Shown one piece after another: positions 1 to 64,000 of a stretch of 64,000 nucleotides of DNA. The notes beneath the pieces were generated by a model. It worked only from the letters and a program-made list of their open reading frames with translations, was not told the origin of the DNA and did no database searches. The stretch comes from Clostridia bacterium. Its GTDB lineage: Bacteria > Bacillota > Clostridia > Oscillospirales > CAG-272. The translations under genes were made by a program, and so were the position numbers. Each line of letters opens with the position of its first letter. The stretch's first letter is position 1. The stretch is from positions 41,802-105,801 of the forward strand of contig JAFTKJ010000013.1 of assembly GCA_017453305.1 (NCBI GenBank). Direction: 5' to 3'.

Positions 1-981
1 GAGCTTTGCGTATCTGGAATACACTGCTTGATTGGATGCAAATCCAACGTCGCGGGAGAGCATATTCCCAAAGATCTCCCCCTGGCGATTGAAGTATTTG
101 ACCCAATCATCAAGCCTTTCCATGTTACACTGTGGGTCAAGACGCAAGAAATTGGTCCAATGGAACCCCATTGCGGGATTGGTATATTCCCTTCCGTCCA
201 CTAACGTTTTTGATTGATCCAACATTGTGATCGGCTCGATATCGTATTGATCCCAGTGCGCACCGAGAAATCCTTTTTGCAGAAACGTCACACCCGAAAT
301 AACTGCGGTAGAATCCTTAAGGCGCGTCCAATAATTCGCCCAGTGTATAAACCCGTTTTTTCTGAGAATACTTGCAAAATCATCGGTCAGCTCGCGCGGT
401 GTATGAATACTACACGGAGCAACAAATGCTCTGATTTTTTTCCGAAATCCCCAAGAGTCATAGATTTGAAAGAACAGATCAATATATTCCTGCATTTCGT
501 TCTCTGAAATATAATCGAACGTATTCATATCGAATTTCCCCGTTTGCGGATCGAAACGAGGACGGGAATACTCGGTTTCGCAGATTTGTTTATCGTCTTT
601 ATAATAACCGTGAAGCAGAGCGTGATAGGCATATTCCACATATTCGCTGCTCTCGGCTGCCTCAAAGCATTTTTGTGCCGTTTTCATGTCGATTTCAGAG
701 GCTCTGTCCCAGTTTTTTTCATTGTATGTAGCCCCCTTAACACCGCGAAGAAGATTGTTTTTATCCCACTCGCCGATGACAAAGGGTGTCAGAATTTTCA
801 TATTCAGCGCTTTTCCGAGCTCATTCAGGATCACATAATCCTCCACGGCATGATTTCGGGGCAATCCACTGCGCGATGGACGTCCGATGTGCAGCTCATC
901 TCTTCCGTTATGCCAACCGTAATCATCTGCAACAATTTGCAGTGCCACGGGAATTGTGACCCTTTCCGGTCTCATAATCAT
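1..981 (-). CDS. Uncharacterised protein, C-terminus outside window (possible deacetylase-like)
   Basis: The frame is open for 327 codons from an ATG at 981 to the window edge, so the 3' end is missing. An AAAGGAAAA ribosome site precedes the start, which reads MIMRPERVTIPVALQIVADD. The DDYGW sequence near residue 20 recalls the Asp-Asp metal site of NodB-type polysaccharide deacetylases, but no further deacetylase motif is clear, so this is a weak suggestion. There is no signal peptide, so the protein is probably cytoplasmic. It lies 34 bp after the metallo-beta-lactamase gene on the same strand and is probably co-transcribed with it. The reading frame is secure; the function is not. Confidence 0.75.
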   Translation of the reverse strand, partial: MIMRPERVTIPVALQIVADDYGWHNGRDELHIGRPSRSGLPRNHAVEDYVILNELGKALNMKILTPFVIGEWDKNNLLRGVKGATYNEKNWDRASEIDMKTAQKCFEAAESSEYVEYAYHALLHGYYKDDKQICETEYSRPRFDPQTGKFDMNTFDYISENEMQEYIDLFFQIYDSWGFRKKIRAFVAPCSIHTPRELTDDFASILRKNGFIHWANYWTRLKDSTAVISGVTFLQKGFLGAHWDQYDIEPITMLDQSKTLVDGREYTNPAMGFHWTNFLRLDPQCNMERLDDWVKYFNRQGEIFGNMLSRDVGFASNQAVYSRYAKL

Positions 982-1015
982 AATGCTATTTTCCTTTCAA
1001 AATGCCGATCCGTAT

Positions 1016-1795
1016 TTATTCCGGATCTGTTTCCATAATTCTTTGATATTTTCCCTCAGTTTCTTTCAACAGCGCACACCAATCCTCACGGGATCTGACA
1101 TCAGTCTCCCCGTTCAAGATCCGCACCATTTTTCCAAGAGTATCCGATTGCTCGGGATGATTTCCCAATACAAGGTCTACTTTTTCATTCCAAAGCTTAT
1201 CAACAGATTCCTTGTACTGTCGACGGCAATCAAAGGAGAGCCCGTACCGTCTTAAAAAATCGGAGGTCAAAGTGTTTGTGCCGGTGCCTCCGTGCATGCC
1301 GGCTACCGTACCGTCCAAAAGCGTGATAAAGAAGGACATGACACCATCCGTATGTCCGGGTGTATGAACGCAACGTACACTGACGTCACCGAAGTGAAAC
1401 GTGTCCCCATCCTCAATCAACACGTCACATGAAAATGGAGGAAGCGTGGGATAGTTCAATTCTCTTGCCCACGACAAATCCAGTGTTCCGTTGAGAATCT
1501 CATTGTCGATCCGACTGATGTAGGTTTTTGCGCCGGATAGCTTGACAATCTGCTGCGTGCATCCAAAATGATCGATGTGCCCGTGTGAGTGAAAAATTGC
1601 ACGGATATCCGTCACCGAAAGCCCGACCTTTTCGATATTTTCTAAAATCACATCCAGCATATCCGGGTATCCGGTGTCGATCATTACAAGCCCTGCCTCG
1701 GTTTTAATTAAATGAACCGATACCCTTTCGTTTCCAACAAAATATACGCCGGGGTACAGACAAAAACCTTGCAGCTTTAGATTTTCTGTGTTCAT
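1016..1795 (-). CDS. MBL-fold metallo-hydrolase
   Basis: This is a 259-residue metallo-beta-lactamase-fold hydrolase. The zinc-binding motif HxHxDH is visible at H71, H73, D75 and H76 (HGHIDH). It is followed by HTPGHTDG, which supplies another ligand histidine, and by GNHPE near the C-terminus. This matches the glyoxalase II/RNase Z/lactamase superfamily in size and motif order; the substrate cannot be read from sequence. I chose the ATG at 1795 because AAAGGAG stands just upstream; the frame extends further without a ribosome site. No signal peptide is seen. It is divergent from the AraC regulator at 1887 and is a plausible target of it. Confidence 0.9.
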   Translation of the reverse strand: MNTENLKLQGFCLYPGVYFVGNERVSVHLIKTEAGLVMIDTGYPDMLDVILENIEKVGLSVTDIRAIFHSHGHIDHFGCTQQIVKLSGAKTYISRIDNEILNGTLDLSWARELNYPTLPPFSCDVLIEDGDTFHFGDVSVRCVHTPGHTDGVMSFFITLLDGTVAGMHGGTGTNTLTSDFLRRYGLSFDCRRQYKESVDKLWNEKVDLVLGNHPEQSDTLGKMVRILNGETDVRSREDWCALLKETEGKYQRIMETDPE

Positions 1796-1820
1796 GAAAA
1801 AATAATCTCCTTTCGGGTGA

Positions 1821-1848
1821 TTGATTTTTGAAAAAAATGTGTTATAAT
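1821..1848 (+). promoter_or_regulatory. Promoter of the AraC-family gene
   Basis: TTGATT (1821-1826) and TATAAT (1843-1848) are separated by 16 bp and lie 38 bp before the regulator's start. An imperfect 16-bp palindrome (1840-1855, one mismatched pair) overlaps the -10 box and could be an operator for the regulator itself. Confidence 0.65.
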
Positions 1849-1886
1849 GATAACAAGAGATGTTAAACTCCAAAGGAGGACCGGAT

Positions 1887-2786
1887 ATGAAAAACGTGAT
1901 GTCACCGCGAGAACAGCAATACTACTATGCCGTTTTTAAATTGATAGATACCATGGAGCTTGCGGCAAACAACAAGATCAAGTTGTTTCAAATTGCCGAC
2001 GTACATTGTAAAACCTCAAATGACTCCTTAAACCGGCATAAACAATGGTGTCATGAGATTACCTTCGTATACGGTGGGGATGGCATCATCATCCACAACG
2101 GCCATGAGCAAAGTATCAAAAGTGGACAAGTACATCTTTGCTTTGACGAGGATATCCATCAAATCATTCCCTCCAAAGCATCATCGCTCCGTTTTTACTG
2201 CATCGGCTTTACCCTCTCACCATCAAACCCACTCGCGGCGCTTCTTGATGAGGTGCGGGCACGGATCACTCCCGAAAATTCCGTTTTGAGCGGTTGCACC
2301 GATTTGCAAAACGCTTTTCAATCCGCGCTTGGGGCTTTGTATACAGAGAATCAAAACGAAATTACAGAAGCGGTTGCCGCAAATACGCTCAACTATATTA
2401 TTTCTACCGTGCTCAGTAGGTTTTTGAATAAAGAGCCCGGTGGTTACGGCAACATTTCTATCAAAGAAAGCCTTTTGTATTACGTGATCAGTTACCTCAA
2501 GAACAATGTGTACCAGATCAACGCTTTGAGCCGTCTTTCGGAGGATACCGGATACAGCTACTCCTATCTCTCCCATCTGTTTTCACAAAAAATGGGGCAA
2601 ACACTCAAATCCTTTTTTGCATCGATCCGCATGGACGCCGCCGACAAATTGCTTTTGGAAAAATCGGTGACGGAGGTTTCGGATTTACTTGGATATTCGT
2701 CGGTCCATGCCTTTTCCCGTGCATATAAATCTGTCCGAGGACGAGCACCGCGCACACTGCACCGCAGTGAGGAAACAACACCTTGA
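1887..2786 (+). CDS. AraC-family transcriptional regulator
   Basis: This 299-residue protein has the standard AraC layout. An N-terminal cupin-like sensor domain (about residues 20-150, with HEITFVYGGDG and a run of beta strands) is followed by a C-terminal double helix-turn-helix domain (about 200-295). In the latter, SRLSEDTGYSYSYLSHLFSQ is the first recognition helix region, and VSDLLGYSSVHAFSRAYK is the conserved second motif. The ATG at 1887 is preceded by AAAGGAGG (1872-1879). It is divergent from the metallo-hydrolase at 1795, with about 90 bp between the two starts, so it probably controls that gene and the partial gene beyond it. The inducer is unknown; cupin-type AraC regulators often sense sugars or small metabolites. 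Confidence 0.93.
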   Translation: MKNVMSPREQQYYYAVFKLIDTMELAANNKIKLFQIADVHCKTSNDSLNRHKQWCHEITFVYGGDGIIIHNGHEQSIKSGQVHLCFDEDIHQIIPSKASSLRFYCIGFTLSPSNPLAALLDEVRARITPENSVLSGCTDLQNAFQSALGALYTENQNEITEAVAANTLNYIISTVLSRFLNKEPGGYGNISIKESLLYYVISYLKNNVYQINALSRLSEDTGYSYSYLSHLFSQKMGQTLKSFFASIRMDAADKLLLEKSVTEVSDLLGYSSVHAFSRAYKSVRGRAPRTLHRSEETTP

Positions 2787-2880
2787 TTTTCATCCTCATT
2801 ATACCATGTTTCTCCCCTTTTGTATTTGCTTGCATTTGCTCAATTGTTTAACATTTCTTGCTATATCTCTCGCAAAAACA

Positions 2881-2930
2881 TCCCCATTACAGCGCATTTT
2901 CTCATCTGAGGAATCACGCTGTAACGGGGA
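2881..2930. repeat. Long inverted repeat 3' of the AraC gene
   Basis: Arms 2881-2894 and 2917-2930 are 14 bp each with one mismatch, around a 22-nt loop, followed on the plus strand by a short T-rich stretch. It could act as a terminator for the regulator or be the remnant of a small mobile element. The rest of the 264-bp gap holds a second hairpin and no convincing gene. Confidence 0.5.
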
Positions 2931-3009
2931 AATCGTTTTTTGGGGAAACCATTCCTTCGTTGCTTTTCTTCCGGCGGAAGCGTTGGCGAAGCACGTTCGT
3001 GATATAATC

Positions 3010-3041
3010 AAAGCCGTTGGAGCGGTTGCTCCAACGGCTTT
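3010..3041. terminator. Hairpin between convergent AraC and radical SAM genes
   Basis: A perfect 14-bp inverted repeat (3010-3023 and 3028-3041) with a 4-nt loop is followed on the plus side by GGTTGTTGTTT. It lies 9 bp beyond the stop of the minus-strand radical SAM gene and could terminate transcription from both sides, although neither side has a strong T-tract. Confidence 0.65.
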
Positions 3042-3050
3042 GGTTGTTGT

Positions 3051-4370
3051 TTAAAAAATATTCGGCGCAATTTTTCGTTTGATATTGCTGCGATATACCA
3101 TATTTACACCAAAAAAGAAAAGTGTTCTCCCCGGATACTTCAGCATTCTTTTATGGAAAATCGTTCTTTTCAGAATATTCTTGATTGAATACAGCTCCCG
3201 ATACACGCGCCAATATTGTTGGGTTACCTCGTCCGCCGTAAAATGCGGGGTATTCAACACCGATTTGGATGGACGATATTCCAAAATATTCTGATCTACA
3301 ATTCGTCCCGATTCATTCATTTCGGCATTCAGTACAGTCCCGGGGATTGGAGTATAGCAATAGAATTTTGGGGCAATGATATTACTGCGCTTCACAAACG
3401 CAATGGTTTGGTCGAGGGATTCTACGGTATCGGTATCCAAACCTATTATCATTTCACTTGCAACCTCAATTCCCGCGTCGTTCACCTTTTTTATAATCCT
3501 TATATAATCGTTTGGATCTGCCCAGGTTTTATTGATCGACTTCATGGCGTCCTTGACGATGCTTTCAAGACCGAAGCTCAACACGTAGCATCCACTATCC
3601 GCCACCGCCTTTAAAAGCTCATCATGATCCGCGATCTGAATGGCACATTGACTCATCCAACGCATTTTCAAGGGCTTGATCTGCCTGCAAAGCTCCAGCA
3701 TATATTCGGGATCCGATACAATATTATCGTCCACCAATAAAAACTCTTTAAATCCAAGCTCCTTTATGCGTTTGACATCTCTCATCACCTCGTCAATCGT
3801 CCGTCTGATATAGCGACCCTTGAATAAGCAAGCGATGGTACAGAATTTACAGGTATTGGTACAGCCTCTGCCCGCTTGGACGGGCAAAAAATGTCCTATT
3901 TTTTTATTCATTATCAACTCATATCTGGGTGTTGGGAAGGAGAGCGTGGAAATAGGCTTTTCGTAGAATTTTTTCAGGGTATTGTTTTCAAGATCGTGAC
4001 ACAATTCAACAATGGTCTCCTCTGAATCCCCGATCATTACGCTGTCGCAATACTCGATAGCGACATCCGGGATCAAGCTGACCATGGGACCTCCCATAAA
4101 AACGATCTTGCCGCGCTTTTTGAATTCCACGGCAATATCCTTCGCTCTTTTTGCGGCGTGACCGACGCCACCGATTCCAATCACATCGCAGTCGGTATCC
4201 CATGGGATATCCTCTATTGCTTCAAGGCATATTTCACTCGTCCAACCGTCCGGCAAAAGAGATGCCAGAAGCGGATGCGCCAATCCTACGAAATACAGCT
4301 TGCTTCTTTTTAGAAGCTTCCCTTCTTCATCATAAATCGTCGGTTGAATAAACAGTATCTTTTTATTCAT
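3051..4370 (-). CDS. B12-binding radical SAM protein (last gene of operon)
   Basis: This 439-residue protein has an N-terminal Rossmann-type cobalamin-binding domain (about 1-140, with VIGIGGVGHAAKRAKDI and IVFMGGPMVS) and a radical SAM core (about 150-360). The 4Fe-4S/SAM motif is C170-x3-C174-x2-C177 (GCTNTCKFC), and YTPIPGTVLN is typical of this family near the end of the barrel. The usual DxHxxG cobalamin-ligand motif is not visible, as in many B12-radical SAM enzymes, where cobalamin may bind base-off without it. Known relatives methylate unreactive carbons or rearrange carbon skeletons; the substrate here is unknown. The ATG follows AAGGAGG and lies 10 bp after the stop of the second radical SAM gene. 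The gene uses codons such as CTA and ATA that the giant surface genes avoid. Confidence 0.9.
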   Translation of the reverse strand: MNKKILFIQPTIYDEEGKLLKRSKLYFVGLAHPLLASLLPDGWTSEICLEAIEDIPWDTDCDVIGIGGVGHAAKRAKDIAVEFKKRGKIVFMGGPMVSLIPDVAIEYCDSVMIGDSEETIVELCHDLENNTLKKFYEKPISTLSFPTPRYELIMNKKIGHFLPVQAGRGCTNTCKFCTIACLFKGRYIRRTIDEVMRDVKRIKELGFKEFLLVDDNIVSDPEYMLELCRQIKPLKMRWMSQCAIQIADHDELLKAVADSGCYVLSFGLESIVKDAMKSINKTWADPNDYIRIIKKVNDAGIEVASEMIIGLDTDTVESLDQTIAFVKRSNIIAPKFYCYTPIPGTVLNAEMNESGRIVDQNILEYRPSKSVLNTPHFTADEVTQQYWRVYRELYSIKNILKRTIFHKRMLKYPGRTLFFFGVNMVYRSNIKRKIAPNIF

Positions 4371-4380
4371 ATGTGCCTCC

Positions 4381-5733
4381 TTATTTTGCGGTCAACATAA
4401 GCTTTAAATACTGGAAGAATATTTTGGCAGCACCGCATTTTACTCTGTTGTAAATTCTTCTGCCGTAGCGTTCCTTAATAAATTTTCGTTGCTTCTGATT
4501 GGCGGAGGTTTTGAGATAGGCTCTGATGATATGATAATAGTAAAGCCTCGTCTTCATCTTCGTGGGCTTGAACACAACGTGTGCCATATCCCACCAAGCA
4601 TATTTGTCCCTTGGCACCGCTATTTCATACTTGTATTCATCAAACAAGGGTGTACCGGGCATGGGCGTAATTGGTTGGATGTTGACAAGAGGATGGTCGA
4701 AAGAATTCAAGTAAGTGATAAGAGTATCGAAATCTTCCTTTTCCCAATCCTCTCCCACTATCAGACCACTATAGCACTGAAGCCCGTTTTTCTCCAACAC
4801 ATTTATGGCTTTTACATTGATTTCCACACTTGACTTTTTGATGTAATCCACCAGCTCGTCATTTTTAAAGGACTCAATACCAACAAAAAAGGCATCGAAG
4901 CCATGCTCGTGCAATGAAATGATCAGATCCTCGTTTTCGGCAATAAAATCAGCTCTTCCAAAGGCGATATAATGCTTTTTGATCCCTCGTTCATCAAGGC
5001 CTTTGATAAAAGTCTGCGCCCGTTCTCTTGAAACCAAGAAATTATCATCCACAATAAAAATATTGTTTTCCTCAATCTGCTCGATCTCATCCAACACGTT
5101 GTCAATGATCCGCGTGCTATACTCGCAGATCTGCGTGCAAAAGCAGAACTTACATTTGTAGGGACAACCGAATGACGCCTTCAGTGTTGCGCAGTTATCA
5201 TGATAGATGTAATTATAATGCTTGCGATATTTTTGTGTGATCTTTCTGTCCGGAAAAGGCAAATTTCCATTCACAATCTCGGGCTTTTCCCTGCCCTCTG
5301 CATAGATCCCCGAAATTTCATTTGCATCAACATGCGGATAGCTGTTTGCTATAGCAACCAAGCTCTCAACACCGTTTGCCCACAGAATATAGTCAATACT
5401 TTTATCTATAAAATCTGTTGGAACCACCTCGGCGTGAACGCCGCCTATACAGGTCAGAATATTCTCATTATGCGCTTTTATGATGCGAGCGTAATCCTTC
5501 ACAACGCCCACACAGGTAATATAGCTCGTCAAACAAACCATCTGATAGTTCTTTTGCTTCAAAAAATATCGCAAAGGCTTTTTCTCTATCAGCATATCCA
5601 CCAGGTCAACCTCGTGCCCGTGCTTTGAAAGCGCAGAAGCAACGTATTCAAGCTCAAGCGGCTCGCAAATCATGAAGCTTTGCAGATTGATTGACTCCTT
5701 GGGAGTATTCGGTCTGACCAATAATATTTTCAT
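4381..5733 (-). CDS. B12-binding radical SAM protein
   Basis: This 450-residue protein has the same architecture as its neighbour. A cobalamin-binding Rossmann domain (about 1-150, with ILTCIGGVHAEVVPTDF) is followed by a radical SAM core with C190-x3-C194-x2-C197 (GCPYKCKFC). Two further cysteines (C199, C203) follow closely and may bind another cluster or be structural. ITPMPGTPLFDEY closes the barrel, and a basic helical C-terminus of about 90 residues follows. The start overlaps the stop of the upstream acyltransferase-like gene by ATGA, which indicates translational coupling. Its ribosome site is AAGGAGG. The two radical SAM proteins differ in sequence and probably catalyse separate steps. 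The reaction cannot be assigned from sequence. Confidence 0.9.
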   Translation of the reverse strand: MKILLVRPNTPKESINLQSFMICEPLELEYVASALSKHGHEVDLVDMLIEKKPLRYFLKQKNYQMVCLTSYITCVGVVKDYARIIKAHNENILTCIGGVHAEVVPTDFIDKSIDYILWANGVESLVAIANSYPHVDANEISGIYAEGREKPEIVNGNLPFPDRKITQKYRKHYNYIYHDNCATLKASFGCPYKCKFCFCTQICEYSTRIIDNVLDEIEQIEENNIFIVDDNFLVSRERAQTFIKGLDERGIKKHYIAFGRADFIAENEDLIISLHEHGFDAFFVGIESFKNDELVDYIKKSSVEINVKAINVLEKNGLQCYSGLIVGEDWEKEDFDTLITYLNSFDHPLVNIQPITPMPGTPLFDEYKYEIAVPRDKYAWWDMAHVVFKPTKMKTRLYYYHIIRAYLKTSANQKQRKFIKERYGRRIYNRVKCGAAKIFFQYLKLMLTAK

Positions 5734-6728
5734 CCGTCCTCCTTAAACACTCTGTAATCGGTTGTGATGGGTCTGTACTCAATGTGCTTTGCCAGCCTTT
5801 TATTGGTTGCGTTAATCAACTTATTTGAGTGGTGAAGGTAAGCATACAGCATTGTGTATTTCGACCCAAGCTTCAGCTTTGATTCATCGGCGGTCTGACC
5901 GAAATCAATGGTTTTGAATCCGTTTTCGATTCCGTAGCGGACGATCTCAAGCAAGATTCTGTGATAAGTATCGTACTGATTGTTGTATCTGTAATCCACG
6001 CCCACAAATTCAAAAATCAGCTCGGTACCGTTTTCAAGCATCTGACCAAATCCCACTACCTTTTCGTCATTTTTCAAAACGAATATTTTGAAATACTTCC
6101 CTCTAAAGAATTCAATCGGCAGCTTTTCCACACGTATTTTGGATTTGTTGTACACCTGAAGATAGCATTCGTACATTTCCTTGGTGAATTCCTTGTTATC
6201 GGTCAAGTATTCCAATTTCAGATAAGCAGATTTCTTGAAGCACTTGGTGTATCTGTACCGATAATTGCTTCGCAGACTATTCATATAGTCGTCAAAGGAC
6301 TCAAACCGGTTTGTAAGAATGCATTTTGGGCAAGTCAAGCCTTTGGCGTATCCGCGAGGCTCGACGTCTTCAATATTCAGGATCATTTTGGACCCCTTCA
6401 AGGTCTTTATAAAATCCATTACCTCGTCCAAGTGTTTCCCGTATGCAATACCGGGGCGTGTAACCGATAGAGGTACGTAGATCATTGTCATTTTTTGATA
6501 CATATTGAACCTTGTAAACATCGCCAGATTGTATTTTTTTCTGACGTAGCTCATAAACACCGAGTCCGGAACGCCGTCACAAAAAAGCATATAATAACGC
6601 TGATCGCATTTGTCAATGCCTTCCATAAAGGATAAAAACTCCTTTGACAAATAAAGATTGTCTCCTATCACGCTATCCCAAACGTCAGGAACCTCCGCAA
6701 TACTATCAAACTGTTTTATTTCTATCAT
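5730..6728 (-). CDS. FemAB/GNAT-like acyltransferase
   Basis: This 332-residue soluble protein resembles the double-GNAT-fold FemAB/peptidoglycan-bridge and Acetyltransf_6 group. The C-terminal half (about 150-310) has the typical order: a helix with NSLRSNYRYRYTKCFKKS, then KNDEKVVGFGQML, ELIFEFVGVDYRYNNQYDTY and ENGFKTIDFGQTADESKLKLG. Family members transfer amino acids or acyl groups from aminoacyl-tRNA or CoA donors. Here the partner genes suggest a tailoring step on a small product rather than cell-wall bridging, but that is inference. GAGGTG precedes the ATG. The gene overlaps both neighbours by 4 bp, which places it firmly inside the operon. Confidence 0.82.
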   Translation of the reverse strand: MIEIKQFDSIAEVPDVWDSVIGDNLYLSKEFLSFMEGIDKCDQRYYMLFCDGVPDSVFMSYVRKKYNLAMFTRFNMYQKMTMIYVPLSVTRPGIAYGKHLDEVMDFIKTLKGSKMILNIEDVEPRGYAKGLTCPKCILTNRFESFDDYMNSLRSNYRYRYTKCFKKSAYLKLEYLTDNKEFTKEMYECYLQVYNKSKIRVEKLPIEFFRGKYFKIFVLKNDEKVVGFGQMLENGTELIFEFVGVDYRYNNQYDTYHRILLEIVRYGIENGFKTIDFGQTADESKLKLGSKYTMLYAYLHHSNKLINATNKRLAKHIEYRPITTDYRVFKEDG

Positions 6729-7774
6729 ACGTTCACCTCGTAAACCGCGAACCGTCTTTCAACGTTTTGCAAGAGTGCGTCATTCAACGCCATGGACTTT
6801 TTATTATTGCACCATACAAAATTTGTTTCAATCACATCATATTTACCAACGTATTTACCGACCTCATTTAAAAGCTGAAGCGTCGCAATACCTTGATATT
6901 CTTTTTTTACCCCAATAGCGTTTAATTTCACTTTTTTGATCTTATTTTTGCGCAGTAAATACCGCACCGCAATTTCAAGCAAGCTGTTCTGTCTTCCGCT
7001 TTTTAACACCTCATTATAATCGGGGTGCCAAAAGACAAAGCCTACCACATGCCCGTCATCCTCGGCGAACAAAAGATTTTCCGATCGCAAGAAAAAAGTC
7101 ATATCCTTTAGCAGGTCGTAAAAATGATGTTGCTCTGTTTTTGAATAGAGAAAGGTAGTTCCAATGGTTTCATCGCAAATCGTCCGAAACAGCTCCATCT
7201 CTTCTTCAAATTTTTTTAAATCGATTTTTCGTATCTTGATACTTGATTCTCTGCACGGCAATTTCTCTAAAACAGTCGAGGGGGTATTGGAGAAAGCTAC
7301 CAGATCGTGTTTTTTATATCCTTCAAAATAATCGGCATAATACAGTTTTGTATAGGTTGAATCGAAAGTGTTCCGGCTCTTCATATCCAGGCTAATGCCA
7401 ACGCCATAGCTCAAATGTCCGTTTAAGCCGATGATTATCTTTTTCAGATTAAGACCTTTCGCAAATTCCTTAGCATAATCCAAAAAGCAGAAAACTTCTG
7501 CTTTTATATTCTCCAAAGCTTCAAAAAACGCGATCTGCAAAAAATCATCTTTGGGATTGTGTATCAGCAAGGCTGTCAATATGACTCTTCCGCAATCAAT
7601 TCCCATAATCGGACGAATCTCTGCGCGCTTGGCAAATGCGGTCTCCTTGTTTAGTAGCATATCCAAAGTAAACTCTGCCGTAGATACGTAATACGGATCG
7701 TTGGCGTACAGCTTCTTTCTGAATTCTTTGAATTGTTTGATTTCTTTTTTTGTTTGAACAGCAACGATCTCCAT
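6725..7774 (-). CDS. GNAT-like N-acyltransferase of unknown substrate
   Basis: This 349-residue protein starts at the ATG at 7774, which follows AAAGGAG; a longer frame upstream lacks a ribosome site. The N-terminal half (DPYYVSTAEFTLDMLLNK) resembles YghO-type proteins of the GNAT superfamily. The C-terminal half has the acetyl-CoA loop pattern AIGVKKEYQGIATLQLL (V-x4-Q-G-x-A) and an N-terminal-type strand GHVVGFVFWHPDY. Substrate and acyl donor are unknown. It overlaps the FemAB-like gene by ATGA and lies 84 bp after the CPBP protease gene. It is distinct in sequence from the other GNAT protein at 8646-9416. Confidence 0.82.
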   Translation of the reverse strand: MEIVAVQTKKEIKQFKEFRKKLYANDPYYVSTAEFTLDMLLNKETAFAKRAEIRPIMGIDCGRVILTALLIHNPKDDFLQIAFFEALENIKAEVFCFLDYAKEFAKGLNLKKIIIGLNGHLSYGVGISLDMKSRNTFDSTYTKLYYADYFEGYKKHDLVAFSNTPSTVLEKLPCRESSIKIRKIDLKKFEEEMELFRTICDETIGTTFLYSKTEQHHFYDLLKDMTFFLRSENLLFAEDDGHVVGFVFWHPDYNEVLKSGRQNSLLEIAVRYLLRKNKIKKVKLNAIGVKKEYQGIATLQLLNEVGKYVGKYDVIETNFVWCNNKKSMALNDALLQNVERRFAVYEVNV

Positions 7775-7858
7775 TGCACTCTCCTTTAAAAACGAACGCG
7801 AAATAGGTATGTCAATATCTTCTGCCTCCATACAAGCCAAACAGATTCAAGAGACAGA

Positions 7859-8608
7859 TCACGTCGAATCCTTTGCTCTTTTCCTCATCGAAAGCGCGAG
7901 GTACAGCGCGTAAGAGCCCATGATTGCGGTCAGCAAAAGAGCTGTTAAAATGCGCATCCCGTCTGTTGCACTCGCTTCGTTGGCAAAAGCGCTGAGGGCA
8001 TTGAAGATACCGTGAGCGACAATACAAACAAGCAGACTTTTTGATTTATAATACATCATCACAAACATAAAGCCCGCTGCAGTAGCATACAACACCTGAA
8101 GCAGATTTGAAAGCAATTCAGCCCCCGAACCATTGATCAGATTGATGATATGCCCCATGCCAAACGTCACCGCGGAAACGATAATTGCAACCTTTACGTT
8201 ATCCTTTTTCATCGCCTCAAAGAGAAGCCCACGGAAGATAACCTCCTCCAGAAATCCCACGCAAAACATCGACAAAACGTAGAGTACGGTTTCAAGTATA
8301 CCGTAATTCAAAATCACCCCATACCAAAGATTGGCACTCAGCATGATAAAAAGCGGTACGTAATACAGCATTGCTCTCGCGGATGTTTTTGGCGTGCAGA
8401 GACCGTAATCCCCCAAAAGAGCGTTTTTCTTTAAAAACAGCAATAGGATTGCCGAAAGAAGAATGCCTATGGCAAGCGTTACTGATTTATCAATGCCGAT
8501 CCACGTAGAAAGTATATCGCCAACGGACATCAACGCACAGTAGGCAATGATCCATGCAACGGCAAACCATATTTGGCTTTTATCGTATAGTTTCTTCAAA
8601 ACAATCAT
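7859..8608 (-). CDS. CPBP-family intramembrane metalloprotease
   Basis: This 249-residue membrane protein has about seven hydrophobic segments. The Abi/CAAX protease motifs are complete: E121-E122-x3-R126 (LEEVIFRG), a histidine in GMGHIINLI, and AHGIFNALSAF with the last catalytic H and N. Family members cleave prenylated proteins or peptides in the membrane, and in Bacillota they often give self-immunity to, or mature, secreted peptides. In this operon it could process a product or protect the cell; no precursor peptide was found nearby. GGGGGGAAG precedes the ATG. It lies 37 bp after the GNAT gene, with no terminator between, and probably belongs to the same transcript. Confidence 0.9.
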   Translation of the reverse strand: MIVLKKLYDKSQIWFAVAWIIAYCALMSVGDILSTWIGIDKSVTLAIGILLSAILLLFLKKNALLGDYGLCTPKTSARAMLYYVPLFIMLSANLWYGVILNYGILETVLYVLSMFCVGFLEEVIFRGLLFEAMKKDNVKVAIIVSAVTFGMGHIINLINGSGAELLSNLLQVLYATAAGFMFVMMYYKSKSLLVCIVAHGIFNALSAFANEASATDGMRILTALLLTAIMGSYALYLALSMRKRAKDST

Positions 8609-8645
8609 TTCTTCCCCCCTGACCGAGACAGTCGATGATGTTTTT

Positions 8646-9416
8646 TCATCCTTTGTTCATTTTTTCAACCGTTTCGCACGATTTTGCCGTCATTTCCACC
8701 CACGCAGGACGGAGTCCACTTTTTATAGCGTTGCGAACGGATTTCACATTGCACCAAGCGGCGCAGTAAAACGGCACTTTTCCACGGTTCAAAACCTCGA
8801 TGGCAAGACGAGCGGTAAGCGCCGCAGCAATTCCTTGCCTGCGATATTCTGGGAGTACGTCAATACCAATCTGCCACATCTGCTCGCAATCGGAAGAACA
8901 CCCCGCAAGACCGACAAGCTTATCCCCGTCATACGCACCCACACCGAGCACGTCAAGATCTTTTCTGTCCTTACAAAGAGCGTTCGACCATTCGGGCTGA
9001 TAAAGCTCAGCAAAATCGGTCTGCATCAAAAGTCGCATTCCATAAGGGCAATCAAGCGCACGCAGAGCATTCACGTCGGGTAAAAAATACTCCGCCATAA
9101 AGCAGATCTTCTGCCCTTTTTCCATCAAAGCCTCGTTCAGCACGTGCAAATGCGGCGTTTCAAACAGATGCTCAACAGGATATTTGTTGATGTAAGTCTC
9201 CGCGATCTCGCGAAATTCAGGCGACACCGATGCCACCACATTGTTTCCGTAGGACACGAGCTGACAGGAAAACGGTAGTTTCAAATACCGCCTCGCACCA
9301 TCACTCTTGCGCGAAGTGACCACCACGTTTTCGCTCTTTTCAAAATCCGCCGGTTCTGCGCAAAGGTCAATGGCAGATTGCTCCACCGCAATCTTCAAAA
9401 TTTCTTGGTTGGTCAT
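8646..9416 (-). CDS. GNAT-family N-acetyltransferase
   Basis: This 256-residue protein has an N-terminal extension of about 120 residues, seen in a Clostridia-type group of GNATs. A C-terminal GNAT fold follows with LVGLAGCSSDCEQMWQIGIDV (strands 3-4) and the acetyl-CoA loop PEYRRQGIAAALT. The next segment, FYCAAWCNVKSVRNAIKSG, is the usual Asn/Ser region of the fold. The substrate is unknown. The ATG at 9416 follows AAAGGAGAA. A near-perfect promoter lies 40-70 bp upstream, making this the first gene of the probable operon that runs to 3051. Confidence 0.9.
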   Translation of the reverse strand: MTNQEILKIAVEQSAIDLCAEPADFEKSENVVVTSRKSDGARRYLKLPFSCQLVSYGNNVVASVSPEFREIAETYINKYPVEHLFETPHLHVLNEALMEKGQKICFMAEYFLPDVNALRALDCPYGMRLLMQTDFAELYQPEWSNALCKDRKDLDVLGVGAYDGDKLVGLAGCSSDCEQMWQIGIDVLPEYRRQGIAAALTARLAIEVLNRGKVPFYCAAWCNVKSVRNAIKSGLRPAWVEMTAKSCETVEKMNKG

Positions 9417-9455
9417 TGTTTCTCCTTTATGGAGGATAGATTTACTCACAAATGT

Positions 9456-9484
9456 ATTATATCACACAATGGCTCTTTTGTCAA
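9456..9484 (-). promoter_or_regulatory. Consensus sigma-A promoter of the GNAT/radical SAM operon
   Basis: On the minus strand, TTGACA (9484-9479) and TATAAT (9461-9456) are 17 bp apart, both perfect matches. The leader to the ATG at 9416 is about 35 nt. Confidence 0.85.
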
Positions 9485-9531
9485 TATAACCCCAAGGATG
9501 AGTTGAAACGCCCCAAATTGTACAGACAGTA

Positions 9532-9596
9532 AAAAATCCCCCGCGCGACAGCCGAAACGCACTAAAAGCGTTCCGACTTTTCGCCGGGGGATTTTT
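9532..9596 (-). terminator. Terminator of the subtilase-LRR gene
   Basis: Arms 9532-9543 and 9585-9596 (12 bp, perfect) enclose a 41-nt loop with further pairing. On the minus strand the hairpin ends in a T-run, and it lies 48 bp beyond the stop of the giant protease gene. Confidence 0.8.
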
Positions 9597-9643
9597 ATTC
9601 GCAATTGATCCCTTACGCCAATCGGCGCAAAGAATAGAATGGA

Positions 9644-12600
9644 TTATTGCTTGGAATCCGTATTCTCGGTATTTACCTCGGATTCTTCAGTCTTGACTTC
9701 GGCTTCCGCCTCTGCCTCAATCTCTGCTTTCGCCTCGGTTTCTGCCTCAGCTTCTTCCACAGCTTCAACCTCTTCCTCTGCCTCGGAAGCTTCCTCGGTC
9801 ACAGGCTCTGCATCAGCAGGTGCTTCGGTCGTCGCTACGATCTGCTTCTTTTTCTTGCTTACAAGAATTACAGCAACTGCTACAACGGCTACAACAAGCA
9901 CGACACCACCGATGATTGCAATGAGTACCCAAGTGTCAAGTCCCTTGGTATCATCGTCTCCACCGCCTACCGGAGGCTCGGGATCGATAGAGGGAAGGTT
10001 TTCCTCATATGTAAGATCCAGGTTGACCTCCCTACCCCAAACGGTATTGAGCTCAGCAAGCTTGGTATCCAACACAGATGCATTGGCAACCACTGCGCGC
10101 TCGGCCTCGGTAAGAGCGAGGAAGGATGCTCTTGCGTCCTTAATGAAATCGAAGCAAACCTTGGTCATATCCATATCAAAGAGGTGTGCAAGCTTATTTT
10201 CCACAACGCTTACGTTATACTGGCTGCGTGCCTCATTAAACTTGAGCAGATATGCCTCACTTACGTACGCCATCTCGGTTTCCTTACCGGAAATCTTATT
10301 GTACGCGGTGATGGCATCCTCAATCAGCTTTGCATCAAAGCGGTCAACCACCTCGGGAAGCTTTTCAACAGCCTCAAGGAAGGCAATTACGTTCGGTCCC
10401 ATAACCGTTCCGCTGTTCTCGGTCTCGGAAGGAGTAAAGTATGCGTTGTAAAGCACGGAATCGTATCCGTAAGAGTTGAGCGGGATCACGCAGGTAAGTC
10501 CTTCCGCTTCCTTATTTGCTACCATACCCTTGAAGTTGGAGTAATGATACATGTAAGCGAAGATAAGCTCATCCTCAAATCTGTAATAATAGTTGTACTT
10601 GTAAAGATCGTCAAATCCTGTGAAGTCTTCAACGTTTTCGGGAGTAATGCTATCGTAATCACCGGTCCAGGTGCCCTCAAGCGTCGGAGCGTAGTAGGAA
10701 TTGAACTTTACGACCTTCAGGTTCTCGCATCCATCAAACGCATGGTTTCCAATATACTTGATAGAGGAAGGCAGAATCAGCGTTTCAAGACTGAGATTCT
10801 GATATGCTGCACAGTAGTCAATTCTGACCGTTCCGTCAATGACCGTATACTCCTTCGCATCCTTTGCGGCAGGATAAGAGGTCAGAACGTAGCCCTTATC
10901 GGTGATCATGTAAAGAACACCGTCGGAAATCTTTGCATTTTCGAATTCTGCATCCTTGCTTTCCGCATCATCAACGATTGCGTAGAAATACGCAAAGCTC
11001 TCGCAGCCCTCAAATACGTTGGACTCAACCTTTTCGAGCGACTCCCCGATCTGGAACTTTTCGATTCCCGTATAGGCAAATGCTGCACCGCCGATGGTTT
11101 GAAGCTTCGGAGCATTGAAGCTCTTAAGAGAAGAAAGTTCAAAGAACGCCTGGCTGCCTACCTCGGTAAGCTTGGGAGCATTGATGGTTACAACCGTCTT
11201 CTTGGGAGCATAAGGTTCATCCGACTCTTTAAAGGTAAGCTCACCGCTGTAGAACGCCAGCTCGCCAATGGTCTCAACGTTATCAAGATTGAGTACCGAA
11301 GGCATGGGAACGTCATAGAATGCCAACTCACCAACAGAAACCACCTTGCTCAAATCGATGTTTGCAAGCTTGGTGCAAAGGAAGAATGCATACTCGGGAA
11401 CGTTAGCAAGCTTTTCGGTAATGATAACAGTCTCAAGTGCGTCACACTCATAGAACGCACCGATTCCCAGCGTGGTAACACCGGAAAGGTCGATGGTCTT
11501 GAGCTTGCGGCAGTGCAGGAATGCTTCGCCGCCGATCTCCTTTACTGCGGGAATGGTAATGGTCTCAAATGCAGCACCATCCTCAAGTGTACCGAATCTG
11601 TGAGAGAATGCTGCATCGCCGATGATTTCAAGCTTTGCGGCAGAGAAGCTTGCAAGATTGTAGCAATCTGCAAAGGTGGCAAAGCCAATCTCGGTAATTT
11701 CGGGAGCATCAATGGCAACAAGAGAGGTACATGCAGCAAATGCATAATCCCCTACCTTACCGCCAAGGTCCTCAAAGTCAAACTTGGTCAATCTTTCGCA
11801 AACCGCAAACGCGCCTGCGCCAACACTGACGCCGCCGCCAATAAACTCAACGGTTGCAAGAGGAGTTTCCGAAAATGCAAACTCGTCGATCACAGCCTTC
11901 GCACCGATTGTAGCGGAAACGAGGGTTCTGAGTTGATAGAATGCCTCTCTTCCAATGTAAACGCCCTCGGTTTTCAGTGCAACAGAGGTAAGCTCGGTAT
12001 TGTAGAATGCCTTTTCGCCTACGTAGGTTACGGTTTCCAGGTTGATACTCTTCAATGCCTCTGCATCCTCAAATGCGCTGTTCTCAATTACAATTGCATT
12101 TTCGGGAAGAGTTACGCTCTTGAGGTTGATACAACCCAGGAACGCACCGTTGCCAATGCTTTCAAGCGCGGAGCCTGCAGCAAAGGTAATATTTTCGATA
12201 TAGGGATTCGATACGAATGCGCCGTCGCCGATCTTCTTAACACTTGCGGGAACCTCAAACGAAATTGCCGTATCGGTGGGAAGACGGAGAACGAGGACGC
12301 TACCGTCCTTGGAATAAACGGTATTGCCATCAATCTTATACACGTTGGAAGCGGAAACGTCTACCGCGAGCTGTCTGATACCCTTGAATGCATTGGTTCC
12401 GATGTTATCAACGGAGGTGTTTGCAACAAAGGTCAGCTTCTTCAGTCCCGACTCGAAGAATGCCTCTTCACCAATGGTAAGGCTACAGTTGGGGAGAGTC
12501 AAATTCTTCAGCGCCGTGCATCCGCGGAAGGCATGCTTTGCAATCTGCTCACAATCCTTCTCAAACGTCACGGTGTCAAGCTTTTTACAGCCCTCGAACG

Positions 12601-15600
12601 CGCTGACGCCGAGATACGTGATAGAATTTTTGAATACGATGGAAGTAAGATCCTCGCAACCTGCAAATGCTTTATCGCCAACCGTATCGGTGTATGCAAC
12701 AAGCGTATCAATTGCGGTGTTTTCGAACATCTTTGCTGCAATTCTCGTCTTTTTACCAAGCTCAACGTTCTCCAAAAATTCGCATCCGGAGAAAGATCCG
12801 ATACCGGTAAGACCAAGATTGAGGAGCTTTACAGAGGAAAGTCTTGTGTTTCTGAACGCGTAATCACCGATTGCGTAAACCTCGGAGAGCTCAACGCCGC
12901 CAAGATCCTCGCAGGTAAGGCTTTCGCAGCCGTCAAACGCATTGTTCATAATTGCGTTTACGTCCTTGAGGTTGATGTTCTCAAGCACGTCACACTTGGA
13001 GAATGCGAAAGAGTTGATCGTCTTACACGATTCGGGGAGTGTTACGTCCGTAAGCTTTGTACAATTGTAGAATGCGTATTTTTCTACGACCTCGACGCCC
13101 TCGGGGATCACCACCGACGTCACCGTGTCGTTTTTCAAAGGCGTTTTCTTGTCATCGATATCGTAGTAACCGTTCTCATCCTTTTCTACTTCTTTCTCAT
13201 TGTCGAGGTCAAAGTGACAGAATGCATAGGCACCGATATAGAGAATACCCTCATCATCGGGAATGACAACGTCTCCGCCCTTACCCTTGTAAGCAATCAG
13301 CGTACGGTTTTCAATAATGAATTCGCTCTTAACCTCAACCGCACAGCGAGCCGCAAGGATGGAGGTTTTACCGTCAATGGTAATCTTCAGGGTAATTCTT
13401 GCATTACCCTCCGCCTCGGCGGTTACAACACCGTTTTCGTCAACCGTTGCAACCTTAGTGTTACTTGACGACCAGCTGAGCGTGTATCTTTCCTCGGAAA
13501 GATTCCAAGGCTCAAGAGCATAATTAAGCTTGACTTTCTCCGACGGGTAGCAGGAAATTGAGCAGTTTCCGTCGAAATACGAGAACGTATCGGTCAAGCC
13601 GATTTCGGAATAGTCGATATCGCTGTTAAATGCAAACAACGTATCGTAAGAGATAAATTCCAACGATTCGATCGGCACCTTGCCCGAGGATTCGGGATTG
13701 TCGATGACCTTATCGCTGACGGTGATGACAACGCTCTTGTAAAGCTGTTGATCGCCGTCCTTCCATGACGAGCCGGTAACCTTGATTACCGCCGTACCGG
13801 TTGCCATAGCCTCAATTTTGCCGTTCTTGATGGCAACGACGTCGGGATTGGAGGATTCCCAAGTCAGATTCTTAAGATAATCGGTCTCGATCGTTTCCGT
13901 GGTATCCTTGCGAACGAGCTGATGAGAAAGATCCATGGTTGCGCCGATATCGAGAGAAATTTCATCCTCCATGAACTCCAGATCAGAGTTATCGGTCTCG
14001 GGGAATGGAATGTAAGCGATGCCCGCGTTCATTGCATAGTCGTCAATGTAGACCGAAAGTCCCTCGGGCTTTGCGCTTCTTGCAATAATGTCGATGTAAT
14101 CGGTGATCTCAAGGGTAACCTTGGTTACTTCACCCTTGTTTTCCTGATATACGGGAATGGGATATTCGGAAAGAGAGGAGAAGGTCTTCTCTACCTCACC
14201 CTTGTTGTTGGTGAATTCGTAAAGCACTACGGGACGCAAAGACATTGCATAATGGTTATCGTAAACCATGATGTCAACGTAGTATCTGTACTCTTCGTTT
14301 GCCTTGTCGTATTCCTTTCTGAACTCTGCCCCGGTTACGGTAGGAGCCTCGTAGTCGATATAGAACGAGAACTGATACGTATCAACGGAGTTACGCGTGC
14401 CGCCATCCCAGTCGAGCTTTGCAGTCATCGTAACCTCATACTTGGTATTGTTGCTGCCAAATACCTCACCGGTCTCTCTGTTGATCATGTTCAGATCAAA
14501 GCGCGATACGTAGGGATAAGGGGCACCACCAAAGTGTGCCTTGTAGCAGTTATACTGCGTCTCGCTCCATACTTCCTCACCCGTAGAGGTGTCAACGATG
14601 GAAATATTCATTTCCTTAGCGCCTCTCAAAAGGCCGGTAAAGACACCGTAAATACCGGAAATAGCATCTGCAAAGTAAGAAACCGCAGCATGCTCTCTGG
14701 TACCGGGAATGGGAGTGTACTCTGTCTCGTCGATCTTATAAACAAAGCATCCGAGAGGCAGGAGGTAGTCGTAATAGTAGGAGCCAAGAGGAGTGGTTGC
14801 GTAGTAGTCAGCCTTGATCTTGTCATCCTCGTCAATTGCATTGTTGTGAGCCTCGGTCTCTTCCATGTAATAATCAAGGTCAAAGAGAGGAGCCTCGCCC
14901 CAGTCGCCGTAGAATGCAAGGAAAGGCGCATTCAAGTCAACACCGTTGGCGTCAGTATTATCAAAGGTTACAAAGCCTTCCACAAACATGCCGTTTGCAA
15001 AAGTAGAGTTGAGATAAGCCTTATCCTGTGCCGAAAGCTTCAGGGTGATGCTTACCTTTGCGGTAGCACCGCCTGCAACGGTAACAACACCGTCCTTAAG
15101 AGTTCCACCCTCGACCGCATACTCTGCCGTATTCGAAAGCAGATAAGCCATTTCAGCCACGTATTCAGGCTCGGACTCGGAAATACTCTCGGTCATGGTA
15201 ATGTTTCCGAGCGTATAGCTTACAGCCTTGTCAGAAAGATTTTTGAGATTGATGCTCATCGTGTAAACACCGGTTCTCATGGGGTCATCACCAAGCTCGA
15301 GCTTGGTCTTGCCGATGCCGTCCACGTAGAGGTATGCACCCGTGGTAGTGGACTTCTTAATATCTGCAATACCCGCACCCTGCTTTCTCGGAGAATAAGG
15401 ATTCCCCTTATTATCAAGAGCGATCGTTGCCGTGGACATGCACAGCTGGTTTACGAGGTCACGTACCTCAGTTACGCTCATTTCGGGATACTTTTCTTTT
15501 ACGTACTGTCTGATCAAAACGGAGATACCGCACATGTTGGGTGCTGCCATACTCGTTCCGCTAAGCTCCTCGTACTCACCGCCGGGAATTGCGGAAAGAA

Positions 15601-17455
15601 TGTTTCCACCGTGCGCGGTGATCTCGGGCTTGAGCTTCAGGTCAGGGTTGGGACCCCAGCTCGAAAAGTCGGACATAAACGGACCTGCCTCATTTGCAAA
15701 GTCAAATTTGACCTTTCCGCCCTCGGTTGCCGCCATAGCGTCACCGTCATCCTTAGTAATCGAAATCACGGGAATTTTGATGTGGTTACCAACCGTCATC
15801 GAAATTTCACCGAACACGTTGTTATAAATAATTGCGGCAATAGCGCCTGCCTCCTGTGCGTACTGAACCTTTTCCTCAAAGGTGATATCACCTCTGGAGA
15901 TCAGCGCGATCTTGCCATTGACGTCAATACCCGCATAGTTGATCGCATAGCCCAAGCCGGGAACGGTAACGTACTCCAATTCAGTCGTGGGATTTTCTGC
16001 AGTAACGCCAAGCATTTCGAAGAAGTTGTACTTCTTGGAAGCCATATTGTAGGACTCGTTGAAGAACACGATACGCTCTCCGTTAACGAGCATATAGTTT
16101 TCCTTGTTACCATTGATGGATGCAACGGAGAGAGATGCCTCGTAAGTAGAAGGAGCACCTACGGTAGCGGAGTCGGGGTTATCGGTCTTGTTGGTGTTAC
16201 CCTGCTCCGAGCCAAAGCCCGAGCTATAGTCGTTGGATGCAGCAACAACCAAAGAAATACCTGCATCCTCGATCTTCTTGTAAAGCTCATTCTTATAGAT
16301 CTTATCCTGGTCGGACTCCAAAGAGAAGCCGCAGGAAGAACCAAGGCTCATGTTGATTGCATCAACACCAAGAAGCACGGAGTCTTCGAGCGCGGCGATG
16401 ATGTCACCGTCCTCTGCACCCTGCTCATAGTCACTGAAGACCTTCATAATTGCGAACTGCGTATCAATAGCAACACCGGTGATGGTATCGTCATAGCCAC
16501 CGATAATACCTGCAACGTGGGTACCGTGCTCACTGGAGAGCGGCATAATATCGGTATCCTTATCTGCGTAGTCATAGCCGTATGCGATCTTACCGCCGGT
16601 AATGTTACCGTAGTAGACCTCTCTTGCCTCAAGCTCGTCTCCGTACGTGTTTGCGATCAAAGAGGAGAGCTTTCCTGCAATATCATCACGGCTATAACGA
16701 GGATCAATGACCGTATGAGTTGTAAACGCGCTATGCGTGTAGTCACAGCCTGTATCCAGAATTGCGACGATCGTTCCCTTACCCGTAAAGGAGATGTCGC
16801 TGCTGTTGAATATACCCGTCTCATAAACGTCAACGGGGTTTTCAACCGCAGCAGCGGGAAGATAGGTGTTGGAAATCATAATTCTCTCGACACCTGCAAC
16901 GTCGCAGATCTTTTCAATCTGCTCGTAGGTCGTGCGAACAAAAGCACCGTCAAGAATACTATTGTAAGTATGCTCAACCTTCATGATCAAGCCCTTGTCG
17001 GTAAGGGTCTTGAGTACGCTGTTTTGGTTTGCCTCAAGCTTTGAAACAAAGCTCTTTGCCTTTGAGGTTTTGGCAAACTCCGCAAACGTCATCTTGTTCG
17101 CCGAAGTATTGGTATACTCCTCTACGAGCGATGCGTCGGAGAAGGTCAGGATAACTCCAACCTCTCCTTTCAGCTCGTAATCCTCAATCCTGTGAACAAG
17201 ATCCTGATTCAAGGTACCAAGAAAATCCTTTTTGAGCTGCTGGATTACTGCATCGCTACTGAAATTACCGATGCCGCTGACAGAGCTTCCGGAATTTCCG
17301 GTGGATCCGTTCCCAAAGAGAGAGGACACACTTCCTGTCGCAGCAGCCGCCGAAAGAGCGAATACCTGGACGAAGAGTGCAACAAGCGTCAAGAGAGCTG
17401 TGAGCCTTTTTCCGATTGTTTTCATTCTTTTTGATGTGGGTGTTGAATTCTGCAT
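9644..17455 (-). CDS. Giant cell-surface subtilisin-like protease with leucine-rich repeats
   Basis: This 2603-residue protein begins with a signal peptide (about 1-40). The S8 peptidase domain has a complete triad: D234 (ILDTGCDYTHS), H310 (EHGTHVAG) and S635 (GTSMAAP). A PA domain sits inside the catalytic region, as in C5a-peptidase-like subtilases. Fn3-like and two Big_2 Ig-like domains follow (TWESSNPDVVAI, SWSSSNTKVATV). Then come about 20-30 BspA-type leucine-rich repeats (about 1380-2255, pattern IGxxAFxxCxxLxxVxLP), a transmembrane segment (about 2507-2532), KKKK and an acidic tail. The catalytic part should therefore face outside. There is no LPXTG. A TTGACA promoter and a terminator flank it as a single gene. 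Lactocepin-like subtilases digest host or dietary protein; the LRR part may bind a target. The fusion of protease and LRR in one chain is unusual. Confidence 0.93.
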   Translation of the reverse strand: MQNSTPTSKRMKTIGKRLTALLTLVALFVQVFALSAAAATGSVSSLFGNGSTGNSGSSVSGIGNFSSDAVIQQLKKDFLGTLNQDLVHRIEDYELKGEVGVILTFSDASLVEEYTNTSANKMTFAEFAKTSKAKSFVSKLEANQNSVLKTLTDKGLIMKVEHTYNSILDGAFVRTTYEQIEKICDVAGVERIMISNTYLPAAAVENPVDVYETGIFNSSDISFTGKGTIVAILDTGCDYTHSAFTTHTVIDPRYSRDDIAGKLSSLIANTYGDELEAREVYYGNITGGKIAYGYDYADKDTDIMPLSSEHGTHVAGIIGGYDDTITGVAIDTQFAIMKVFSDYEQGAEDGDIIAALEDSVLLGVDAINMSLGSSCGFSLESDQDKIYKNELYKKIEDAGISLVVAASNDYSSGFGSEQGNTNKTDNPDSATVGAPSTYEASLSVASINGNKENYMLVNGERIVFFNESYNMASKKYNFFEMLGVTAENPTTELEYVTVPGLGYAINYAGIDVNGKIALISRGDITFEEKVQYAQEAGAIAAIIYNNVFGEISMTVGNHIKIPVISITKDDGDAMAATEGGKVKFDFANEAGPFMSDFSSWGPNPDLKLKPEITAHGGNILSAIPGGEYEELSGTSMAAPNMCGISVLIRQYVKEKYPEMSVTEVRDLVNQLCMSTATIALDNKGNPYSPRKQGAGIADIKKSTTTGAYLYVDGIGKTKLELGDDPMRTGVYTMSINLKNLSDKAVSYTLGNITMTESISESEPEYVAEMAYLLSNTAEYAVEGGTLKDGVVTVAGGATAKVSITLKLSAQDKAYLNSTFANGMFVEGFVTFDNTDANGVDLNAPFLAFYGDWGEAPLFDLDYYMEETEAHNNAIDEDDKIKADYYATTPLGSYYYDYLLPLGCFVYKIDETEYTPIPGTREHAAVSYFADAISGIYGVFTGLLRGAKEMNISIVDTSTGEEVWSETQYNCYKAHFGGAPYPYVSRFDLNMINRETGEVFGSNNTKYEVTMTAKLDWDGGTRNSVDTYQFSFYIDYEAPTVTGAEFRKEYDKANEEYRYYVDIMVYDNHYAMSLRPVVLYEFTNNKGEVEKTFSSLSEYPIPVYQENKGEVTKVTLEITDYIDIIARSAKPEGLSVYIDDYAMNAGIAYIPFPETDNSDLEFMEDEISLDIGATMDLSHQLVRKDTTETIETDYLKNLTWESSNPDVVAIKNGKIEAMATGTAVIKVTGSSWKDGDQQLYKSVVITVSDKVIDNPESSGKVPIESLEFISYDTLFAFNSDIDYSEIGLTDTFSYFDGNCSISCYPSEKVKLNYALEPWNLSEERYTLSWSSSNTKVATVDENGVVTAEAEGNARITLKITIDGKTSILAARCAVEVKSEFIIENRTLIAYKGKGGDVVIPDDEGILYIGAYAFCHFDLDNEKEVEKDENGYYDIDDKKTPLKNDTVTSVVIPEGVEVVEKYAFYNCTKLTDVTLPESCKTINSFAFSKCDVLENINLKDVNAIMNNAFDGCESLTCEDLGGVELSEVYAIGDYAFRNTRLSSVKLLNLGLTGIGSFSGCEFLENVELGKKTRIAAKMFENTAIDTLVAYTDTVGDKAFAGCEDLTSIVFKNSITYLGVSAFEGCKKLDTVTFEKDCEQIAKHAFRGCTALKNLTLPNCSLTIGEEAFFESGLKKLTFVANTSVDNIGTNAFKGIRQLAVDVSASNVYKIDGNTVYSKDGSVLVLRLPTDTAISFEVPASVKKIGDGAFVSNPYIENITFAAGSALESIGNGAFLGCINLKSVTLPENAIVIENSAFEDAEALKSINLETVTYVGEKAFYNTELTSVALKTEGVYIGREAFYQLRTLVSATIGAKAVIDEFAFSETPLATVEFIGGGVSVGAGAFAVCERLTKFDFEDLGGKVGDYAFAACTSLVAIDAPEITEIGFATFADCYNLASFSAAKLEIIGDAAFSHRFGTLEDGAAFETITIPAVKEIGGEAFLHCRKLKTIDLSGVTTLGIGAFYECDALETVIITEKLANVPEYAFFLCTKLANIDLSKVVSVGELAFYDVPMPSVLNLDNVETIGELAFYSGELTFKESDEPYAPKKTVVTINAPKLTEVGSQAFFELSSLKSFNAPKLQTIGGAAFAYTGIEKFQIGESLEKVESNVFEGCESFAYFYAIVDDAESKDAEFENAKISDGVLYMITDKGYVLTSYPAAKDAKEYTVIDGTVRIDYCAAYQNLSLETLILPSSIKYIGNHAFDGCENLKVVKFNSYYAPTLEGTWTGDYDSITPENVEDFTGFDDLYKYNYYYRFEDELIFAYMYHYSNFKGMVANKEAEGLTCVIPLNSYGYDSVLYNAYFTPSETENSGTVMGPNVIAFLEAVEKLPEVVDRFDAKLIEDAITAYNKISGKETEMAYVSEAYLLKFNEARSQYNVSVVENKLAHLFDMDMTKVCFDFIKDARASFLALTEAERAVVANASVLDTKLAELNTVWGREVNLDLTYEENLPSIDPEPPVGGGDDDTKGLDTWVLIAIIGGVVLVVAVVAVAVILVSKKKKQIVATTEAPADAEPVTEEASEAEEEVEAVEEAEAETEAKAEIEAEAEAEVKTEESEVNTENTDSKQ

Positions 17456-17515
17456 TTTGCTTTTTCCTTTTGCCTATATTTTATTGCACCGCTTGCGCGG
17501 GCAAAACACCTATAT

Positions 17516-17544
17516 ATTTTAATATTATTTTAGGGAAATGTCAA
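17516..17544 (-). promoter_or_regulatory. Promoter of the subtilase-LRR gene
   Basis: On the minus strand, TTGACA (17544-17539) and TAAAAT (17521-17516) are 17 bp apart and lie 61 bp before the start codon at 17455. The ribosome site is AAAAGGAAAAA. Confidence 0.75.
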
Positions 17545-18077
17545 TAGCTTTTTCGTAAATATAAATTAATTTTATATTTATTTACTCATTTTTTTAAAAT
17601 TCTTTACAATTCAGCCGTTTTTTGTCGATTATGAATTTTTTGCTTTCAAAACTTTCATTTTCTTTTTCTCAATCATACATCAGGACAAAGCGTTCTTGTG
17701 AACCTTTGGTTTGACGTGTCACACCAATATTCTTCATTAATTATTAACGCGCGCGAGAGAAGCTGAAAATTTCAAGCTTTTCAGTGCGACAAAAATCCGC
17801 CGTTTTCCACTTTGCCACGCTAAAGTATTTGCACTTATTTTGATGCAAGATTTCCCTTTCTTGCATCTTTATTTAAAGCTTCTATTTTGTGAACCAATTG
17901 TGAATTTGAAGGTTTAGAGGCGTCATTCTTGCAAAAAAGCCTTTTTCGTTTTTAGAAAAATCAAAGCTAAAAACCGAATTTATACACAAAAAATACACAA
18001 AAAATGCATAAAAAATTTTCACATATTGCAAGGCGAAAAAATATTTCTTTTTTTTCGAGTTTTTTATTAAAAAGTTA

Positions 18078-18106
18078 TTGACTTTTTTGAATAAATAGTT
18101 TATTAT
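18078..18106 (+). promoter_or_regulatory. Probable promoter of the giant LRR gene
   Basis: TTGACT (18078-18083) and TATTAT (18101-18106) are 17 bp apart. The 5' leader would be about 210 nt long. The whole area is AT-rich, so chance matches are possible. Confidence 0.5.
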
Positions 18107-18324
18107 ATTATATATTTATTTTTATTGTTCTATTTTGATCCTCGAAATCTGCATTGTGAAAGCCGTATCGTGATGTTTTTTTCGGCAGAGAAAATTCCGA
18201 AAATGAATTTTTCGTCTGAATCAGATGCAAAAATGCAATTTTGATATTTCCTTTGCGTCAGGTAGAGGGAGAACAGCAAAAATGAATAAAACAAACTCTC
18301 AAATTGAATCAGGAGGAATTTGTT

Positions 18325-21300
18325 ATGTTTTCTAAGTTCAAAGAAAACAAATGGCTCCTCGCCTTCACGATCACGTGTGTCGTGCTCTTAGCGGCAATCA
18401 TCGTGGCAATCGTGCTTGGCGTTGCGCTGGCAAAGAGCAACGAAACTCCCGAGTATAGTGAGGGGCCTGAAATCGGAATTTATTACTACGACGTGGCGGA
18501 CGGAGAAATCGTCCTTACACTGAGTGGTGGAAACAATTTCGCTATCGCGGGTCCCGGCTATAACAAAATGGGAACCTACGTTGCTACCGAAAGCGGACTC
18601 ACGCTTGACTTCGTCAGAGACGAAGACGGCGAAGCGACCGCAGTGGCTTCGGGCAATACCGTTGAGGTAACCTTGTCCGACGGAACCAAGATGACCTTCC
18701 TCAAGAAGATCAACTACACCGTCAGCTTCAACGTAGACGGCAGCTCCGTTACTACGGCAACCGTCGTAAACGGCAAGACCGTTGCAAAACCCGCAGATCC
18801 CACCAAAGACGGCTTCGTATTCCTTGGCTGGTATGCAGATGCAGAACTCACTGTTCCCTACGCATTTGACAGCACCATCATCAAGGACAACACCATTGTG
18901 TACGCAAAGTTTGCAGCAAAGGGTCCTGAGGGCTCTTCCGAGTACACCATCTCCTTTGACCTCGGCTACGAGGGCGCAGCTGCAATGAACAGCATTGAGA
19001 CCATTGGCGCAAAGGCTTACGGCGTAACCGCTCCCACAAGAGACGGATATACCTTCTGCGGCTGGTGGATCAGTATGTACGATGATAGCACCAAGCTTTC
19101 CTACGCTTACACCGAAGATACTGTTTTCAATGCTGATACAACCCTTTATGCGGTTTGGCATGAAGATGCTACCGGAAAGTTGATTGCTCCTATGGCAAGC
19201 GTTTCCGGCAACTCCGTTAAGTGGGACTCCGTTAACGGCGCGGTATCCTACACGGTCATCATCACCGACGCAAACGGTGCTGAGGTTGAAAACAAGAGCA
19301 ACATCGGTACCACCAACTACTCCTTTGACTTCTCGAAGTATCCCGCAGGCGAATACACCGTTTCGGTTGTTGCAGTCAGCGCAGATTCCTCCAAGACCTC
19401 TGAGGCAGCAGTCAGATCCTACGCAAACAAAACGCTTGACAGAGTTACCGACTTTACCGTAATCAACGGCAACGTTATTTACAACTCTGTTCAGGGTGCA
19501 GAGAAATACTACGTAACCGTTGAGTGCGGCGACCCCGCTCACAAGCACAACATGTTTGACAACGGCACGTCCACCGTATTCTCTATCGCAAACTGCTCTA
19601 TGCAAAAGGGCGGTATCAAAATTACCGTTACCGCAACTGCTAAGGGCTATGCAGACTCCGTCTCCAAGACCTTTGTTTACGAAAAGAATCTGGACGCGAT
19701 CACTTCGGTTACCTACGATGCAGCAAGCGATGCATTCGTTTGGTTCCCCGTTGAGAACGCTACTTCTTACTTTGTAGAGCTTACTTACGGCGATAAGACC
19801 TACAGTGCAAACATCGGCAACAAGACAAGCTTCAGCCTTGCAAACTACTCCGGAGCTCTCACCGTTAAGGTAACACCCGTTACCGAGGGATACAACTCTC
19901 CCGACGCAACGACCACTACCTTCACCAAGACCGCTCCCGCAGCTCCCACAGGACTTACCATCAGCGGCTACACCATTACCTGGGATGCAGTTGAAGGCGC
20001 TACCTCTTACGTTGTTAAGATCGGCAACGCTTCCTACACCACCGATACCAACAGCTACACCGTCGCAACCGAGGGTCTCGTTGTTGGTGACTACTATGCA
20101 ATCTCCGTTCAGGCAATTGCAGCAACCGGTGCTTCTGCATTCTCTTCTACCGTTAACGCAGGCTATCTCGTTATGGATCCTATCGTTAACTACACGAAGA
20201 ACACAGTTACCTGGACTCCCGTTCTCGGTGCCACCAACTACCTCGTAAGAGTCAACGGCGGCGCTACCGTTTCCGTAAACGGAACTTCCACGACTGTTAA
20301 GCTCACCAAGAGCGGCGTAAATACCATTGAGGTGAAGTACACCGACCTTGGCGGATCCAAGTGGGTATCCACTCAGGTTTATGCTTACGCAGTTACCTAC
20401 ATGAGCCGCTCGCTCTCCGGTGAAGTCACCGAGTATCTCGCGATCGGCGATGCACTCTCCCTTCCCACCACCTTTGAGAACAACGGCTTCGACTTCGACG
20501 GCTGGTACAACACCCCGAACGGAGCTGACGGCAACGGTAAGAAGGTTGAAGAGGCAATCTTCAGCGGCACGAATGATATCACTCTTTACGCAAACTGGAC
20601 TCCCAAGACCTACAAGGTTGAGCTCCAGACCGGCGGTTACGATATCACCAACATCACCGACAAGACCAAGGTAGACGCTACCTACACCAAGGACTTCGTC
20701 CTTCCCGTTCCCGAAACCAGCAACACCAAGCTCGGCACCTTCCTTGGATGGTACACCGCAGCAAACGGTGACGGTGAGCAGCTCACCGACGAGGACGGTA
20801 ACAGCGTAATTACTTATCCTTTCGCAAGAGATACCGTTGCTTATCCCTTCTTCGATAACGGCGTACTCAGCTACGTTCAAAAGAAGGACGGCACGTATGC
20901 GGTAAGACGTGGTCAGTACATCAACAAGGTTAAGTCCGTAACCATTCCCGAGTACTACAACGGTGCAAAGGTTACCACCGTCCTTGAAAATGCATTCGCT
21001 GACTGCACCAGACTCGTAAGCATTGAGATTCCCGATACCATTGAGCTCATCGGTACGGGTGCATTCTCCGGTTGTACAAGACTTGAGAGCATCAACATTT
21101 ACGAGGTTGAGGGCAACCACGTACGCAACTACCTCTCCGATGACGGCGTACTCGTATACAGAGACCTTGGCGGCGACGGCGCAACCTACCTTGAGGTTGT
21201 TCCGAGAGCTAAGACCGGTACGTACGTTATGTGCGAAGAGATTCAGGTCATCCGTAACAAGGCGTTCAATTACTCTCAGCTCGAGAGCGTAGTAATCTCC

Positions 21301-24300
21301 AAGAGCGTAACTACCATCGCTTCCAGAGCATTCAACTACTGCACCGCGCTTGAGTCCGTTGATTTCGTTGAGGGCAGAACCGCCAACGTAACCTTCGAGA
21401 ACGACTCCTTCTACAGATGCAACAACGTGAAGTCCATGAAGATTCCCGCAGCGCTTGAGAACGTCAACATTGATATGCTCCAGTCGCTCACCGCTCTCTC
21501 CACCATCACGGTTGAAAAGGGCCATGCAAACTACAGCTCCGTAGCAGGTCTTCTTACCAACGCTCTCGAGGATACGATCGTATTCGTTCCCGCAGCGTTC
21601 ATCAGCGGCGACTTCACCATTCCCACCGGTATCCAGCACATCGGTGACAGAGCGTTCCAGAATTGCGCAGGCATTACGAACGTAACTATTCCCAACTACG
21701 TTAAGAGCATTGGCGATTACGCCTTCAACAGATGCTCCGGCATCAAGACCGTTACCTTCAACGGTGACAGAAAGCAAAACGATCTGACCATTGGCGATTA
21801 TGCATTCGCAGCATGCTCCAAGCTCACAAGTGTTACCATCGGCGGCAGCGCTGACGGCAAGACCCTTGACGGCGGTAAGATCACCATCGGCACCGGCGCA
21901 TTCATGCCCGTAAGCAAGCTTGATGCAAAGCTGAACAGCTTCACCATCGGCAACGGTGCAAACATTGCCAAGATCGGCGACAACGCATTCCAGAACCAGG
22001 CACTGCTCAGCACGCTTGATTTCGGTACCGCTTTCGTCGGCGAGATCGGCGCTTACGCATTCTCCAACTGCTCCAACATCAATGCGGTAACCATTCCGAA
22101 GGATACTACCGTCGTTGGCGCAAGAGCATTTGAAAACTGCACGGGCATTGCTTCTATGTCCATTGCAGAAGGCAGCACCACTCTTGCATTCGGTGAATAT
22201 GCATTCGCCGGCTGTGTAAGATTGACTACCGTTAACCTCCCCGCTTCCGTTTCCAACTTCGACGGCGCGGTATTCAGCGGCTGTAACGCTCTTAAGGCAA
22301 TCGTCGTTGATCCCGCCAACACCAACCTCAAGTCTGAGAACGGTGTTCTCTACGACTTCAACCTGACCACGCTGAAGTTCTACCCTGTAGCTCTCGTTGT
22401 TGAGAAAGCAGGCGTGATCGGCGAGGCAGACCTCCCCGCAACCCTTACCACCATTGATAAGGCAGTATTCATCGGCAACACGGATCTGAAGTCCATTGTA
22501 ATCGGTGCGAACGTAACCAAGATTGCTGACGAGGCATTCTCCGGCTGCTCCAACCTTACTTCTGTGACCTTCAAGCACTCCGAGTCTGCTGACGCAACTT
22601 TGACCATCGGCAACGATGCGTTCAACAAGTGCGGATTCACCAACATTGATACCCTTCCCTCTTACACCACGACGATCGGTGCTCGCGCGTTCTACGGTTC
22701 GAAGTTCCAAAGCTTCCCCACTCCCGCGAAGCTCGTAACCATCGGTGCAGACGCATTCAAGGGTAACACCAAGCTTTCCGCAATCACCATTACCGCAAAC
22801 GTATCCAGCATTGCAGACGGTGCATTCTCCGGCTGTACCGGTCTTAAGACGCTTACCATTGAAGATGGCGAGACGCCTTTGACCATTGGTACTCCCGATG
22901 CAGGTGCGGCTGCTTCCGGTGCATTCTACAACACCAGAATCGCAACCATCGACCTTCCCGACAGAGTAACCTCCATCGGTGCTTATGCATTCACGACCTG
23001 GTCGTACAGCACAAGCAACAACAAGCTCACCTCCTTCACCGCTGGTGCAAACCTCAAGTACATCGGTAAGAACGCATTCCGTTGCGCGGTCAGACTTGCT
23101 GACGTAACCCTTAACGAAGGCCTCGAGGTCATCGATGACTATGCATTCGGTGAAACCGCTTATAACCGTTACGGTTCTAAGTACGGACTTACCAGCATTG
23201 AGATCCCCAGTACAGTAACCAAGATCGGTGCTTATGCATTCGGTGCAACCGGCACTTACAGCTACTACAACATTCTTGATACTGTAACCTTCGCAAAGGG
23301 CGGAACCGCTCCTATTTCCATTTCTCCCAATGCTTTTGCTTGGGCACACATCACCGATATCGAGATTCCTGCAAGAGCTTTGGCTTATACCGAGGCGGAT
23401 GCTGATAAATCTCTTTACGGAATTGGTGAGAAGGACGGCCTTGTTTACAAGACCTTTAGCCAGATCTTCAATAACTGCACGACCCTCGCTAACATTACCG
23501 TTGAAGAGGGCTCCACACAGTTCAAGTCCATCAATGGCATCCTTTACGTCCTCGACGCAAACGGCGTTGCATCTACACTTCTCTACTGTCCTCTCGCGAA
23601 TAAGGGTGTGGACGGAGTTGTTACGATTCCCAACACCGTAAACGTTGTTGAGGACTGCGCATTCCTCAATACCACCGGCATTCACACCGTTATCTTTGAG
23701 GAAGCAACCGATCCCAACGCATCCCTCTACATTGGTAATTTCGTTCCTACAGACGAATGGAACACCTCGAGTGAGACGTACGGCATCTTTGCAGGTGCAA
23801 ATAACACCATCACCAAGGTCGTTCTTCCTAAGCACCTGGATTACATCGGCTCTTGTGCATTCGCACTCAGAGGCACCTCTGCGGCACAGGACGTTGTCCT
23901 CCAGTTCAACCTGGAAGCCGAAGTGGAAATTGCAACGTATGCATTCCAGTACGTTGATACTCTTGCACTCAACCTCCCCAAGGTATCTTCCATCCACGGT
24001 AGATACTACATGGAGTATCTTACCGCAGAGACCATCACGTTTGCTGCAGGTTCCACCTTTACCTCTATGCCCAAATACGGTATCGCTTACTGCAACAACC
24101 TCAAGAGCTTTGAGGTTCCCGCAACTGTAATCTCTCTGGGTAGCAACGCAATCTTTGATTGCACTTCCCTCACAGCCATTACCTTTGCACCGGGTAGCGC
24201 ACTCCAAACTGTCGGCACTGCTGCATTCGACGGCTGTGAATCGCTCAAGTCGATCACCTTCCCCGAATCCGTTGTCGAAATCGGCACCAGCGTATTCAGT

Positions 24301-27300
24301 GGATGTGCAAGTCTTGAGTCTGTAGTACTTCCCGCAGGCATTAAGGGAATCTCCGCTGCAACCTTTGATATAGGAATGACAGGAGGATTTAACTCCGTTC
24401 CGATCATTCCTAAGCTCAGCTCCATCACCTTCTCCGGTGAGAGCCAGAACTACAAGGTTGTTAACGGCGCGATCTACACCAAGGACGGCGAAAGACTGGT
24501 CTACTTCCCTGCAGGCAAAATCGTTGACGAATTCACCGTTGCTGACGGTGTCAAGTACATCGATGACAAGGCATTCTACGTATTCCAGGGTAAAACCGTT
24601 AACCTTCCCACAGGTCTTGAGGAAATCGGTCAATCCGCATTTGCGTACTCCGCACTTGAGACCATCACCATTCCTGCATCCATCAAGGTAATCGGCCCCG
24701 AAGCCTTCCGTGAATCGAGAAGCCTGACCACCTTTACCATGGATCGCAACTCCCCCATCCTCGAGCTCGGACACGTTTACTCCGGCTACAACAACAACGG
24801 TATCTTCCAAAACTGCGTATCTCTGAAGAACGTTACTCTTTCGGACAACATTCAGTACATTGGAAACCACGCATTCTCCGGCTGTGCAGAGCTTGAATCC
24901 ATCATCCTCCCCGCAGCGCTGAAGGCGATCAACACCCACACGTTCTACAGGTGCGCAAAGCTTTCCGCAATCCAGCTTCCCGCAAGTGTTGAATCCATCG
25001 GCAACCAGTCGTTCTATGGTGCAGCACTTGAGTCTGTAACCATTCCCGCAGCGGTTAAGATGATTGACAACTTTGCATTCATCGACAACGCGAAGCTCAC
25101 TTCCGTCATCTTTGAAAAGGACAGCGTACTTGAATCCATCGGTAACCAGGTATTCAAGAATTGCGTCAAGCTCACCTCCATTGATCTCTCCGTTGCAGCA
25201 GATCTTACTACAATCGGAACTGCAATGTTCGAGGGTGATACCGAGCTTACAACCATCAAGCTGAACGGCACCGCAATTGTAGAGCTTCCCGCAAACATCT
25301 TCAAGGATCTGACCGCGCTTACCACCGTAACGCTTCCTGAGAACCTTGAAACCATCGGCGCGTCCGCTTATGCAGGCGCTACTGCTCTTGAGAGCGTAAC
25401 CATTCCTGCAAGCGTACACACCATCGGCACCTCTGCATTTGAGAACTGTACCGCATTGAAGACCGTTACCTTTGCTGAAGGCAGCGCTATGACCGTGCTT
25501 GGTACCGCTACCGCCGCAAACGATAACATCTTCAAGGGCACCACGGCACTCGAAACCGTTACGCTTCCTATGGGTCTTGAGCTCATCGGTGGTCACGTAT
25601 TTGAGAACAGTGGAGTTCAGAAGATCTACCAGAACAACGGTATTGAAGAGGTTTCTCTTCCCGCTGCTCTGACGACCATCGGCGACTACGCATTCGCAAA
25701 CTGCGATAGACTGACCGACGTCGTCATCTACGGTAACACCGGCTACATTGGCGGCTACGCATTCAACGATTGTGACGAGCTTAAGACACTCACTCTCTCC
25801 GAGGGTGTAAGCTTCATCGGTTCTCTTGCATTCGGATACTGCGAACAGCTCCAGGCAGTAGCACTTCCTCAAACCATTACAAGACTTGACGGTAACCCCT
25901 TCGCAGGTTGTATCGGACTTACCTCCTTCACCCTGCACGAGGACAACACCGCTTACAAGTTTATTGACGGTATCCTCTACGACTGGACGGCTTACACGCT
26001 GGTATTCAACCCCGTTTCCAACACCGCAACCAGCCTCCAGCTTCCCGACACCGTTTATGAGATCGCTGCAGGTGCATTCGTTGGTTCTCACATTCAGAGC
26101 CTCGTACTGCCCAGCAAGATCACAACCGTTCCCGACTACGCATTTGCAAACTGCGAGGATCTCGTATCCGTTAAGCTTTCCAACAGCATTACCTCTATTG
26201 GAAACTACGCGTTCAACGGCTGTACCAAGCTGAACAACGTCATCATTCCCAAGAGTGTAAACAGCATTGGCAACTACGCATTTGCTAATTGTACAACCTT
26301 GAATTCTTTCGTATTTGAAGACAAGGATGATACGGATGCAGCATACGCGCTTGGCACAAATCTCTTTGACGGATGCGCCGGCATGACTACCGTGACAGTT
26401 CCGAATAAGATTGCCGGTGGCAAGCTCCCCGCTTATATGTTTACTAACACCGGACTTGTCAATGCAGTTGTTCCTGCAAGCGTAACCAACCTCAACTCTG
26501 TAGGTGTATTCGCTAACAACGAAAAGCTTGAAACCGTTAAGTTTGAAGGAGTTTGCTTCTTCGATGCAACGATCGGTTCTCGCTTCTTTGAAAACTGCAC
26601 GGCACTCACCACTATCATCGACAACGATGACAGAACGCCGGACAACATGGCAGACATCATCAACAGCTATGCATTTGCAGGTTGTACTTCGCTTAAGGAA
26701 TTTACCCTCTACGGTAACGACGGTTATTCTTGCATTGAATCTTATGGATTTGCAGGATGCACCGGTCTTACCAACTTCTACTTCACCACGGGTGATAACT
26801 ACGGTGTATCCGCATATGACCATCTTGCAGATTACGCATTCAAGGATTGTACCGGTATTGAAACACTCTATCTCCCCGGTGGTTCTCCCGACGCTTACGA
26901 CGTTTACTACAACAACGTATTTGACGGTTGGACCGCAAATCAGACCATTATCTTCCTTAATGACCTTGAGGGATTCCCCCGCTACGGTCACTCCGGATGG
27001 GATAAAAAATATCTGGATGGTTGTAATGCAAAGATTGTATGGCAGGATGAGTTCTTCAGCAAGGAAACTGTCGAGCTGCAGTTCTTCACGCATTTTGAGT
27101 ACAATGAGCTGACACCCTATGCCGGAGTGGTTAAGACGCTGAACATTTATGACATCGGCTTCAATCATAACAACAGCAATTGGGGTAAAAAATCTCTCTA
27201 CTCGTCCGCTTTCAACGGTTGGACCGCTGAGCAAACCATCAACTTCAAGAACTATAGCTATCAGGAAATCCTGGCGTTCTTCACAGATGGACTCTTCGAT

Positions 27301-27438
27301 GCAGCCGCATTCAAGGGTTGTGCAGCTAAGGTTTGCGACAAGGACGGCAACGTTCTCGTCATCGACGTTACAACCGGTGAGATCACCGCTGTAACCAACG
27401 CCGACGGCTCGACCACCCTTTGGACTCCCGCAGCTTAA
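18325..27438 (+). CDS. Giant BspA-type leucine-rich surface protein
   Basis: This 3037-residue protein starts at the ATG at 18325, with AGGAGG 8 bp upstream. A basic N-terminus and one long hydrophobic segment (about residues 10-37) without a clear cleavage site suggest a type II membrane anchor with the rest outside. The order of domains is: InlB B-type (Flg_new) repeats at about 120-280 (GFVFLGWYAD, GYTFCGWW), several Fn3-like modules at about 285-690 (ISGYTITWDAVEGATSYVV), two more InlB-type repeats at about 690-842, then a very long run of BspA-type LRR_5 repeats from about 865 to near the C-terminus. No catalytic motif, LPXTG or second membrane segment is seen. Such proteins bind host or bacterial surfaces. 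For at least 2,949 consecutive codons it uses no TTA, CTA or TCA. It lies directly upstream of the MoxR operon but is separated from it by 467 bp of structured sequence. Confidence 0.93.
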   Translation: MFSKFKENKWLLAFTITCVVLLAAIIVAIVLGVALAKSNETPEYSEGPEIGIYYYDVADGEIVLTLSGGNNFAIAGPGYNKMGTYVATESGLTLDFVRDEDGEATAVASGNTVEVTLSDGTKMTFLKKINYTVSFNVDGSSVTTATVVNGKTVAKPADPTKDGFVFLGWYADAELTVPYAFDSTIIKDNTIVYAKFAAKGPEGSSEYTISFDLGYEGAAAMNSIETIGAKAYGVTAPTRDGYTFCGWWISMYDDSTKLSYAYTEDTVFNADTTLYAVWHEDATGKLIAPMASVSGNSVKWDSVNGAVSYTVIITDANGAEVENKSNIGTTNYSFDFSKYPAGEYTVSVVAVSADSSKTSEAAVRSYANKTLDRVTDFTVINGNVIYNSVQGAEKYYVTVECGDPAHKHNMFDNGTSTVFSIANCSMQKGGIKITVTATAKGYADSVSKTFVYEKNLDAITSVTYDAASDAFVWFPVENATSYFVELTYGDKTYSANIGNKTSFSLANYSGALTVKVTPVTEGYNSPDATTTTFTKTAPAAPTGLTISGYTITWDAVEGATSYVVKIGNASYTTDTNSYTVATEGLVVGDYYAISVQAIAATGASAFSSTVNAGYLVMDPIVNYTKNTVTWTPVLGATNYLVRVNGGATVSVNGTSTTVKLTKSGVNTIEVKYTDLGGSKWVSTQVYAYAVTYMSRSLSGEVTEYLAIGDALSLPTTFENNGFDFDGWYNTPNGADGNGKKVEEAIFSGTNDITLYANWTPKTYKVELQTGGYDITNITDKTKVDATYTKDFVLPVPETSNTKLGTFLGWYTAANGDGEQLTDEDGNSVITYPFARDTVAYPFFDNGVLSYVQKKDGTYAVRRGQYINKVKSVTIPEYYNGAKVTTVLENAFADCTRLVSIEIPDTIELIGTGAFSGCTRLESINIYEVEGNHVRNYLSDDGVLVYRDLGGDGATYLEVVPRAKTGTYVMCEEIQVIRNKAFNYSQLESVVISKSVTTIASRAFNYCTALESVDFVEGRTANVTFENDSFYRCNNVKSMKIPAALENVNIDMLQSLTALSTITVEKGHANYSSVAGLLTNALEDTIVFVPAAFISGDFTIPTGIQHIGDRAFQNCAGITNVTIPNYVKSIGDYAFNRCSGIKTVTFNGDRKQNDLTIGDYAFAACSKLTSVTIGGSADGKTLDGGKITIGTGAFMPVSKLDAKLNSFTIGNGANIAKIGDNAFQNQALLSTLDFGTAFVGEIGAYAFSNCSNINAVTIPKDTTVVGARAFENCTGIASMSIAEGSTTLAFGEYAFAGCVRLTTVNLPASVSNFDGAVFSGCNALKAIVVDPANTNLKSENGVLYDFNLTTLKFYPVALVVEKAGVIGEADLPATLTTIDKAVFIGNTDLKSIVIGANVTKIADEAFSGCSNLTSVTFKHSESADATLTIGNDAFNKCGFTNIDTLPSYTTTIGARAFYGSKFQSFPTPAKLVTIGADAFKGNTKLSAITITANVSSIADGAFSGCTGLKTLTIEDGETPLTIGTPDAGAAASGAFYNTRIATIDLPDRVTSIGAYAFTTWSYSTSNNKLTSFTAGANLKYIGKNAFRCAVRLADVTLNEGLEVIDDYAFGETAYNRYGSKYGLTSIEIPSTVTKIGAYAFGATGTYSYYNILDTVTFAKGGTAPISISPNAFAWAHITDIEIPARALAYTEADADKSLYGIGEKDGLVYKTFSQIFNNCTTLANITVEEGSTQFKSINGILYVLDANGVASTLLYCPLANKGVDGVVTIPNTVNVVEDCAFLNTTGIHTVIFEEATDPNASLYIGNFVPTDEWNTSSETYGIFAGANNTITKVVLPKHLDYIGSCAFALRGTSAAQDVVLQFNLEAEVEIATYAFQYVDTLALNLPKVSSIHGRYYMEYLTAETITFAAGSTFTSMPKYGIAYCNNLKSFEVPATVISLGSNAIFDCTSLTAITFAPGSALQTVGTAAFDGCESLKSITFPESVVEIGTSVFSGCASLESVVLPAGIKGISAATFDIGMTGGFNSVPIIPKLSSITFSGESQNYKVVNGAIYTKDGERLVYFPAGKIVDEFTVADGVKYIDDKAFYVFQGKTVNLPTGLEEIGQSAFAYSALETITIPASIKVIGPEAFRESRSLTTFTMDRNSPILELGHVYSGYNNNGIFQNCVSLKNVTLSDNIQYIGNHAFSGCAELESIILPAALKAINTHTFYRCAKLSAIQLPASVESIGNQSFYGAALESVTIPAAVKMIDNFAFIDNAKLTSVIFEKDSVLESIGNQVFKNCVKLTSIDLSVAADLTTIGTAMFEGDTELTTIKLNGTAIVELPANIFKDLTALTTVTLPENLETIGASAYAGATALESVTIPASVHTIGTSAFENCTALKTVTFAEGSAMTVLGTATAANDNIFKGTTALETVTLPMGLELIGGHVFENSGVQKIYQNNGIEEVSLPAALTTIGDYAFANCDRLTDVVIYGNTGYIGGYAFNDCDELKTLTLSEGVSFIGSLAFGYCEQLQAVALPQTITRLDGNPFAGCIGLTSFTLHEDNTAYKFIDGILYDWTAYTLVFNPVSNTATSLQLPDTVYEIAAGAFVGSHIQSLVLPSKITTVPDYAFANCEDLVSVKLSNSITSIGNYAFNGCTKLNNVIIPKSVNSIGNYAFANCTTLNSFVFEDKDDTDAAYALGTNLFDGCAGMTTVTVPNKIAGGKLPAYMFTNTGLVNAVVPASVTNLNSVGVFANNEKLETVKFEGVCFFDATIGSRFFENCTALTTIIDNDDRTPDNMADIINSYAFAGCTSLKEFTLYGNDGYSCIESYGFAGCTGLTNFYFTTGDNYGVSAYDHLADYAFKDCTGIETLYLPGGSPDAYDVYYNNVFDGWTANQTIIFLNDLEGFPRYGHSGWDKKYLDGCNAKIVWQDEFFSKETVELQFFTHFEYNELTPYAGVVKTLNIYDIGFNHNNSNWGKKSLYSSAFNGWTAEQTINFKNYSYQEILAFFTDGLFDAAAFKGCAAKVCDKDGNVLVIDVTTGEITAVTNADGSTTLWTPAA

Positions 27439-27905
27439 TTGACCGATTGATCGGCAATTGAGTCAACAAAACTCACACAAGCAGTGCTTGTACGTGAGGC
27501 GCTCTCCACTCGCACGAGTGGAGAGCGTGCTTGCGACGGGCACTCGAGGCTGCCGTATTGATAGCAAGCCTATTAATACGGCGGCCTCGGACTGCGAGTG
27601 GGAGTATTCAAAATCTTAAGGTACGCAATCTCTTAATGATATTTCCGAAGCATTTTTTTACGGGCGGGAATATTATACGGGCAGTTGCATTCCTTTCGTA
27701 CGTCCGGAAAATCATTTCGGCGGCACATCTGCCCGACACGTACGCCCGTCGGTAAAAAAGTGCTTTGGTACGATTGATACGACGGTTTTTACGTTCATCT
27801 TTTTTAATACGCGCGCGTGCGCGTGCGTATTATATTATTATTAAATATATTAAAATAAAATATATTAAAATCAAAATGCGCAGTAAGCGCAAGAAAGGAG
27901 AACAA
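27439..27905. repeat. Structured intergenic region with serial inverted repeats
   Basis: This gap of 467 bp contains no convincing gene but several stem-loops in a row: one at the stop codon of the giant gene, a 12-bp perfect stem (27500-27527), a nested hairpin at about 27541-27600, a larger imperfect inverted repeat at about 27648-27770, and a GC-rich stem (27806-27831, one mismatch). Two copies of a 14-nt AT-rich sequence (27843-27856, 27858-27871) follow, directly before the MoxR operon. No -35/-10 pair with consensus spacing was found. Confidence 0.7.
27500..27527 (+). terminator. Hairpin after the giant LRR gene
   Basis: Perfect 12-bp arms (27500-27511 and 27516-27527) enclose a 4-nt loop, 61 bp beyond the stop. 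The stem is strong but there is no T-run, so termination efficiency is uncertain; it may mark a processed 3' end. Confidence 0.5.
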
Positions 27906-28931
27906 ATGGATCCCAAAAAGTATTTCGCGAAATACGATTCGAGACTCAGATTTGAGGCAGTCTTAAAATCGCTTCTCCCCGGTCTTACAATTGGTCTTAC
28001 GGCAGCGTTCGTAATGGCAACTGTTTGCTGGTTCTGCGATTTTGGAGCAGGACTTTGGATCTCTCTCGCACTTCTCGTAGTCGCTTCCGCGGCAATGACG
28101 GTTTTCTTCTACTACAAGAAATTCAAACCGACTGCCGAGAGCAACGCAAGAAGAATTGACCGTTACGGTCTTGAAGAAAGACTGATTACGATGGTCGAGT
28201 ATGACGGCGACGACTCCTACATCGCCACCGCACAGCGTGAGGATGCAAAGCGCGAGCTTGCAAAGTTTGAGGCAAACACCATCAAGTTTAAGTTTTCGAC
28301 AAAGATCATCATCGTTTGCTCTATCGCGGCTGTTTTCGGACTTGGTATGACAACCGTTACAGGCCTTTGCGGCGCGGGAATCATCCCCAGCGGAATGGAG
28401 GTGCTTGATGCACTCATCCCCGATCCGCCTCCGGTTTATTACTCGGTTGAATACAGCGTAGACGACGAAGAATGCGGATTTATTCTCGGTGACACCAGCC
28501 AGGACATTTTGAAGGGCGAGAGCACGAAGCTCGTTGTTGCATTTGCCAACGATGGCTACATATTCAAGGCTTGGAGCGATGGCAACACAAGCCCCGCAAG
28601 AATTGACGAGGGCGTCGAGACCGCACTTGAATTCGAAGCAATCTTTATTCCCCTTGACGACTCGGGCGCTGATGAAACCGAGGACGAAGAGGAAGCAGAT
28701 GACGTTCCCGAAACCGACGGCGGCGCAGGTCCCGGCGGAAACGGAGACCCCTCTTCAGGTGGTGCTTCCGGAAAGTATGAAAGCTTCAACCAGATCATCA
28801 ACGGTGAAACCTTCTACAAGGAAGTTATCAAAGACTACCAAGAAGCAATTGAAGAAGCTCTTAAGGAAAACGACGAAGGTCTGACCGAAGAGCAAAAAGA
28901 AATTATTAAAAACTACATTGGAATTGTTTAA
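27906..28931 (+). CDS. Membrane protein with InlB-like extracellular domain, first gene of MoxR operon
   Basis: This 341-residue protein starts at the ATG at 27906 after AAAGGAG. Two transmembrane segments lie at about 20-70, then a cytoplasmic part with ARRIDRYGLEERLITMVEY, which resembles the DUF4175-type proteins found in MoxR/Bat clusters. A third membrane segment (about 120-145) leads to an outer domain with YSVDDEECGF and GYIFKAWSDGN, an InlB-type repeat pattern shared with the giant LRR protein. An acidic and Gly-rich linker and a helical C-terminus rich in Glu and Lys follow. The function is unknown. It lies 32 bp before moxR and is the likely membrane partner of the ATPase system. 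Confidence 0.85.
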   Translation: MDPKKYFAKYDSRLRFEAVLKSLLPGLTIGLTAAFVMATVCWFCDFGAGLWISLALLVVASAAMTVFFYYKKFKPTAESNARRIDRYGLEERLITMVEYDGDDSYIATAQREDAKRELAKFEANTIKFKFSTKIIIVCSIAAVFGLGMTTVTGLCGAGIIPSGMEVLDALIPDPPPVYYSVEYSVDDEECGFILGDTSQDILKGESTKLVVAFANDGYIFKAWSDGNTSPARIDEGVETALEFEAIFIPLDDSGADETEDEEEADDVPETDGGAGPGGNGDPSSGGASGKYESFNQIINGETFYKEVIKDYQEAIEEALKENDEGLTEEQKEIIKNYIGIV

Positions 28932-28963
28932 CTTAACAAAAGTTTGAAAGCGAGGTTAAAAAA

Positions 28964-30073
28964 ATGATTACAGAGCAGAATGTAAAGAAATTCAGCGAAC
29001 AGTGCAAAAACATTTACGCGCAGATCGGCCGTGACGTGATTGGTCAAAAGGAAGTTATCGAGGGTGCGGTTATCGCAATGATCGCCGGCGGTAACGTTCT
29101 TCTTGAGGGCGTTCCCGGAGTTGGTAAGACCCGTCTTGTAAGAACCCTTGGAAGAGTTTTCAGCCTTCCCTTCTCCAGAATTCAGTTTACCCCTGACTTG
29201 ATGCCTGCTGACGTTACCGGTACCAACATCATCGTTAAGGATGATAACGGCAACTCCAAGTTTGAGTTCCAGCCCGGTCCTATCTTCTCCAACATTATCC
29301 TTGCGGACGAAATCAACCGCGCAACCCCTAAGACTCAGTCGGCTCTGCTTGAGGCAATGCAGGAGCACACCGTTACCGTTATGGGTGTTTCGAGAAAGCT
29401 CGAAGAGCCCTTCTTCGTTCTTGCTACCCAGAACCCCATCGAGCAGGATGGTACCTATCCCCTGCCCGAGGCACAGATGGACCGTTTCATGTTCAAGATC
29501 ATCGTTAAGAACCCCTCCCTCGACGAGCTCCTCGAGATCGTTAATATGACCCAGAAGACCATGGCAGAAGTTGCAGACGCAGCTTGTACCGGCGAAGAGC
29601 TCCTTGAAATGAGAGCTACTGCAAACGCAATTCCCGTTGCTACCGAGGTTATGAAGTACGCTATGATGCTCTGCTCCGCTACCCATCCCGACAGCGAGTG
29701 CGCATCCGAGGCTGCAAAGAAGTACGTACGTTTGGGCGCTTCTCCCCGTGCAGGTCAGGCTCTGATCTCCGCCGCAAAGGTCAAGGCTCTTATGAATGGC
29801 AGATTCAACGTTTCCTACAGTGATATCAACGAACTCGCACTTCCCGTTCTCCGTCACCGTATCAAGCTCACCTTCGAGGCTGCTGCAGAAAGAATTTCCG
29901 CAGACGAGATCATCAATATGATCGTTGCTGAACTGATCGACAAATGTAAGATCGCTGCTGAAAAGCCCGTCATCAAGGCTAAGGCAGAGGCTACTGTTAC
30001 TACCGAAGACGAAACTGAAACCACCGAAAAGAATACCGACGCTAAGAAGCGCGGATTGTTTGGGAGAAAGTAA
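28964..30073 (+). CDS. MoxR-family AAA+ ATPase
   Basis: This 369-residue protein has the full MoxR pattern: Walker A GVPGVGKT (49-56), the FSRIQFTPDLMPADVTG segment, Walker B LADEINR with D115/E116, sensor 1 ATQNPIEQDGTYPLPEAQ, and the lid region GASPRAGQALISAAK. MoxR ATPases act as chaperones with DUF58 and vWA proteins to mature or activate partner proteins. The cluster order moxR-DUF58-vWA-vWA is the classical one. The C-terminal 40 residues are a charged Thr/Glu/Lys tail that is probably disordered. The last codons lie inside a 24-bp tandem duplication that continues to the next start. Confidence 0.95.
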   Translation: MITEQNVKKFSEQCKNIYAQIGRDVIGQKEVIEGAVIAMIAGGNVLLEGVPGVGKTRLVRTLGRVFSLPFSRIQFTPDLMPADVTGTNIIVKDDNGNSKFEFQPGPIFSNIILADEINRATPKTQSALLEAMQEHTVTVMGVSRKLEEPFFVLATQNPIEQDGTYPLPEAQMDRFMFKIIVKNPSLDELLEIVNMTQKTMAEVADAACTGEELLEMRATANAIPVATEVMKYAMMLCSATHPDSECASEAAKKYVRLGASPRAGQALISAAKVKALMNGRFNVSYSDINELALPVLRHRIKLTFEAAAERISADEIINMIVAELIDKCKIAAEKPVIKAKAEATVTTEDETETTEKNTDAKKRGLFGRK

Positions 30074-30102
30074 TCAATATTGTTTGGGAGAAAGTAATCA
30101 AT
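30055..30102 (+). repeat. Perfect 24-bp tandem duplication at the moxR/DUF58 junction
   Basis: The copies are 30055-30078 and 30079-30102. The first contains the end and stop codon of moxR; the second gives the next gene its own GGGAG ribosome site. It looks like a recent slippage event. Confidence 0.9.
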
Positions 30103-30103
30103 A

Positions 30104-31003
30104 ATGAAAGGTTCTTATTTAAACGATGCGTTTTTCAGTCGTCTCGAAACGCTCGCGCTTGAGCTTCGCGCCAATCTTGGCGGATTCTTCGGCGGTAAGC
30201 ATCTGGTCAGAACCTACGGTCAAACCGTAGAGTTCGCGGATTACCGCGAGTATCAGCTCGGCGACGATATACGCCGTATCGACTGGAATCTATACAGCCG
30301 TTTTGAAAAGTTCTTTCTCAAGCTCTTCACCGATGAACGACAGATGCATACCCAAATCTTCATAGATTGCTCAGCATCTATGGGTAAGGATATGCCCGAG
30401 AAGGCAAACTACACACTTGGTGTTGCCGCCGCACTCGGTTATCTCTCCGTTCACAATATGGATAAGGTCTCCTTCAAGCTGGTAAAAGGCGAAAAGGCAG
30501 AGGATCCTTTCGGTACGATCGTTGGTAAACGTTCGTTCTTCGATGCTATTAGCACGCTTGAGAATATTTCCTTTGAAAACGAGTCTGATATCTACAAGGC
30601 AGTCGTTGGCTGCCCCAACATAGGTTCTAACGACGGTCTTGCAGTCATTATTTCCGACTTCTTTACGGACAGTGACTGGAAGAAGGTCGTAGATTTCCTG
30701 TGTTTCAAGAAAAAACAGGTCCTTCTCTTACAGATCCTTACGCCCGACGAGATTGATCCCGCGTACACCGGACGCGTCAATTTGATCGACTCTGAGGCAG
30801 CAGCAATCGAGGATTCTAAAAACATGAGAATCAAGATAGACCGTGCGAATATCCTTGCATATGAGCACGCTCTTAGAGATATGCGCGAAGATCTTCGTTC
30901 CTTCTGCGCATCGCGAGGAGCCGATTATATATCGGTCTGCTGCGACCAACCGCTTGAGAGGATGCTGTTTAAAGAATTACTGAAGGTTGGTATTATGGCA
31001 TGA
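30104..31003 (+). CDS. DUF58 (vWA-like) domain protein
   Basis: This 299-residue cytoplasmic protein is of the DUF58 family. The family signature FADYREYQLGDDIRRIDWNLY is complete at about residues 45-65. A vWA-like metal-site motif D88-x-S-x-S (DCSAS) and a later SDFFTDSD follow. DUF58 proteins are constant partners of MoxR ATPases and are thought to present client proteins. The start at 30104 uses the duplicated GGGAGAAAG site. The gene overlaps the next by ATGA (31000-31003), so the two are translationally coupled. Confidence 0.93.
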   Translation: MKGSYLNDAFFSRLETLALELRANLGGFFGGKHLVRTYGQTVEFADYREYQLGDDIRRIDWNLYSRFEKFFLKLFTDERQMHTQIFIDCSASMGKDMPEKANYTLGVAAALGYLSVHNMDKVSFKLVKGEKAEDPFGTIVGKRSFFDAISTLENISFENESDIYKAVVGCPNIGSNDGLAVIISDFFTDSDWKKVVDFLCFKKKQVLLLQILTPDEIDPAYTGRVNLIDSEAAAIEDSKNMRIKIDRANILAYEHALRDMREDLRSFCASRGADYISVCCDQPLERMLFKELLKVGIMA

Positions 31004-32940
31004 GTTTATTAACCCCGTTAGGTTTATTGGGTCTGATTGGTTTGATCGTGCTGCTGATCATCTATATCATCAAGCCCAACTACCAAAACAAAGTCATTTC
31101 CAGTACGTTCGTCTGGAATTTGAGTTTAAAGTACAGAAAAAAGAAGATACCGATCAATAAGCTGCGCAACATTCTTTTGATTATCTGCCAGGTTCTTATT
31201 ATCTCTATCTCCGCATTCATCATTGCGCAACCCTTTATTCCCGAGCAGGAAGAAAGCAAGAGCGCAGAAAAGATCATGATCATCGACGTTTCCGCTTCCA
31301 TGCTGACCTCAACCGGAGGCGAAACCCGTATCGAACGCGCGGTGGACAAAGCCCTTGAATATGCAAAGGCTACCCTTGAGAAGGAAGATCAAAAGGTCTC
31401 CGTAATCGTTGCATCGGATAAGCCCTACTACCTCGTACAAGAGGTTGGCAGTGACCGTGCCGGTGAGGTTTACGAAGCACTCAACTCCCTTGTGGATCCC
31501 TCCTCCGAGGATAGAAAATTCACCTACGCAGAGCCCGATATTGCTAAGGCAATCTCTCTTGCCGAGGAGATCACCGCCTTTACCCCTGACGTTGAGGTGC
31601 TTCTTTACACGGACACCACCTACATCGACAAGGGCAAAGTAAAGGTTGTTGACGTTTCAGAGGATACTGAGTGGAATGCCGCAGTTCTTGACGTAAGAGC
31701 AAATCTGATTGAGAACTGGTACACCTTTGAGGTGGACGTTGTAACCTACGGCATTGACGCTGACTTGAGAGTATTCGTTGATATTTCCGGCACAAACGTC
31801 GGAGGTGATACGGTCAGCATCGAGACCGTTGCAAGATGCTATAACGGCAACGTCACCACGCTCGTCTTTTCTACTTACGACGAGGATGCCGCCAAGGATA
31901 ATCCCAATATAGTAGCTCCTGACGAGATCGTAAACATCTTCTCGTACGAGTCTATCAGCGTTCGCATTGACGAAAGCGATTCTCTCAGCTACGACAACAT
32001 TTATTATCTTTACGGCGGTACCAAGCCCGAGCTGAAGGTTCAGTACTACAGCTCTCGTCCCAACAACTTCTTCAGTAGTGCGCTCATGGTTCTCCGTGAT
32101 CAGCTCAAAGGACGCTGGGACGTGGAGATCACCGAAGTGAAGAAGGATCAAACCCCCGAAGTGGAAGGCTTTGACGTCTACATCTTCGAGCATGAGCTCC
32201 CCCCCACTCTTCCCATTGACGGTGTAGTTATCATCATGGACCCCAACTACATCCCCGCAGGAATGGATATGAAGCTTGGAGCTTATTGGATGCCCTTTGC
32301 AGGCACCTGGAAATTCGCAGCTGAGGATCCCCATCCCATCATGCAGAACATCAATCCCGAAAACATTGAGGTAACGCTTTACCGCGGTGTTGAGGATTAC
32401 GGTGACTTTACACCGATCATGTCCTGCGACGGTTCTCCCGTTGTATTCGTAAAGGATGAGATCGACGCAAAGATGGTCGTTATGAACTTTGATATTCACT
32501 ATTCGAACATCTCGATGATCCAGGAATTCCCCTTGTTCTTGTATAACATTTTCGAATACTTCACCCCTGCCACCATCAGAGACTACGTATTTGACATCAA
32601 CGATACCGTAGAACTGAACTCCCGTGGCGACGAACTCTTCCTCGTAGGCCCTGAGACCGATATCGACTTTGACTCTCTCCCTGCAGAGCACACGGTCGTA
32701 GCACCCGGTGTATACACCGCAACGCAGGTCCTTATTTCGGGTGAGGAAGCAGTTGAAAACTTTTACGTTAAGCTCCCCGCAAGCGAAAGTAATACCGAGC
32801 TTACGGAGGACGTACTCACAAATCCCTTCTTCTATGAGGAGGAGGACAATAACGATCTCGATTTGCTGCTTTACTTTGCAATCGCGCTCGTTGCCCTGCT
32901 CTTTATTGAATGGTGGTTAAAATCTCGCGAGCAATTATAG
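31000..32940 (+). CDS. BatA-type membrane protein with vWA domain
   Basis: This 646-residue protein starts with two transmembrane segments in the BatA arrangement (LLGLIGLIVLLIIYIIK and ILLIICQVLIISISAFIIA). A vWA domain follows whose MIDAS starts at D96-V-S-A-S; the metal site is DxSxS with a later Thr/Asp. A long extracellular beta-rich region (about 260-600) and a C-terminal transmembrane segment (about 620-640, ending in EWWLKSREQL) complete it. The vWA domain should face outside. Family knowledge links such proteins to MoxR/DUF58 complexes at the membrane. The ligand is unknown. Confidence 0.88.
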   Translation: MSLLTPLGLLGLIGLIVLLIIYIIKPNYQNKVISSTFVWNLSLKYRKKKIPINKLRNILLIICQVLIISISAFIIAQPFIPEQEESKSAEKIMIIDVSASMLTSTGGETRIERAVDKALEYAKATLEKEDQKVSVIVASDKPYYLVQEVGSDRAGEVYEALNSLVDPSSEDRKFTYAEPDIAKAISLAEEITAFTPDVEVLLYTDTTYIDKGKVKVVDVSEDTEWNAAVLDVRANLIENWYTFEVDVVTYGIDADLRVFVDISGTNVGGDTVSIETVARCYNGNVTTLVFSTYDEDAAKDNPNIVAPDEIVNIFSYESISVRIDESDSLSYDNIYYLYGGTKPELKVQYYSSRPNNFFSSALMVLRDQLKGRWDVEITEVKKDQTPEVEGFDVYIFEHELPPTLPIDGVVIIMDPNYIPAGMDMKLGAYWMPFAGTWKFAAEDPHPIMQNINPENIEVTLYRGVEDYGDFTPIMSCDGSPVVFVKDEIDAKMVVMNFDIHYSNISMIQEFPLFLYNIFEYFTPATIRDYVFDINDTVELNSRGDELFLVGPETDIDFDSLPAEHTVVAPGVYTATQVLISGEEAVENFYVKLPASESNTELTEDVLTNPFFYEEEDNNDLDLLLYFAIALVALLFIEWWLKSREQL

Positions 32941-32955
32941 GAATAGGAAAGAAAA

Positions 32956-35685
32956 ATGACGAATTTTAAAATTATTTTTTCAAATCCGTGGCTGTTACTT
33001 CTTCTCATTCCTGCAATAGGTCTGACGTTGCTCACCTATTTCAGAATGAACAAGCGGTACCGGTTCACAAGAAACCACATAACCTCCATTGTTCTTCATA
33101 TGGTTATCATGGTTCTCTCTATAGCCGTGCTTGCGGGCATGATTTTCGGATACAGCATTCCGAACAACGATAACGAGATCATTCTTCTCGTTGACGCATC
33201 GTACAGCACGAGCGATTCCGAGGATGAAGTTGATGAATTCATCAGAGACGTCATCGACAGCACCGATACAATGTTTGAGCTTGGTATTGTTACCTTCGGC
33301 TTTGATCAGGTGTACGCATCGGAGCTTTCGAGCGACACCTCGGAAACCTACACAAATTACATCAAAGCAGAGCTTCCCGATACGACCGCTACGGATATTG
33401 CCTCTGCACTCACCTACACATCTACACTTTTCAGAAATCCCGAAAGTGCTAAGATCGTTCTCATCACCGACGCCATCGAAACCGACGGCGCAGCAACCAA
33501 CGTCATCAAATCCATCTCGGCACAGGGAATTATGGTTGATACCGTATACTTCCCCGATGATCAGGACGATAACAAGTCGGAGGTTCAGCTGAACTCTCTG
33601 GCTGAAATCAAGGATAAGATCGTCGTTGGTCAAAAGTTCAACTTTGATCTCTCTCTCCAAAGCTCCTACGAGGGTTCTGCAAAGATTACCCCCTACGACA
33701 ACGGTGTTGCAGGAGAGGCAATTGAGATCAACCTCAAGGAAGGCGTACAAACCGTTACCATTCCCTACGCATTCGTCGTCCCGGGAATGCACGTGATGTC
33801 CTTCGAGATCGAATCGGAAGATGATACCCTTACACAAAACAATACCTACCTTTCGTATTTCTACCTCGATATTTACGATAAGATCCTCGTAATTGAGAGC
33901 ATCGAAAACGAATCCGCCTCCCTTTGCGATATGCTGAAGGACGAGCTGAACGTAAAGGTATTGAACATTGAGGACACCGAAAACCTTCCCAAGACCGTTG
34001 ATGACCTCAGAGCATACGACGAGGTAATTCTTTGCAATATCTCGAACGAAAATATGCCCGAGGGCTTCGACCAGATCCTCTTCACCTACGTCAATGATAT
34101 CGGCGGCGGTCTCTTTACCGTGTGCGGAAACAAGGAAACTCCTGACTCGGGAGACGAATGGACCGCAAATGCCTACACCTTTGACGACATGAACAACACG
34201 CTGTATCAGCAAATGCTTCCCCTCCAGGCAATCAACTACACGCCTCCCGTTGCGGTTATGATCATCATAGATACTTCGGGATCGATGTGGTATGCAGGTC
34301 AGGAAAAGTATGAGGAAAGTAAGCTTTACTACGCTCAGCAGGGTGCTGAGGCTTGCCTCTCTGCCCTTTCCGAAAGAGACTACGTCGGCGTTATGACGCT
34401 GGGTACCTCCTTCTCTGAAGAAATTGAGTTAACTCCTCGTACACAGCGTGAAAAGATCCTTTCGGCAATTGCACTGCTTTCCGAAAAGGAAGAAAACCTG
34501 AACGGTGGAACCAACTTCTCTCTTGCATTCGAGCGTGCAGGTAAGGCTCTACTTGCCAACACCTCGGTTGAGAGACGGCACATCATCGTCGTTACCGACG
34601 GTGAACCCGGTGATACCGAAAAAGAATACGGTGCGTTCATGAAGGAAAATGCCGAGGCAGGCATTACGATGTCTATCGTAGGCGTCCAGGCTTCCTCCTC
34701 TGCAGAGACCTTGATGAAAAAGATCCTTGTTGAATACGCAAACGTTCCCGAAACGAACTTCCACAACGTTACCGACATCGAGCAAGTCCCCGAAGCGATG
34801 AGAGAAGACCTTGAGGTCCCCGAAATCAAGGACGTAAACTACAAACCGTTTACTCCCAAGATTGCAAACTACAGCCTGGTAGTAAACGGCATCGAGCAGG
34901 AAAACATGCCTGAGCTCGACGGCTTCTACGGTGTAAAAGCAAAGAAGGACGCAACCGTCATTCTGATGGGTGAATATACTCCCATTTACGCCGAGTGGAA
35001 GTTGGGTCGCGGCAGAGTTGGAAGCTTTGCGTGTGACCTGAACGGAACCTGGTCTGCTGACTTTATTTCAAGCACAGTTGGTGCAACAATTGTAAATAAC
35101 ATCGTCACCTCGCTCTTCCCCTCTGAAAATATCAGAACCAAGAGCATTGATGCCGAGGTTACCGGAAACAACTACTTGACTCAGCTCAGCGTATTTACCG
35201 ATCTTGCCGAAGGTGAGATCATCGAGGCAATTGTCACGAGTCCCGCAACCGATGAGGTTTCCGAAAAGGTCCAGACCTTCACCGCAGGCGCAAATGAAGG
35301 CTACTCGAGATTTACCTTTGCGGTTACTACCCCCGGCATCCACACCATCGTCGTAAACAGAAAGACAGCCGACGGAACCGTTGTTGCTACTACCACTATC
35401 CAAAAGGTGCTTTCTTACTCTCAGGAATACAACGTATTCGCTGATACCGACGTTGCCGCAGCTCTTTGCGCAAACCTTGCAAAGTACGGCGACGGTGAGG
35501 TCATCAACACCGCTTACGAGGTATTCGACGATGCTACCAAGTACTTCGAAAGAACTTATGATCCGAAGATTCCCTTTATCATCGCAGTCATCGTTCTCTT
35601 CCTCCTTGACGTAGCAGTACGTAAGTTCAAGTTTAAGTGGATCCATGAGATCATTCGCGACAGAAAAAAGCGTCAGGCAAAATAA
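32956..35685 (+). CDS. BatA-type membrane protein with two vWA domains
   Basis: This 909-residue protein has two N-terminal membrane segments and then two vWA domains: D80-A-S-Y-S and D439-T-S-G-S, both with DxSxS metal-site motifs. Between them lies a beta-rich part and an alpha/beta segment (VLVIESIENESASLCDML, VILCNISNENMP, GGGLFTVCG) that resembles the class I glutamine-amidotransferase-like fold found in related vWA proteins. A further beta-rich domain and a C-terminal transmembrane segment (IPFIIAVIVLFLLDVAV) precede a basic tail. AGGAAAG stands before the ATG. Two vWA modules in one chain suggest a multi-ligand scaffold for the surface. Confidence 0.88.
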   Translation: MTNFKIIFSNPWLLLLLIPAIGLTLLTYFRMNKRYRFTRNHITSIVLHMVIMVLSIAVLAGMIFGYSIPNNDNEIILLVDASYSTSDSEDEVDEFIRDVIDSTDTMFELGIVTFGFDQVYASELSSDTSETYTNYIKAELPDTTATDIASALTYTSTLFRNPESAKIVLITDAIETDGAATNVIKSISAQGIMVDTVYFPDDQDDNKSEVQLNSLAEIKDKIVVGQKFNFDLSLQSSYEGSAKITPYDNGVAGEAIEINLKEGVQTVTIPYAFVVPGMHVMSFEIESEDDTLTQNNTYLSYFYLDIYDKILVIESIENESASLCDMLKDELNVKVLNIEDTENLPKTVDDLRAYDEVILCNISNENMPEGFDQILFTYVNDIGGGLFTVCGNKETPDSGDEWTANAYTFDDMNNTLYQQMLPLQAINYTPPVAVMIIIDTSGSMWYAGQEKYEESKLYYAQQGAEACLSALSERDYVGVMTLGTSFSEEIELTPRTQREKILSAIALLSEKEENLNGGTNFSLAFERAGKALLANTSVERRHIIVVTDGEPGDTEKEYGAFMKENAEAGITMSIVGVQASSSAETLMKKILVEYANVPETNFHNVTDIEQVPEAMREDLEVPEIKDVNYKPFTPKIANYSLVVNGIEQENMPELDGFYGVKAKKDATVILMGEYTPIYAEWKLGRGRVGSFACDLNGTWSADFISSTVGATIVNNIVTSLFPSENIRTKSIDAEVTGNNYLTQLSVFTDLAEGEIIEAIVTSPATDEVSEKVQTFTAGANEGYSRFTFAVTTPGIHTIVVNRKTADGTVVATTTIQKVLSYSQEYNVFADTDVAAALCANLAKYGDGEVINTAYEVFDDATKYFERTYDPKIPFIIAVIVLFLLDVAVRKFKFKWIHEIIRDRKKRQAK

Positions 35686-35701
35686 CAGAAGGGAGAATAA
35701 A

Positions 35702-38554
35702 ATGAAAAAATTAATAAAATTATTATGCGTTATCAGCTTATTCGTCCTTTGCGTTACGATGCTTGCTTCCTGCGGCGAAAAGCTCAACAAGCCCTCCGGA
35801 CTCATTTTCAATGAAGAAAAACTCACAATTCAATGGAATAAGGTTCCGGGAGCAAAATCTTACTCGATCCTCATTTCCGGTGAAGAGCGTGAAAAAACCA
35901 CAAAATCCAATTTCATCGCCCTTGACTATCTCGAGGCGGGCACTTACGATATCAAAATCAGAGCAAACGGAACGGGTGATGAAACCCGCAACTCCGATTG
36001 GGCGGTTTATGAGGATTTTGTAAGACCCGAAGAAAATGGATTGAAATATGCCTTGATCAACAACGATACCGAATATGCCGTAACGGGCGGCGGAACCGCC
36101 GAGGGTGACGTTATCATCCCCGCAAAGCACCGCAACAAGCCCGTTACCGCAATTGCGGATAAGGCATTCTACAACAACAGCAAGATCACCACCATTACCG
36201 TTGGCGAAAACGTAAAAACGATTGGAGAAAAAGCTTTTACCAAGAGTGCAAACCTCACCGAGGTCATCATTCCCGAGGGAGTGGTTTCCATCGGCTCTTA
36301 CGCATTCCAAAGCTGTAAGCTCCTCTCTACCATCACGATTCCCGATACGGTTACTGCGATCAATCCCTTTACCTTCTCTCGATGCGATGCACTGAAAACA
36401 GTCAATTTCGGTAATTCCATCACAACCATCGGCGAATATGCCTTCTCGAGCTGCATTGCTCTTGAAAAGATCATTCTGCCCGACACCATCACCTCTATCG
36501 GTCAATACTCCTTCTCCGACTGTAAAGCGGCAACCGAGCTTGTTCTCGGTCAAAACACGAAGGATATCGCAGCGTATGCATTCTACAACTGCGAGTCGGT
36601 TGCTTCGCTGACACTGACTCCTAAGATCGAGTATATCAGAAACAGCGCGTTTGGAAATCTCAAGCTCATCACCAAAATCGTGATTCCCAACACGGTGCAA
36701 AAAATCGAGTACGGTGCATTTCAGGGCTGCGTTGCAGTGGAGGAAATCACTCTCGGTACCGGTCTTACCGCAATCGGCAGCGAGGCATTCTCAGGAACAA
36801 AGCCTTATGAAGCCGCTGAATTGATCTTCTGCGTCGACGGATGGCTCCTTGAGGTAAAGGATAAGGAAATCACCGAGCTTGGATGTACCGGTGGACAGCT
36901 CACTGTAGAAAAAGGAACCGAAACCACCCTGATTGATTTGTCCGCAACGATTCTCGGTTTTGCAGATTTTGCATTGCAAAACTGCAAGCTCCTTGAAAGC
37001 ATTTCCGTCTCCGGCGTTCAGTACATTGGTAGAGCAACCTTCTACAACTGCGAAAAGCTTTGGGAAGCAATTTTCGACAATGCACTGATCTCCATCGGTG
37101 AGAACGCTTTCCGTGACTGCAAAAATCTTGCCGACATCACCCTGAAGGAAAATCTTTTGACCATTGGCAACTATGCTTTCATGGGTTGCACAAAGATCAA
37201 TGAGATCGATATTCCCGATTCGGTAACCTCCATTGGCGGATATGCATTCTACAATACTTACAAGTATACCTCCACAAAGAGCGGCGCGATCTACGTTGAC
37301 GACTGGGTGGTTGGTATGGCGGCACCTCCCATGATCCCCGGATATTACGAAATGCTCAACATTGAAGAGGGCACCAGAGGTATTGCAAACTATGCCTTCT
37401 ACGGCATTCCCGTTTTCTATACCTACATGCCGGATTCGGTTGAGATCATCGGTAAGGGAGCATTCTACGGCAACGCATTCCCCTTCACTGCTCCTATCAC
37501 GATCCGTCTTTCCGAAAAGGTCAAGTACATCGGTGATTATGCATTCTACAAATGTCAAAACTGGGTATTCAGTGATGGAAGTGAAATGACGGAGTTGGTA
37601 ATTCCCAACACCGTTGAGTACATTGGACGCTCTGCATTCTACAATTGCCAATACATTACCTCCCTCACGATTCCCGGCTCGGTAAAAACGATTGGTAAGT
37701 ACGCATTCTACAACTGCCAGAACCTTGGACACAGCCAGCTTTATATGGAGGGCTCCGAGGAACCGATCATCGGTACCGTCACCCTTGGCGAGGGTATCCA
37801 ATCCATCGGCGATCAGGCATTCAGAAATTGCATTGGTATTACCGATATCGTAATTCCCAACAGTGTAACCGACCTTGGAAATAAGACCTTCTTCAATTGT
37901 CCGAAGCTCAAGAGCGTAACTCTTGGAACAGGTCTTACGGAGCTCAAGGACTACACCTTCTATAAGTGTACTGCCCTTGAAACCGTAACCATTCCCGCAA
38001 ACGTCAAAAAGATCGGCGCGTATGCCTTCCGAGGCAATACAAGCCTTGCATCTGTTGATCTTGGAAGCGTTGAAGTGATCGACCATCACGCGTTCCTTGG
38101 TTGCTCCGCTCTTAAGAGCATCAACCTTCCCTCTACTGTTACGGATGTAAACGACTTTGCATTCAGAGGATGCACCGCCGCTACCTCCGTCACAATTCCC
38201 GACACGGTTACCTTTGTTGGAAAGCATGCATTCTACGGAATGGTCAATGCAACCCTTTACATCGAGTCGGCAACCGTTCCCACAGAATGGAATAAATTCT
38301 TCAATAGTACCTTCAGACCAGTGATCTTTGGCTGTGAGCTTTCCGATGACGCAAGCTACGTTGTATCCTTCACTAAGAATGCAAACTCCGTGATCAACGA
38401 AAACACCTTCAACGGAACCTCTGCACCTGCACGTGCAGGTTACGAATTTGTAGGATGGTCTGCATCCGGTACGATCTACTCCGCAAAAGACGTTAACACA
38501 GCTCCCGATGGAACGGTTCTTTACGCAGAGTGGGAAGAAATAACCAATAATTAA
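35702..38554 (+). CDS. BspA-type leucine-rich repeat lipoprotein
   Basis: This 950-residue lipoprotein has the lipobox LASC with the lipidated cysteine at C24, after the basic start MKKLIKLLC. A Fn3-like module (about 35-110, LTIQWNKVPGAKSYSILI) precedes a long series of BspA-type LRR_5 repeats (about 125-870, IGxYAFxxCxxL). An InlB B-type repeat (GYEFVGWSASGTIYSAKDVN) closes the protein. It is anchored by its lipid rather than by a peptide segment. AAGGGAG precedes the ATG, 16 bp after the preceding stop, so it belongs to the MoxR operon. Its repeats are similar in type to those of both giant proteins. Confidence 0.93.
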   Translation: MKKLIKLLCVISLFVLCVTMLASCGEKLNKPSGLIFNEEKLTIQWNKVPGAKSYSILISGEEREKTTKSNFIALDYLEAGTYDIKIRANGTGDETRNSDWAVYEDFVRPEENGLKYALINNDTEYAVTGGGTAEGDVIIPAKHRNKPVTAIADKAFYNNSKITTITVGENVKTIGEKAFTKSANLTEVIIPEGVVSIGSYAFQSCKLLSTITIPDTVTAINPFTFSRCDALKTVNFGNSITTIGEYAFSSCIALEKIILPDTITSIGQYSFSDCKAATELVLGQNTKDIAAYAFYNCESVASLTLTPKIEYIRNSAFGNLKLITKIVIPNTVQKIEYGAFQGCVAVEEITLGTGLTAIGSEAFSGTKPYEAAELIFCVDGWLLEVKDKEITELGCTGGQLTVEKGTETTLIDLSATILGFADFALQNCKLLESISVSGVQYIGRATFYNCEKLWEAIFDNALISIGENAFRDCKNLADITLKENLLTIGNYAFMGCTKINEIDIPDSVTSIGGYAFYNTYKYTSTKSGAIYVDDWVVGMAAPPMIPGYYEMLNIEEGTRGIANYAFYGIPVFYTYMPDSVEIIGKGAFYGNAFPFTAPITIRLSEKVKYIGDYAFYKCQNWVFSDGSEMTELVIPNTVEYIGRSAFYNCQYITSLTIPGSVKTIGKYAFYNCQNLGHSQLYMEGSEEPIIGTVTLGEGIQSIGDQAFRNCIGITDIVIPNSVTDLGNKTFFNCPKLKSVTLGTGLTELKDYTFYKCTALETVTIPANVKKIGAYAFRGNTSLASVDLGSVEVIDHHAFLGCSALKSINLPSTVTDVNDFAFRGCTAATSVTIPDTVTFVGKHAFYGMVNATLYIESATVPTEWNKFFNSTFRPVIFGCELSDDASYVVSFTKNANSVINENTFNGTSAPARAGYEFVGWSASGTIYSAKDVNTAPDGTVLYAEWEEITNN

Positions 38555-38565
38555 GGTGGATAAGT

Positions 38566-41500
38566 ATGAGAAATAACAAACTGATATTCAAATTATTACT
38601 GGTTGTTATGCTTTGCATCCTTTCTCTCGCAACCCTTTCGGGTTGCGGGGGTGAGGAAGTGAGCGAGCTCTTCATCTCTACGAAGGATGCTCCTCGCGCA
38701 ACCTACGTTGCTGGTCAGGAGCTCGACCTTTCCACGGGTAAACTGACCTACATCCTGAACGGTGAGGAAAGTGACCTTCCTCTCACCGCCGAAGGCGTTA
38801 GCGTAAGCGGATATAACAAAAATCAGCTCGGCGAGCAGACTGTTACCGTTTCCTACATGGAAATGACCGCTGAATTCAAGGTTAACGTCATTCCTAGAAT
38901 CAAGGCTGAAAGCTTTGAAACAAAATACTTTATCGAAGATGAATTCGATAAGTCCAAGGGTAAGCTCGTTGTTGCAAGAGACGACGGTACAACCTTCTCC
39001 GTCAACATGAGCAACGATAAGGTTTCCCTTGTTTCCTTTGACTCTGCTACCGCAGGCGAGAAGGAGGTTAAGGTAAAGTATTCCGCAGGCTCGGCTGATT
39101 ACGAGTGCACGTTTAAGGTAAACGTTTACGGTATTGCAAGCGTAACCCTCAAAACCCCCGATAAGATCTCTTATCAGAGCCACGATACCGAGCTGGATTT
39201 CAGCGGCGGATATCTTAACGTTAAGTCTACCGAGGAAAGCCTTTCCAAGTTCGTTCCGCTGACCAACCCTAATGTCCAGGTCAATGGCTTCGATATTTCG
39301 CAGGCTACCAAGGAACACATGGAGACACCTTTGAAGCAAACGATCACCATCACTTACGGCGGTCAAACCTTCACCTACGATATCTCCATTACCTACAGCG
39401 GTGTTTCTCTTGTAAACGATTTTGCAAAGATGTTTGAGGGCTTTGATTGGGACGCTGAGGACGCTACGATCGATACCGAAAAGAGCGACGCTACCATTGA
39501 GGCTATCAAGGCTTACTACAAGCTTTCCAAGGCGCAGAGAGCACAAATTTCAACCGAGAACACAAATACACTCGTTCGTGCAACCGCAATCGTCGTTTCC
39601 CTGAACTACAGAGACGCCTTTAAGACCTACGAAAACACCATCGAGATTGGAAGTAATCTTTCCATTGTGCTCGTTGCATCCTCTTATGAGGAGACCCTCG
39701 TTGACCTTGAAAAGCTCAAGAACGAGGACGATACACTCAACGTTTACGCAGACATTCTCCGTAAAATCCTTGAGGATTTCCCCAAGGTTGTCGTTGCTCA
39801 GGGTAAGACCGTTGAACAGATCGTTGCCGTTCACTCGAACGACATCCACGATTTCCTCGTTCGTATTTTCGAGCATCTCACCGAGCTTTACAAGACCCTT
39901 GAAAACGTCCCGGTCAACTGGACCGCAGAGGACCTCAAGGCTAATGAAGATGCAATCAGAGTAGCTATTAACACCATTAAGACCGAAGAGTTCGTTAAGA
40001 CCGGTTATTCCTACCTCTACAACGATATCCTCTCCAAATGGCGTGAAAAGGACGATTATCTCGACATCCTTTACTACTATTACATCCACGTCAAGAACGA
40101 CGCAGAAAACCTCTTTGATGATATGTTCCAAAAGGTTCCCCTCCCCGGAATTATGCAGGAATGGTATGAACATATCGTCAATGCTTCCAGCGAGGTGAAA
40201 TGGATGCAGGGCAACGAATCCGGCGACGCTTATCTTGCCGACGTTTCCTTCTTCATGTACTACTACCGCGAAGCAATGAAGGCAACTCAAGCCATCAAGG
40301 ATTCCGGCAACCAGCTGTATCTCGACATTTACGAGGCTCTTGAGATCGATAATATCAACAACGTAAACATCAAAGTGGAAGGTTACGGTTACTTCTATCA
40401 ATGCGGTCCTATGTTGGATTCCGAAAGATTTATGACCCTTTGGGAAAAGTATCTCGACCTGGTTCACATTCTTGCAACCGATACGCTGGATAAGACTAAG
40501 AACGATGCCGAATTCAAGCTTGCTTTGGAGGCGTTCAACGCACTCTCCCCTGCCGAGCTTTACGGCTTCCTGACCTCTTTGAACTTCCAATACGATGATG
40601 CAAGAGGTAGCGTTCTCGTTCTTGAATATGGTGAAAACCCCAAGAACATGTTCATCGACATAATGGGTCAGTACTGCTACCACGTTTTGAACAACGCTTG
40701 TGAGCCCTTGTTCGTCGATCTCCTCGTAGCAATGGAGAAATACGCCCTGCTCGGCGCTCCCGATGCTAAGCCGTCTACGCTCGCGGACTTTGAGACCGCG
40801 ATGGCAGAGGTAATCAAGAAGTACAATGCGCTTTCCACAACCGACCAAAAGAACTTCGACACCTATCTTGGAACCTCCTATAACAAGTATCTGAACCTCT
40901 ACAACGTTTGCAAGAACGGTGCGGCAGATCTTGGTACAAACGCAGCCACCTTTGATGAGCTGGCACTCATTATGAACCGCTTCCACGCTGTTCTTGAGCT
41001 CTTCAGCTCGAAGGAAGAGGGCGTTCAGAATGAAGGTACCATGGCACTTCTCGTAGCCCTCTACGAGCGTGCTAAGACCCTTTACGAAACGATCCTCGCA
41101 ACCGAAGATCCTAACGTAATCGCAGCCCTCCACGCAAAGAACTATACCGTTGACGGTGAGGAGCTTCCTCTTGACCTTGCATTTGCTCGCGTTCGTTTCG
41201 TCGCCATCTACAACATCATGCTCAATTACGTGATCCAGGACGGTGATGACGAGACTTACGATCCCAGAGTTTGGGACAACTACTCCATCACCAATGCCGA
41301 CGAACTCCTGCTCAAGGTTATCGACGTCCTTTACGGTCAGTACGACAGCAATGCCCCCAAGCTCTCCAAAGAGGCAATGCTTGCAATTATGGCTGACGTT
41401 CGTGCAATTATGATCTCCGACATCGAAAGCGTAAGAATCTTCTCCTCTATCCAAGGTGACGTTTATTACTACGCCGGAGTGACTGCATTCCTCAAGGAAG

Positions 41501-41721
41501 CCCTCTCCGATGACGGCGATGCACTTGCCGACAAGCTCGTTGCGATCGAAAAGATCTACCGCAATTATCTCTTCAGCGAAAAAGAAGAGTACATGACCAG
41601 CTTTAAGACCTCTGTTGAGGAACTCAAGGAGGCTTACGCCTCTGCTTCTGACGCAGACAAGGCTTATTTGGATGCTATGTATACTTTCTACGTAAGCATC
41701 TATGATGCACTTGAAGCTTAA
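38566..41721 (+). CDS. Large lipoprotein with Ig-like repeats and alpha-helical region
   Basis: This 1051-residue lipoprotein has the lipobox LSGC (C27). Residues about 35-290 form three Ig-like Big_3-type modules (VAGQELDLSTGKLTYILNG, YFIEDEFDKSKGKLVVARDD, SYQSHDTELDFSGGYLNV). The remaining 750 residues are mostly alpha-helical, rich in Glu, Lys and aromatic residues, and unlike any family I recognise. No catalytic motif is seen. It is the last gene of the MoxR operon, with AAGGTGG before the ATG and 11 bp after the preceding stop. A terminator follows. It may be a client or an outer partner of the vWA proteins. Confidence 0.88.
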   Translation: MRNNKLIFKLLLVVMLCILSLATLSGCGGEEVSELFISTKDAPRATYVAGQELDLSTGKLTYILNGEESDLPLTAEGVSVSGYNKNQLGEQTVTVSYMEMTAEFKVNVIPRIKAESFETKYFIEDEFDKSKGKLVVARDDGTTFSVNMSNDKVSLVSFDSATAGEKEVKVKYSAGSADYECTFKVNVYGIASVTLKTPDKISYQSHDTELDFSGGYLNVKSTEESLSKFVPLTNPNVQVNGFDISQATKEHMETPLKQTITITYGGQTFTYDISITYSGVSLVNDFAKMFEGFDWDAEDATIDTEKSDATIEAIKAYYKLSKAQRAQISTENTNTLVRATAIVVSLNYRDAFKTYENTIEIGSNLSIVLVASSYEETLVDLEKLKNEDDTLNVYADILRKILEDFPKVVVAQGKTVEQIVAVHSNDIHDFLVRIFEHLTELYKTLENVPVNWTAEDLKANEDAIRVAINTIKTEEFVKTGYSYLYNDILSKWREKDDYLDILYYYYIHVKNDAENLFDDMFQKVPLPGIMQEWYEHIVNASSEVKWMQGNESGDAYLADVSFFMYYYREAMKATQAIKDSGNQLYLDIYEALEIDNINNVNIKVEGYGYFYQCGPMLDSERFMTLWEKYLDLVHILATDTLDKTKNDAEFKLALEAFNALSPAELYGFLTSLNFQYDDARGSVLVLEYGENPKNMFIDIMGQYCYHVLNNACEPLFVDLLVAMEKYALLGAPDAKPSTLADFETAMAEVIKKYNALSTTDQKNFDTYLGTSYNKYLNLYNVCKNGAADLGTNAATFDELALIMNRFHAVLELFSSKEEGVQNEGTMALLVALYERAKTLYETILATEDPNVIAALHAKNYTVDGEELPLDLAFARVRFVAIYNIMLNYVIQDGDDETYDPRVWDNYSITNADELLLKVIDVLYGQYDSNAPKLSKEAMLAIMADVRAIMISDIESVRIFSSIQGDVYYYAGVTAFLKEALSDDGDALADKLVAIEKIYRNYLFSEKEEYMTSFKTSVEELKEAYASASDADKAYLDAMYTFYVSIYDALEA

Positions 41722-41729
41722 TTACTAAA

Positions 41730-41783
41730 AAAAGAACGGCTTTGCCGGGGAATGGAACCCATTCCCTGCAAAACCGTTCTTTT
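41730..41783 (+). terminator. Terminator of the MoxR operon
   Basis: Arms 41730-41739 and 41774-41783 pair perfectly, with further pairing inside (GGGAATGG with CATTCCC), and end in a T-run. It lies 9 bp after the last stop of the operon. Confidence 0.85.
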
Positions 41784-41809
41784 GATTTTAAGATGGACAA
41801 CATGTGACA

Positions 41810-41854
41810 AAAAAATACCGTTCGGCATGCAATACATGTCAAACGGTATTTTTT
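41810..41854 (-). terminator. Terminator of the Opp operon
   Basis: Arms 41810-41822 and 41842-41854 (13 bp, perfect) enclose a 19-nt loop. On the minus strand the stem ends in a T-run, just after the stop of the small membrane protein. Confidence 0.85.
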
Positions 41855-41856
41855 CG

Positions 41857-42120
41857 TTACTTCAGGAAAAGGTACATCAGAAGTGCCGCCGCGCCAAACG
41901 CCAGAACAACGATCAGGAGCATTGGTGCATAGACCTGCATCGCAGCAAGGAACATTGCCCAGCGCTCTTTTGCCGTCGCGTCAACACGGTTCTTCTTCTT
42001 TCTGTTCAACTCGTCCTGCTCCTCGGGAGTCATCCCCGAAAGAGCTGCCATCGAATAAATCGTTTCGCCTTTATCCTCAAGATATACGGTTTTTGTTTTC
42101 TTCTTATCCTGTTTTTTCAT
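41857..42120 (-). CDS. Small membrane protein at the end of the Opp operon
   Basis: This 87-residue protein has a basic N-terminus (MKKQDKKKTKTVY), a charged middle with TPEEQDELNRKKK, and one C-terminal transmembrane segment (about 58-84, ending MYLFLK). It begins 4 bp after the oppF stop; no strong ribosome site is seen, so translation is probably coupled. An in-frame ATG at 42135 inside oppF is an alternative start. No family is recognised. Its position suggests an accessory subunit or regulator of the transporter, but this is inference. Confidence 0.75.
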   Translation of the reverse strand: MKKQDKKKTKTVYLEDKGETIYSMAALSGMTPEEQDELNRKKKNRVDATAKERWAMFLAAMQVYAPMLLIVVLAFGAAALLMYLFLK

Positions 42121-42124
42121 AGGC

Positions 42125-43159
42125 TCAAAGCTCATCAGCAAGATGGCAGGAGACGTAATGTCCTCCGCCGATATCCTTCATTTCGGGAGCTACCTCGCGG
42201 CATTTTGCGGTGCAATACTTGCATCTCGTGTGGAACTTGCATCCCTTGGGAGGATTTGCAGGACTGGGAAGCTCGCCCTCAAGTGCAACGGGTTCGCTTT
42301 TTGCATGAGGATTTGCCACGGGAACCGCAGAGAAGAGCGCCTGCGTGTAGGGATGCTTTGCGTTGGTACAAATTTCCTTTGTGCTACCCATTTCAACGAT
42401 GTTTCCAAGATACATGACCGCAATATCGTCGGAGATATACTTGACAACGGAAAGATCGTGAGAGATGAACATGTAGGACATTCCCTCTTCGCGTTGGAGT
42501 TTCTTTAAGAGATTGATGATCTGCGCCTGAATCGAAACGTCAAGAGCCGATACGGGCTCATCACAAATCACGAGCTTGGGCTTTACGGCAAGTGCACGAG
42601 CAATGCATATTCTCTGACGCTGACCGCCCGAGAACTCGTGCGGATAACGGTCGTAATGGTGCGGCTGAAGTCCACATCTTTCCATGACCTTTCTTACGTA
42701 CGTGCTGACCTCGGAATCGGGCACGATCTTGTGCACCTTTACTGCCTCTCCGATAATGGAGCCAACAGTCATTCTGGGAGGAAGCGAGGAGTAAGGATCC
42801 TGGAAAACGAGCTGTAGCTCGGTTCTCAAATCATAGAATTCCTTTTTGGAAATCGTCGCAAGATCGCAAGTCACCTTTTCACCGTTATCCTTCAGCGAGG
42901 TATACTTCGCGCTCCCCTCCGTTACGTCATAGAGACGAAGGATGGTTCTTCCAAGCGTTGTTTTTCCACATCCGGATTCGCCAACGACACCAAGCGTTTT
43001 ACCTCTTTCAAGCTTGAAGGAGACACCGTCAACTGCGCGAAGGTAGGAAAGGGGTCTGCCAAAGAAATCCTTGCTTACGGGGAAATACTGCTTCAATCCG
43101 TCGACCTCAAGGATATAATCCTTTTCCTTCGAGGACTGCTCAAGAATTTTCTCTTCCAT
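42125..43159 (-). CDS. oppF: Oligopeptide ABC transporter ATPase OppF
   Basis: This 344-residue ATPase has Walker A GESGCGKT (60-67), the Q-loop LVFQDPYSSL, the signature FSGGQRQR, Walker B VICDEPVSALD and the switch histidine in FISHDLSVVKY. The C-terminal oligo/dipeptide extension has the usual cysteines (CKFHTRCKYCTAKC ... SCHL). It energises peptide uptake with OppD. The start overlaps the oppD stop (TGATG), and GAGGGGAG precedes it. Confidence 0.95.
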   Translation of the reverse strand: MEEKILEQSSKEKDYILEVDGLKQYFPVSKDFFGRPLSYLRAVDGVSFKLERGKTLGVVGESGCGKTTLGRTILRLYDVTEGSAKYTSLKDNGEKVTCDLATISKKEFYDLRTELQLVFQDPYSSLPPRMTVGSIIGEAVKVHKIVPDSEVSTYVRKVMERCGLQPHHYDRYPHEFSGGQRQRICIARALAVKPKLVICDEPVSALDVSIQAQIINLLKKLQREEGMSYMFISHDLSVVKYISDDIAVMYLGNIVEMGSTKEICTNAKHPYTQALFSAVPVANPHAKSEPVALEGELPSPANPPKGCKFHTRCKYCTAKCREVAPEMKDIGGGHYVSCHLADEL

Positions 43160-44337
43160 CAGTTCTCCCCTCCTTCCTCATCGTACAGATGACAGAATAC
43201 GCTATGCGTTTCGGTGATCTTGATTTCCTTTGGATAAGGCTTTCCTTCGCAGCCTGCGCATTTTTTGCCGCATCTGCCCTTGAAAAGACACTCGTCCGGA
43301 ATGTTGATCGGGTTTGGAACATTACCGGGGATGCTGTAGAGCTCCTCTGCCGCATCAGAAGCCAGCGAAGGCTTCGCCTTTTGAATACCTACCGTGTAAG
43401 GATGCATCGGGTTATCGAAGATCTCGTAAACCGTACCCTTTTCCACGATCTTACCCGCATACATGACCACTACGTAATCTGCCATTTCGGCAACGACTCC
43501 AAGGTCGTGCGTGATCAGCATAACAGATGCCCCGCATTCGCCCTGAACGCGCTTGAGCAGCTTGAGGATCTGGCTTTGAATGGTAACGTCAAGAGCCGTC
43601 GTAGGCTCGTCCGCGATGATCAGTTTTGGATTTCCTGTAAGCGCAATTGCGATCATCACTCTCTGGCGCATACCGCCCGAAAGCTGGTGAGGATAATAAT
43701 CGATCATGGTTTCGGGCATAGGAATGCCAACCAGGGTCAGCATATCGATTGCCTTCTTTCTCGCCTGCTCCTTGGTAGCCTCCGGATGGTTGAGATAAAA
43801 CACCTCTTCAATCTGATAACCAACGGTAAATACGGGGTTCAAGCTGGTCATAGGCTCCTGGAATATCATCGAGATATCCTTACCTCTGATGCGGCACATG
43901 TCAAGTGTCGGCATCTTTGTTACGTCATAGCACTTGTCTCTTCCCTTTTCATCCTTGCCAAGCTCGTCGGAGTTAAATCTGATCTGACCGCCGACAACCT
44001 GTCCCTGGGGTGCCTGAACAAGCTGCATAATGGAAAGGCTGGTTACGCTCTTTCCGCATCCGGACTCTCCTACAAGTCCGACGATGGAATCCTTCGGGAT
44101 ATCGAAGGAGATCTTGTTTACCGAGCGAACAACACCGTTATCCGTGTAGAAGAAGGTCTCAAGATCTTCAATCTCAAGCACGTTGTCGTTCGACTTCATA
44201 ACGGTGGTAAATTGCTCGGGGGTTTTCTTTTCTCTTTTGATCTTCTCGAGACGTTTCATCTCGCGAAGGTTGCTCTTTATGATCTCACGGCTTTCCTTTA
44301 AGGTGAGAAGGTTTGGATTTTTCATCTTCTTGCTCAT
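43159..44337 (-). CDS. oppD: Oligopeptide ABC transporter ATPase OppD
   Basis: This 392-residue ATPase has Walker A GESGCGKS (90-97), Q-loop IFQEPMTSL, signature LSGGMRQR, Walker [13 protein letters not shown] and [12 protein letters not shown]. The C-terminal cysteine-rich extension [14 protein letters not shown] is typical of Opp/Dpp ATPases. A charged N-terminal extension of about 50 residues is longer than usual. I chose ATG 44337, 6 bp after AGAGGTG; ATG 44343 and GTG 44346 are alternatives. It follows oppC by 5 bp. Confidence 0.94.
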
Positions 44338-44342
44338 GTTCA

Positions 44343-45401
44343 TCACCTCTTAGACTTGGGGTCCATTGCATCGCGCAAGCCGTCTCCAACAAAGTTGAAG
44401 GCGAGAACCGCGATAACGATCAGAATACCTGCGGGAATCCAAAGATTGGGATAGAATGCCATTGTTACGGGATCGGTGGATGCCGAAATCATCGTACCCC
44501 ATGCGGCAAACGGAAGCGGAATTCCAAGTCCGAGATAGCTCAGGGTAGATTCGTAAAGGATGATCGATCCAAGACCGAGCGTCATCGAAACGATCAGCTG
44601 GGGCATAATATTGGGGATGAGGTGCTTGAAGATTCTTCTCCAAACGGGAATACCCATAACCTCACACGCAACGATGTATTCCTGCTCGCGTAAGTAAAGG
44701 ATCTGACCTCTTACCATACGCGCAGTTCCACTCCATCCAAACACTGTCAAAATCAGCATCAGATAGTAAATTCGCATCGTACTTTCTACCTGCCACGAAT
44801 CGATAACGACCGAGGCAATCAAAAGGATCGGAAGCGTGGGAATACAGTTCAGTACGTCAACGAGTCGCATAATGATCTGGTCAGCCTTGCCACCGAAATA
44901 GCCTGCAATACCGCCCATGATAATACCGATGATCGTTTCCAAAATTACTACTACGAAGCCAAGAGTCAAGGAAATACGTCCGCCGTACATCAAACGGATA
45001 AATACATCCATACCCTTTTCATCCGTGCCGAGAAGGTGTGAGGAGGAGAGGGGTGCATACTGATTGATATCAACCTTTTCCTCAACAAACTGAATGACGC
45101 TGTATTCATTCCCTTCAGCATCGGTGGTTTTTACGTCAAGCTCGTACGTCGCGCGCTTGATCGCGCCCGTAAGGTCGGTTTCGGTCTCGTCCCATTGATA
45201 ACCGCAAAGGTGCATGATGGGGGGACCGACAAAAGAGAATACAAACAACACAGCCAGCATGATGACACCAAAGAGAGAAAGGCGCGAGCGGAAAAATCTT
45301 CTCACCACCATTCTGACAGGTGACATTTCCTTGTAATGTATCTCTTCTTGAACGAGCTCTTCGTTGTTTTCGGCTTCGAGCGCTACGTTGTTTTCGTTCA
45401 T
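44343..45401 (-). CDS. oppC: Oligopeptide ABC transporter permease OppC
   Basis: This 352-residue permease has the BPD_transp_1 fold with the EAA-type loop in the C-terminal part (CEVMGIPVWRRIFKHLIPNIMPQ). An acidic N-terminus of about 30 residues precedes the first membrane segment. Between this segment and the conserved HLLGTDEKGMDVFIRLMYGGR there is an extra extracellular stretch of some 60 residues (GYQWDETETDLTG onward), longer than in standard OppC. ATG 45401 follows GGAG with good spacing; ATG 45413 has no ribosome site. Confidence 0.93.
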   Translation of the reverse strand: MNENNVALEAENNEELVQEEIHYKEMSPVRMVVRRFFRSRLSLFGVIMLAVLFVFSFVGPPIMHLCGYQWDETETDLTGAIKRATYELDVKTTDAEGNEYSVIQFVEEKVDINQYAPLSSSHLLGTDEKGMDVFIRLMYGGRISLTLGFVVVILETIIGIIMGGIAGYFGGKADQIIMRLVDVLNCIPTLPILLIASVVIDSWQVESTMRIYYLMLILTVFGWSGTARMVRGQILYLREQEYIVACEVMGIPVWRRIFKHLIPNIMPQLIVSMTLGLGSIILYESTLSYLGLGIPLPFAAWGTMISASTDPVTMAFYPNLWIPAGILIVIAVLAFNFVGDGLRDAMDPKSKR

Positions 45402-45424
45402 TTTGTTCTCCATATTGCTACAAA

Positions 45425-46729
45425 TTATTTTGACAGCTTGACACGCGGGTCAACAACTGCATACATAAGGTCCGAAAGAAGCGTTCCTATCACTGTCAGC
45501 ACCGCAAGGAACATATTGTATCCCATAATAAAGGGAACGTCACCCTGCTGAAGTGCCTTATACGCAAGACGTCCGATACCGTCAATTGCAAATACCTCCT
45601 CGGTAATCATCGCGCCGCCAAACAGAGACGGGAGAATACCTGCAAGAAGGGTCATAAGCGGGATCATGGTGTTGCGGAATGCGTGCACGTAGATGACCTT
45701 CTTTTCGGAAAGTCCCTTGGAACGCGCGGTACGGATATAGTCGGAGTTCAAAACCTCAAGCATATTGGTTCTGGTATATCTCATAAGTCCTCCGATGGAA
45801 AGAACAATGAGCACAAGCATGGGAAGCACGAGGTGGTGAAGCATATCAAGCATATACATAATTCCCGTGCTGGCAGATCCCGCCGAAACAAGTCCGGATG
45901 CCGGGAACCATCCAAGCCAGCTTGAAAATACCTTGATCAAAAGCGCCGCGAAGAAGAACGAAGGAAGTGAGATACCGATCATCGTGATGACGGTGACGGA
46001 GTAGTCGACTACCGAGTACTGACGCGTTGCACTGATAATACCGAGAGGGATTGCAATAGCAAATTGGAATACAAGAGCCACGAGGGAGATCAGGAAGGAG
46101 ATCCACATATGGTCTGCAATAACCTGCCCCACAGGCATTTGATAAAGGAAGGAGTCTCCAAGGTCGCCCCTGAGCATGTTGCCAAGCCAGGAGAAGTAGC
46201 CACCGAGAACCGCAAGGAACTTGTTCCATACGTTTGCTTCTCTGTATTGTGCGTCTACCTGAACCTCCTCGCCCGAACGCGAAAAGGTAATAGAATCAAG
46301 AACAGCCGTAAAGGTGCCGCTCTCGAGGACCTTTGCCGTATCCTCGCTCTCGTCGAGGATACGGTAGGATCCGTTTTTGTTGATCTCAAGAATGATATCT
46401 TTTTTACTTTCGTATCTGCCCGCATAGAATTCAGCATAGGGAACGAGCTCGTTTTGAACGTCCTCGTATTTCTTCACCTTTGCATCCTTCTCAAAGGTCT
46501 CGTAACCGTCAAGCTCCATGCTTACGTACGCCTCGGGCATATAAAGACCGTATCTCTTCTGGAAATCGTCAAGCTGGTCGAGCGTTATCGTTCCCTGCTG
46601 AATCTGCGCGGAGAACTTATTCTCAAGGTAGTTCGTGGGCATCAATCTTACAAGGAAGTAGATGATGAGCGAAACACCCAGCAAAACGACCAGAGCAAGA
46701 CCAAGTCTTTTCAGCACGTATTTAAACAT
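45425..46729 (-). CDS. oppB: Oligopeptide ABC transporter permease OppB with large extracellular insert
   Basis: This 434-residue permease is about 110-120 residues longer than standard OppB (around 310). The first membrane segment is at 10-28. A hydrophilic, probably extracellular insert spans about 45-170 (NKFSAQIQQGTITLDQLDD through AQYREANVWNKFL). The usual pattern follows: DLGDSFLYQMPVGQVI, five further membrane segments, and the EAA loop TARSKGLSEKKVIYVHAFRN. GAGGAAAA precedes the ATG. The insert may contact the unusually large binding lipoprotein encoded next door. Confidence 0.93.
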   Translation of the reverse strand: MFKYVLKRLGLALVVLLGVSLIIYFLVRLMPTNYLENKFSAQIQQGTITLDQLDDFQKRYGLYMPEAYVSMELDGYETFEKDAKVKKYEDVQNELVPYAEFYAGRYESKKDIILEINKNGSYRILDESEDTAKVLESGTFTAVLDSITFSRSGEEVQVDAQYREANVWNKFLAVLGGYFSWLGNMLRGDLGDSFLYQMPVGQVIADHMWISFLISLVALVFQFAIAIPLGIISATRQYSVVDYSVTVITMIGISLPSFFFAALLIKVFSSWLGWFPASGLVSAGSASTGIMYMLDMLHHLVLPMLVLIVLSIGGLMRYTRTNMLEVLNSDYIRTARSKGLSEKKVIYVHAFRNTMIPLMTLLAGILPSLFGGAMITEEVFAIDGIGRLAYKALQQGDVPFIMGYNMFLAVLTVIGTLLSDLMYAVVDPRVKLSK

Positions 46730-46782
46730 TTAGGTTTTCCTCGTACATCGAATTTCTGTTTTTAAAATGAATATCAGTCGTT

Positions 46783-49536
46783 TTATTTGACCTCGGGTCC
46801 TGCGTCCTGATCCTCGGATTTGTTCTCCTCTTCGGATGCGGTGGTTTCCTCGGTGGTTGCAACGGTCTCAGCTACGGAACCTGCAGTAGCTGCAGCCGCT
46901 ACGGTCTTTTTGCTCTTCATGACGAAGAATACCGCAACACCTGCACCTGCAAGCACAACTGCTACGATAGCAATAATGATTACAAGCATTCCGTTATCTG
47001 CACCGGCTCCGCCTGCTGCGCTGCCGGACTCATTCAGTCCAACCTCCCAAAGGCGGCTCATAGGACCGTTGTAAGGAGTCAGCTCCTCTGCGGGAGTGAG
47101 CGTGTCTGGATCGATGATATTGGTGTTGTAAGCAAAGAGGTCACTTCTCTGGTAGGTAGGAAGCTCAACTGCAAGCTCCATAACGAGATCGAGTGCATCC
47201 TTGTAGTATGCAGCTCTCTGATCCTCATCAAGGGTTTCACGAGCGAGGTCGATGATTTCGGAAAGTTCCTTTACAAGTGCCAGCTCGACGTCATACTTGC
47301 CGCCTGCATTCTTTTTGATTGCACGGTAGCCCCAGTTTGCGGTGGAGCCTGCGGTGGAATCCATGTGGTATACCTGGTACATATCGGGATCAACACCTGC
47401 GCCCCAAGCTGCTGCCCAAACGGTCAAGTCACCACTGTTGAGCTTTCTAAGAGCGTTGATATCGGTCTTAACCTCAATCTTAAAGCCATGCTCGTTCAAA
47501 ATTTCCGCAGCTCTCTTCAAAGAAGCGTATGCGGGGTGGTCGGTGGTGTCACCTGCAATGGTAAAGGTGTATTCACAAACGTGGTTGCCGTCCTTGCTGG
47601 TGTAAATGCCCTTTGCGTTCTTGGTAAATTCTGCATCGATGAGAAGCTGCTCACTGGTCGCACCGGTCTCATCAAACTTATAGTACTGACCAGCAGCATC
47701 TGCTTCGTCAGGATAAGCCCAGGAAGCCTTGGTCATGGGACGGGTAATTGCCTTGGAGTAACCGAAGTAATAGTCAACCGCATACTGCGTATTGATTGCG
47801 TGCATGATTGCCTGTCTTACGGCAAGGCTGGGAATCTTTTCTGCATTGATACCAATATAACCGTAACCGTTGGTCATAACCGGGGTGTATGCAAAGCCGT
47901 CTGCAGCCTTTGCGGCGATGCTGTCGATATTCTCCTGCTTACAAGCGGGCTCAACCATGTGAACGTCGCCTGCATAAAGAGCATCCAACATCAGGTTGGT
48001 AGAAACGACCTGATAGTTTACGTACTTGATCTTAACGTCAAACATGAAGTGCTCGTTGCGCTCGAAATGGACAACATTCAATTCTTTAAACGTACCTGCA
48101 GTAACAGCAGAGGAATCACCGCTATGGGTGGTTGCCTTGTAAGGACCTGCGCCTACGGGAACACCGATCTTATCGGGATTCTTGATTGCACTATCCTGGA
48201 ATTCGATGCTACCGAATTCCACACCGAAGTTGGAAACGTAGTCGAATTTAGAGATCTGCTCTTCGTTGGAGTAGTAGTACATAGGAGCTACGGTAAAGCC
48301 GAAGTTCCAGATTGCCTTGGGGTCAACCTTGTTGATGGTGATCTCAAGAACCTCGTGACCGGAGGTAGGAACGCCGTTTTCATCAAGGGTGGGCTTTTCA
48401 TAGGTCTTTCCGTTTACTACAACGGAGGTATCCTTGTTTGCATACTTAATACCGGATACGCTGGTAATTCTTTCGTCAAGCGTTTCGAAGTACTTCTGCT
48501 TTTCGATCAAAGAGAAGTAGGTGCGAAGCTCGGTTGCGGTTGCCCAGTAGGAAACGACCTCGTCAACCTGGTTGGGAACGTAGCTCTTGTAAATTGCGTC
48601 AACAGCCTGCTCCTGCGTCCAGTTCTTGCTCTGCTCACCAAGGGAGTAGATGTACTTGTATTGATCCTCATCCCACTTGATGAAGCCCTCGTTGTAAAGG
48701 AATGCTTCGGTATCGGTGGTAAGAGTTACTTTATTGTTGTTCTTATCGGTGAATACGATATCCTGCGCGGTGCCCTTTGCGTAGCCGTAGTCCTTGTTGA
48801 GCTCATCAAGGAAGTACTTCTTTGCAAGGTTGTAGTCGTCAACAACAGTGGAATAGTCCTCACCCTGCTCTGCTGCAACCTGGGTAAGAGCCTCAACCAT
48901 CTGCGCATCGGTAACGCTCTGATTGCGATACAGCTCATCGGTCACGTACTGCAAGCACTCAACCAAACGCTCAACTCTGAGGTCGGCAAGATCGTCAAAC
49001 TGCTCGTTAAAGCTGTCCTGCTCACTCTCAATACGGCTCTGGGTTCTGTACTCCTTCAAACCAACGATATCGGTGGAGTAAATGGTAGAGCTTCCGTAGT
49101 AAGCGGGGTCAAGATAGGTGTAAAGGTTAAAGAGAACGTCTCTCATGGTAAGAGGCGAGCCGTTGGAGAATTTCAGATTGTTCTTGAGAACGAATCTGTA
49201 AACGGTCTCCTTGGGAGTAACGTTGTCTGCTTCGTAGTAAGTAACAGCCTCGTAGTCCAGAACTACGCAAGCCTCATCCTCACCGTAAGCAACCTTTCCG
49301 TCCTTATCGGAGGAAAGCATACCGATCTGGGTCATTCCAACGATGCTACCGTCGGGAGCCGAAGAGGAGTAGAAGGGGTTGAATACACCGTCAAGCTCCG
49401 AGGTGGAGAGGACGAGACGTGTGTTTTCATTGTCGAGAGCGGTGTCTTCGTTGCCGCATGCGATCAGGCAGCTCATGCAGCCAAGCAGCATTAAGAGTGC
49501 GAGAGCGAGCGACAGTAATTTTCTTCCTGTTTTCAT
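46783..49536 (-). CDS. oppA: Very large peptide-binding lipoprotein (OppA/SBP_bac_5 type)
   Basis: This 917-residue protein has a lipobox LIAC (C27) after MKTGRKLL. The SBP_bac_5 fold is recognisable: RFVLKNNLKFSNGSPLTMRDVLFNL near residue 120, MEPACKQENIDSI-like text in the second lobe, NGYGYIGINAEKIPSLAVRQAIMHAIN and WGAGVDPDMYQVYHMDS. A long insert of about 250 residues (about 165-400) separates the first lobe elements; standard OppA is about 540 residues. The C-terminus carries a transmembrane segment (about 847-873, LVIIIAIVAVVLAGAGVAVF) and a basic-then-acidic tail. A lipid anchor and a second membrane anchor in the same protein are unusual. AAGGAG precedes the ATG at 49536. Confidence 0.92.
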   Translation of the reverse strand: MKTGRKLLSLALALLMLLGCMSCLIACGNEDTALDNENTRLVLSTSELDGVFNPFYSSSAPDGSIVGMTQIGMLSSDKDGKVAYGEDEACVVLDYEAVTYYEADNVTPKETVYRFVLKNNLKFSNGSPLTMRDVLFNLYTYLDPAYYGSSTIYSTDIVGLKEYRTQSRIESEQDSFNEQFDDLADLRVERLVECLQYVTDELYRNQSVTDAQMVEALTQVAAEQGEDYSTVVDDYNLAKKYFLDELNKDYGYAKGTAQDIVFTDKNNNKVTLTTDTEAFLYNEGFIKWDEDQYKYIYSLGEQSKNWTQEQAVDAIYKSYVPNQVDEVVSYWATATELRTYFSLIEKQKYFETLDERITSVSGIKYANKDTSVVVNGKTYEKPTLDENGVPTSGHEVLEITINKVDPKAIWNFGFTVAPMYYYSNEEQISKFDYVSNFGVEFGSIEFQDSAIKNPDKIGVPVGAGPYKATTHSGDSSAVTAGTFKELNVVHFERNEHFMFDVKIKYVNYQVVSTNLMLDALYAGDVHMVEPACKQENIDSIAAKAADGFAYTPVMTNGYGYIGINAEKIPSLAVRQAIMHAINTQYAVDYYFGYSKAITRPMTKASWAYPDEADAAGQYYKFDETGATSEQLLIDAEFTKNAKGIYTSKDGNHVCEYTFTIAGDTTDHPAYASLKRAAEILNEHGFKIEVKTDINALRKLNSGDLTVWAAAWGAGVDPDMYQVYHMDSTAGSTANWGYRAIKKNAGGKYDVELALVKELSEIIDLARETLDEDQRAAYYKDALDLVMELAVELPTYQRSDLFAYNTNIIDPDTLTPAEELTPYNGPMSRLWEVGLNESGSAAGGAGADNGMLVIIIAIVAVVLAGAGVAVFFVMKSKKTVAAAATAGSVAETVATTEETTASEEENKSEDQDAGPEVK

Positions 49537-49567
49537 TTGTTTCTCCTTGTCATTCATTTATATAATT

Positions 49568-50665
49568 TTAATTTTGAACCTGAATGGTAACGTTGGCAGT
49601 AAAGCCTGCGATATCGGTCGTAACGTCGTTGTCTTCCTCAAAGAATACCTCATTGAGTCTGGGAAGCTCACCTGCGTAGTTGGTGGTCAGCGTACCGCTC
49701 ACCGAAACGTTTGTGATCTGCGCGCCCTTAGAAAGAATGGTAAGAGCCGCAACTCTGAGTGTCGTGACGCCATCCTTAATACCCGTAAAGTCGTACGCAA
49801 CGTTTGTGAAGCTGACGTTGCGAATCACGGCTGTTGCACTCAGCTCCTTAAAGATGGAGACTGCAGGTCTGAGAGAACCGGATTTTACAACCTTGAAATT
49901 GCTGACGGTGAAGCCATTGCCCTCAAAAATTCCGCCATAGCTGCTTCCGGTATCAAGCTCCGCGCCGTTGCAATCAATGTTAGCGACGAGATATACGTTA
50001 TTGCCGGCTTTCAAAGCTGCGCGAAGCTCGCTGAACTCGTCTACAAGCTTCCAATCGCCCTCGATGTAGTCAACGTAAACGGGAATTTCGGTATCAACGT
50101 CTCCGCCCGGATGTGTAAAGGATGCATCCCAAGCAGTTGTCAGATCCTTGTCCGCATAATAACCCATGGGCGTGTAGCCGTCTCTCAAGGTGGCATGCTT
50201 GCGCCAGTCATCAAATACCGCGCCTGCCTTTACGTCATAAGTACCGAGAAGAATGCTCTCTCCTCCATCGACGTAATAAACGCCGTAGGAATATTTGATT
50301 GCCTTTTCCCATCCTGCGTAAAGCGTAAGTGTTTCTGCATTGAAGGGAGTTTCAAAATCCCATTTTTCATCCGGCTTACACTCAGGCGAGGTGTACCACC
50401 CCGTAAAGTTGTATTCCTGACGGAAGAGCTTATATCCGGGGATCTGTGCAGGATCCAGAATATAGGTGCCAGGGTGATATGCGAAGTTAATCTTCGTATC
50501 GACGCTGGAGGTCTTAAGCTCAAGAGTACCTCCATTGAGCTCGAAGGTGACAATGTTCTTTCCCTCGAGGCTCTGTCCTTCGTTACCGCAAGCGGACAGC
50601 GCAAATGCCATCACTGCAATAAGGAGAACCGAAAATGTCAATATCAACGATTTTTTTCTAAACAT
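49568..50665 (-). CDS. Lipoprotein with InlB B-repeat and beta-helix-like region
   Basis: This 365-residue lipoprotein has the lipobox LSAC (C26). Residues about 35-120 form an InlB B-type repeat (VTFELNGGTLELK, YNFTGWYTSPE, TLTLYAGWEKA), and a second such module spans 120-195. The C-terminal part (about 205-365) has FSELRAALKAGNNVYLVANI followed by GGIFEGNGFTVSNFKV and AVIRNVSFTNVAYDF, a pattern of short beta-helix rungs. It is the first gene of the Opp operon and lies 31 bp before oppA. GGGAGGAAAA precedes ATG 50665. It may bind sugars or peptides at the surface; no enzyme motif is seen. Confidence 0.9.
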   Translation of the reverse strand: MFRKKSLILTFSVLLIAVMAFALSACGNEGQSLEGKNIVTFELNGGTLELKTSSVDTKINFAYHPGTYILDPAQIPGYKLFRQEYNFTGWYTSPECKPDEKWDFETPFNAETLTLYAGWEKAIKYSYGVYYVDGGESILLGTYDVKAGAVFDDWRKHATLRDGYTPMGYYADKDLTTAWDASFTHPGGDVDTEIPVYVDYIEGDWKLVDEFSELRAALKAGNNVYLVANIDCNGAELDTGSSYGGIFEGNGFTVSNFKVVKSGSLRPAVSIFKELSATAVIRNVSFTNVAYDFTGIKDGVTTLRVAALTILSKGAQITNVSVSGTLTTNYAGELPRLNEVFFEEDNDVTTDIAGFTANVTIQVQN

Positions 50666-50832
50666 TTTTCCTCCCATTGAATTGATTATTTTGACTTTCT
50701 TCGTTTGGATCCTTTCGCGAAAGTGCCTGCATAATGTCAAAACGGCAAAATTGAATGAATGCTTTTTGAGAATGACATACCGTAAAAATAAAACGCACGC
50801 ATATACTCACCGCAAAATATCCCATACTACAT

Positions 50833-50861
50833 AGTATACCATTTTTCTCTTTATTTGTCAA
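50833..50861 (-). promoter_or_regulatory. Promoter of the Opp operon
   Basis: On the minus strand, TTGACA (50861-50856) and TATACT (50838-50833) are 17 bp apart. An ATACTA/TAGTAT inverted repeat (50824-50837) overlaps the -10 box and could bind a repressor. Confidence 0.75.
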
Positions 50862-51202
50862 GTCAAATCACAGATTGTTTATAATTAATATATAATTTTG
50901 TAAAAGAAACCGATATCGTGAAAACAAACAACATGATAACGGACAAAATGCACAAAGAAACTGCTTTTTTAAGAAAATTCAGCCACACATTTAACCGCTC
51001 TTTACTTATTTTGGTAAATTCCTTCAATAATATAGCAATCGATCAGTCTCTTCTATTCGCATGGCAACTTAGGACATGAGGGCAACCTCATTTTTTCTTC
51101 TATTTCGGATTTCGACATGAAATTCATTTTTTTTGCGCTTTTATTATATAGTAAACGGCACGCTAAATCAAGAAATATTATAAAGAAAATAGTATTATCT
51201 CG

Positions 51203-51231
51203 TTGACAAACATAAAAAAATGTGGTAAAAT
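51203..51231 (+). promoter_or_regulatory. Promoter of the BMP operon
   Basis: TTGACA (51203-51208) and TAAAAT (51226-51231) are 17 bp apart, followed by a leader of about 120 nt with two stem-loops before AAGGAGG. Confidence 0.75.
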
Positions 51232-51358
51232 AAGATGTAAGCGTGTTTTTTCTGCGCGCAGGACTCATTTTGATTTGTAAAAGCTACGGCTTTTATAAAT
51301 AAAAAAAGGCCCGTAACCTGCAACAAGTACGGACCAAAATTTAAGGAGGAACATTGAA

Positions 51359-52624
51359 ATGTTCAAAAAAGTTTTATCCCTTGTTCTGATGGTAGCAATG
51401 CTCTGCACGCTCACCATCTCCTTCGCGTCTTGTGGTACCGTTACCGCAGACATGACCGAGGCTCCTTTGGCAGAGGTTTCCCTCAAGAAGGACTTTGATA
51501 TTCCCGATGATTTCAAGATCGGTATTATCTGCCTTCATGACGAAGCTTCTACCTACGACCTCAACTTCATCAACGGCGTTGAGAAGATCAAGACCGTACT
51601 TGGCCTTTCCAATGAGCAGGTAATCTACAAGAAGAACATCGATGAGTCTGCAGCTTGCACCGAGGCGGCTGAGGACCTCGTAGACCAGGGTTGCAAGATC
51701 GTATTTGCAAACTCCTTCGGTCATGAGTCCTTCCTTCTCGAAGCTGCTAAGAAGCATCCTGAGGTTGAGTTCTGCCACGCAACCGGCACCATGGCTCACA
51801 CCGAAGAGATCGACAACTTCCACAATGCATTCGCATCCATCTACGAGGGTAGATTCCTTGCAGGCGTTGCTGCAGGTCTGAAGCTCAACGAGATGATCGA
51901 CAAGGGCGATATCACTGCTGAGCAGGCTAAGATGGGCTACGTTGGCGCATTTACCTACGCAGAAGTTATCTCCGGCTACACCTCCTTCTACCTTGGCGCA
52001 AAGTCCGTTTGCCCCAGCGTAACCATGGAAGTTCAGTTCACCGGTTCTTGGTACGATGAGATCAAGGAAAAGGAAGCTGCAACCGCTCTGATCAACAACA
52101 ACTGCGTTCTGATCTCTCAGCACGCTGACTCTATGGGCGCTCCCTCCGTTTGCGAGGAAAGAGGTGTTCCGAACGTTTCCTACAATGGCGCAACCGATGA
52201 GTCCTGCCCCGGCACCTTCATCGTTTCCTCCAGAATTGACTGGGCTCCCTACTACCTCTATATCATTAAGCAGTTCTGCACCGGCGCTGAGATCGCTGAT
52301 GACTGGTGCGGCGGTATCGAGGAAGGCTCCGTAGTTCTGACCGGTATTAACCAGACCGCTGCTGCTGCAGGCACCCTGGCAAAGATTCAGGAAGTTGCTG
52401 CAAAGCTGCAGGACGGCACCCTCAAGGTATTTGACACCAACACCTTCACCGTTGGCGGCAATAAGCTTGCTGATGATCACAAGGCAGACGTTAACACCGA
52501 TGCAGCTTTCGAGGCTGACACCGACGTTGTTGACGGTGGCGAATTCCAGGAATCCAAGTTCAGAAGCGCTCCTTACTTCGACGTAAGAATCGACGGTATT
52601 AAGCTCTTGAACGAGAAGTTCTGA
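51359..52624 (+). CDS. BMP-family nucleoside-binding lipoprotein
   Basis: This 421-residue lipoprotein has the lipobox FASC (C25). The BMP (PnrA/Med-like) fold is clear: KIGIICLHDEASTYDLNFINGV at about 55, DLVDQGCKIVFANSFGHESF, HPEVEFCHATG, ASIYEGRFLAGVAAGL and the lobe-crossing SQHADSMGAPSVCEE. This family binds purine nucleosides. With the ATPase and two permeases downstream it forms a nucleoside ABC importer. The ribosome site is AAGGAGG. The gap to the ATPase gene is 141 nt and contains two strong hairpins, which would favour high expression of the binding protein. Confidence 0.94.
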   Translation: MFKKVLSLVLMVAMLCTLTISFASCGTVTADMTEAPLAEVSLKKDFDIPDDFKIGIICLHDEASTYDLNFINGVEKIKTVLGLSNEQVIYKKNIDESAACTEAAEDLVDQGCKIVFANSFGHESFLLEAAKKHPEVEFCHATGTMAHTEEIDNFHNAFASIYEGRFLAGVAAGLKLNEMIDKGDITAEQAKMGYVGAFTYAEVISGYTSFYLGAKSVCPSVTMEVQFTGSWYDEIKEKEAATALINNNCVLISQHADSMGAPSVCEERGVPNVSYNGATDESCPGTFIVSSRIDWAPYYLYIIKQFCTGAEIADDWCGGIEEGSVVLTGINQTAAAAGTLAKIQEVAAKLQDGTLKVFDTNTFTVGGNKLADDHKADVNTDAAFEADTDVVDGGEFQESKFRSAPYFDVRIDGIKLLNEKF

Positions 52625-52643
52625 TTTAAAACCTATATTCAAA

Positions 52644-52672
52644 GCACAAGCGGGGCTCAGCCCCGCTTGTGC
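52644..52672 (+). promoter_or_regulatory. GC-rich hairpin between BMP and ATPase genes
   Basis: Perfect 13-bp arms (52644-52656 and 52660-52672) enclose a 3-nt loop. There is no T-run, so it is more likely an RNA stabiliser or attenuator than a full terminator. Confidence 0.65.
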
Positions 52673-52689
52673 CCCGATCTACAAAGTCC

Positions 52690-52727
52690 AACCAAGCAGC
52701 TCGAGAGCTTTTTCGAGTTGCTCGGTT
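52690..52727 (+). promoter_or_regulatory. Second stem-loop before the ATPase ribosome site
   Basis: Arms 52690-52704 and 52713-52727 pair over 15 bp with two imperfect positions, one of which can be G-U. It ends about 27 bp before the GGAGG of the ATPase gene and could modulate its translation. Confidence 0.55.
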
Positions 52728-52765
52728 GCATTTGGTAGAAGTTTTCTTTTAACGGAGGAGTTTGA

Positions 52766-54469
52766 ATGAATACGCAGATTGCTCTTGAAATGAAGGGCGT
52801 AACAAAAACCTTCGGCCGTGTAATAGCAAATAACAACGTGGATCTCACCGTTTACAGAGGCGAGATCCTTGCTGTGTTGGGCGAAAACGGTTGCGGTAAA
52901 ACAACCCTGATGAACATGATTGCCGGCATCTATTATCCCGATGCGGGTAGTATCTTCATTGACGGGAAGGAAGTGAATATCCAATCCCCTGCCGATGCTT
53001 TTGCGCACGGCGTTGGTATGATCCACCAGCACTTCAAGCTGGTAGACCTTTTCACCGCTGCCGAGAACGTAGTTCTTGGAAATAATTCCAAGGAACGCTA
53101 CAATATCGATAAGGTAACGACTGACGTCAAGGAAATTGCAGAAAAATACGGTTTCCACATCGATCCTGCAAAAAAGATATATGACATGTCGGTGTCCGAA
53201 AAACAGACCGTTGAGATCATCAAAGCACTTTACAGAGGCGCAGATATCCTGATTTTGGACGAGCCCTCTGCCGTTTTGACCCCTCAGGAGACCGACCGTC
53301 TCTTTGACGTACTCCGTAAGATGCGCGAGGACGGAAAATCCATCATCATCATTACGCACAAGCTCCAGGAGGTACTCTCCATCTCCGACCGCGTGACCAT
53401 TCTTCGCAAGGGCGAACACGTTGGCACGGTCAACACTGCCGAAACGGATGCCGAGGCTTTGACCGAAATGATGGTAGGAAGAAAGGTCTCTTTGAATATT
53501 GACCGCCCGGAACCGAAGAACGTTTGCGACCGACTTGAAGTCAAGCACCTGAACATGGTCAATTCCGAGGGCGTAAAAGTGCTGGATGACGTCTCCTTTA
53601 CCGCTCGTTCGGGAGAAATCCTTGGTATTGCAGGAATTGCCGGCTCGGGACAGAGAGAGCTTCTTGAGGCAATTGCAGGCTTGAAGCCCCTTGACTCGGG
53701 TGAAGTCATCTTCAACCGTCCCAAAAAGAATCTTCCCGTTTCTTTCTACCACAAAACCTTTGCGCAGGTCAAAGAGCTTGCAGCTGAAGGAAAATTCCAC
53801 TATGAGGACGGCACTGCAGTTGACTTTACAGGTATGAGCCATGCGCAAATCCGTAAGCTGGTCAACGACGGAAAGGTGCTGTTCAATGAGGACGAAATCA
53901 TGGATCTGCGTGACAAAACGCCTCTCCAGATCCGTGAGCTTGGCGTTCGTCTCTCCTTTGTCCCCGAGGACCGTCTTGGCATGGGACTTGTGGGCAATAT
54001 GGACATCGTTGATAATATGATGCTCCGCAGCTACCGCAAGGGCAACTCAATGTTTGTTGACAGAAAGCGCCCCGGCGACCTGGCGGATAAGATCGTTACC
54101 AAGCTCGAGGTCTCTACGCCCAACACGCACACCCCCGTAAGACGTCTTTCGGGCGGTAACGTGCAAAAGGTTTTGGTCGGACGTGAGATTGCAGCCGCCC
54201 CTGCCGTGCTGATGGCGGCATATCCCGTAAGAGGTCTTGATATCAATTCCTCTTATACGATCTACGACCTTCTTACCGAGCAGAAGCAGAACGGTGTTGC
54301 CGTGGTATTCGTAGGTGAGGATTTGGACGTGCTCTTGGATCTGTGCGATCGCATTATGATCATTTGTGCCGGTAAGATCACCGGAATTGTTGACGGCAGA
54401 ACCGTTACAAAGGAGGAGGTTGGTCTTTTGATGACCAAAACCGACTCCGATCAGGTAAAGGAGGTGTGA
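52766..54469 (+). CDS. Nucleoside ABC transporter ATPase (two fused ATPase domains)
   Basis: This 567-residue ATPase has two domains, as in RbsA/YufO-type importers. Domain 1: Walker A GENGCGKT (39-46), Q-loop MIHQHFKLVD, signature MSVSEKQTVEI, Walker B ILILDEPSAVLT. Domain 2: the degenerate Walker A GIAGSGQREL, signature LSGGNVQK and LMAAYPVRGLD. An extra segment of about 60 residues between Walker A and the Q-loop region of domain 2 (FNRPKKNLPVSFYHKTFAQ to FVPEDRLGMG) is longer than usual. GGAGG precedes ATG 52766. It lies 4 bp before the permease gene. Confidence 0.94.
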   Translation: MNTQIALEMKGVTKTFGRVIANNNVDLTVYRGEILAVLGENGCGKTTLMNMIAGIYYPDAGSIFIDGKEVNIQSPADAFAHGVGMIHQHFKLVDLFTAAENVVLGNNSKERYNIDKVTTDVKEIAEKYGFHIDPAKKIYDMSVSEKQTVEIIKALYRGADILILDEPSAVLTPQETDRLFDVLRKMREDGKSIIIITHKLQEVLSISDRVTILRKGEHVGTVNTAETDAEALTEMMVGRKVSLNIDRPEPKNVCDRLEVKHLNMVNSEGVKVLDDVSFTARSGEILGIAGIAGSGQRELLEAIAGLKPLDSGEVIFNRPKKNLPVSFYHKTFAQVKELAAEGKFHYEDGTAVDFTGMSHAQIRKLVNDGKVLFNEDEIMDLRDKTPLQIRELGVRLSFVPEDRLGMGLVGNMDIVDNMMLRSYRKGNSMFVDRKRPGDLADKIVTKLEVSTPNTHTPVRRLSGGNVQKVLVGREIAAAPAVLMAAYPVRGLDINSSYTIYDLLTEQKQNGVAVVFVGEDLDVLLDLCDRIMIICAGKITGIVDGRTVTKEEVGLLMTKTDSDQVKEV

Positions 54470-54473
54470 CGCT

Positions 54474-55583
54474 GTGAAGGAATCCGCTAAAAAATTCGAA
54501 CTTCCCTTCCACGTAGTCAAGAGAAGTGAAATTCCGATTTGGAAATCGATGCTCTTTCGTGTCATCGCAGTTGTTGCTGCGCTCCTGCTTTGCTCCATTC
54601 TCGGAATCCTTATGATCGGTGCAGACCCGTTAAAATTCATTGGTACTATGTTCAACGGTGCGTTTGGCTCAGGCAGACGTCTTTGGACCTTTGCCAAGGA
54701 TACCTCCATTCTCCTTTGTATCGCTCTTGCAATCACTCCTGCGTTCAGAATGCGCTTCTGGAACATCGGTGCCGAAGGTCAAACTCTGATCGGTGCACTC
54801 GCCGCGGTTGCTGTGGTCATTTACGTAAAGGGTGCTCCCGAATGGCTCCTTTTGATTCTCATGTTCCTCGCCGCCGTGGTCGTTGGTGCGATTTGGGGCG
54901 GACTTCCCGCAGTATTCAAGGCGATTTGGGGCACGAATGAAACGCTGTTCACCCTGATGATGAACTACGTTTCCACCGGTCTCGTTGCTTATTTCCTTCT
55001 GCTCTGGACACCCAGTGGCTCCAGCGTACTCGGACGCTTGGATCAAGGTCATCTCCCCGTTATCGGTCACGATTATTTACTTTTGATCATCCTCGTATTG
55101 TTGCTTACCATTGGTATCTACATTTATCAGAGATATACCAAGCAAGGATATGAGATTGCCGTTGTAGGTGAATCCGAAAATACCGCAAGATACATCGGTA
55201 TCAACGTCAGAAAAGTCATCATCCGCACCATGCTCCTTTCGGGCGCCATCTGCGGATTTGCAGGATTTTTGATTGTTGGCGCGCTCGACCACTCGGTTGC
55301 CGTTACCTCGGTTGGCGGCATGGGCTTTACCGCAATTATGGTTTCGTGGCTTGCAAAGTTCAATCCGTTGGTTATGATCGGCACCTCCGCCTTTATCACT
55401 TTCCTTGATCAAGGTGCGGCACAGGTCACCACAACCTTTAACACCGACTCTTCCTTCCCCGACATGGTGGTGGGAATCGTACTCTTCTTCATCATTGGTT
55501 GCGAATTCTTCATCGGCTACCAGCTGAAATGGAAGGCTCGCGAAGAAAAGAAATCCGAAAACAAAGGAGGTAGCCAGCAATGA
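54474..55583 (+). CDS. Nucleoside ABC transporter permease (first)
   Basis: This 369-residue permease belongs to the BPD_transp_2 (YufP-like) group. It has about 8-9 membrane segments with FNGAFGSGRRLWTFAKDTSILL, NIGAEGQTLIGAL, FKAIWGTNETLFTLMMNY and the cytoplasmic GESENTARYIGINVRK loop that contacts the ATPase. A long basic N-terminus and the tail KWKAREEKKSENK lie in the cytoplasm. It starts at GTG 54474 with AAAGGAGG upstream, and its stop overlaps the next gene by ATGA. Confidence 0.93.
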   Translation: MKESAKKFELPFHVVKRSEIPIWKSMLFRVIAVVAALLLCSILGILMIGADPLKFIGTMFNGAFGSGRRLWTFAKDTSILLCIALAITPAFRMRFWNIGAEGQTLIGALAAVAVVIYVKGAPEWLLLILMFLAAVVVGAIWGGLPAVFKAIWGTNETLFTLMMNYVSTGLVAYFLLLWTPSGSSVLGRLDQGHLPVIGHDYLLLIILVLLLTIGIYIYQRYTKQGYEIAVVGESENTARYIGINVRKVIIRTMLLSGAICGFAGFLIVGALDHSVAVTSVGGMGFTAIMVSWLAKFNPLVMIGTSAFITFLDQGAAQVTTTFNTDSSFPDMVVGIVLFFIIGCEFFIGYQLKWKAREEKKSENKGGSQQ

Positions 55584-56524
55584 TGTTTCTTGATTATATT
55601 TTAACGTCCGTCGCACTCGGTATGACCTTCTTGCTCGGATGTACCGGTGAGATCCTCACCGAAAAAGCAGGACATTTAAACCTTGGAATTCCCGGTATTA
55701 TGTGCATCGGCGGCGCTTCCGGCTGTCTTGCATTAAAGCTTTGCTACGGCTTACCCGGTCCCCTGGTCGTTCCGATTGCCATCATTGCTTCCTTGATCGG
55801 CGGTGCTTTGATGGGCATGATCTACAGCTTTTTGACAGTTACCTTGAAGGCAAACCAGAATGTGACCGGTCTTGCGATGACGACCTTTGGTGTTGGTGTT
55901 ACAAAATACATCATGTCCGGCATGGCAATCAACGCGCAAAGAAGCTATTTGTACGCGCTGAAGTACTTTCGTATGCCACTCGTCTCCAACGGCTTGAAGT
56001 ATTGGGGCATTATGATGTATCTTGCAATTGCCATCGCACTGGTGGCTGCTTACGTGCTAAAGCGCACCAAGGTGGGTCTGCATCTGCGCGCAGTCGGTGA
56101 AAGCCCTGCAACCGCAGACGCCGTTGGAATCAACGTTACCGCCTACAAGTACGGTGCCACCTGCATTGGAAGTGCAATCGCAGCACTTGGCGGACTCTAC
56201 TACATCATGGACTTTATGGGCTCGGTTGAGGCGTATAAGACCATCGAATCCCTTGGTTGGCTCTCCGTTGCCTTGGTTATCTTTACGCTTTGGAGACCGA
56301 ACATCAGCATTCTCGGTTCTATCATCTTTGGTATGCTCTACCTTGCAGGTACCAGAATTCCCACTCTGCTCGGGATCAATCTTGACATGAGTGCAACGCC
56401 CCTGCTCCAAATGCTCCCTTACCTGGTAACGATCATCGTTCTGATCATCACCAGCGTCAGCAAAAAGCGTGAAAATCAACCGCCGGCATCGCTCGGTCTA
56501 CCCTACTTCCGCGAAGAGCGGTAA
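55580..56524 (+). CDS. Nucleoside ABC transporter permease (second)
   Basis: This 314-residue permease belongs to the BPD_transp_2 (YufQ-like) group. It has GCTGEILTEKAGHLNLGIPGIMCIG at the start, typical of this partner subunit, and the coupling loop GESPATADAVGINVTAYK. About 8 membrane segments and a basic tail follow. With the BMP protein, the ATPase and the first permease it completes a nucleoside importer. AAAGGAGG precedes the ATG. A perfect terminator follows 3 bp after the stop. Confidence 0.93.
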   Translation: MMFLDYILTSVALGMTFLLGCTGEILTEKAGHLNLGIPGIMCIGGASGCLALKLCYGLPGPLVVPIAIIASLIGGALMGMIYSFLTVTLKANQNVTGLAMTTFGVGVTKYIMSGMAINAQRSYLYALKYFRMPLVSNGLKYWGIMMYLAIAIALVAAYVLKRTKVGLHLRAVGESPATADAVGINVTAYKYGATCIGSAIAALGGLYYIMDFMGSVEAYKTIESLGWLSVALVIFTLWRPNISILGSIIFGMLYLAGTRIPTLLGINLDMSATPLLQMLPYLVTIIVLIITSVSKKRENQPPASLGLPYFREER

Positions 56525-56527
56525 TAC

Positions 56528-56562
56528 AAAAAAGCCAAGAACAATCTGTTCTTGGCTTTTTT
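56528..56562. terminator. Bidirectional terminator between BMP operon and xpt
   Basis: Perfect 16-bp arms (56528-56543 and 56547-56562) enclose a 3-nt loop, with A- and T-runs on both sides, so it serves both convergent operons. Confidence 0.92.
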
Positions 56563-56576
56563 GTTTTTGCTATTTG

Positions 56577-57161
56577 TTACACCTGCTCGCGGAATACCAC
56601 GGTTTTGTTTTTGGGATCCATGGACTCTACAATAGCAAGTGACTCCAGGTGATATCCAAGATTGCGAATGCTCCTGCCACCGTATTGAAAACCCTTTTCA
56701 ACGGCAATACCAATTCCCTCGACGCTGGCACCTGCCGCCTCCGTAATGGAGATCAAGCCCTGAAGCGCACACCCGTTCGCCAAAAAGTCATCCACAATCA
56801 ATACCTTATCCTCTGCGGAGAGAAATCTTTTTGAAACCAGCACCATGTTCTTGTTTTTATGAGTAAAGGACTCTACCTCTGCAGTATACACGTCCCCGTC
56901 AATATTGATGCTCTTTGCTTTTTTTGCAAACACCATGGGAACGCCAAAGCAACGTGCAACCGCATACGCAATCGCAATACCGGAAGCCTCAATCGTCAAC
57001 ACCTTAGTGATCTGCTTATCTGCAAAGCGCCTGTGGAATTCTTTTCCGATTTCGTCAAGAAGAGCGACGTCCATTTGGTGGTTGAGAAAGCTATCCACCT
57101 TCAAAACATTACCTTCTTTCACAATTCCGTCCTTTAAAATACGTTCTTCCAAAAAATTCAT
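56577..57161 (-). CDS. xpt: Xanthine phosphoribosyltransferase
   Basis: This 194-residue enzyme matches Xpt in length and motifs. The PRPP-binding motif [13 protein letters not shown] lies at about 120-132, with [11 protein letters not shown] and FAKKAKS before it and [15 protein letters not shown] at the end. It converts xanthine and PRPP to XMP in purine salvage. GGAGATG precedes the ATG. It is convergent with the nucleoside importer, which fits a shared purine-salvage role, and it follows the lactate dehydrogenase gene by 51 bp without a terminator. Confidence 0.94.
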
Positions 57162-57212
57162 AGATACATCTCCAATCGTTAGACTGATATTTTTAATTTG
57201 GTATTGCTGAAG

Positions 57213-58622
57213 TTAAAAGCAGATCTTACCGGGATTGAGAATGTTCTTTTCGTCAAAGGTTTTCTTAATTCCCTGCATCAAAGCAATCGGCGTTTCTCCG
57301 TACTGCTGCTTTAAAAATTCCTTTTTGGCGTATCCAATGCCGTGCTCACCCGAAACAAGTCCACCAAGCTTGGATGCCTCCTGGTACATACGATCAAAGC
57401 AAGCCGAAAGCGTTTGTTCCCACGCCTCCTTTGAAAGTGCATCGCGGCAGATGTAAACATGCAAATTTCCGTCGCCCGCATGACCAAAGCTGGGAATGCG
57501 CACGCCAAACTCTTTTGCAAGCTCATGCGTGAACTTGATAAACGCATCTACGCGATCCACGGGTACAACGACGTCACACTCGTCCATTTCGGTGGTGGAC
57601 GCTTTGATTGCCTCCAAGAAGGCACCGCGCGCCGACCAGACCGCTTTTTTACGCTCCTCGGTATCTACAATATAGGCATCAATGGCGCCCAGCTCCAGGC
57701 AAAGCTCCGCAACGGTGCTCATGTCACCTTCTACCTGCGCCTCGCTGTTGCCGTCAAAGGTCAACAGAATGTAGGCGTCGTTTTTGGTGTCGGGGAATTT
57801 CTTTCCGAGATAATCCTCCGAAAAAAGGATCGTATCGCGTGACATGTATTCGATTGCGGTAGGAATAATTTTGGAACGTATGATATGCGGCACCGCCTCG
57901 ATAGCACTCTTCATATCTTCAAAAGGAACAAGCAGGCTTTGCGAGAACTTGGGCAGTGGAACAAGCTTTAAAACCGCCTCGCAAATGATGCAAAGCGTCC
58001 CCTCGGAGCCGATAACCAGATCCTTCAGGCTGTAGCCCGAGCTGTTTTTGGCAACCGTTGCGCCAAGCGTCAGAATTTCGCCGTTAGGCATGACAACGGT
58101 AAGGGAGCGAACGTAATCGCGTGTGACACCGTACTTGACGGCACGCATGCCACCGGCGTTGGTGGAAATATTTCCGCCAATGGTCGCCGATTTTTCACCG
58201 GGATCGGGCGGATAAAGAAAATCATTCTCCTCTGCAAATGCGGCAAGCTCCATCAACAGCACACCCGGCTGCACCCTTACGGTCAGGGTACTCTTGTCGA
58301 GCGAAAGGATCTGATTCATTTTTGTCGTTTCCAAAAGAATACCGCCCTCGATCGGTACGGCAGCTCCAACAAGCCCCGTTCCGCTTCCGCGCACGGTCAC
58401 GGGAATACTACGTGCCCATGCGTGCTTCATCACGGCAGAGACCTCCTCGGTCGTATGTACGCGCACGAGAGCATCCGGCATCCGTTCAATTCCACCAAGC
58501 TCATCGTGTGCGTAGTCGGGACTGATGCGCTCCCCAACGAGAACGTCGCCCTCCCCTACGATCGAACGCAGGATCGCAATATCCTCGGCATTGATTTGAT
58601 TGTACGTGATTTGATTATCCAT
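57213..58622 (-). CDS. lctD: FAD-linked 2-hydroxyacid dehydrogenase, LctD/GlcD type
   Basis: This 469-residue protein has the FAD_binding_4 domain (about 40-180, [38 protein letters not shown]) and the FAD-linked oxidase C domain (about 220-465). Family motifs [18 protein letters not shown] and [13 protein letters not shown] are present, and the end is [10 protein letters not shown]. Placed after EtfB and EtfA genes in the same order as Acetobacterium woodii lctBCD, it is probably the dehydrogenase of an electron-bifurcating lactate dehydrogenase complex. Glycolate or another 2-hydroxyacid remains possible. ATG 58622, with AAGGAGG, overlaps the EtfA gene by 8 bp. Confidence 0.92.
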
Positions 58623-59811
58623 TGCGAGCCTCCTTGATTTTTCGAATAAGCATAGGAACGATCTCGTTGACGTCACCCGGTATACAAACGTGTGCGATAT
58701 CAAAGATCGGCGCTTGGGGATCAGAGTTGACGGCAACGATACAATCCGAGGATCGCATACCTGCGGCAAACTGTACCGCTCCCGAAATACCAAGACAGAT
58801 GATCAGCTTGGGCTTAACCGTTCTGCCCGAAAGACCGATCTGATGCTTGGCACCGTAAATATTGCCTTCTACCAAGGGGCGCGTGCAAGCAACCATACCG
58901 CCCAGCAGATCCGCCAGCTCCTGCGCGTAAGCACGCAAGCTTTCACTTGAAGCGCCTCTGCCCACCGCAACAATGACCTCTGTATCCGCGATATCAATGT
59001 CACGCGGCTTTTCCATAGAATCAAGCACTTCGATCCCCGAGTGAAGCATATCCTTTGTAACAGGAAGCGAAACGATTTCTCCCGTCGCCTCAACCGTCGG
59101 CACCGGCTCTTCAAAGATCTTGTAGCGCACGGTGCAGAACTGCGGTCGGGTATTGGGCGTTACGATCTGCGCCATAATGTTTCCGCCAAATGCAGGGCGG
59201 ATCTGAACAAGGTCCGAATTTTCCTTCATCTCCAGCACAGTACAGTCCGCCGTAAGCCCCGTGCGACAGCGAGCCGCCACTCTGGGGGCAAGCTGACGCC
59301 CCAGATTGGTCGCACCAACGAGGATTGAGGAAGGATGGTATTTTTCGATAAAGTCGCAAAATGCGGCGGTGTACGGCTCAATGCGGAAGTCCGCAAAAGC
59401 AGGGTGATCGTAAACAAATACTCGATCCACACCGTAGTGAAGCAGCTTTTCCGCTGCACCGCCAAGATTATGACCGATCATGATCGCATAAACGGGATCG
59501 CCCGTTACGCTTGCAAGCCCTCTTGCCTTTCCGCACAGCTCCAACGTAACGCGATGGATGTCTCCTGCCGTATGATCCGCATAAACACAAACGCCGCGCC
59601 AAAGAGACTTATCCAACGTTGTGGCTACCGTCTCCTCCTCATACGTAATCACGCCCTCACTCTTGCGCACACACATCTTGCACATCTTGCAGGCGGAGGT
59701 AATATCCAATTGACCGTTTTCGTAATGAATGGCGCCAAACGGACAAAGCTTTTCTAACGCCGCGGCATTTTCGGAGGTCACGGCATTTTGATGAATGACT
59801 AACTTACCCAT
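58615..59811 (-). CDS. lctC: Electron-transfer flavoprotein alpha subunit with ferredoxin-like domain, LctC type
   Basis: This 398-residue EtfA has an N-terminal iron-sulfur domain with C23, C41, C44 and C47 (CPFGA and CKMCKMC), enough for one 4Fe-4S cluster, as in A. woodii LctC. The Etf alpha domain follows with [26 protein letters not shown] and the C-terminal FAD motif [20 protein letters not shown] ... [22 protein letters not shown]. It would pass electrons between NAD, the dehydrogenase and ferredoxin. AAGGAGGG precedes the ATG, 12 bp after the EtfB stop. Confidence 0.94.
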
Positions 59812-59823
59812 ACTACGCCCTCC

Positions 59824-60612
59824 TTAAATCATTTTTTTGGCGCGCAAAAGCCCCAACAAAGCATCGCTCTGCTCCGCGGCACTACCGCTGACCGTTTGTT
59901 TTTGCTCATTCTTTTCAGGCGGGAAGATACGCTCTACCTGCGTAGCAGAGCCTGTCAAACCATAGTGTGTGGGATCCTGGTCCTCAAAGTCCGCAAAAGT
60001 GAAAAATGCAACGTCCTCCTCACGAATCGCCTTTTTTGTTTTATAAGAGGGCAAGCGCGGCGTGTTGATGTCTCCATCTACCGAGATCAGGCACGGCATG
60101 GTAATACTGAGCTTGACGTTCTTTTCATCCAAAGAGGCTGTGAGATACAACTTTTCATCCCTGGCCTCTTCCACGGACAAAACGTTGGATACGTTGGGAA
60201 TTTGCAGATACTCTGCGATCTCCGCGCCAACCTGAGCCGTGTCGCCGTCGGTCGTTTGCTTACCGCAAATGATCAGGTCAAATTTGCCACACTTTTTGAT
60301 GCCGCCCGCAATGGTATAAGCAGTTGCCAGCACGTCGGCTCCCGCAAATTTGCGGTCGGTCAAAACCGTGCCCTTGGAAGCACCCATGCAAATTGCCTCG
60401 CGGATCACACTTTGCGCCTGCGGAGGTCCCATAGTGATGCATTCTACGCGGCCACCGTATTTTTCTACCAGCGTCAACGCTAACTCAATGGCATATAAAT
60501 CGTAAGGATTGATTTTGCTTTGTATTCCGTTGCGCTTCAGCACGCCCGTTACGGGATCCACCTCTACGTTGTTGGAGCCCGGAACCTGCTTGATACAAAC
60601 CAATATGTTCAT
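59824..60612 (-). CDS. lctB: Electron-transfer flavoprotein beta subunit, LctB type
   Basis: This 262-residue EtfB begins MNILVCIKQVPGSNNVEVDP and has the family signature AIELALTLVEKYGGRVECITMGP. The motif ICGKQTTDGDTAQVGAEIAEYL marks the Etf beta AMP/FAD-binding region. It forms the bifurcating site with EtfA. I chose ATG 60612 with GGAG upstream. It is the first gene of the probable operon lctB-lctC-lctD-xpt and follows a TTGTAA-17-TATAAT promoter. No lactate permease or racemase gene is beside it, unlike A. woodii. Confidence 0.94.
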   Translation of the reverse strand: MNILVCIKQVPGSNNVEVDPVTGVLKRNGIQSKINPYDLYAIELALTLVEKYGGRVECITMGPPQAQSVIREAICMGASKGTVLTDRKFAGADVLATAYTIAGGIKKCGKFDLIICGKQTTDGDTAQVGAEIAEYLQIPNVSNVLSVEEARDEKLYLTASLDEKNVKLSITMPCLISVDGDINTPRLPSYKTKKAIREEDVAFFTFADFEDQDPTHYGLTGSATQVERIFPPEKNEQKQTVSGSAAEQSDALLGLLRAKKMI

Positions 60613-60711
60613 AACGCTTTTCTCCGTTCTTAGATCATTGCTTGAAAATTGATTTTTAGAAGTGGCATGAAACGATCGTGCCGCAGTCAAGCCACTCCGT
60701 TATTTGCATAC

Positions 60712-60740
60712 ATTATACCATAAATTTAAAGTGTTTACAA
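60712..60740 (-). promoter_or_regulatory. Promoter of the lct operon
   Basis: On the minus strand, TTGTAA (60740-60735) and TATAAT (60717-60712) are 17 bp apart, about 100 bp before the EtfB start. An AGTGGC/GCCACT inverted repeat (60661-60666 and 60691-60696) lies in the leader and could be an operator. Confidence 0.7.
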
Positions 60741-60858
60741 GTCATATTTTACAAGATCATGCACTTTTATCTGAAATTTTCCCGTCCTGAGATATCTCCA
60801 AAGCATCTGTTACATCCTTACCAAATATCGCATACGAAGCAAGCAATTGTCCAAAGAG

Positions 60859-60896
60859 CAAGGGCGCATGATGAATTCAAGCATCATACGCCCTTG
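60859..60896. terminator. Hairpin after the AttH/CrtC-like gene
   Basis: Arms 60859-60873 and 60882-60896 (15 bp, one mismatch) enclose an 8-nt loop. The T-run follows on the plus strand only, while the nearest gene ends on the minus strand, so its efficiency for that gene is uncertain. Confidence 0.55.
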
Positions 60897-60900
60897 TTTT

Positions 60901-62016
60901 TTATTGCTTTTCTCTGTAGCGCTCGTCGGCAAAGGATTTGCCAAAATACATCAGCTCCCAAACTGCGGGATCGCTGACCATATCCGTAACGGTTCCGCTC
61001 TCAAGCTTTTCAATTGTTGCTGTTCCCTCAAAACGCAAATATCCGCCGTCAAAGCCGATCAGCTTGGCAAGCGTTCCAAGGGGCTTTGGAAGCACGTCGA
61101 CAAAGCACGTTTTGTTGATATCTCCGCTACGTGTGTAGCTGATGCGGTATTCGTCACCAGACTCGGTTGTGTATTCGTAGACGACTTGATTGTATACGGG
61201 CTTTCCCGTGTGTTCGTCTACGTATCGATCCTTTGGCAGAAATTTGAGCGTATGGTTGGAGTTGTCCCCAAGGATCTCGCCCCCCTTGGCGATCATAAAG
61301 ACGTCGTGCTCCTTGTAGCCGTATTTCTTTTCGGCGGTGATCCAGGAGGAAATAACCTTATAGTCGCCAATCTTTGCCCTGCCCCAATACCAGTGGTGCA
61401 TCAGCTTGAGCATGGAAATGTTTCCCCAATTGTGGTCGTGATAGCCCGAGCCTTCCAAGTGTAGCGTCTTGCCGCCGTCGTAGGTCACGTCCGCAATCGC
61501 CTTGCCTTCGGGGATTGCCGGAAGCCATGCAAAATAATGCTCCTCATCGTCTCCAAAAAAGATGCTTCCCGTTTGGGAGCGCCAAGCGCGGATGGTTCCG
61601 TCTAACGTCAAGCGTGCACTCATCGCCTTTCCCCGAAACACGACGTCATAATGCTTCAAATCACCGCGACACCAACAATCCCCGATTTTGACGTCACATT
61701 GCTCTTTTGCATAGTGGCTCTCTTCAATGGTGGCATAGACCTCCTCGGAATGCTTTGTACCATCAGGGAGTGTTAATTCCATAGTAGAGATCGGCTTGAT
61801 GGGACCGTTGACGTCGATGGGCATTTTGGAAAAAAAGAAAATGACGAGCACCGTGCCGTCGGGATAGTGCGAATCGTAGTACCACCATTCGTAGCATCCT
61901 TTGGAACCGTCCACACGGGAGCCGTCCTCCCAAAGTGCGACCTCCCCCTTCTTCAGTCCCATTTTTTCATAATGGAGGGCGTCGTCGGGATGGATTGATT
62001 TCTGTATTTTTTTCAT
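60901..62016 (-). CDS. AttH/CrtC-like (carotenoid 1,2-hydratase-type) protein
   Basis: This 371-residue protein resembles the AttH/CrtC family with two lipocalin-like beta domains. CYEWWYYDSHYPDG (about 40-53) and HLEGSGYHDHNWGNISM (about 187-203) are the diagnostic motifs. CrtC adds water to acyclic carotenoids; many relatives outside carotenoid pathways have no known role, and no carotenoid gene is seen here. There is no signal peptide. It lies 77 bp after the DUF1295 gene with no clear promoter between, so both are probably co-transcribed, which suggests a shared lipid or steroid-like substrate. Confidence 0.85.
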   Translation of the reverse strand: MKKIQKSIHPDDALHYEKMGLKKGEVALWEDGSRVDGSKGCYEWWYYDSHYPDGTVLVIFFFSKMPIDVNGPIKPISTMELTLPDGTKHSEEVYATIEESHYAKEQCDVKIGDCWCRGDLKHYDVVFRGKAMSARLTLDGTIRAWRSQTGSIFFGDDEEHYFAWLPAIPEGKAIADVTYDGGKTLHLEGSGYHDHNWGNISMLKLMHHWYWGRAKIGDYKVISSWITAEKKYGYKEHDVFMIAKGGEILGDNSNHTLKFLPKDRYVDEHTGKPVYNQVVYEYTTESGDEYRISYTRSGDINKTCFVDVLPKPLGTLAKLIGFDGGYLRFEGTATIEKLESGTVTDMVSDPAVWELMYFGKSFADERYREKQ

Positions 62017-62093
62017 GGTGTTTTCTCACTTTCTTCGTTTCTTTCAAGTTGGGAGAATCATACTTGCGCTTCTTCTTGTAATTTTGTTACTTC

Positions 62094-62948
62094 TCACTTT
62101 TTGATTGGCAGCAGCATTCGCGTTTGCCGTTTGTATTCGGCAAAGCCCTCCTTGCGCGATTGTCTGGCGTCTGCCATGGGAATGCTGACCGCAAAAAACA
62201 GAACGGTATTGGCAAGAGCCCCCGACGCGAGATACCACGCACTCGGCGCGGCGCAAAGCACCGACAGAGCAACGCCCCACCACATCAAAATTTCGCCAAG
62301 GTAGTTTGGGTGACGCGAGTGCTTCCAAAGTCCTCGACGGATAAAAGCGCCGTCACGGTGCTTGCGAAACTGATGCATTTGAATATCTGCAACGCCTTGC
62401 ATAATTGCCGCTCCCAATGACACGCAGAGGCAGAAGATGCTTGCAACGTTGGCGGCAAGTCCTTGCAAAATAGCGTACACGGCAGGCAGAATGCATCCAT
62501 ACACAATCAAAGTAGGCACCATGTGAATGCCGACAAAATTGATGATGGGGTAAAATGCACCCGTTTTTTCCTTTAGCATCGTGTATCTCCAATCCTGGTG
62601 ATTGAGATTGGCAAAGGTATATGCCCAATTGGCGGTCAGGCGAATAGCCCAAAAAGACACGACGAGCAGCAGAAGAAATCCAAGCGCAGTCAGTTCCTTT
62701 CCAACAGCAAATGCAACCAAAATCACAGGCGGTTGCACACTCCAATAAGGATCATAAACCGATGCGTTTTTGAAGATCAAGCTGAAAGCAAACGTCGCTA
62801 CGGTTGCAGCAATATCGGCAAGCAGTAAGGAAAGCCACCAATCCAAGCAGAGCGCCCGATAGGTCATTACTCCTACGATCGTAGCCAGCACGTAAACACA
62901 CGCTATGACGACAAAGCTTGCCGCGCGGTTTTGTTTGAGTCGGTTCAT
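62094..62948 (-). CDS. DUF1295 / steroid-5-alpha-reductase-like membrane protein
   Basis: This 284-residue membrane protein has about 7 hydrophobic segments. The C-terminal RRGLWKHSRHPNYLGEILMWWGVAL is the hallmark of DUF1295 and of the related isoprenylcysteine methyltransferase/steroid reductase superfamily (R-HPxY-GE). ASVYDPYWSVQPPVI near residue 65 is also typical of DUF1295. It may reduce or methylate a lipid; the substrate is unknown. I chose ATG 62948 since the frame upstream is not typical of the family and the promoter lies 65-93 bp before it. The ribosome site GAAAGG is somewhat distant. Confidence 0.88.
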   Translation of the reverse strand: MNRLKQNRAASFVVIACVYVLATIVGVMTYRALCLDWWLSLLLADIAATVATFAFSLIFKNASVYDPYWSVQPPVILVAFAVGKELTALGFLLLLVVSFWAIRLTANWAYTFANLNHQDWRYTMLKEKTGAFYPIINFVGIHMVPTLIVYGCILPAVYAILQGLAANVASIFCLCVSLGAAIMQGVADIQMHQFRKHRDGAFIRRGLWKHSRHPNYLGEILMWWGVALSVLCAAPSAWYLASGALANTVLFFAVSIPMADARQSRKEGFAEYKRQTRMLLPIKK

Positions 62949-63012
62949 AAAAGAGATTAACCTTTCAAAATTATCAATGGTAAAAACACGAATTTTGTCT
63001 GTCTTTCCTTTT

Positions 63013-63041
63013 ATTATAGCAAAACAATTGGCAATTGTCAA
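63013..63041 (-). promoter_or_regulatory. Consensus promoter of the DUF1295 gene with overlapping inverted repeat
   Basis: On the minus strand, TTGACA (63041-63036) and TATAAT (63018-63013) are 17 bp apart, both perfect. A perfect 10-bp inverted repeat (63021-63030 and 63039-63048) covers the -35 box and spacer, the right place for a repressor. Confidence 0.82.
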
Positions 63042-63109
63042 TTGTTTTTTTGCATAGCACGCCCAACTCCTTGAATATACTATTCCAAAAAAGATTGGAG
63101 GCAGAAACA

Positions 63110-63640
63110 ATGGAAAAACGATCAATTGGGCTGTGGCAACTGATGGGCTTTGCGGTGACTTCATTTTTAGGTACACTATTGCACTTTTTGTACGATTGGC
63201 TTGGAAAGGCAGTTTGGATCGCGCCCTTCTCCGGCATCAATGAATCCACCTGGGAGCACATGAAGCTGCTCTTTTGGCCTATGCTGATCTTTGCCGTCGT
63301 GCAAAGCTTTTTCTTTCGTGGCAGCGCAGATTTTTGGTGCGTCAAGTTACGCGGTGTTCTTTTGGGGCTTGCTTTGATCCCGATTCTTTTTTACACCTAC
63401 AACGGAGCCATTGCTCCATCACCCGATTGGCTTAACATTGCAATCTTCTTCGTTTCCGCGGCGGCAGTGTATATTTATGAAGCACGGTTGTTCAAATCGA
63501 AAAAATTGCGCTGCGGAGTGCCCAAAGCGGCACTTTTCTTGCTGGTACTGATTGCGCTTTGCTTCACCCTCTTCACATTTCAAACGCCCCATATCGGCAT
63601 CTTTCAAGACCCTTTAACAGGGACGTATGGGTTATCTTAA
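63110..63640 (+). CDS. DUF6512 family membrane protein
   Basis: This 176-residue protein has five hydrophobic segments and the conserved opening of DUF6512: FLGTLLHFLYDWLG, then APFSGINESTWEHMKLLFWPML. The role of the family is unknown. GGAGG stands 8 bp before ATG 63110. It is divergent from the DUF1295 gene; both starts share a 161-bp region with the inverted repeat, so joint control is possible. Confidence 0.9.
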   Translation: MEKRSIGLWQLMGFAVTSFLGTLLHFLYDWLGKAVWIAPFSGINESTWEHMKLLFWPMLIFAVVQSFFFRGSADFWCVKLRGVLLGLALIPILFYTYNGAIAPSPDWLNIAIFFVSAAAVYIYEARLFKSKKLRCGVPKAALFLLVLIALCFTLFTFQTPHIGIFQDPLTGTYGLS

Positions 63641-63677
63641 CAAAGCTTCTTCAACATTAGTGAAGCCACTTTGGGTA

Positions 63678-63706
63678 TTGACGTATTCGCTTTTATGTGA
63701 TATAAT
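63678..63706 (+). promoter_or_regulatory. Promoter upstream of the last GNAT gene
   Basis: TTGACG (63678-63683) and TATAAT (63701-63706) are 17 bp apart, giving a leader of about 150 nt to the ATG at 63861. Confidence 0.7.
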
Positions 63707-63860
63707 AGCTTTACAAGCCTCGGCTTGAATATTTTTATCGGAGTGTGCTTTTTGAAAAACACCAACCTTTTGGAGATTGTATTGTAAACGAGAGGTTTGC
63801 AAATACATTCTCGGCATTCCTCTCGTGCCTGAGCGTCAACAGATATGAAAGGATTAAAAA

Positions 63861-64000
63861 ATGAACAATTTGACGATACGTTTAGAAACAGAAAAAGACT
63901 ACAGAGCAGTAGAAAAACTCACACGTGAGGCGTTTTGGAACGTCTACAAACCGGGCGCGGACGAACATTATTTCGTCCATATGATGCGTAATCATCCCGA
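63861..64000 (+). CDS. GNAT-family N-acetyltransferase, 5' part only
   Basis: The first 46 codons are in the window, reading MNNLTIRLETEKDYRAVEKL followed by TREAFWNVYKPGADEHYFVHM. This is the characteristic N-terminal strand and helix of GNAT acetyltransferases (R-x-E-x2-x-D-Y-x-AV). GAAAGG precedes the ATG. The 3' end and the acetyl-CoA motif are outside, so the substrate group cannot be judged. Confidence 0.8.
   Translation, partial: MNNLTIRLETEKDYRAVEKLTREAFWNVYKPGADEHYFVHMMRNHP

Follow-up and report, generated by a model that had tools for sequence, protein, structure and literature searches.

The window, i.e., the whole 64,000-nucleotide stretch that was analysed, carries at positions 27906-41721 seven co-directional plus-strand genes, named here A to G. 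They encode a membrane protein (A, 27906-28931, 341 aa), a MoxR AAA+ ATPase (B, 28964-30073, 369 aa), a DUF58 protein (C, 30104-31003, 299 aa), a BatA-type membrane-anchored vWA protein (D, 31000-32940, 646 aa), a membrane-anchored protein with two vWA domains (E, 32956-35685, 909 aa), an LRR lipoprotein with BspA-type LRR_5 repeats (F, 35702-38554, 950 aa), and a Big_3, helical-looking lipoprotein (G, 38566-41721, 1051 aa). The successive spacings are 32, 30, -4 (ATGA), 15, 16, and 11 nt, that is, five gaps of 11-32 bp and a single 4-bp overlap between C and D. A terminator-like hairpin on the plus strand (41730-41783) closes the operon, as read in the sequence and in the fold of the 69-nt stretch following G (41722-41790; -33.4 kcal/mol, z -7.9, none of 200 shuffles being as good); it is absent from the list returned by a simple terminator scan. 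The coordinates and this hairpin bear out the preliminary description of seven plus-strand genes separated by at most 32 bp or an ATGA overlap.

A giant LRR surface protein of 3037 residues (18325-27438, plus strand) is encoded upstream, as a separately spaced member of the cassette. Since 467 nt lie between this gene and the start of the operon, it probably belongs to a separate transcript. A hairpin in the interval (27439-27560, plus strand; -57.3 kcal/mol, z -5.5, none of 200 shuffles being as stable) may mark the transcript boundary; its stem is not followed by a T run. Further upstream lies a divergent neighbour on the minus strand (9644-17455), a large subtilase of 2603 residues with S8, PA, Big_2, and LRR_5 domains. 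It is a facultative member: counterparts occupy the matching divergent position in two other genomes, G744 (83% identity) and G522 (64%), where the proteins are cut by the fetched end, and it is unseen in the remaining upstream flanks read.

The core of the operon is a MoxR-DUF58-vWA set. In a Pfam search (cut-off E 0.01), B matches AAA_3 (1.7e-62), and among PDB structures 2r44 (6.4e-74); it also exceeds the bpMoxR cut-off (38 vs 27 bits), although its AAA_3 score is far higher (210 bits). Protein C, encoded 30 nt downstream of MoxR, matches DUF58 (4.4e-30), is devoid of hydrophobic segments, and finds no PDB profile match at E 0.1. It harbors a DxSxS (MIDAS-type) motif, in which D88, S90, and S92, together with D185, are invariant in an alignment of 50 sequences (that of the window plus 49 from a list of 78). 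D combines BatA (4e-8) and VWA_2 (5.4e-9) matches with hydrophobic segments at its N- and C-terminal ends; D96 and S98 of its DxSxS motif are invariant and S100 nearly so (14 sequences). E displays two VWA_2 stretches (1.3e-25), both with DxSxS. In its second vWA domain, D439, S441, S443, T519, and D548 are invariant, while in the first D80 is invariant and S82 and S84 are nearly so (11 sequences). Profile searches of the PDB with E hit 4jdu (8.8e-7) and, across the second vWA domain, BatB (3ibs, 2.3e-8). Three of the four DxSxS vWA-type motifs are therefore located in membrane-anchored proteins, D and E.

Protein A possesses three hydrophobic segments, has no Pfam match at E 0.01, and retrieves no PDB profile at E 0.1. 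It had been called DUF4175-like, a name that corresponds to a single sub-threshold match (E 0.014) in one of ten orthologues. An InlB-type ectodomain is better supported: Flg_new_2 is found at E up to 0.05 in all ten orthologues (best 4.7e-7), the match of the window's own A being weak (E 0.014). With a domain profile, an InlB-like ectodomain is recognised in 59 of 62 complete cassette A genes, vs 1 of 46 distant comparators.

Both F and G start with a lipoprotein-type signal, read in the sequence, with hydrophobic segments found. F is strongly matched by LRR_5 (3.6e-150) and carries a List_Bact repeat near its C-terminus (TIGR02543, 3e-5); its repeats and lipoprotein signal are those of BspA-type LRR surface lipoproteins. 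G matches Big_3 (3e-16) and has no LRR match. In a PDB profile search, its matches cover the Ig-like N-terminal part only, with three chains matched: 2l7y (4.4e-19) and the LRR proteins 4fdw and 4fd0 (about 0.002). The giant protein exhibits 18 LRR_5 stretches (1.2e-278), three Flg_new stretches (8.6e-29), List_Bact/InlB-type repeats, and a Fn3-like stretch below cut-off. Unlike F with its lipoprotein signal, the giant protein of the window has an N-terminal, TM-type membrane anchor. In nine sequences, its first ~1700 residues are the most conserved and the C-termini differ. The view that both lipoproteins share InlB/LRR modules with the giant protein is thus valid for F but not for G. This genome is rich in BspA-type LRR proteins, with 19 LRR_5 open frames, so most of them have no MoxR neighbour.

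The recurrence of this arrangement was assessed in 80 named loci, picked by the DUF58 protein alone, and in 48 more distant MoxR-DUF58-vWA loci used as comparators. The LRR lipoprotein comes after E in all 70 testable named loci vs 0 of 44 comparators, and the gene upstream of the operon encodes an LRR protein in 54 of 61 vs 0 of 45. These counts are not independent events, as the 80 loci share ancestry from one cassette; 12 of the 80 are also contigs that supplied proteins for the profiles. The upstream position is occupied by an LRR protein in 9 of 10 family loci; a directly upstream LRR match is absent in 7 of the 61 named loci. G is recognised in 33 of 67 named loci and unrecognised in 34 (34 of 58 once the profile-source contigs are removed), and 16 of these 34 loci hold in its slot another co-directional gene with a lipoprotein-like signal. 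In 21 of the 48 distant loci, the gene after E belongs to another conserved lipoprotein family. Chance adjacency is ruled out by these retained positions: with 19 LRR_5 frames, an LRR neighbour is uncommon for any given gene, yet the position is kept. The association between MoxR-DUF58-vWA genes and LRR surface genes is real and conserved. The expected constant company of both lipoproteins and the giant protein is therefore found for the LRR lipoprotein and largely for the upstream LRR protein, whereas for the Big_3 lipoprotein it is seen in the window's family and only partly in the wider set.

A DUF58 match of at least 62% identity is found in 10 of 395 family genomes, all ten of which also encode a near full-length G. 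Near full-length relatives of G occur at 13 places in 11 of the 395 genomes. A cassette accompanies every one of them, which in three cases is a truncated or MoxR-less copy. The sole other family genome with a near full-length G (G660) is ruled out as a case of G without the cassette, for it contains two cassettes truncated at contig ends. At the levels of order and class the trait is rare (7 of 394 and 6 of 391 genomes, respectively, the window's own included), and within the window's genus none of nine genomes of at least 90% completeness has the DUF58 match. Matches of at least 62%, taken alone, are also seen in three genomes of another family, outside the window's order. Around 12 loci, 12 of 51 flanking ORFs match one in another locus, the flanks being mostly different. 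The contig of Pumilibacter intestinalis strain CLA-AA-M10, whose readable part starts within B, carries B (cut) to F, and G is not next; its record is titled as that of a strain and not of a MAG. Genome G693 possesses, on its contig C85, a second cassette without MoxR and DUF58 in which A, D, E, F, and G are still linked, which argues that MoxR and DUF58 are not needed in cis; it is so far the only genome with a MoxR-less cassette, and a complete cassette is also present (1/1).

Pairwise distances between loci were compared from alignments, which cannot separate co-inheritance from functional coupling: with this limit, the F distance matrix correlates with those of D and E (r 0.75 for both) as well as D does with E (0.78), the best of 300 permutations reaching 0.21 or less for these three pairs. 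The correlation is poor for B and G (0.22, vs 0.37 for the best permutation) and marginal for G and the giant protein (0.36 vs 0.35). Mean corrected similarity is 0.80 for MoxR, 0.34 for D, 0.38 for E, 0.32 for F, and 0.21 for G (over 18 loci). D and A diverge fast, as do F and G.

MoxR-type motors are thought to act as chaperones. To our knowledge, MoxR-DUF58-vWA operons are widespread and their clients mostly not established. The targets of the NorQ/NorD, CbbQ/CbbO, and RavA/ViaA pairs are, as far as is known, enzymes reached from the cytosolic side, whereas here the likely targets are extracytoplasmic and membrane-anchored proteins carry three of the four DxSxS motifs. These pairs provide a mechanistic precedent for a MoxR working through a vWA partner, the MIDAS of the partner having been proposed as the site of target binding (PMC9976466, PMC13036017).

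Another precedent is the Bifidobacterium PFNA operon (pkb2, fn3, aaa-atp/MoxR, duf58, and tgm), in which MoxR and DUF58 stand beside a large surface protein linked to adhesion and whose authors consider MoxR as possibly involved in folding FN3 (PMC8430577, PMC6803598). The resemblance is of the works-like kind only. No kinase or transglutaminase match is found among the A-G proteins with Pfam, and BatA/vWA membrane proteins with LRR and Ig-like lipoproteins stand here in place of FN3. With the Bat operons of Bacteroides, Leptospira, and Borrelia (BB0170-BB0176), the locus shares the MoxR-DUF58-BatA-vWA core, comprising MoxR AAA_3, an adjoining DUF58, a BatA-type N-terminal double anchor with vWA, and a second vWA membrane protein. 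According to PMC5700661, Bat operons include TPR partner proteins, the vWA domain of BB0173 is periplasmic, and Bat-type genes of other bacteria are tied to the response to oxygen and to envelope phenotypes. In contrast, the A-G proteins have no TPR match at E 0.01, and the locus has further components, namely a giant LRR neighbour, a protein with an InlB-type ectodomain, and lipoproteins of the LRR and Ig-like types; lacking the TPR match, it is filed with the MoxR-DUF58-vWA core rather than as a Bat operon proper. Conflict systems related to the MoxR-vWA-beta-propeller ternary systems are described in PMC7159879; no beta-propeller match is present among the A-G proteins with Pfam, which sets the locus apart from bpMoxR ternary systems. 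An anti-phage defence role is unsupported, as PADLOC returns four weak matches, all to B (best 6.6e-7). The locus is a MoxR-DUF58-vWA variant, with PFNA and Bat operons as precedents.

On balance, it is probable that the conserved cassette encodes an ATP-driven, envelope-spanning MoxR/vWA machine dedicated to the co-encoded surface proteins. On the cytosolic side, the MoxR ring (B) would team up with C, the soluble, vWA-like DUF58 protein, a contact suggested by the NorQD precedent, and the membrane proteins A, D, and E would link across the membrane. The vWA domains of D and E are predicted to face outward, from their charge pattern and by analogy with BB0173. The outward domains, namely the InlB-type one of A and the three vWA domains of D and E, which carry metal-site motifs, would hold or remodel F, G where present, and the giant LRR protein, and so let these proteins form a surface array that may serve adhesion or contact with the matrix. 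This reading draws on the positions of F and of the upstream LRR protein, retained in the named loci and absent from the comparators, on the confinement of near full-length G to cassettes in the 395 family genomes, on F distances tracking D and E as well as D tracks E, on the InlB-type ectodomain of A, on the retention of DxSxS in C, in D, and in each vWA domain of E, on the mostly unshared flanking ORFs, and on the different lipoprotein family following E in the distant loci. Counted against it are the common descent of the loci, the unrecognised G in half of them, the seven loci with no upstream LRR match, the 19 LRR_5 frames, the MoxR-less cassette of G693, the poor B-G and marginal G-giant correlations, and the lack of the DUF58 match in the nine genus genomes, along with an assembly that is 80% complete with 5.4% contamination. 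Of the dedicated assembly or display system proposed in the preliminary description, the conserved association stands, while the surface proteins are putative clients.

F, G, and the giant protein are presumed to be what the machine acts on, whether as clients or as partners; they could equally be parts of it. In the latter case, F and G would be permanent components, i.e., outer receptors or a scaffold of a Bat-like complex, with the giant LRR protein as sole client or with no specific client, a possibility of real but lesser weight. F behaves accordingly, since it stays with the core as firmly as D and E do, in all 70 loci, and its distances track theirs, and the G693 copy devoid of MoxR and DUF58 still holds A, D, E, F, and G. 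The rapid divergence of F and G relative to MoxR is more that of displayed surface proteins, as is the presence in the G slot of another co-directional gene with a lipoprotein-like signal in 16 of the 34 loci without a G match; the divergence is a weak argument here, as D and A also diverge fast.

It is rather unlikely that regulation alone is shared, the MoxR-DUF58-vWA set performing a general envelope or stress job and the surface genes riding in its transcript with no physical dependence. Bat-type genes are linked elsewhere to oxygen response and envelope phenotypes (passages of PMC5700661), and the giant LRR gene, 467 nt away, is probably transcribed apart; a general job, however, predicts varied neighbours, whereas the LRR partner recurs in every testable locus and the ectodomain type of A differs together with the partners. 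A horizontally moved adhesion island, its genes held together by co-inheritance with weak functional coupling only, would fit the patchy spread within the family and to three genomes beyond the order, and the mostly different flanks. This origin appears most improbable, since the order of the genes, the ectodomain of A, and the kind of partner have remained in step despite the divergence of D, E, and F.

Extending the preferred reading of a machine dedicated to surface proteins, we tentatively envisage, as a doubtful generalisation, "motorised" surface arrays in gut Clostridia, in which a MoxR-DUF58 motor and membrane vWA adaptors would assemble or rearrange giant anchored surface proteins, the A ectodomain setting which surface set is served. 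The array types would be InlB/LRR here and helical-looking ectodomains elsewhere, one subset having a separate lipoprotein pair. The second cassette of G693, which has no MoxR, hints that a single motor may act in trans on more than one array.

Candidate partners are encoded at the locus. They occupy the same positions in many species and agree in type with the ectodomain of A, so that the question of what a MoxR machine targets becomes directly testable. The natural cassette of G693 without MoxR and DUF58 offers a ready comparison, and a cultured host may be available in Pumilibacter intestinalis strain CLA-AA-M10. In some gut bacteria, such a motor is co-encoded with recurring large surface proteins and may help to build or organise them.

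Seven plus-strand genes, A to G, make up the operon, and their placement in the preliminary description agrees with the gene calls. A (27906-28931) encodes a membrane protein; by Pfam, B (28964-30073) is MoxR (AAA_3), C (30104-31003) DUF58, D (31000-32940) BatA plus vWA, and E (32956-35685) carries two vWA stretches, while lipoproteins F (35702-38554) and G (38566-41721) contain BspA-type LRRs and Big_3 domains, respectively. Successive spacings from A to G are 32, 30, -4, 15, 16, and 11 nt. The gene of a giant LRR surface protein (18325-27438, 3037 aa) ends 467 nt 5' of the operon. Folding reveals a long hairpin immediately 3' of G (-33.4 kcal/mol, z -7.9) and a second stable one between the giant gene and A. 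A 2948-aa open frame antisense to the giant gene (18388-27234, minus strand) is probably a by-product of repeat composition, not a gene. Divergent to the giant gene lies that of a 2603-aa cell-surface subtilase (9644-17455, minus strand; S8, PA, Big_2, LRR_5), found in the same place at loci of two related genomes, G744 (83%) and G522 (64%). On the 3' side, opposite-strand genes (42125-49557, minus strand) resemble, from their translations, an oligopeptide ABC transporter set with a binding lipoprotein; two of them have relatives (80-82%) 5' of the cassette in genome G750. The source assembly (2.63 Mb, 119 contigs, 80% complete, 5.4% contamination) is probably a MAG.

The cassette formed by the giant LRR gene and A to G is real and widely conserved. 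MoxR orthologues (61-85% identity) in the first 60 relatives belong to several locus types. Searches with C, whose counts include the window's own genome, matched 9/35 genomes of the genus (E 1e-60; 0/9 of those at least 90% complete), 68/395 of the family and 7/394 of the order (both E 1e-40), and 6/391 of the class (E 1e-60). Fourteen loci of the "cassette type", defined by a C with 62% or more identity to that of the window, keep the full gene order as far as their contigs extend. An LRR protein lies upstream in 9 of the 10 with that side readable; the exception, G480b, shows just a short helical-repeat fragment at a contig end, resembling by eye the C-terminal repeats of the giants in G667 and G693. 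F is present in 12/12 readable loci, and the following slot (11 readable) is taken by G in all but G344, where a longer protein fits the G profile. In G030, F comes after an extra E-like gene (L038:10317-11951, minus strand, same locus as L120), located between E and F; its 545-aa product bears a lipoprotein-like signal and is 38% identical to E across 421 residues.

A contig scan with C alone extended this to a named set, the best 80 of 128 relatives (65-82% identity). Its hosts are Clostridia, mostly MAGs, many tied to animal-gut samples, with names including Candidatus Borkfalkia, Candidatus Gallimonas, and Pumilibacter intestinalis. Twelve of the 80 contigs, judged by length, already figured in the genome searches above and had proteins among those used for building the profiles; counts without them are given in brackets. 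F, as best-scoring profile, directly follows E at 70/70 judgeable loci (60/60). An LRR protein directly precedes A at 54/61 (47/53), counting all LRR matches from 35 bits up, some of them on short contig ends (79 residues and 36-37 bits in L184); the seven loci with no such match are L135 (the G480b locus), L144, L155, L165, L167, L176, and L185. G directly follows F at 33/67 (24/58); at 16 of the other 34, its slot is filled by a different co-directional gene whose product bears a lipoprotein-like signal. In this named set, the proposed recurrence holds for F and largely for the upstream LRR protein, and only in part for G.

Within the family, near full-length G is nevertheless confined to cassettes. 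Its profile found 13 places with at least 93% model coverage across the 395 genomes, in 11 genomes, ten of which are exactly those with a C match of at least 62%; in the eleventh, G660, both G genes belong to cassettes cut off by contig ends, where fragments of C are present. Other matches are short and restricted to the Ig-like part. Among the 13 places is a second cassette, on contig C85 of G693 (L195/L196), reading LRR protein-A-D-E-F-G, in which MoxR and DUF58 are absent and A and D are 39 nt apart. This arrangement could be an assembly error, although both sides are in order; the other cassette of G693, covered from the giant gene through D, has both genes.

Comparators were 48 MoxR-DUF58-vWA loci whose C is less closely related (42 of the 77 from the family search, six from the genus and order searches); several genomes, e.g., G667, G744, and G004, carry both types. 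F occupies its cassette position in 0/44 judged comparators and an LRR protein in 0/45, two and five of which, respectively, are weak negatives, the remaining readable sequence containing no gene of 100 residues or more. LRR matches occur farther away in some (G468, G431, G050). Another conserved lipoprotein (477-634 residues) follows E in 21/48, and a second one, mostly larger, is matched at least locally in 20/48. Examples of the former are L044:11014-12615 (minus strand) and L104:11415-13031 (plus strand), of about 530 aa, usually followed by a second lipoprotein-like gene. The single example scanned gave no Pfam match, and at E 1e-5 the 80 cassette loci yielded neither lipoprotein. Machines of more than one branch thus carry surface lipoproteins of their own.

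The cassette is also distinguished by A. Its description as DUF4175-like is marginal, with one sub-threshold match. Flg_new_2, a divergent InlB B-repeat, is matched by 10/10 aligned A orthologues at E up to 0.05 (best 4.7e-7; window 0.014), and a profile of this InlB-type ectodomain finds it in 59/62 cassette A genes vs 1/46 comparator ones; the few comparator sequences inspected look helical by eye. The claim that both lipoproteins share the giant's InlB/LRR modules fails for G, which has Big_3 domains instead (10/11 orthologues by Pfam) and a long region giving no Pfam match.

Alignment-distance matrices were compared for the 45 loci that contain the giant gene together with A to F (G in 18; 300 permutations). 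Correlations for D-E (0.78), D-F (0.75), E-F (0.75), A-F (0.69), D-giant (0.66), and F-giant (0.61) each exceed the best permutation (0.21 or less). G-giant is marginal (0.36 vs 0.35), and B-G (0.22) falls below its best permutation (0.37). These correlations show co-inheritance as a unit; by themselves, they do not demonstrate function.

Hydrophobic segments are lacking in B and C, number three in A, and are N- and C-terminal in D and E. Simple hydropathy and positive-charge placement suggest that the C-terminal part of A would lie outside the cell, as would the vWA parts of D and E. C, D, and E (both vWA domains) retain the DxSxS motif. In NorQD, the MoxR ring is plugged by the vWA domain, whose MIDAS has been proposed to touch the target (PMC9976466; PMC13036017), and the vWA domain of the BatA-type BB0173 is periplasmic (PMC5700661). 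Together, these features and precedents point to a model in which a cytosolic MoxR-DUF58 motor would be coupled to surface proteins via A, D, and E. In this model, F and G may be either clients or machine parts.

The surface-client idea itself is already known: in the Bifidobacterium PFNA operon, MoxR and DUF58 are joined with a large adhesive FN3 protein, and the authors propose that MoxR may take part in FN3 folding (PMC8430577, PMC6803598). The cassette resembles this operon in tying MoxR/DUF58 to a surface protein. In one open literature collection, no paper on the LRR cassette was found; the nearest matches, judged by their titles and abstract openings, concern other systems. The cassette is a kind of MoxR-DUF58-vWA system with surface partners built in; the linkage of these partners with the MoxR-DUF58-vWA genes is strong, and a putative role of the machine in assembling the surface proteins is a good inference.
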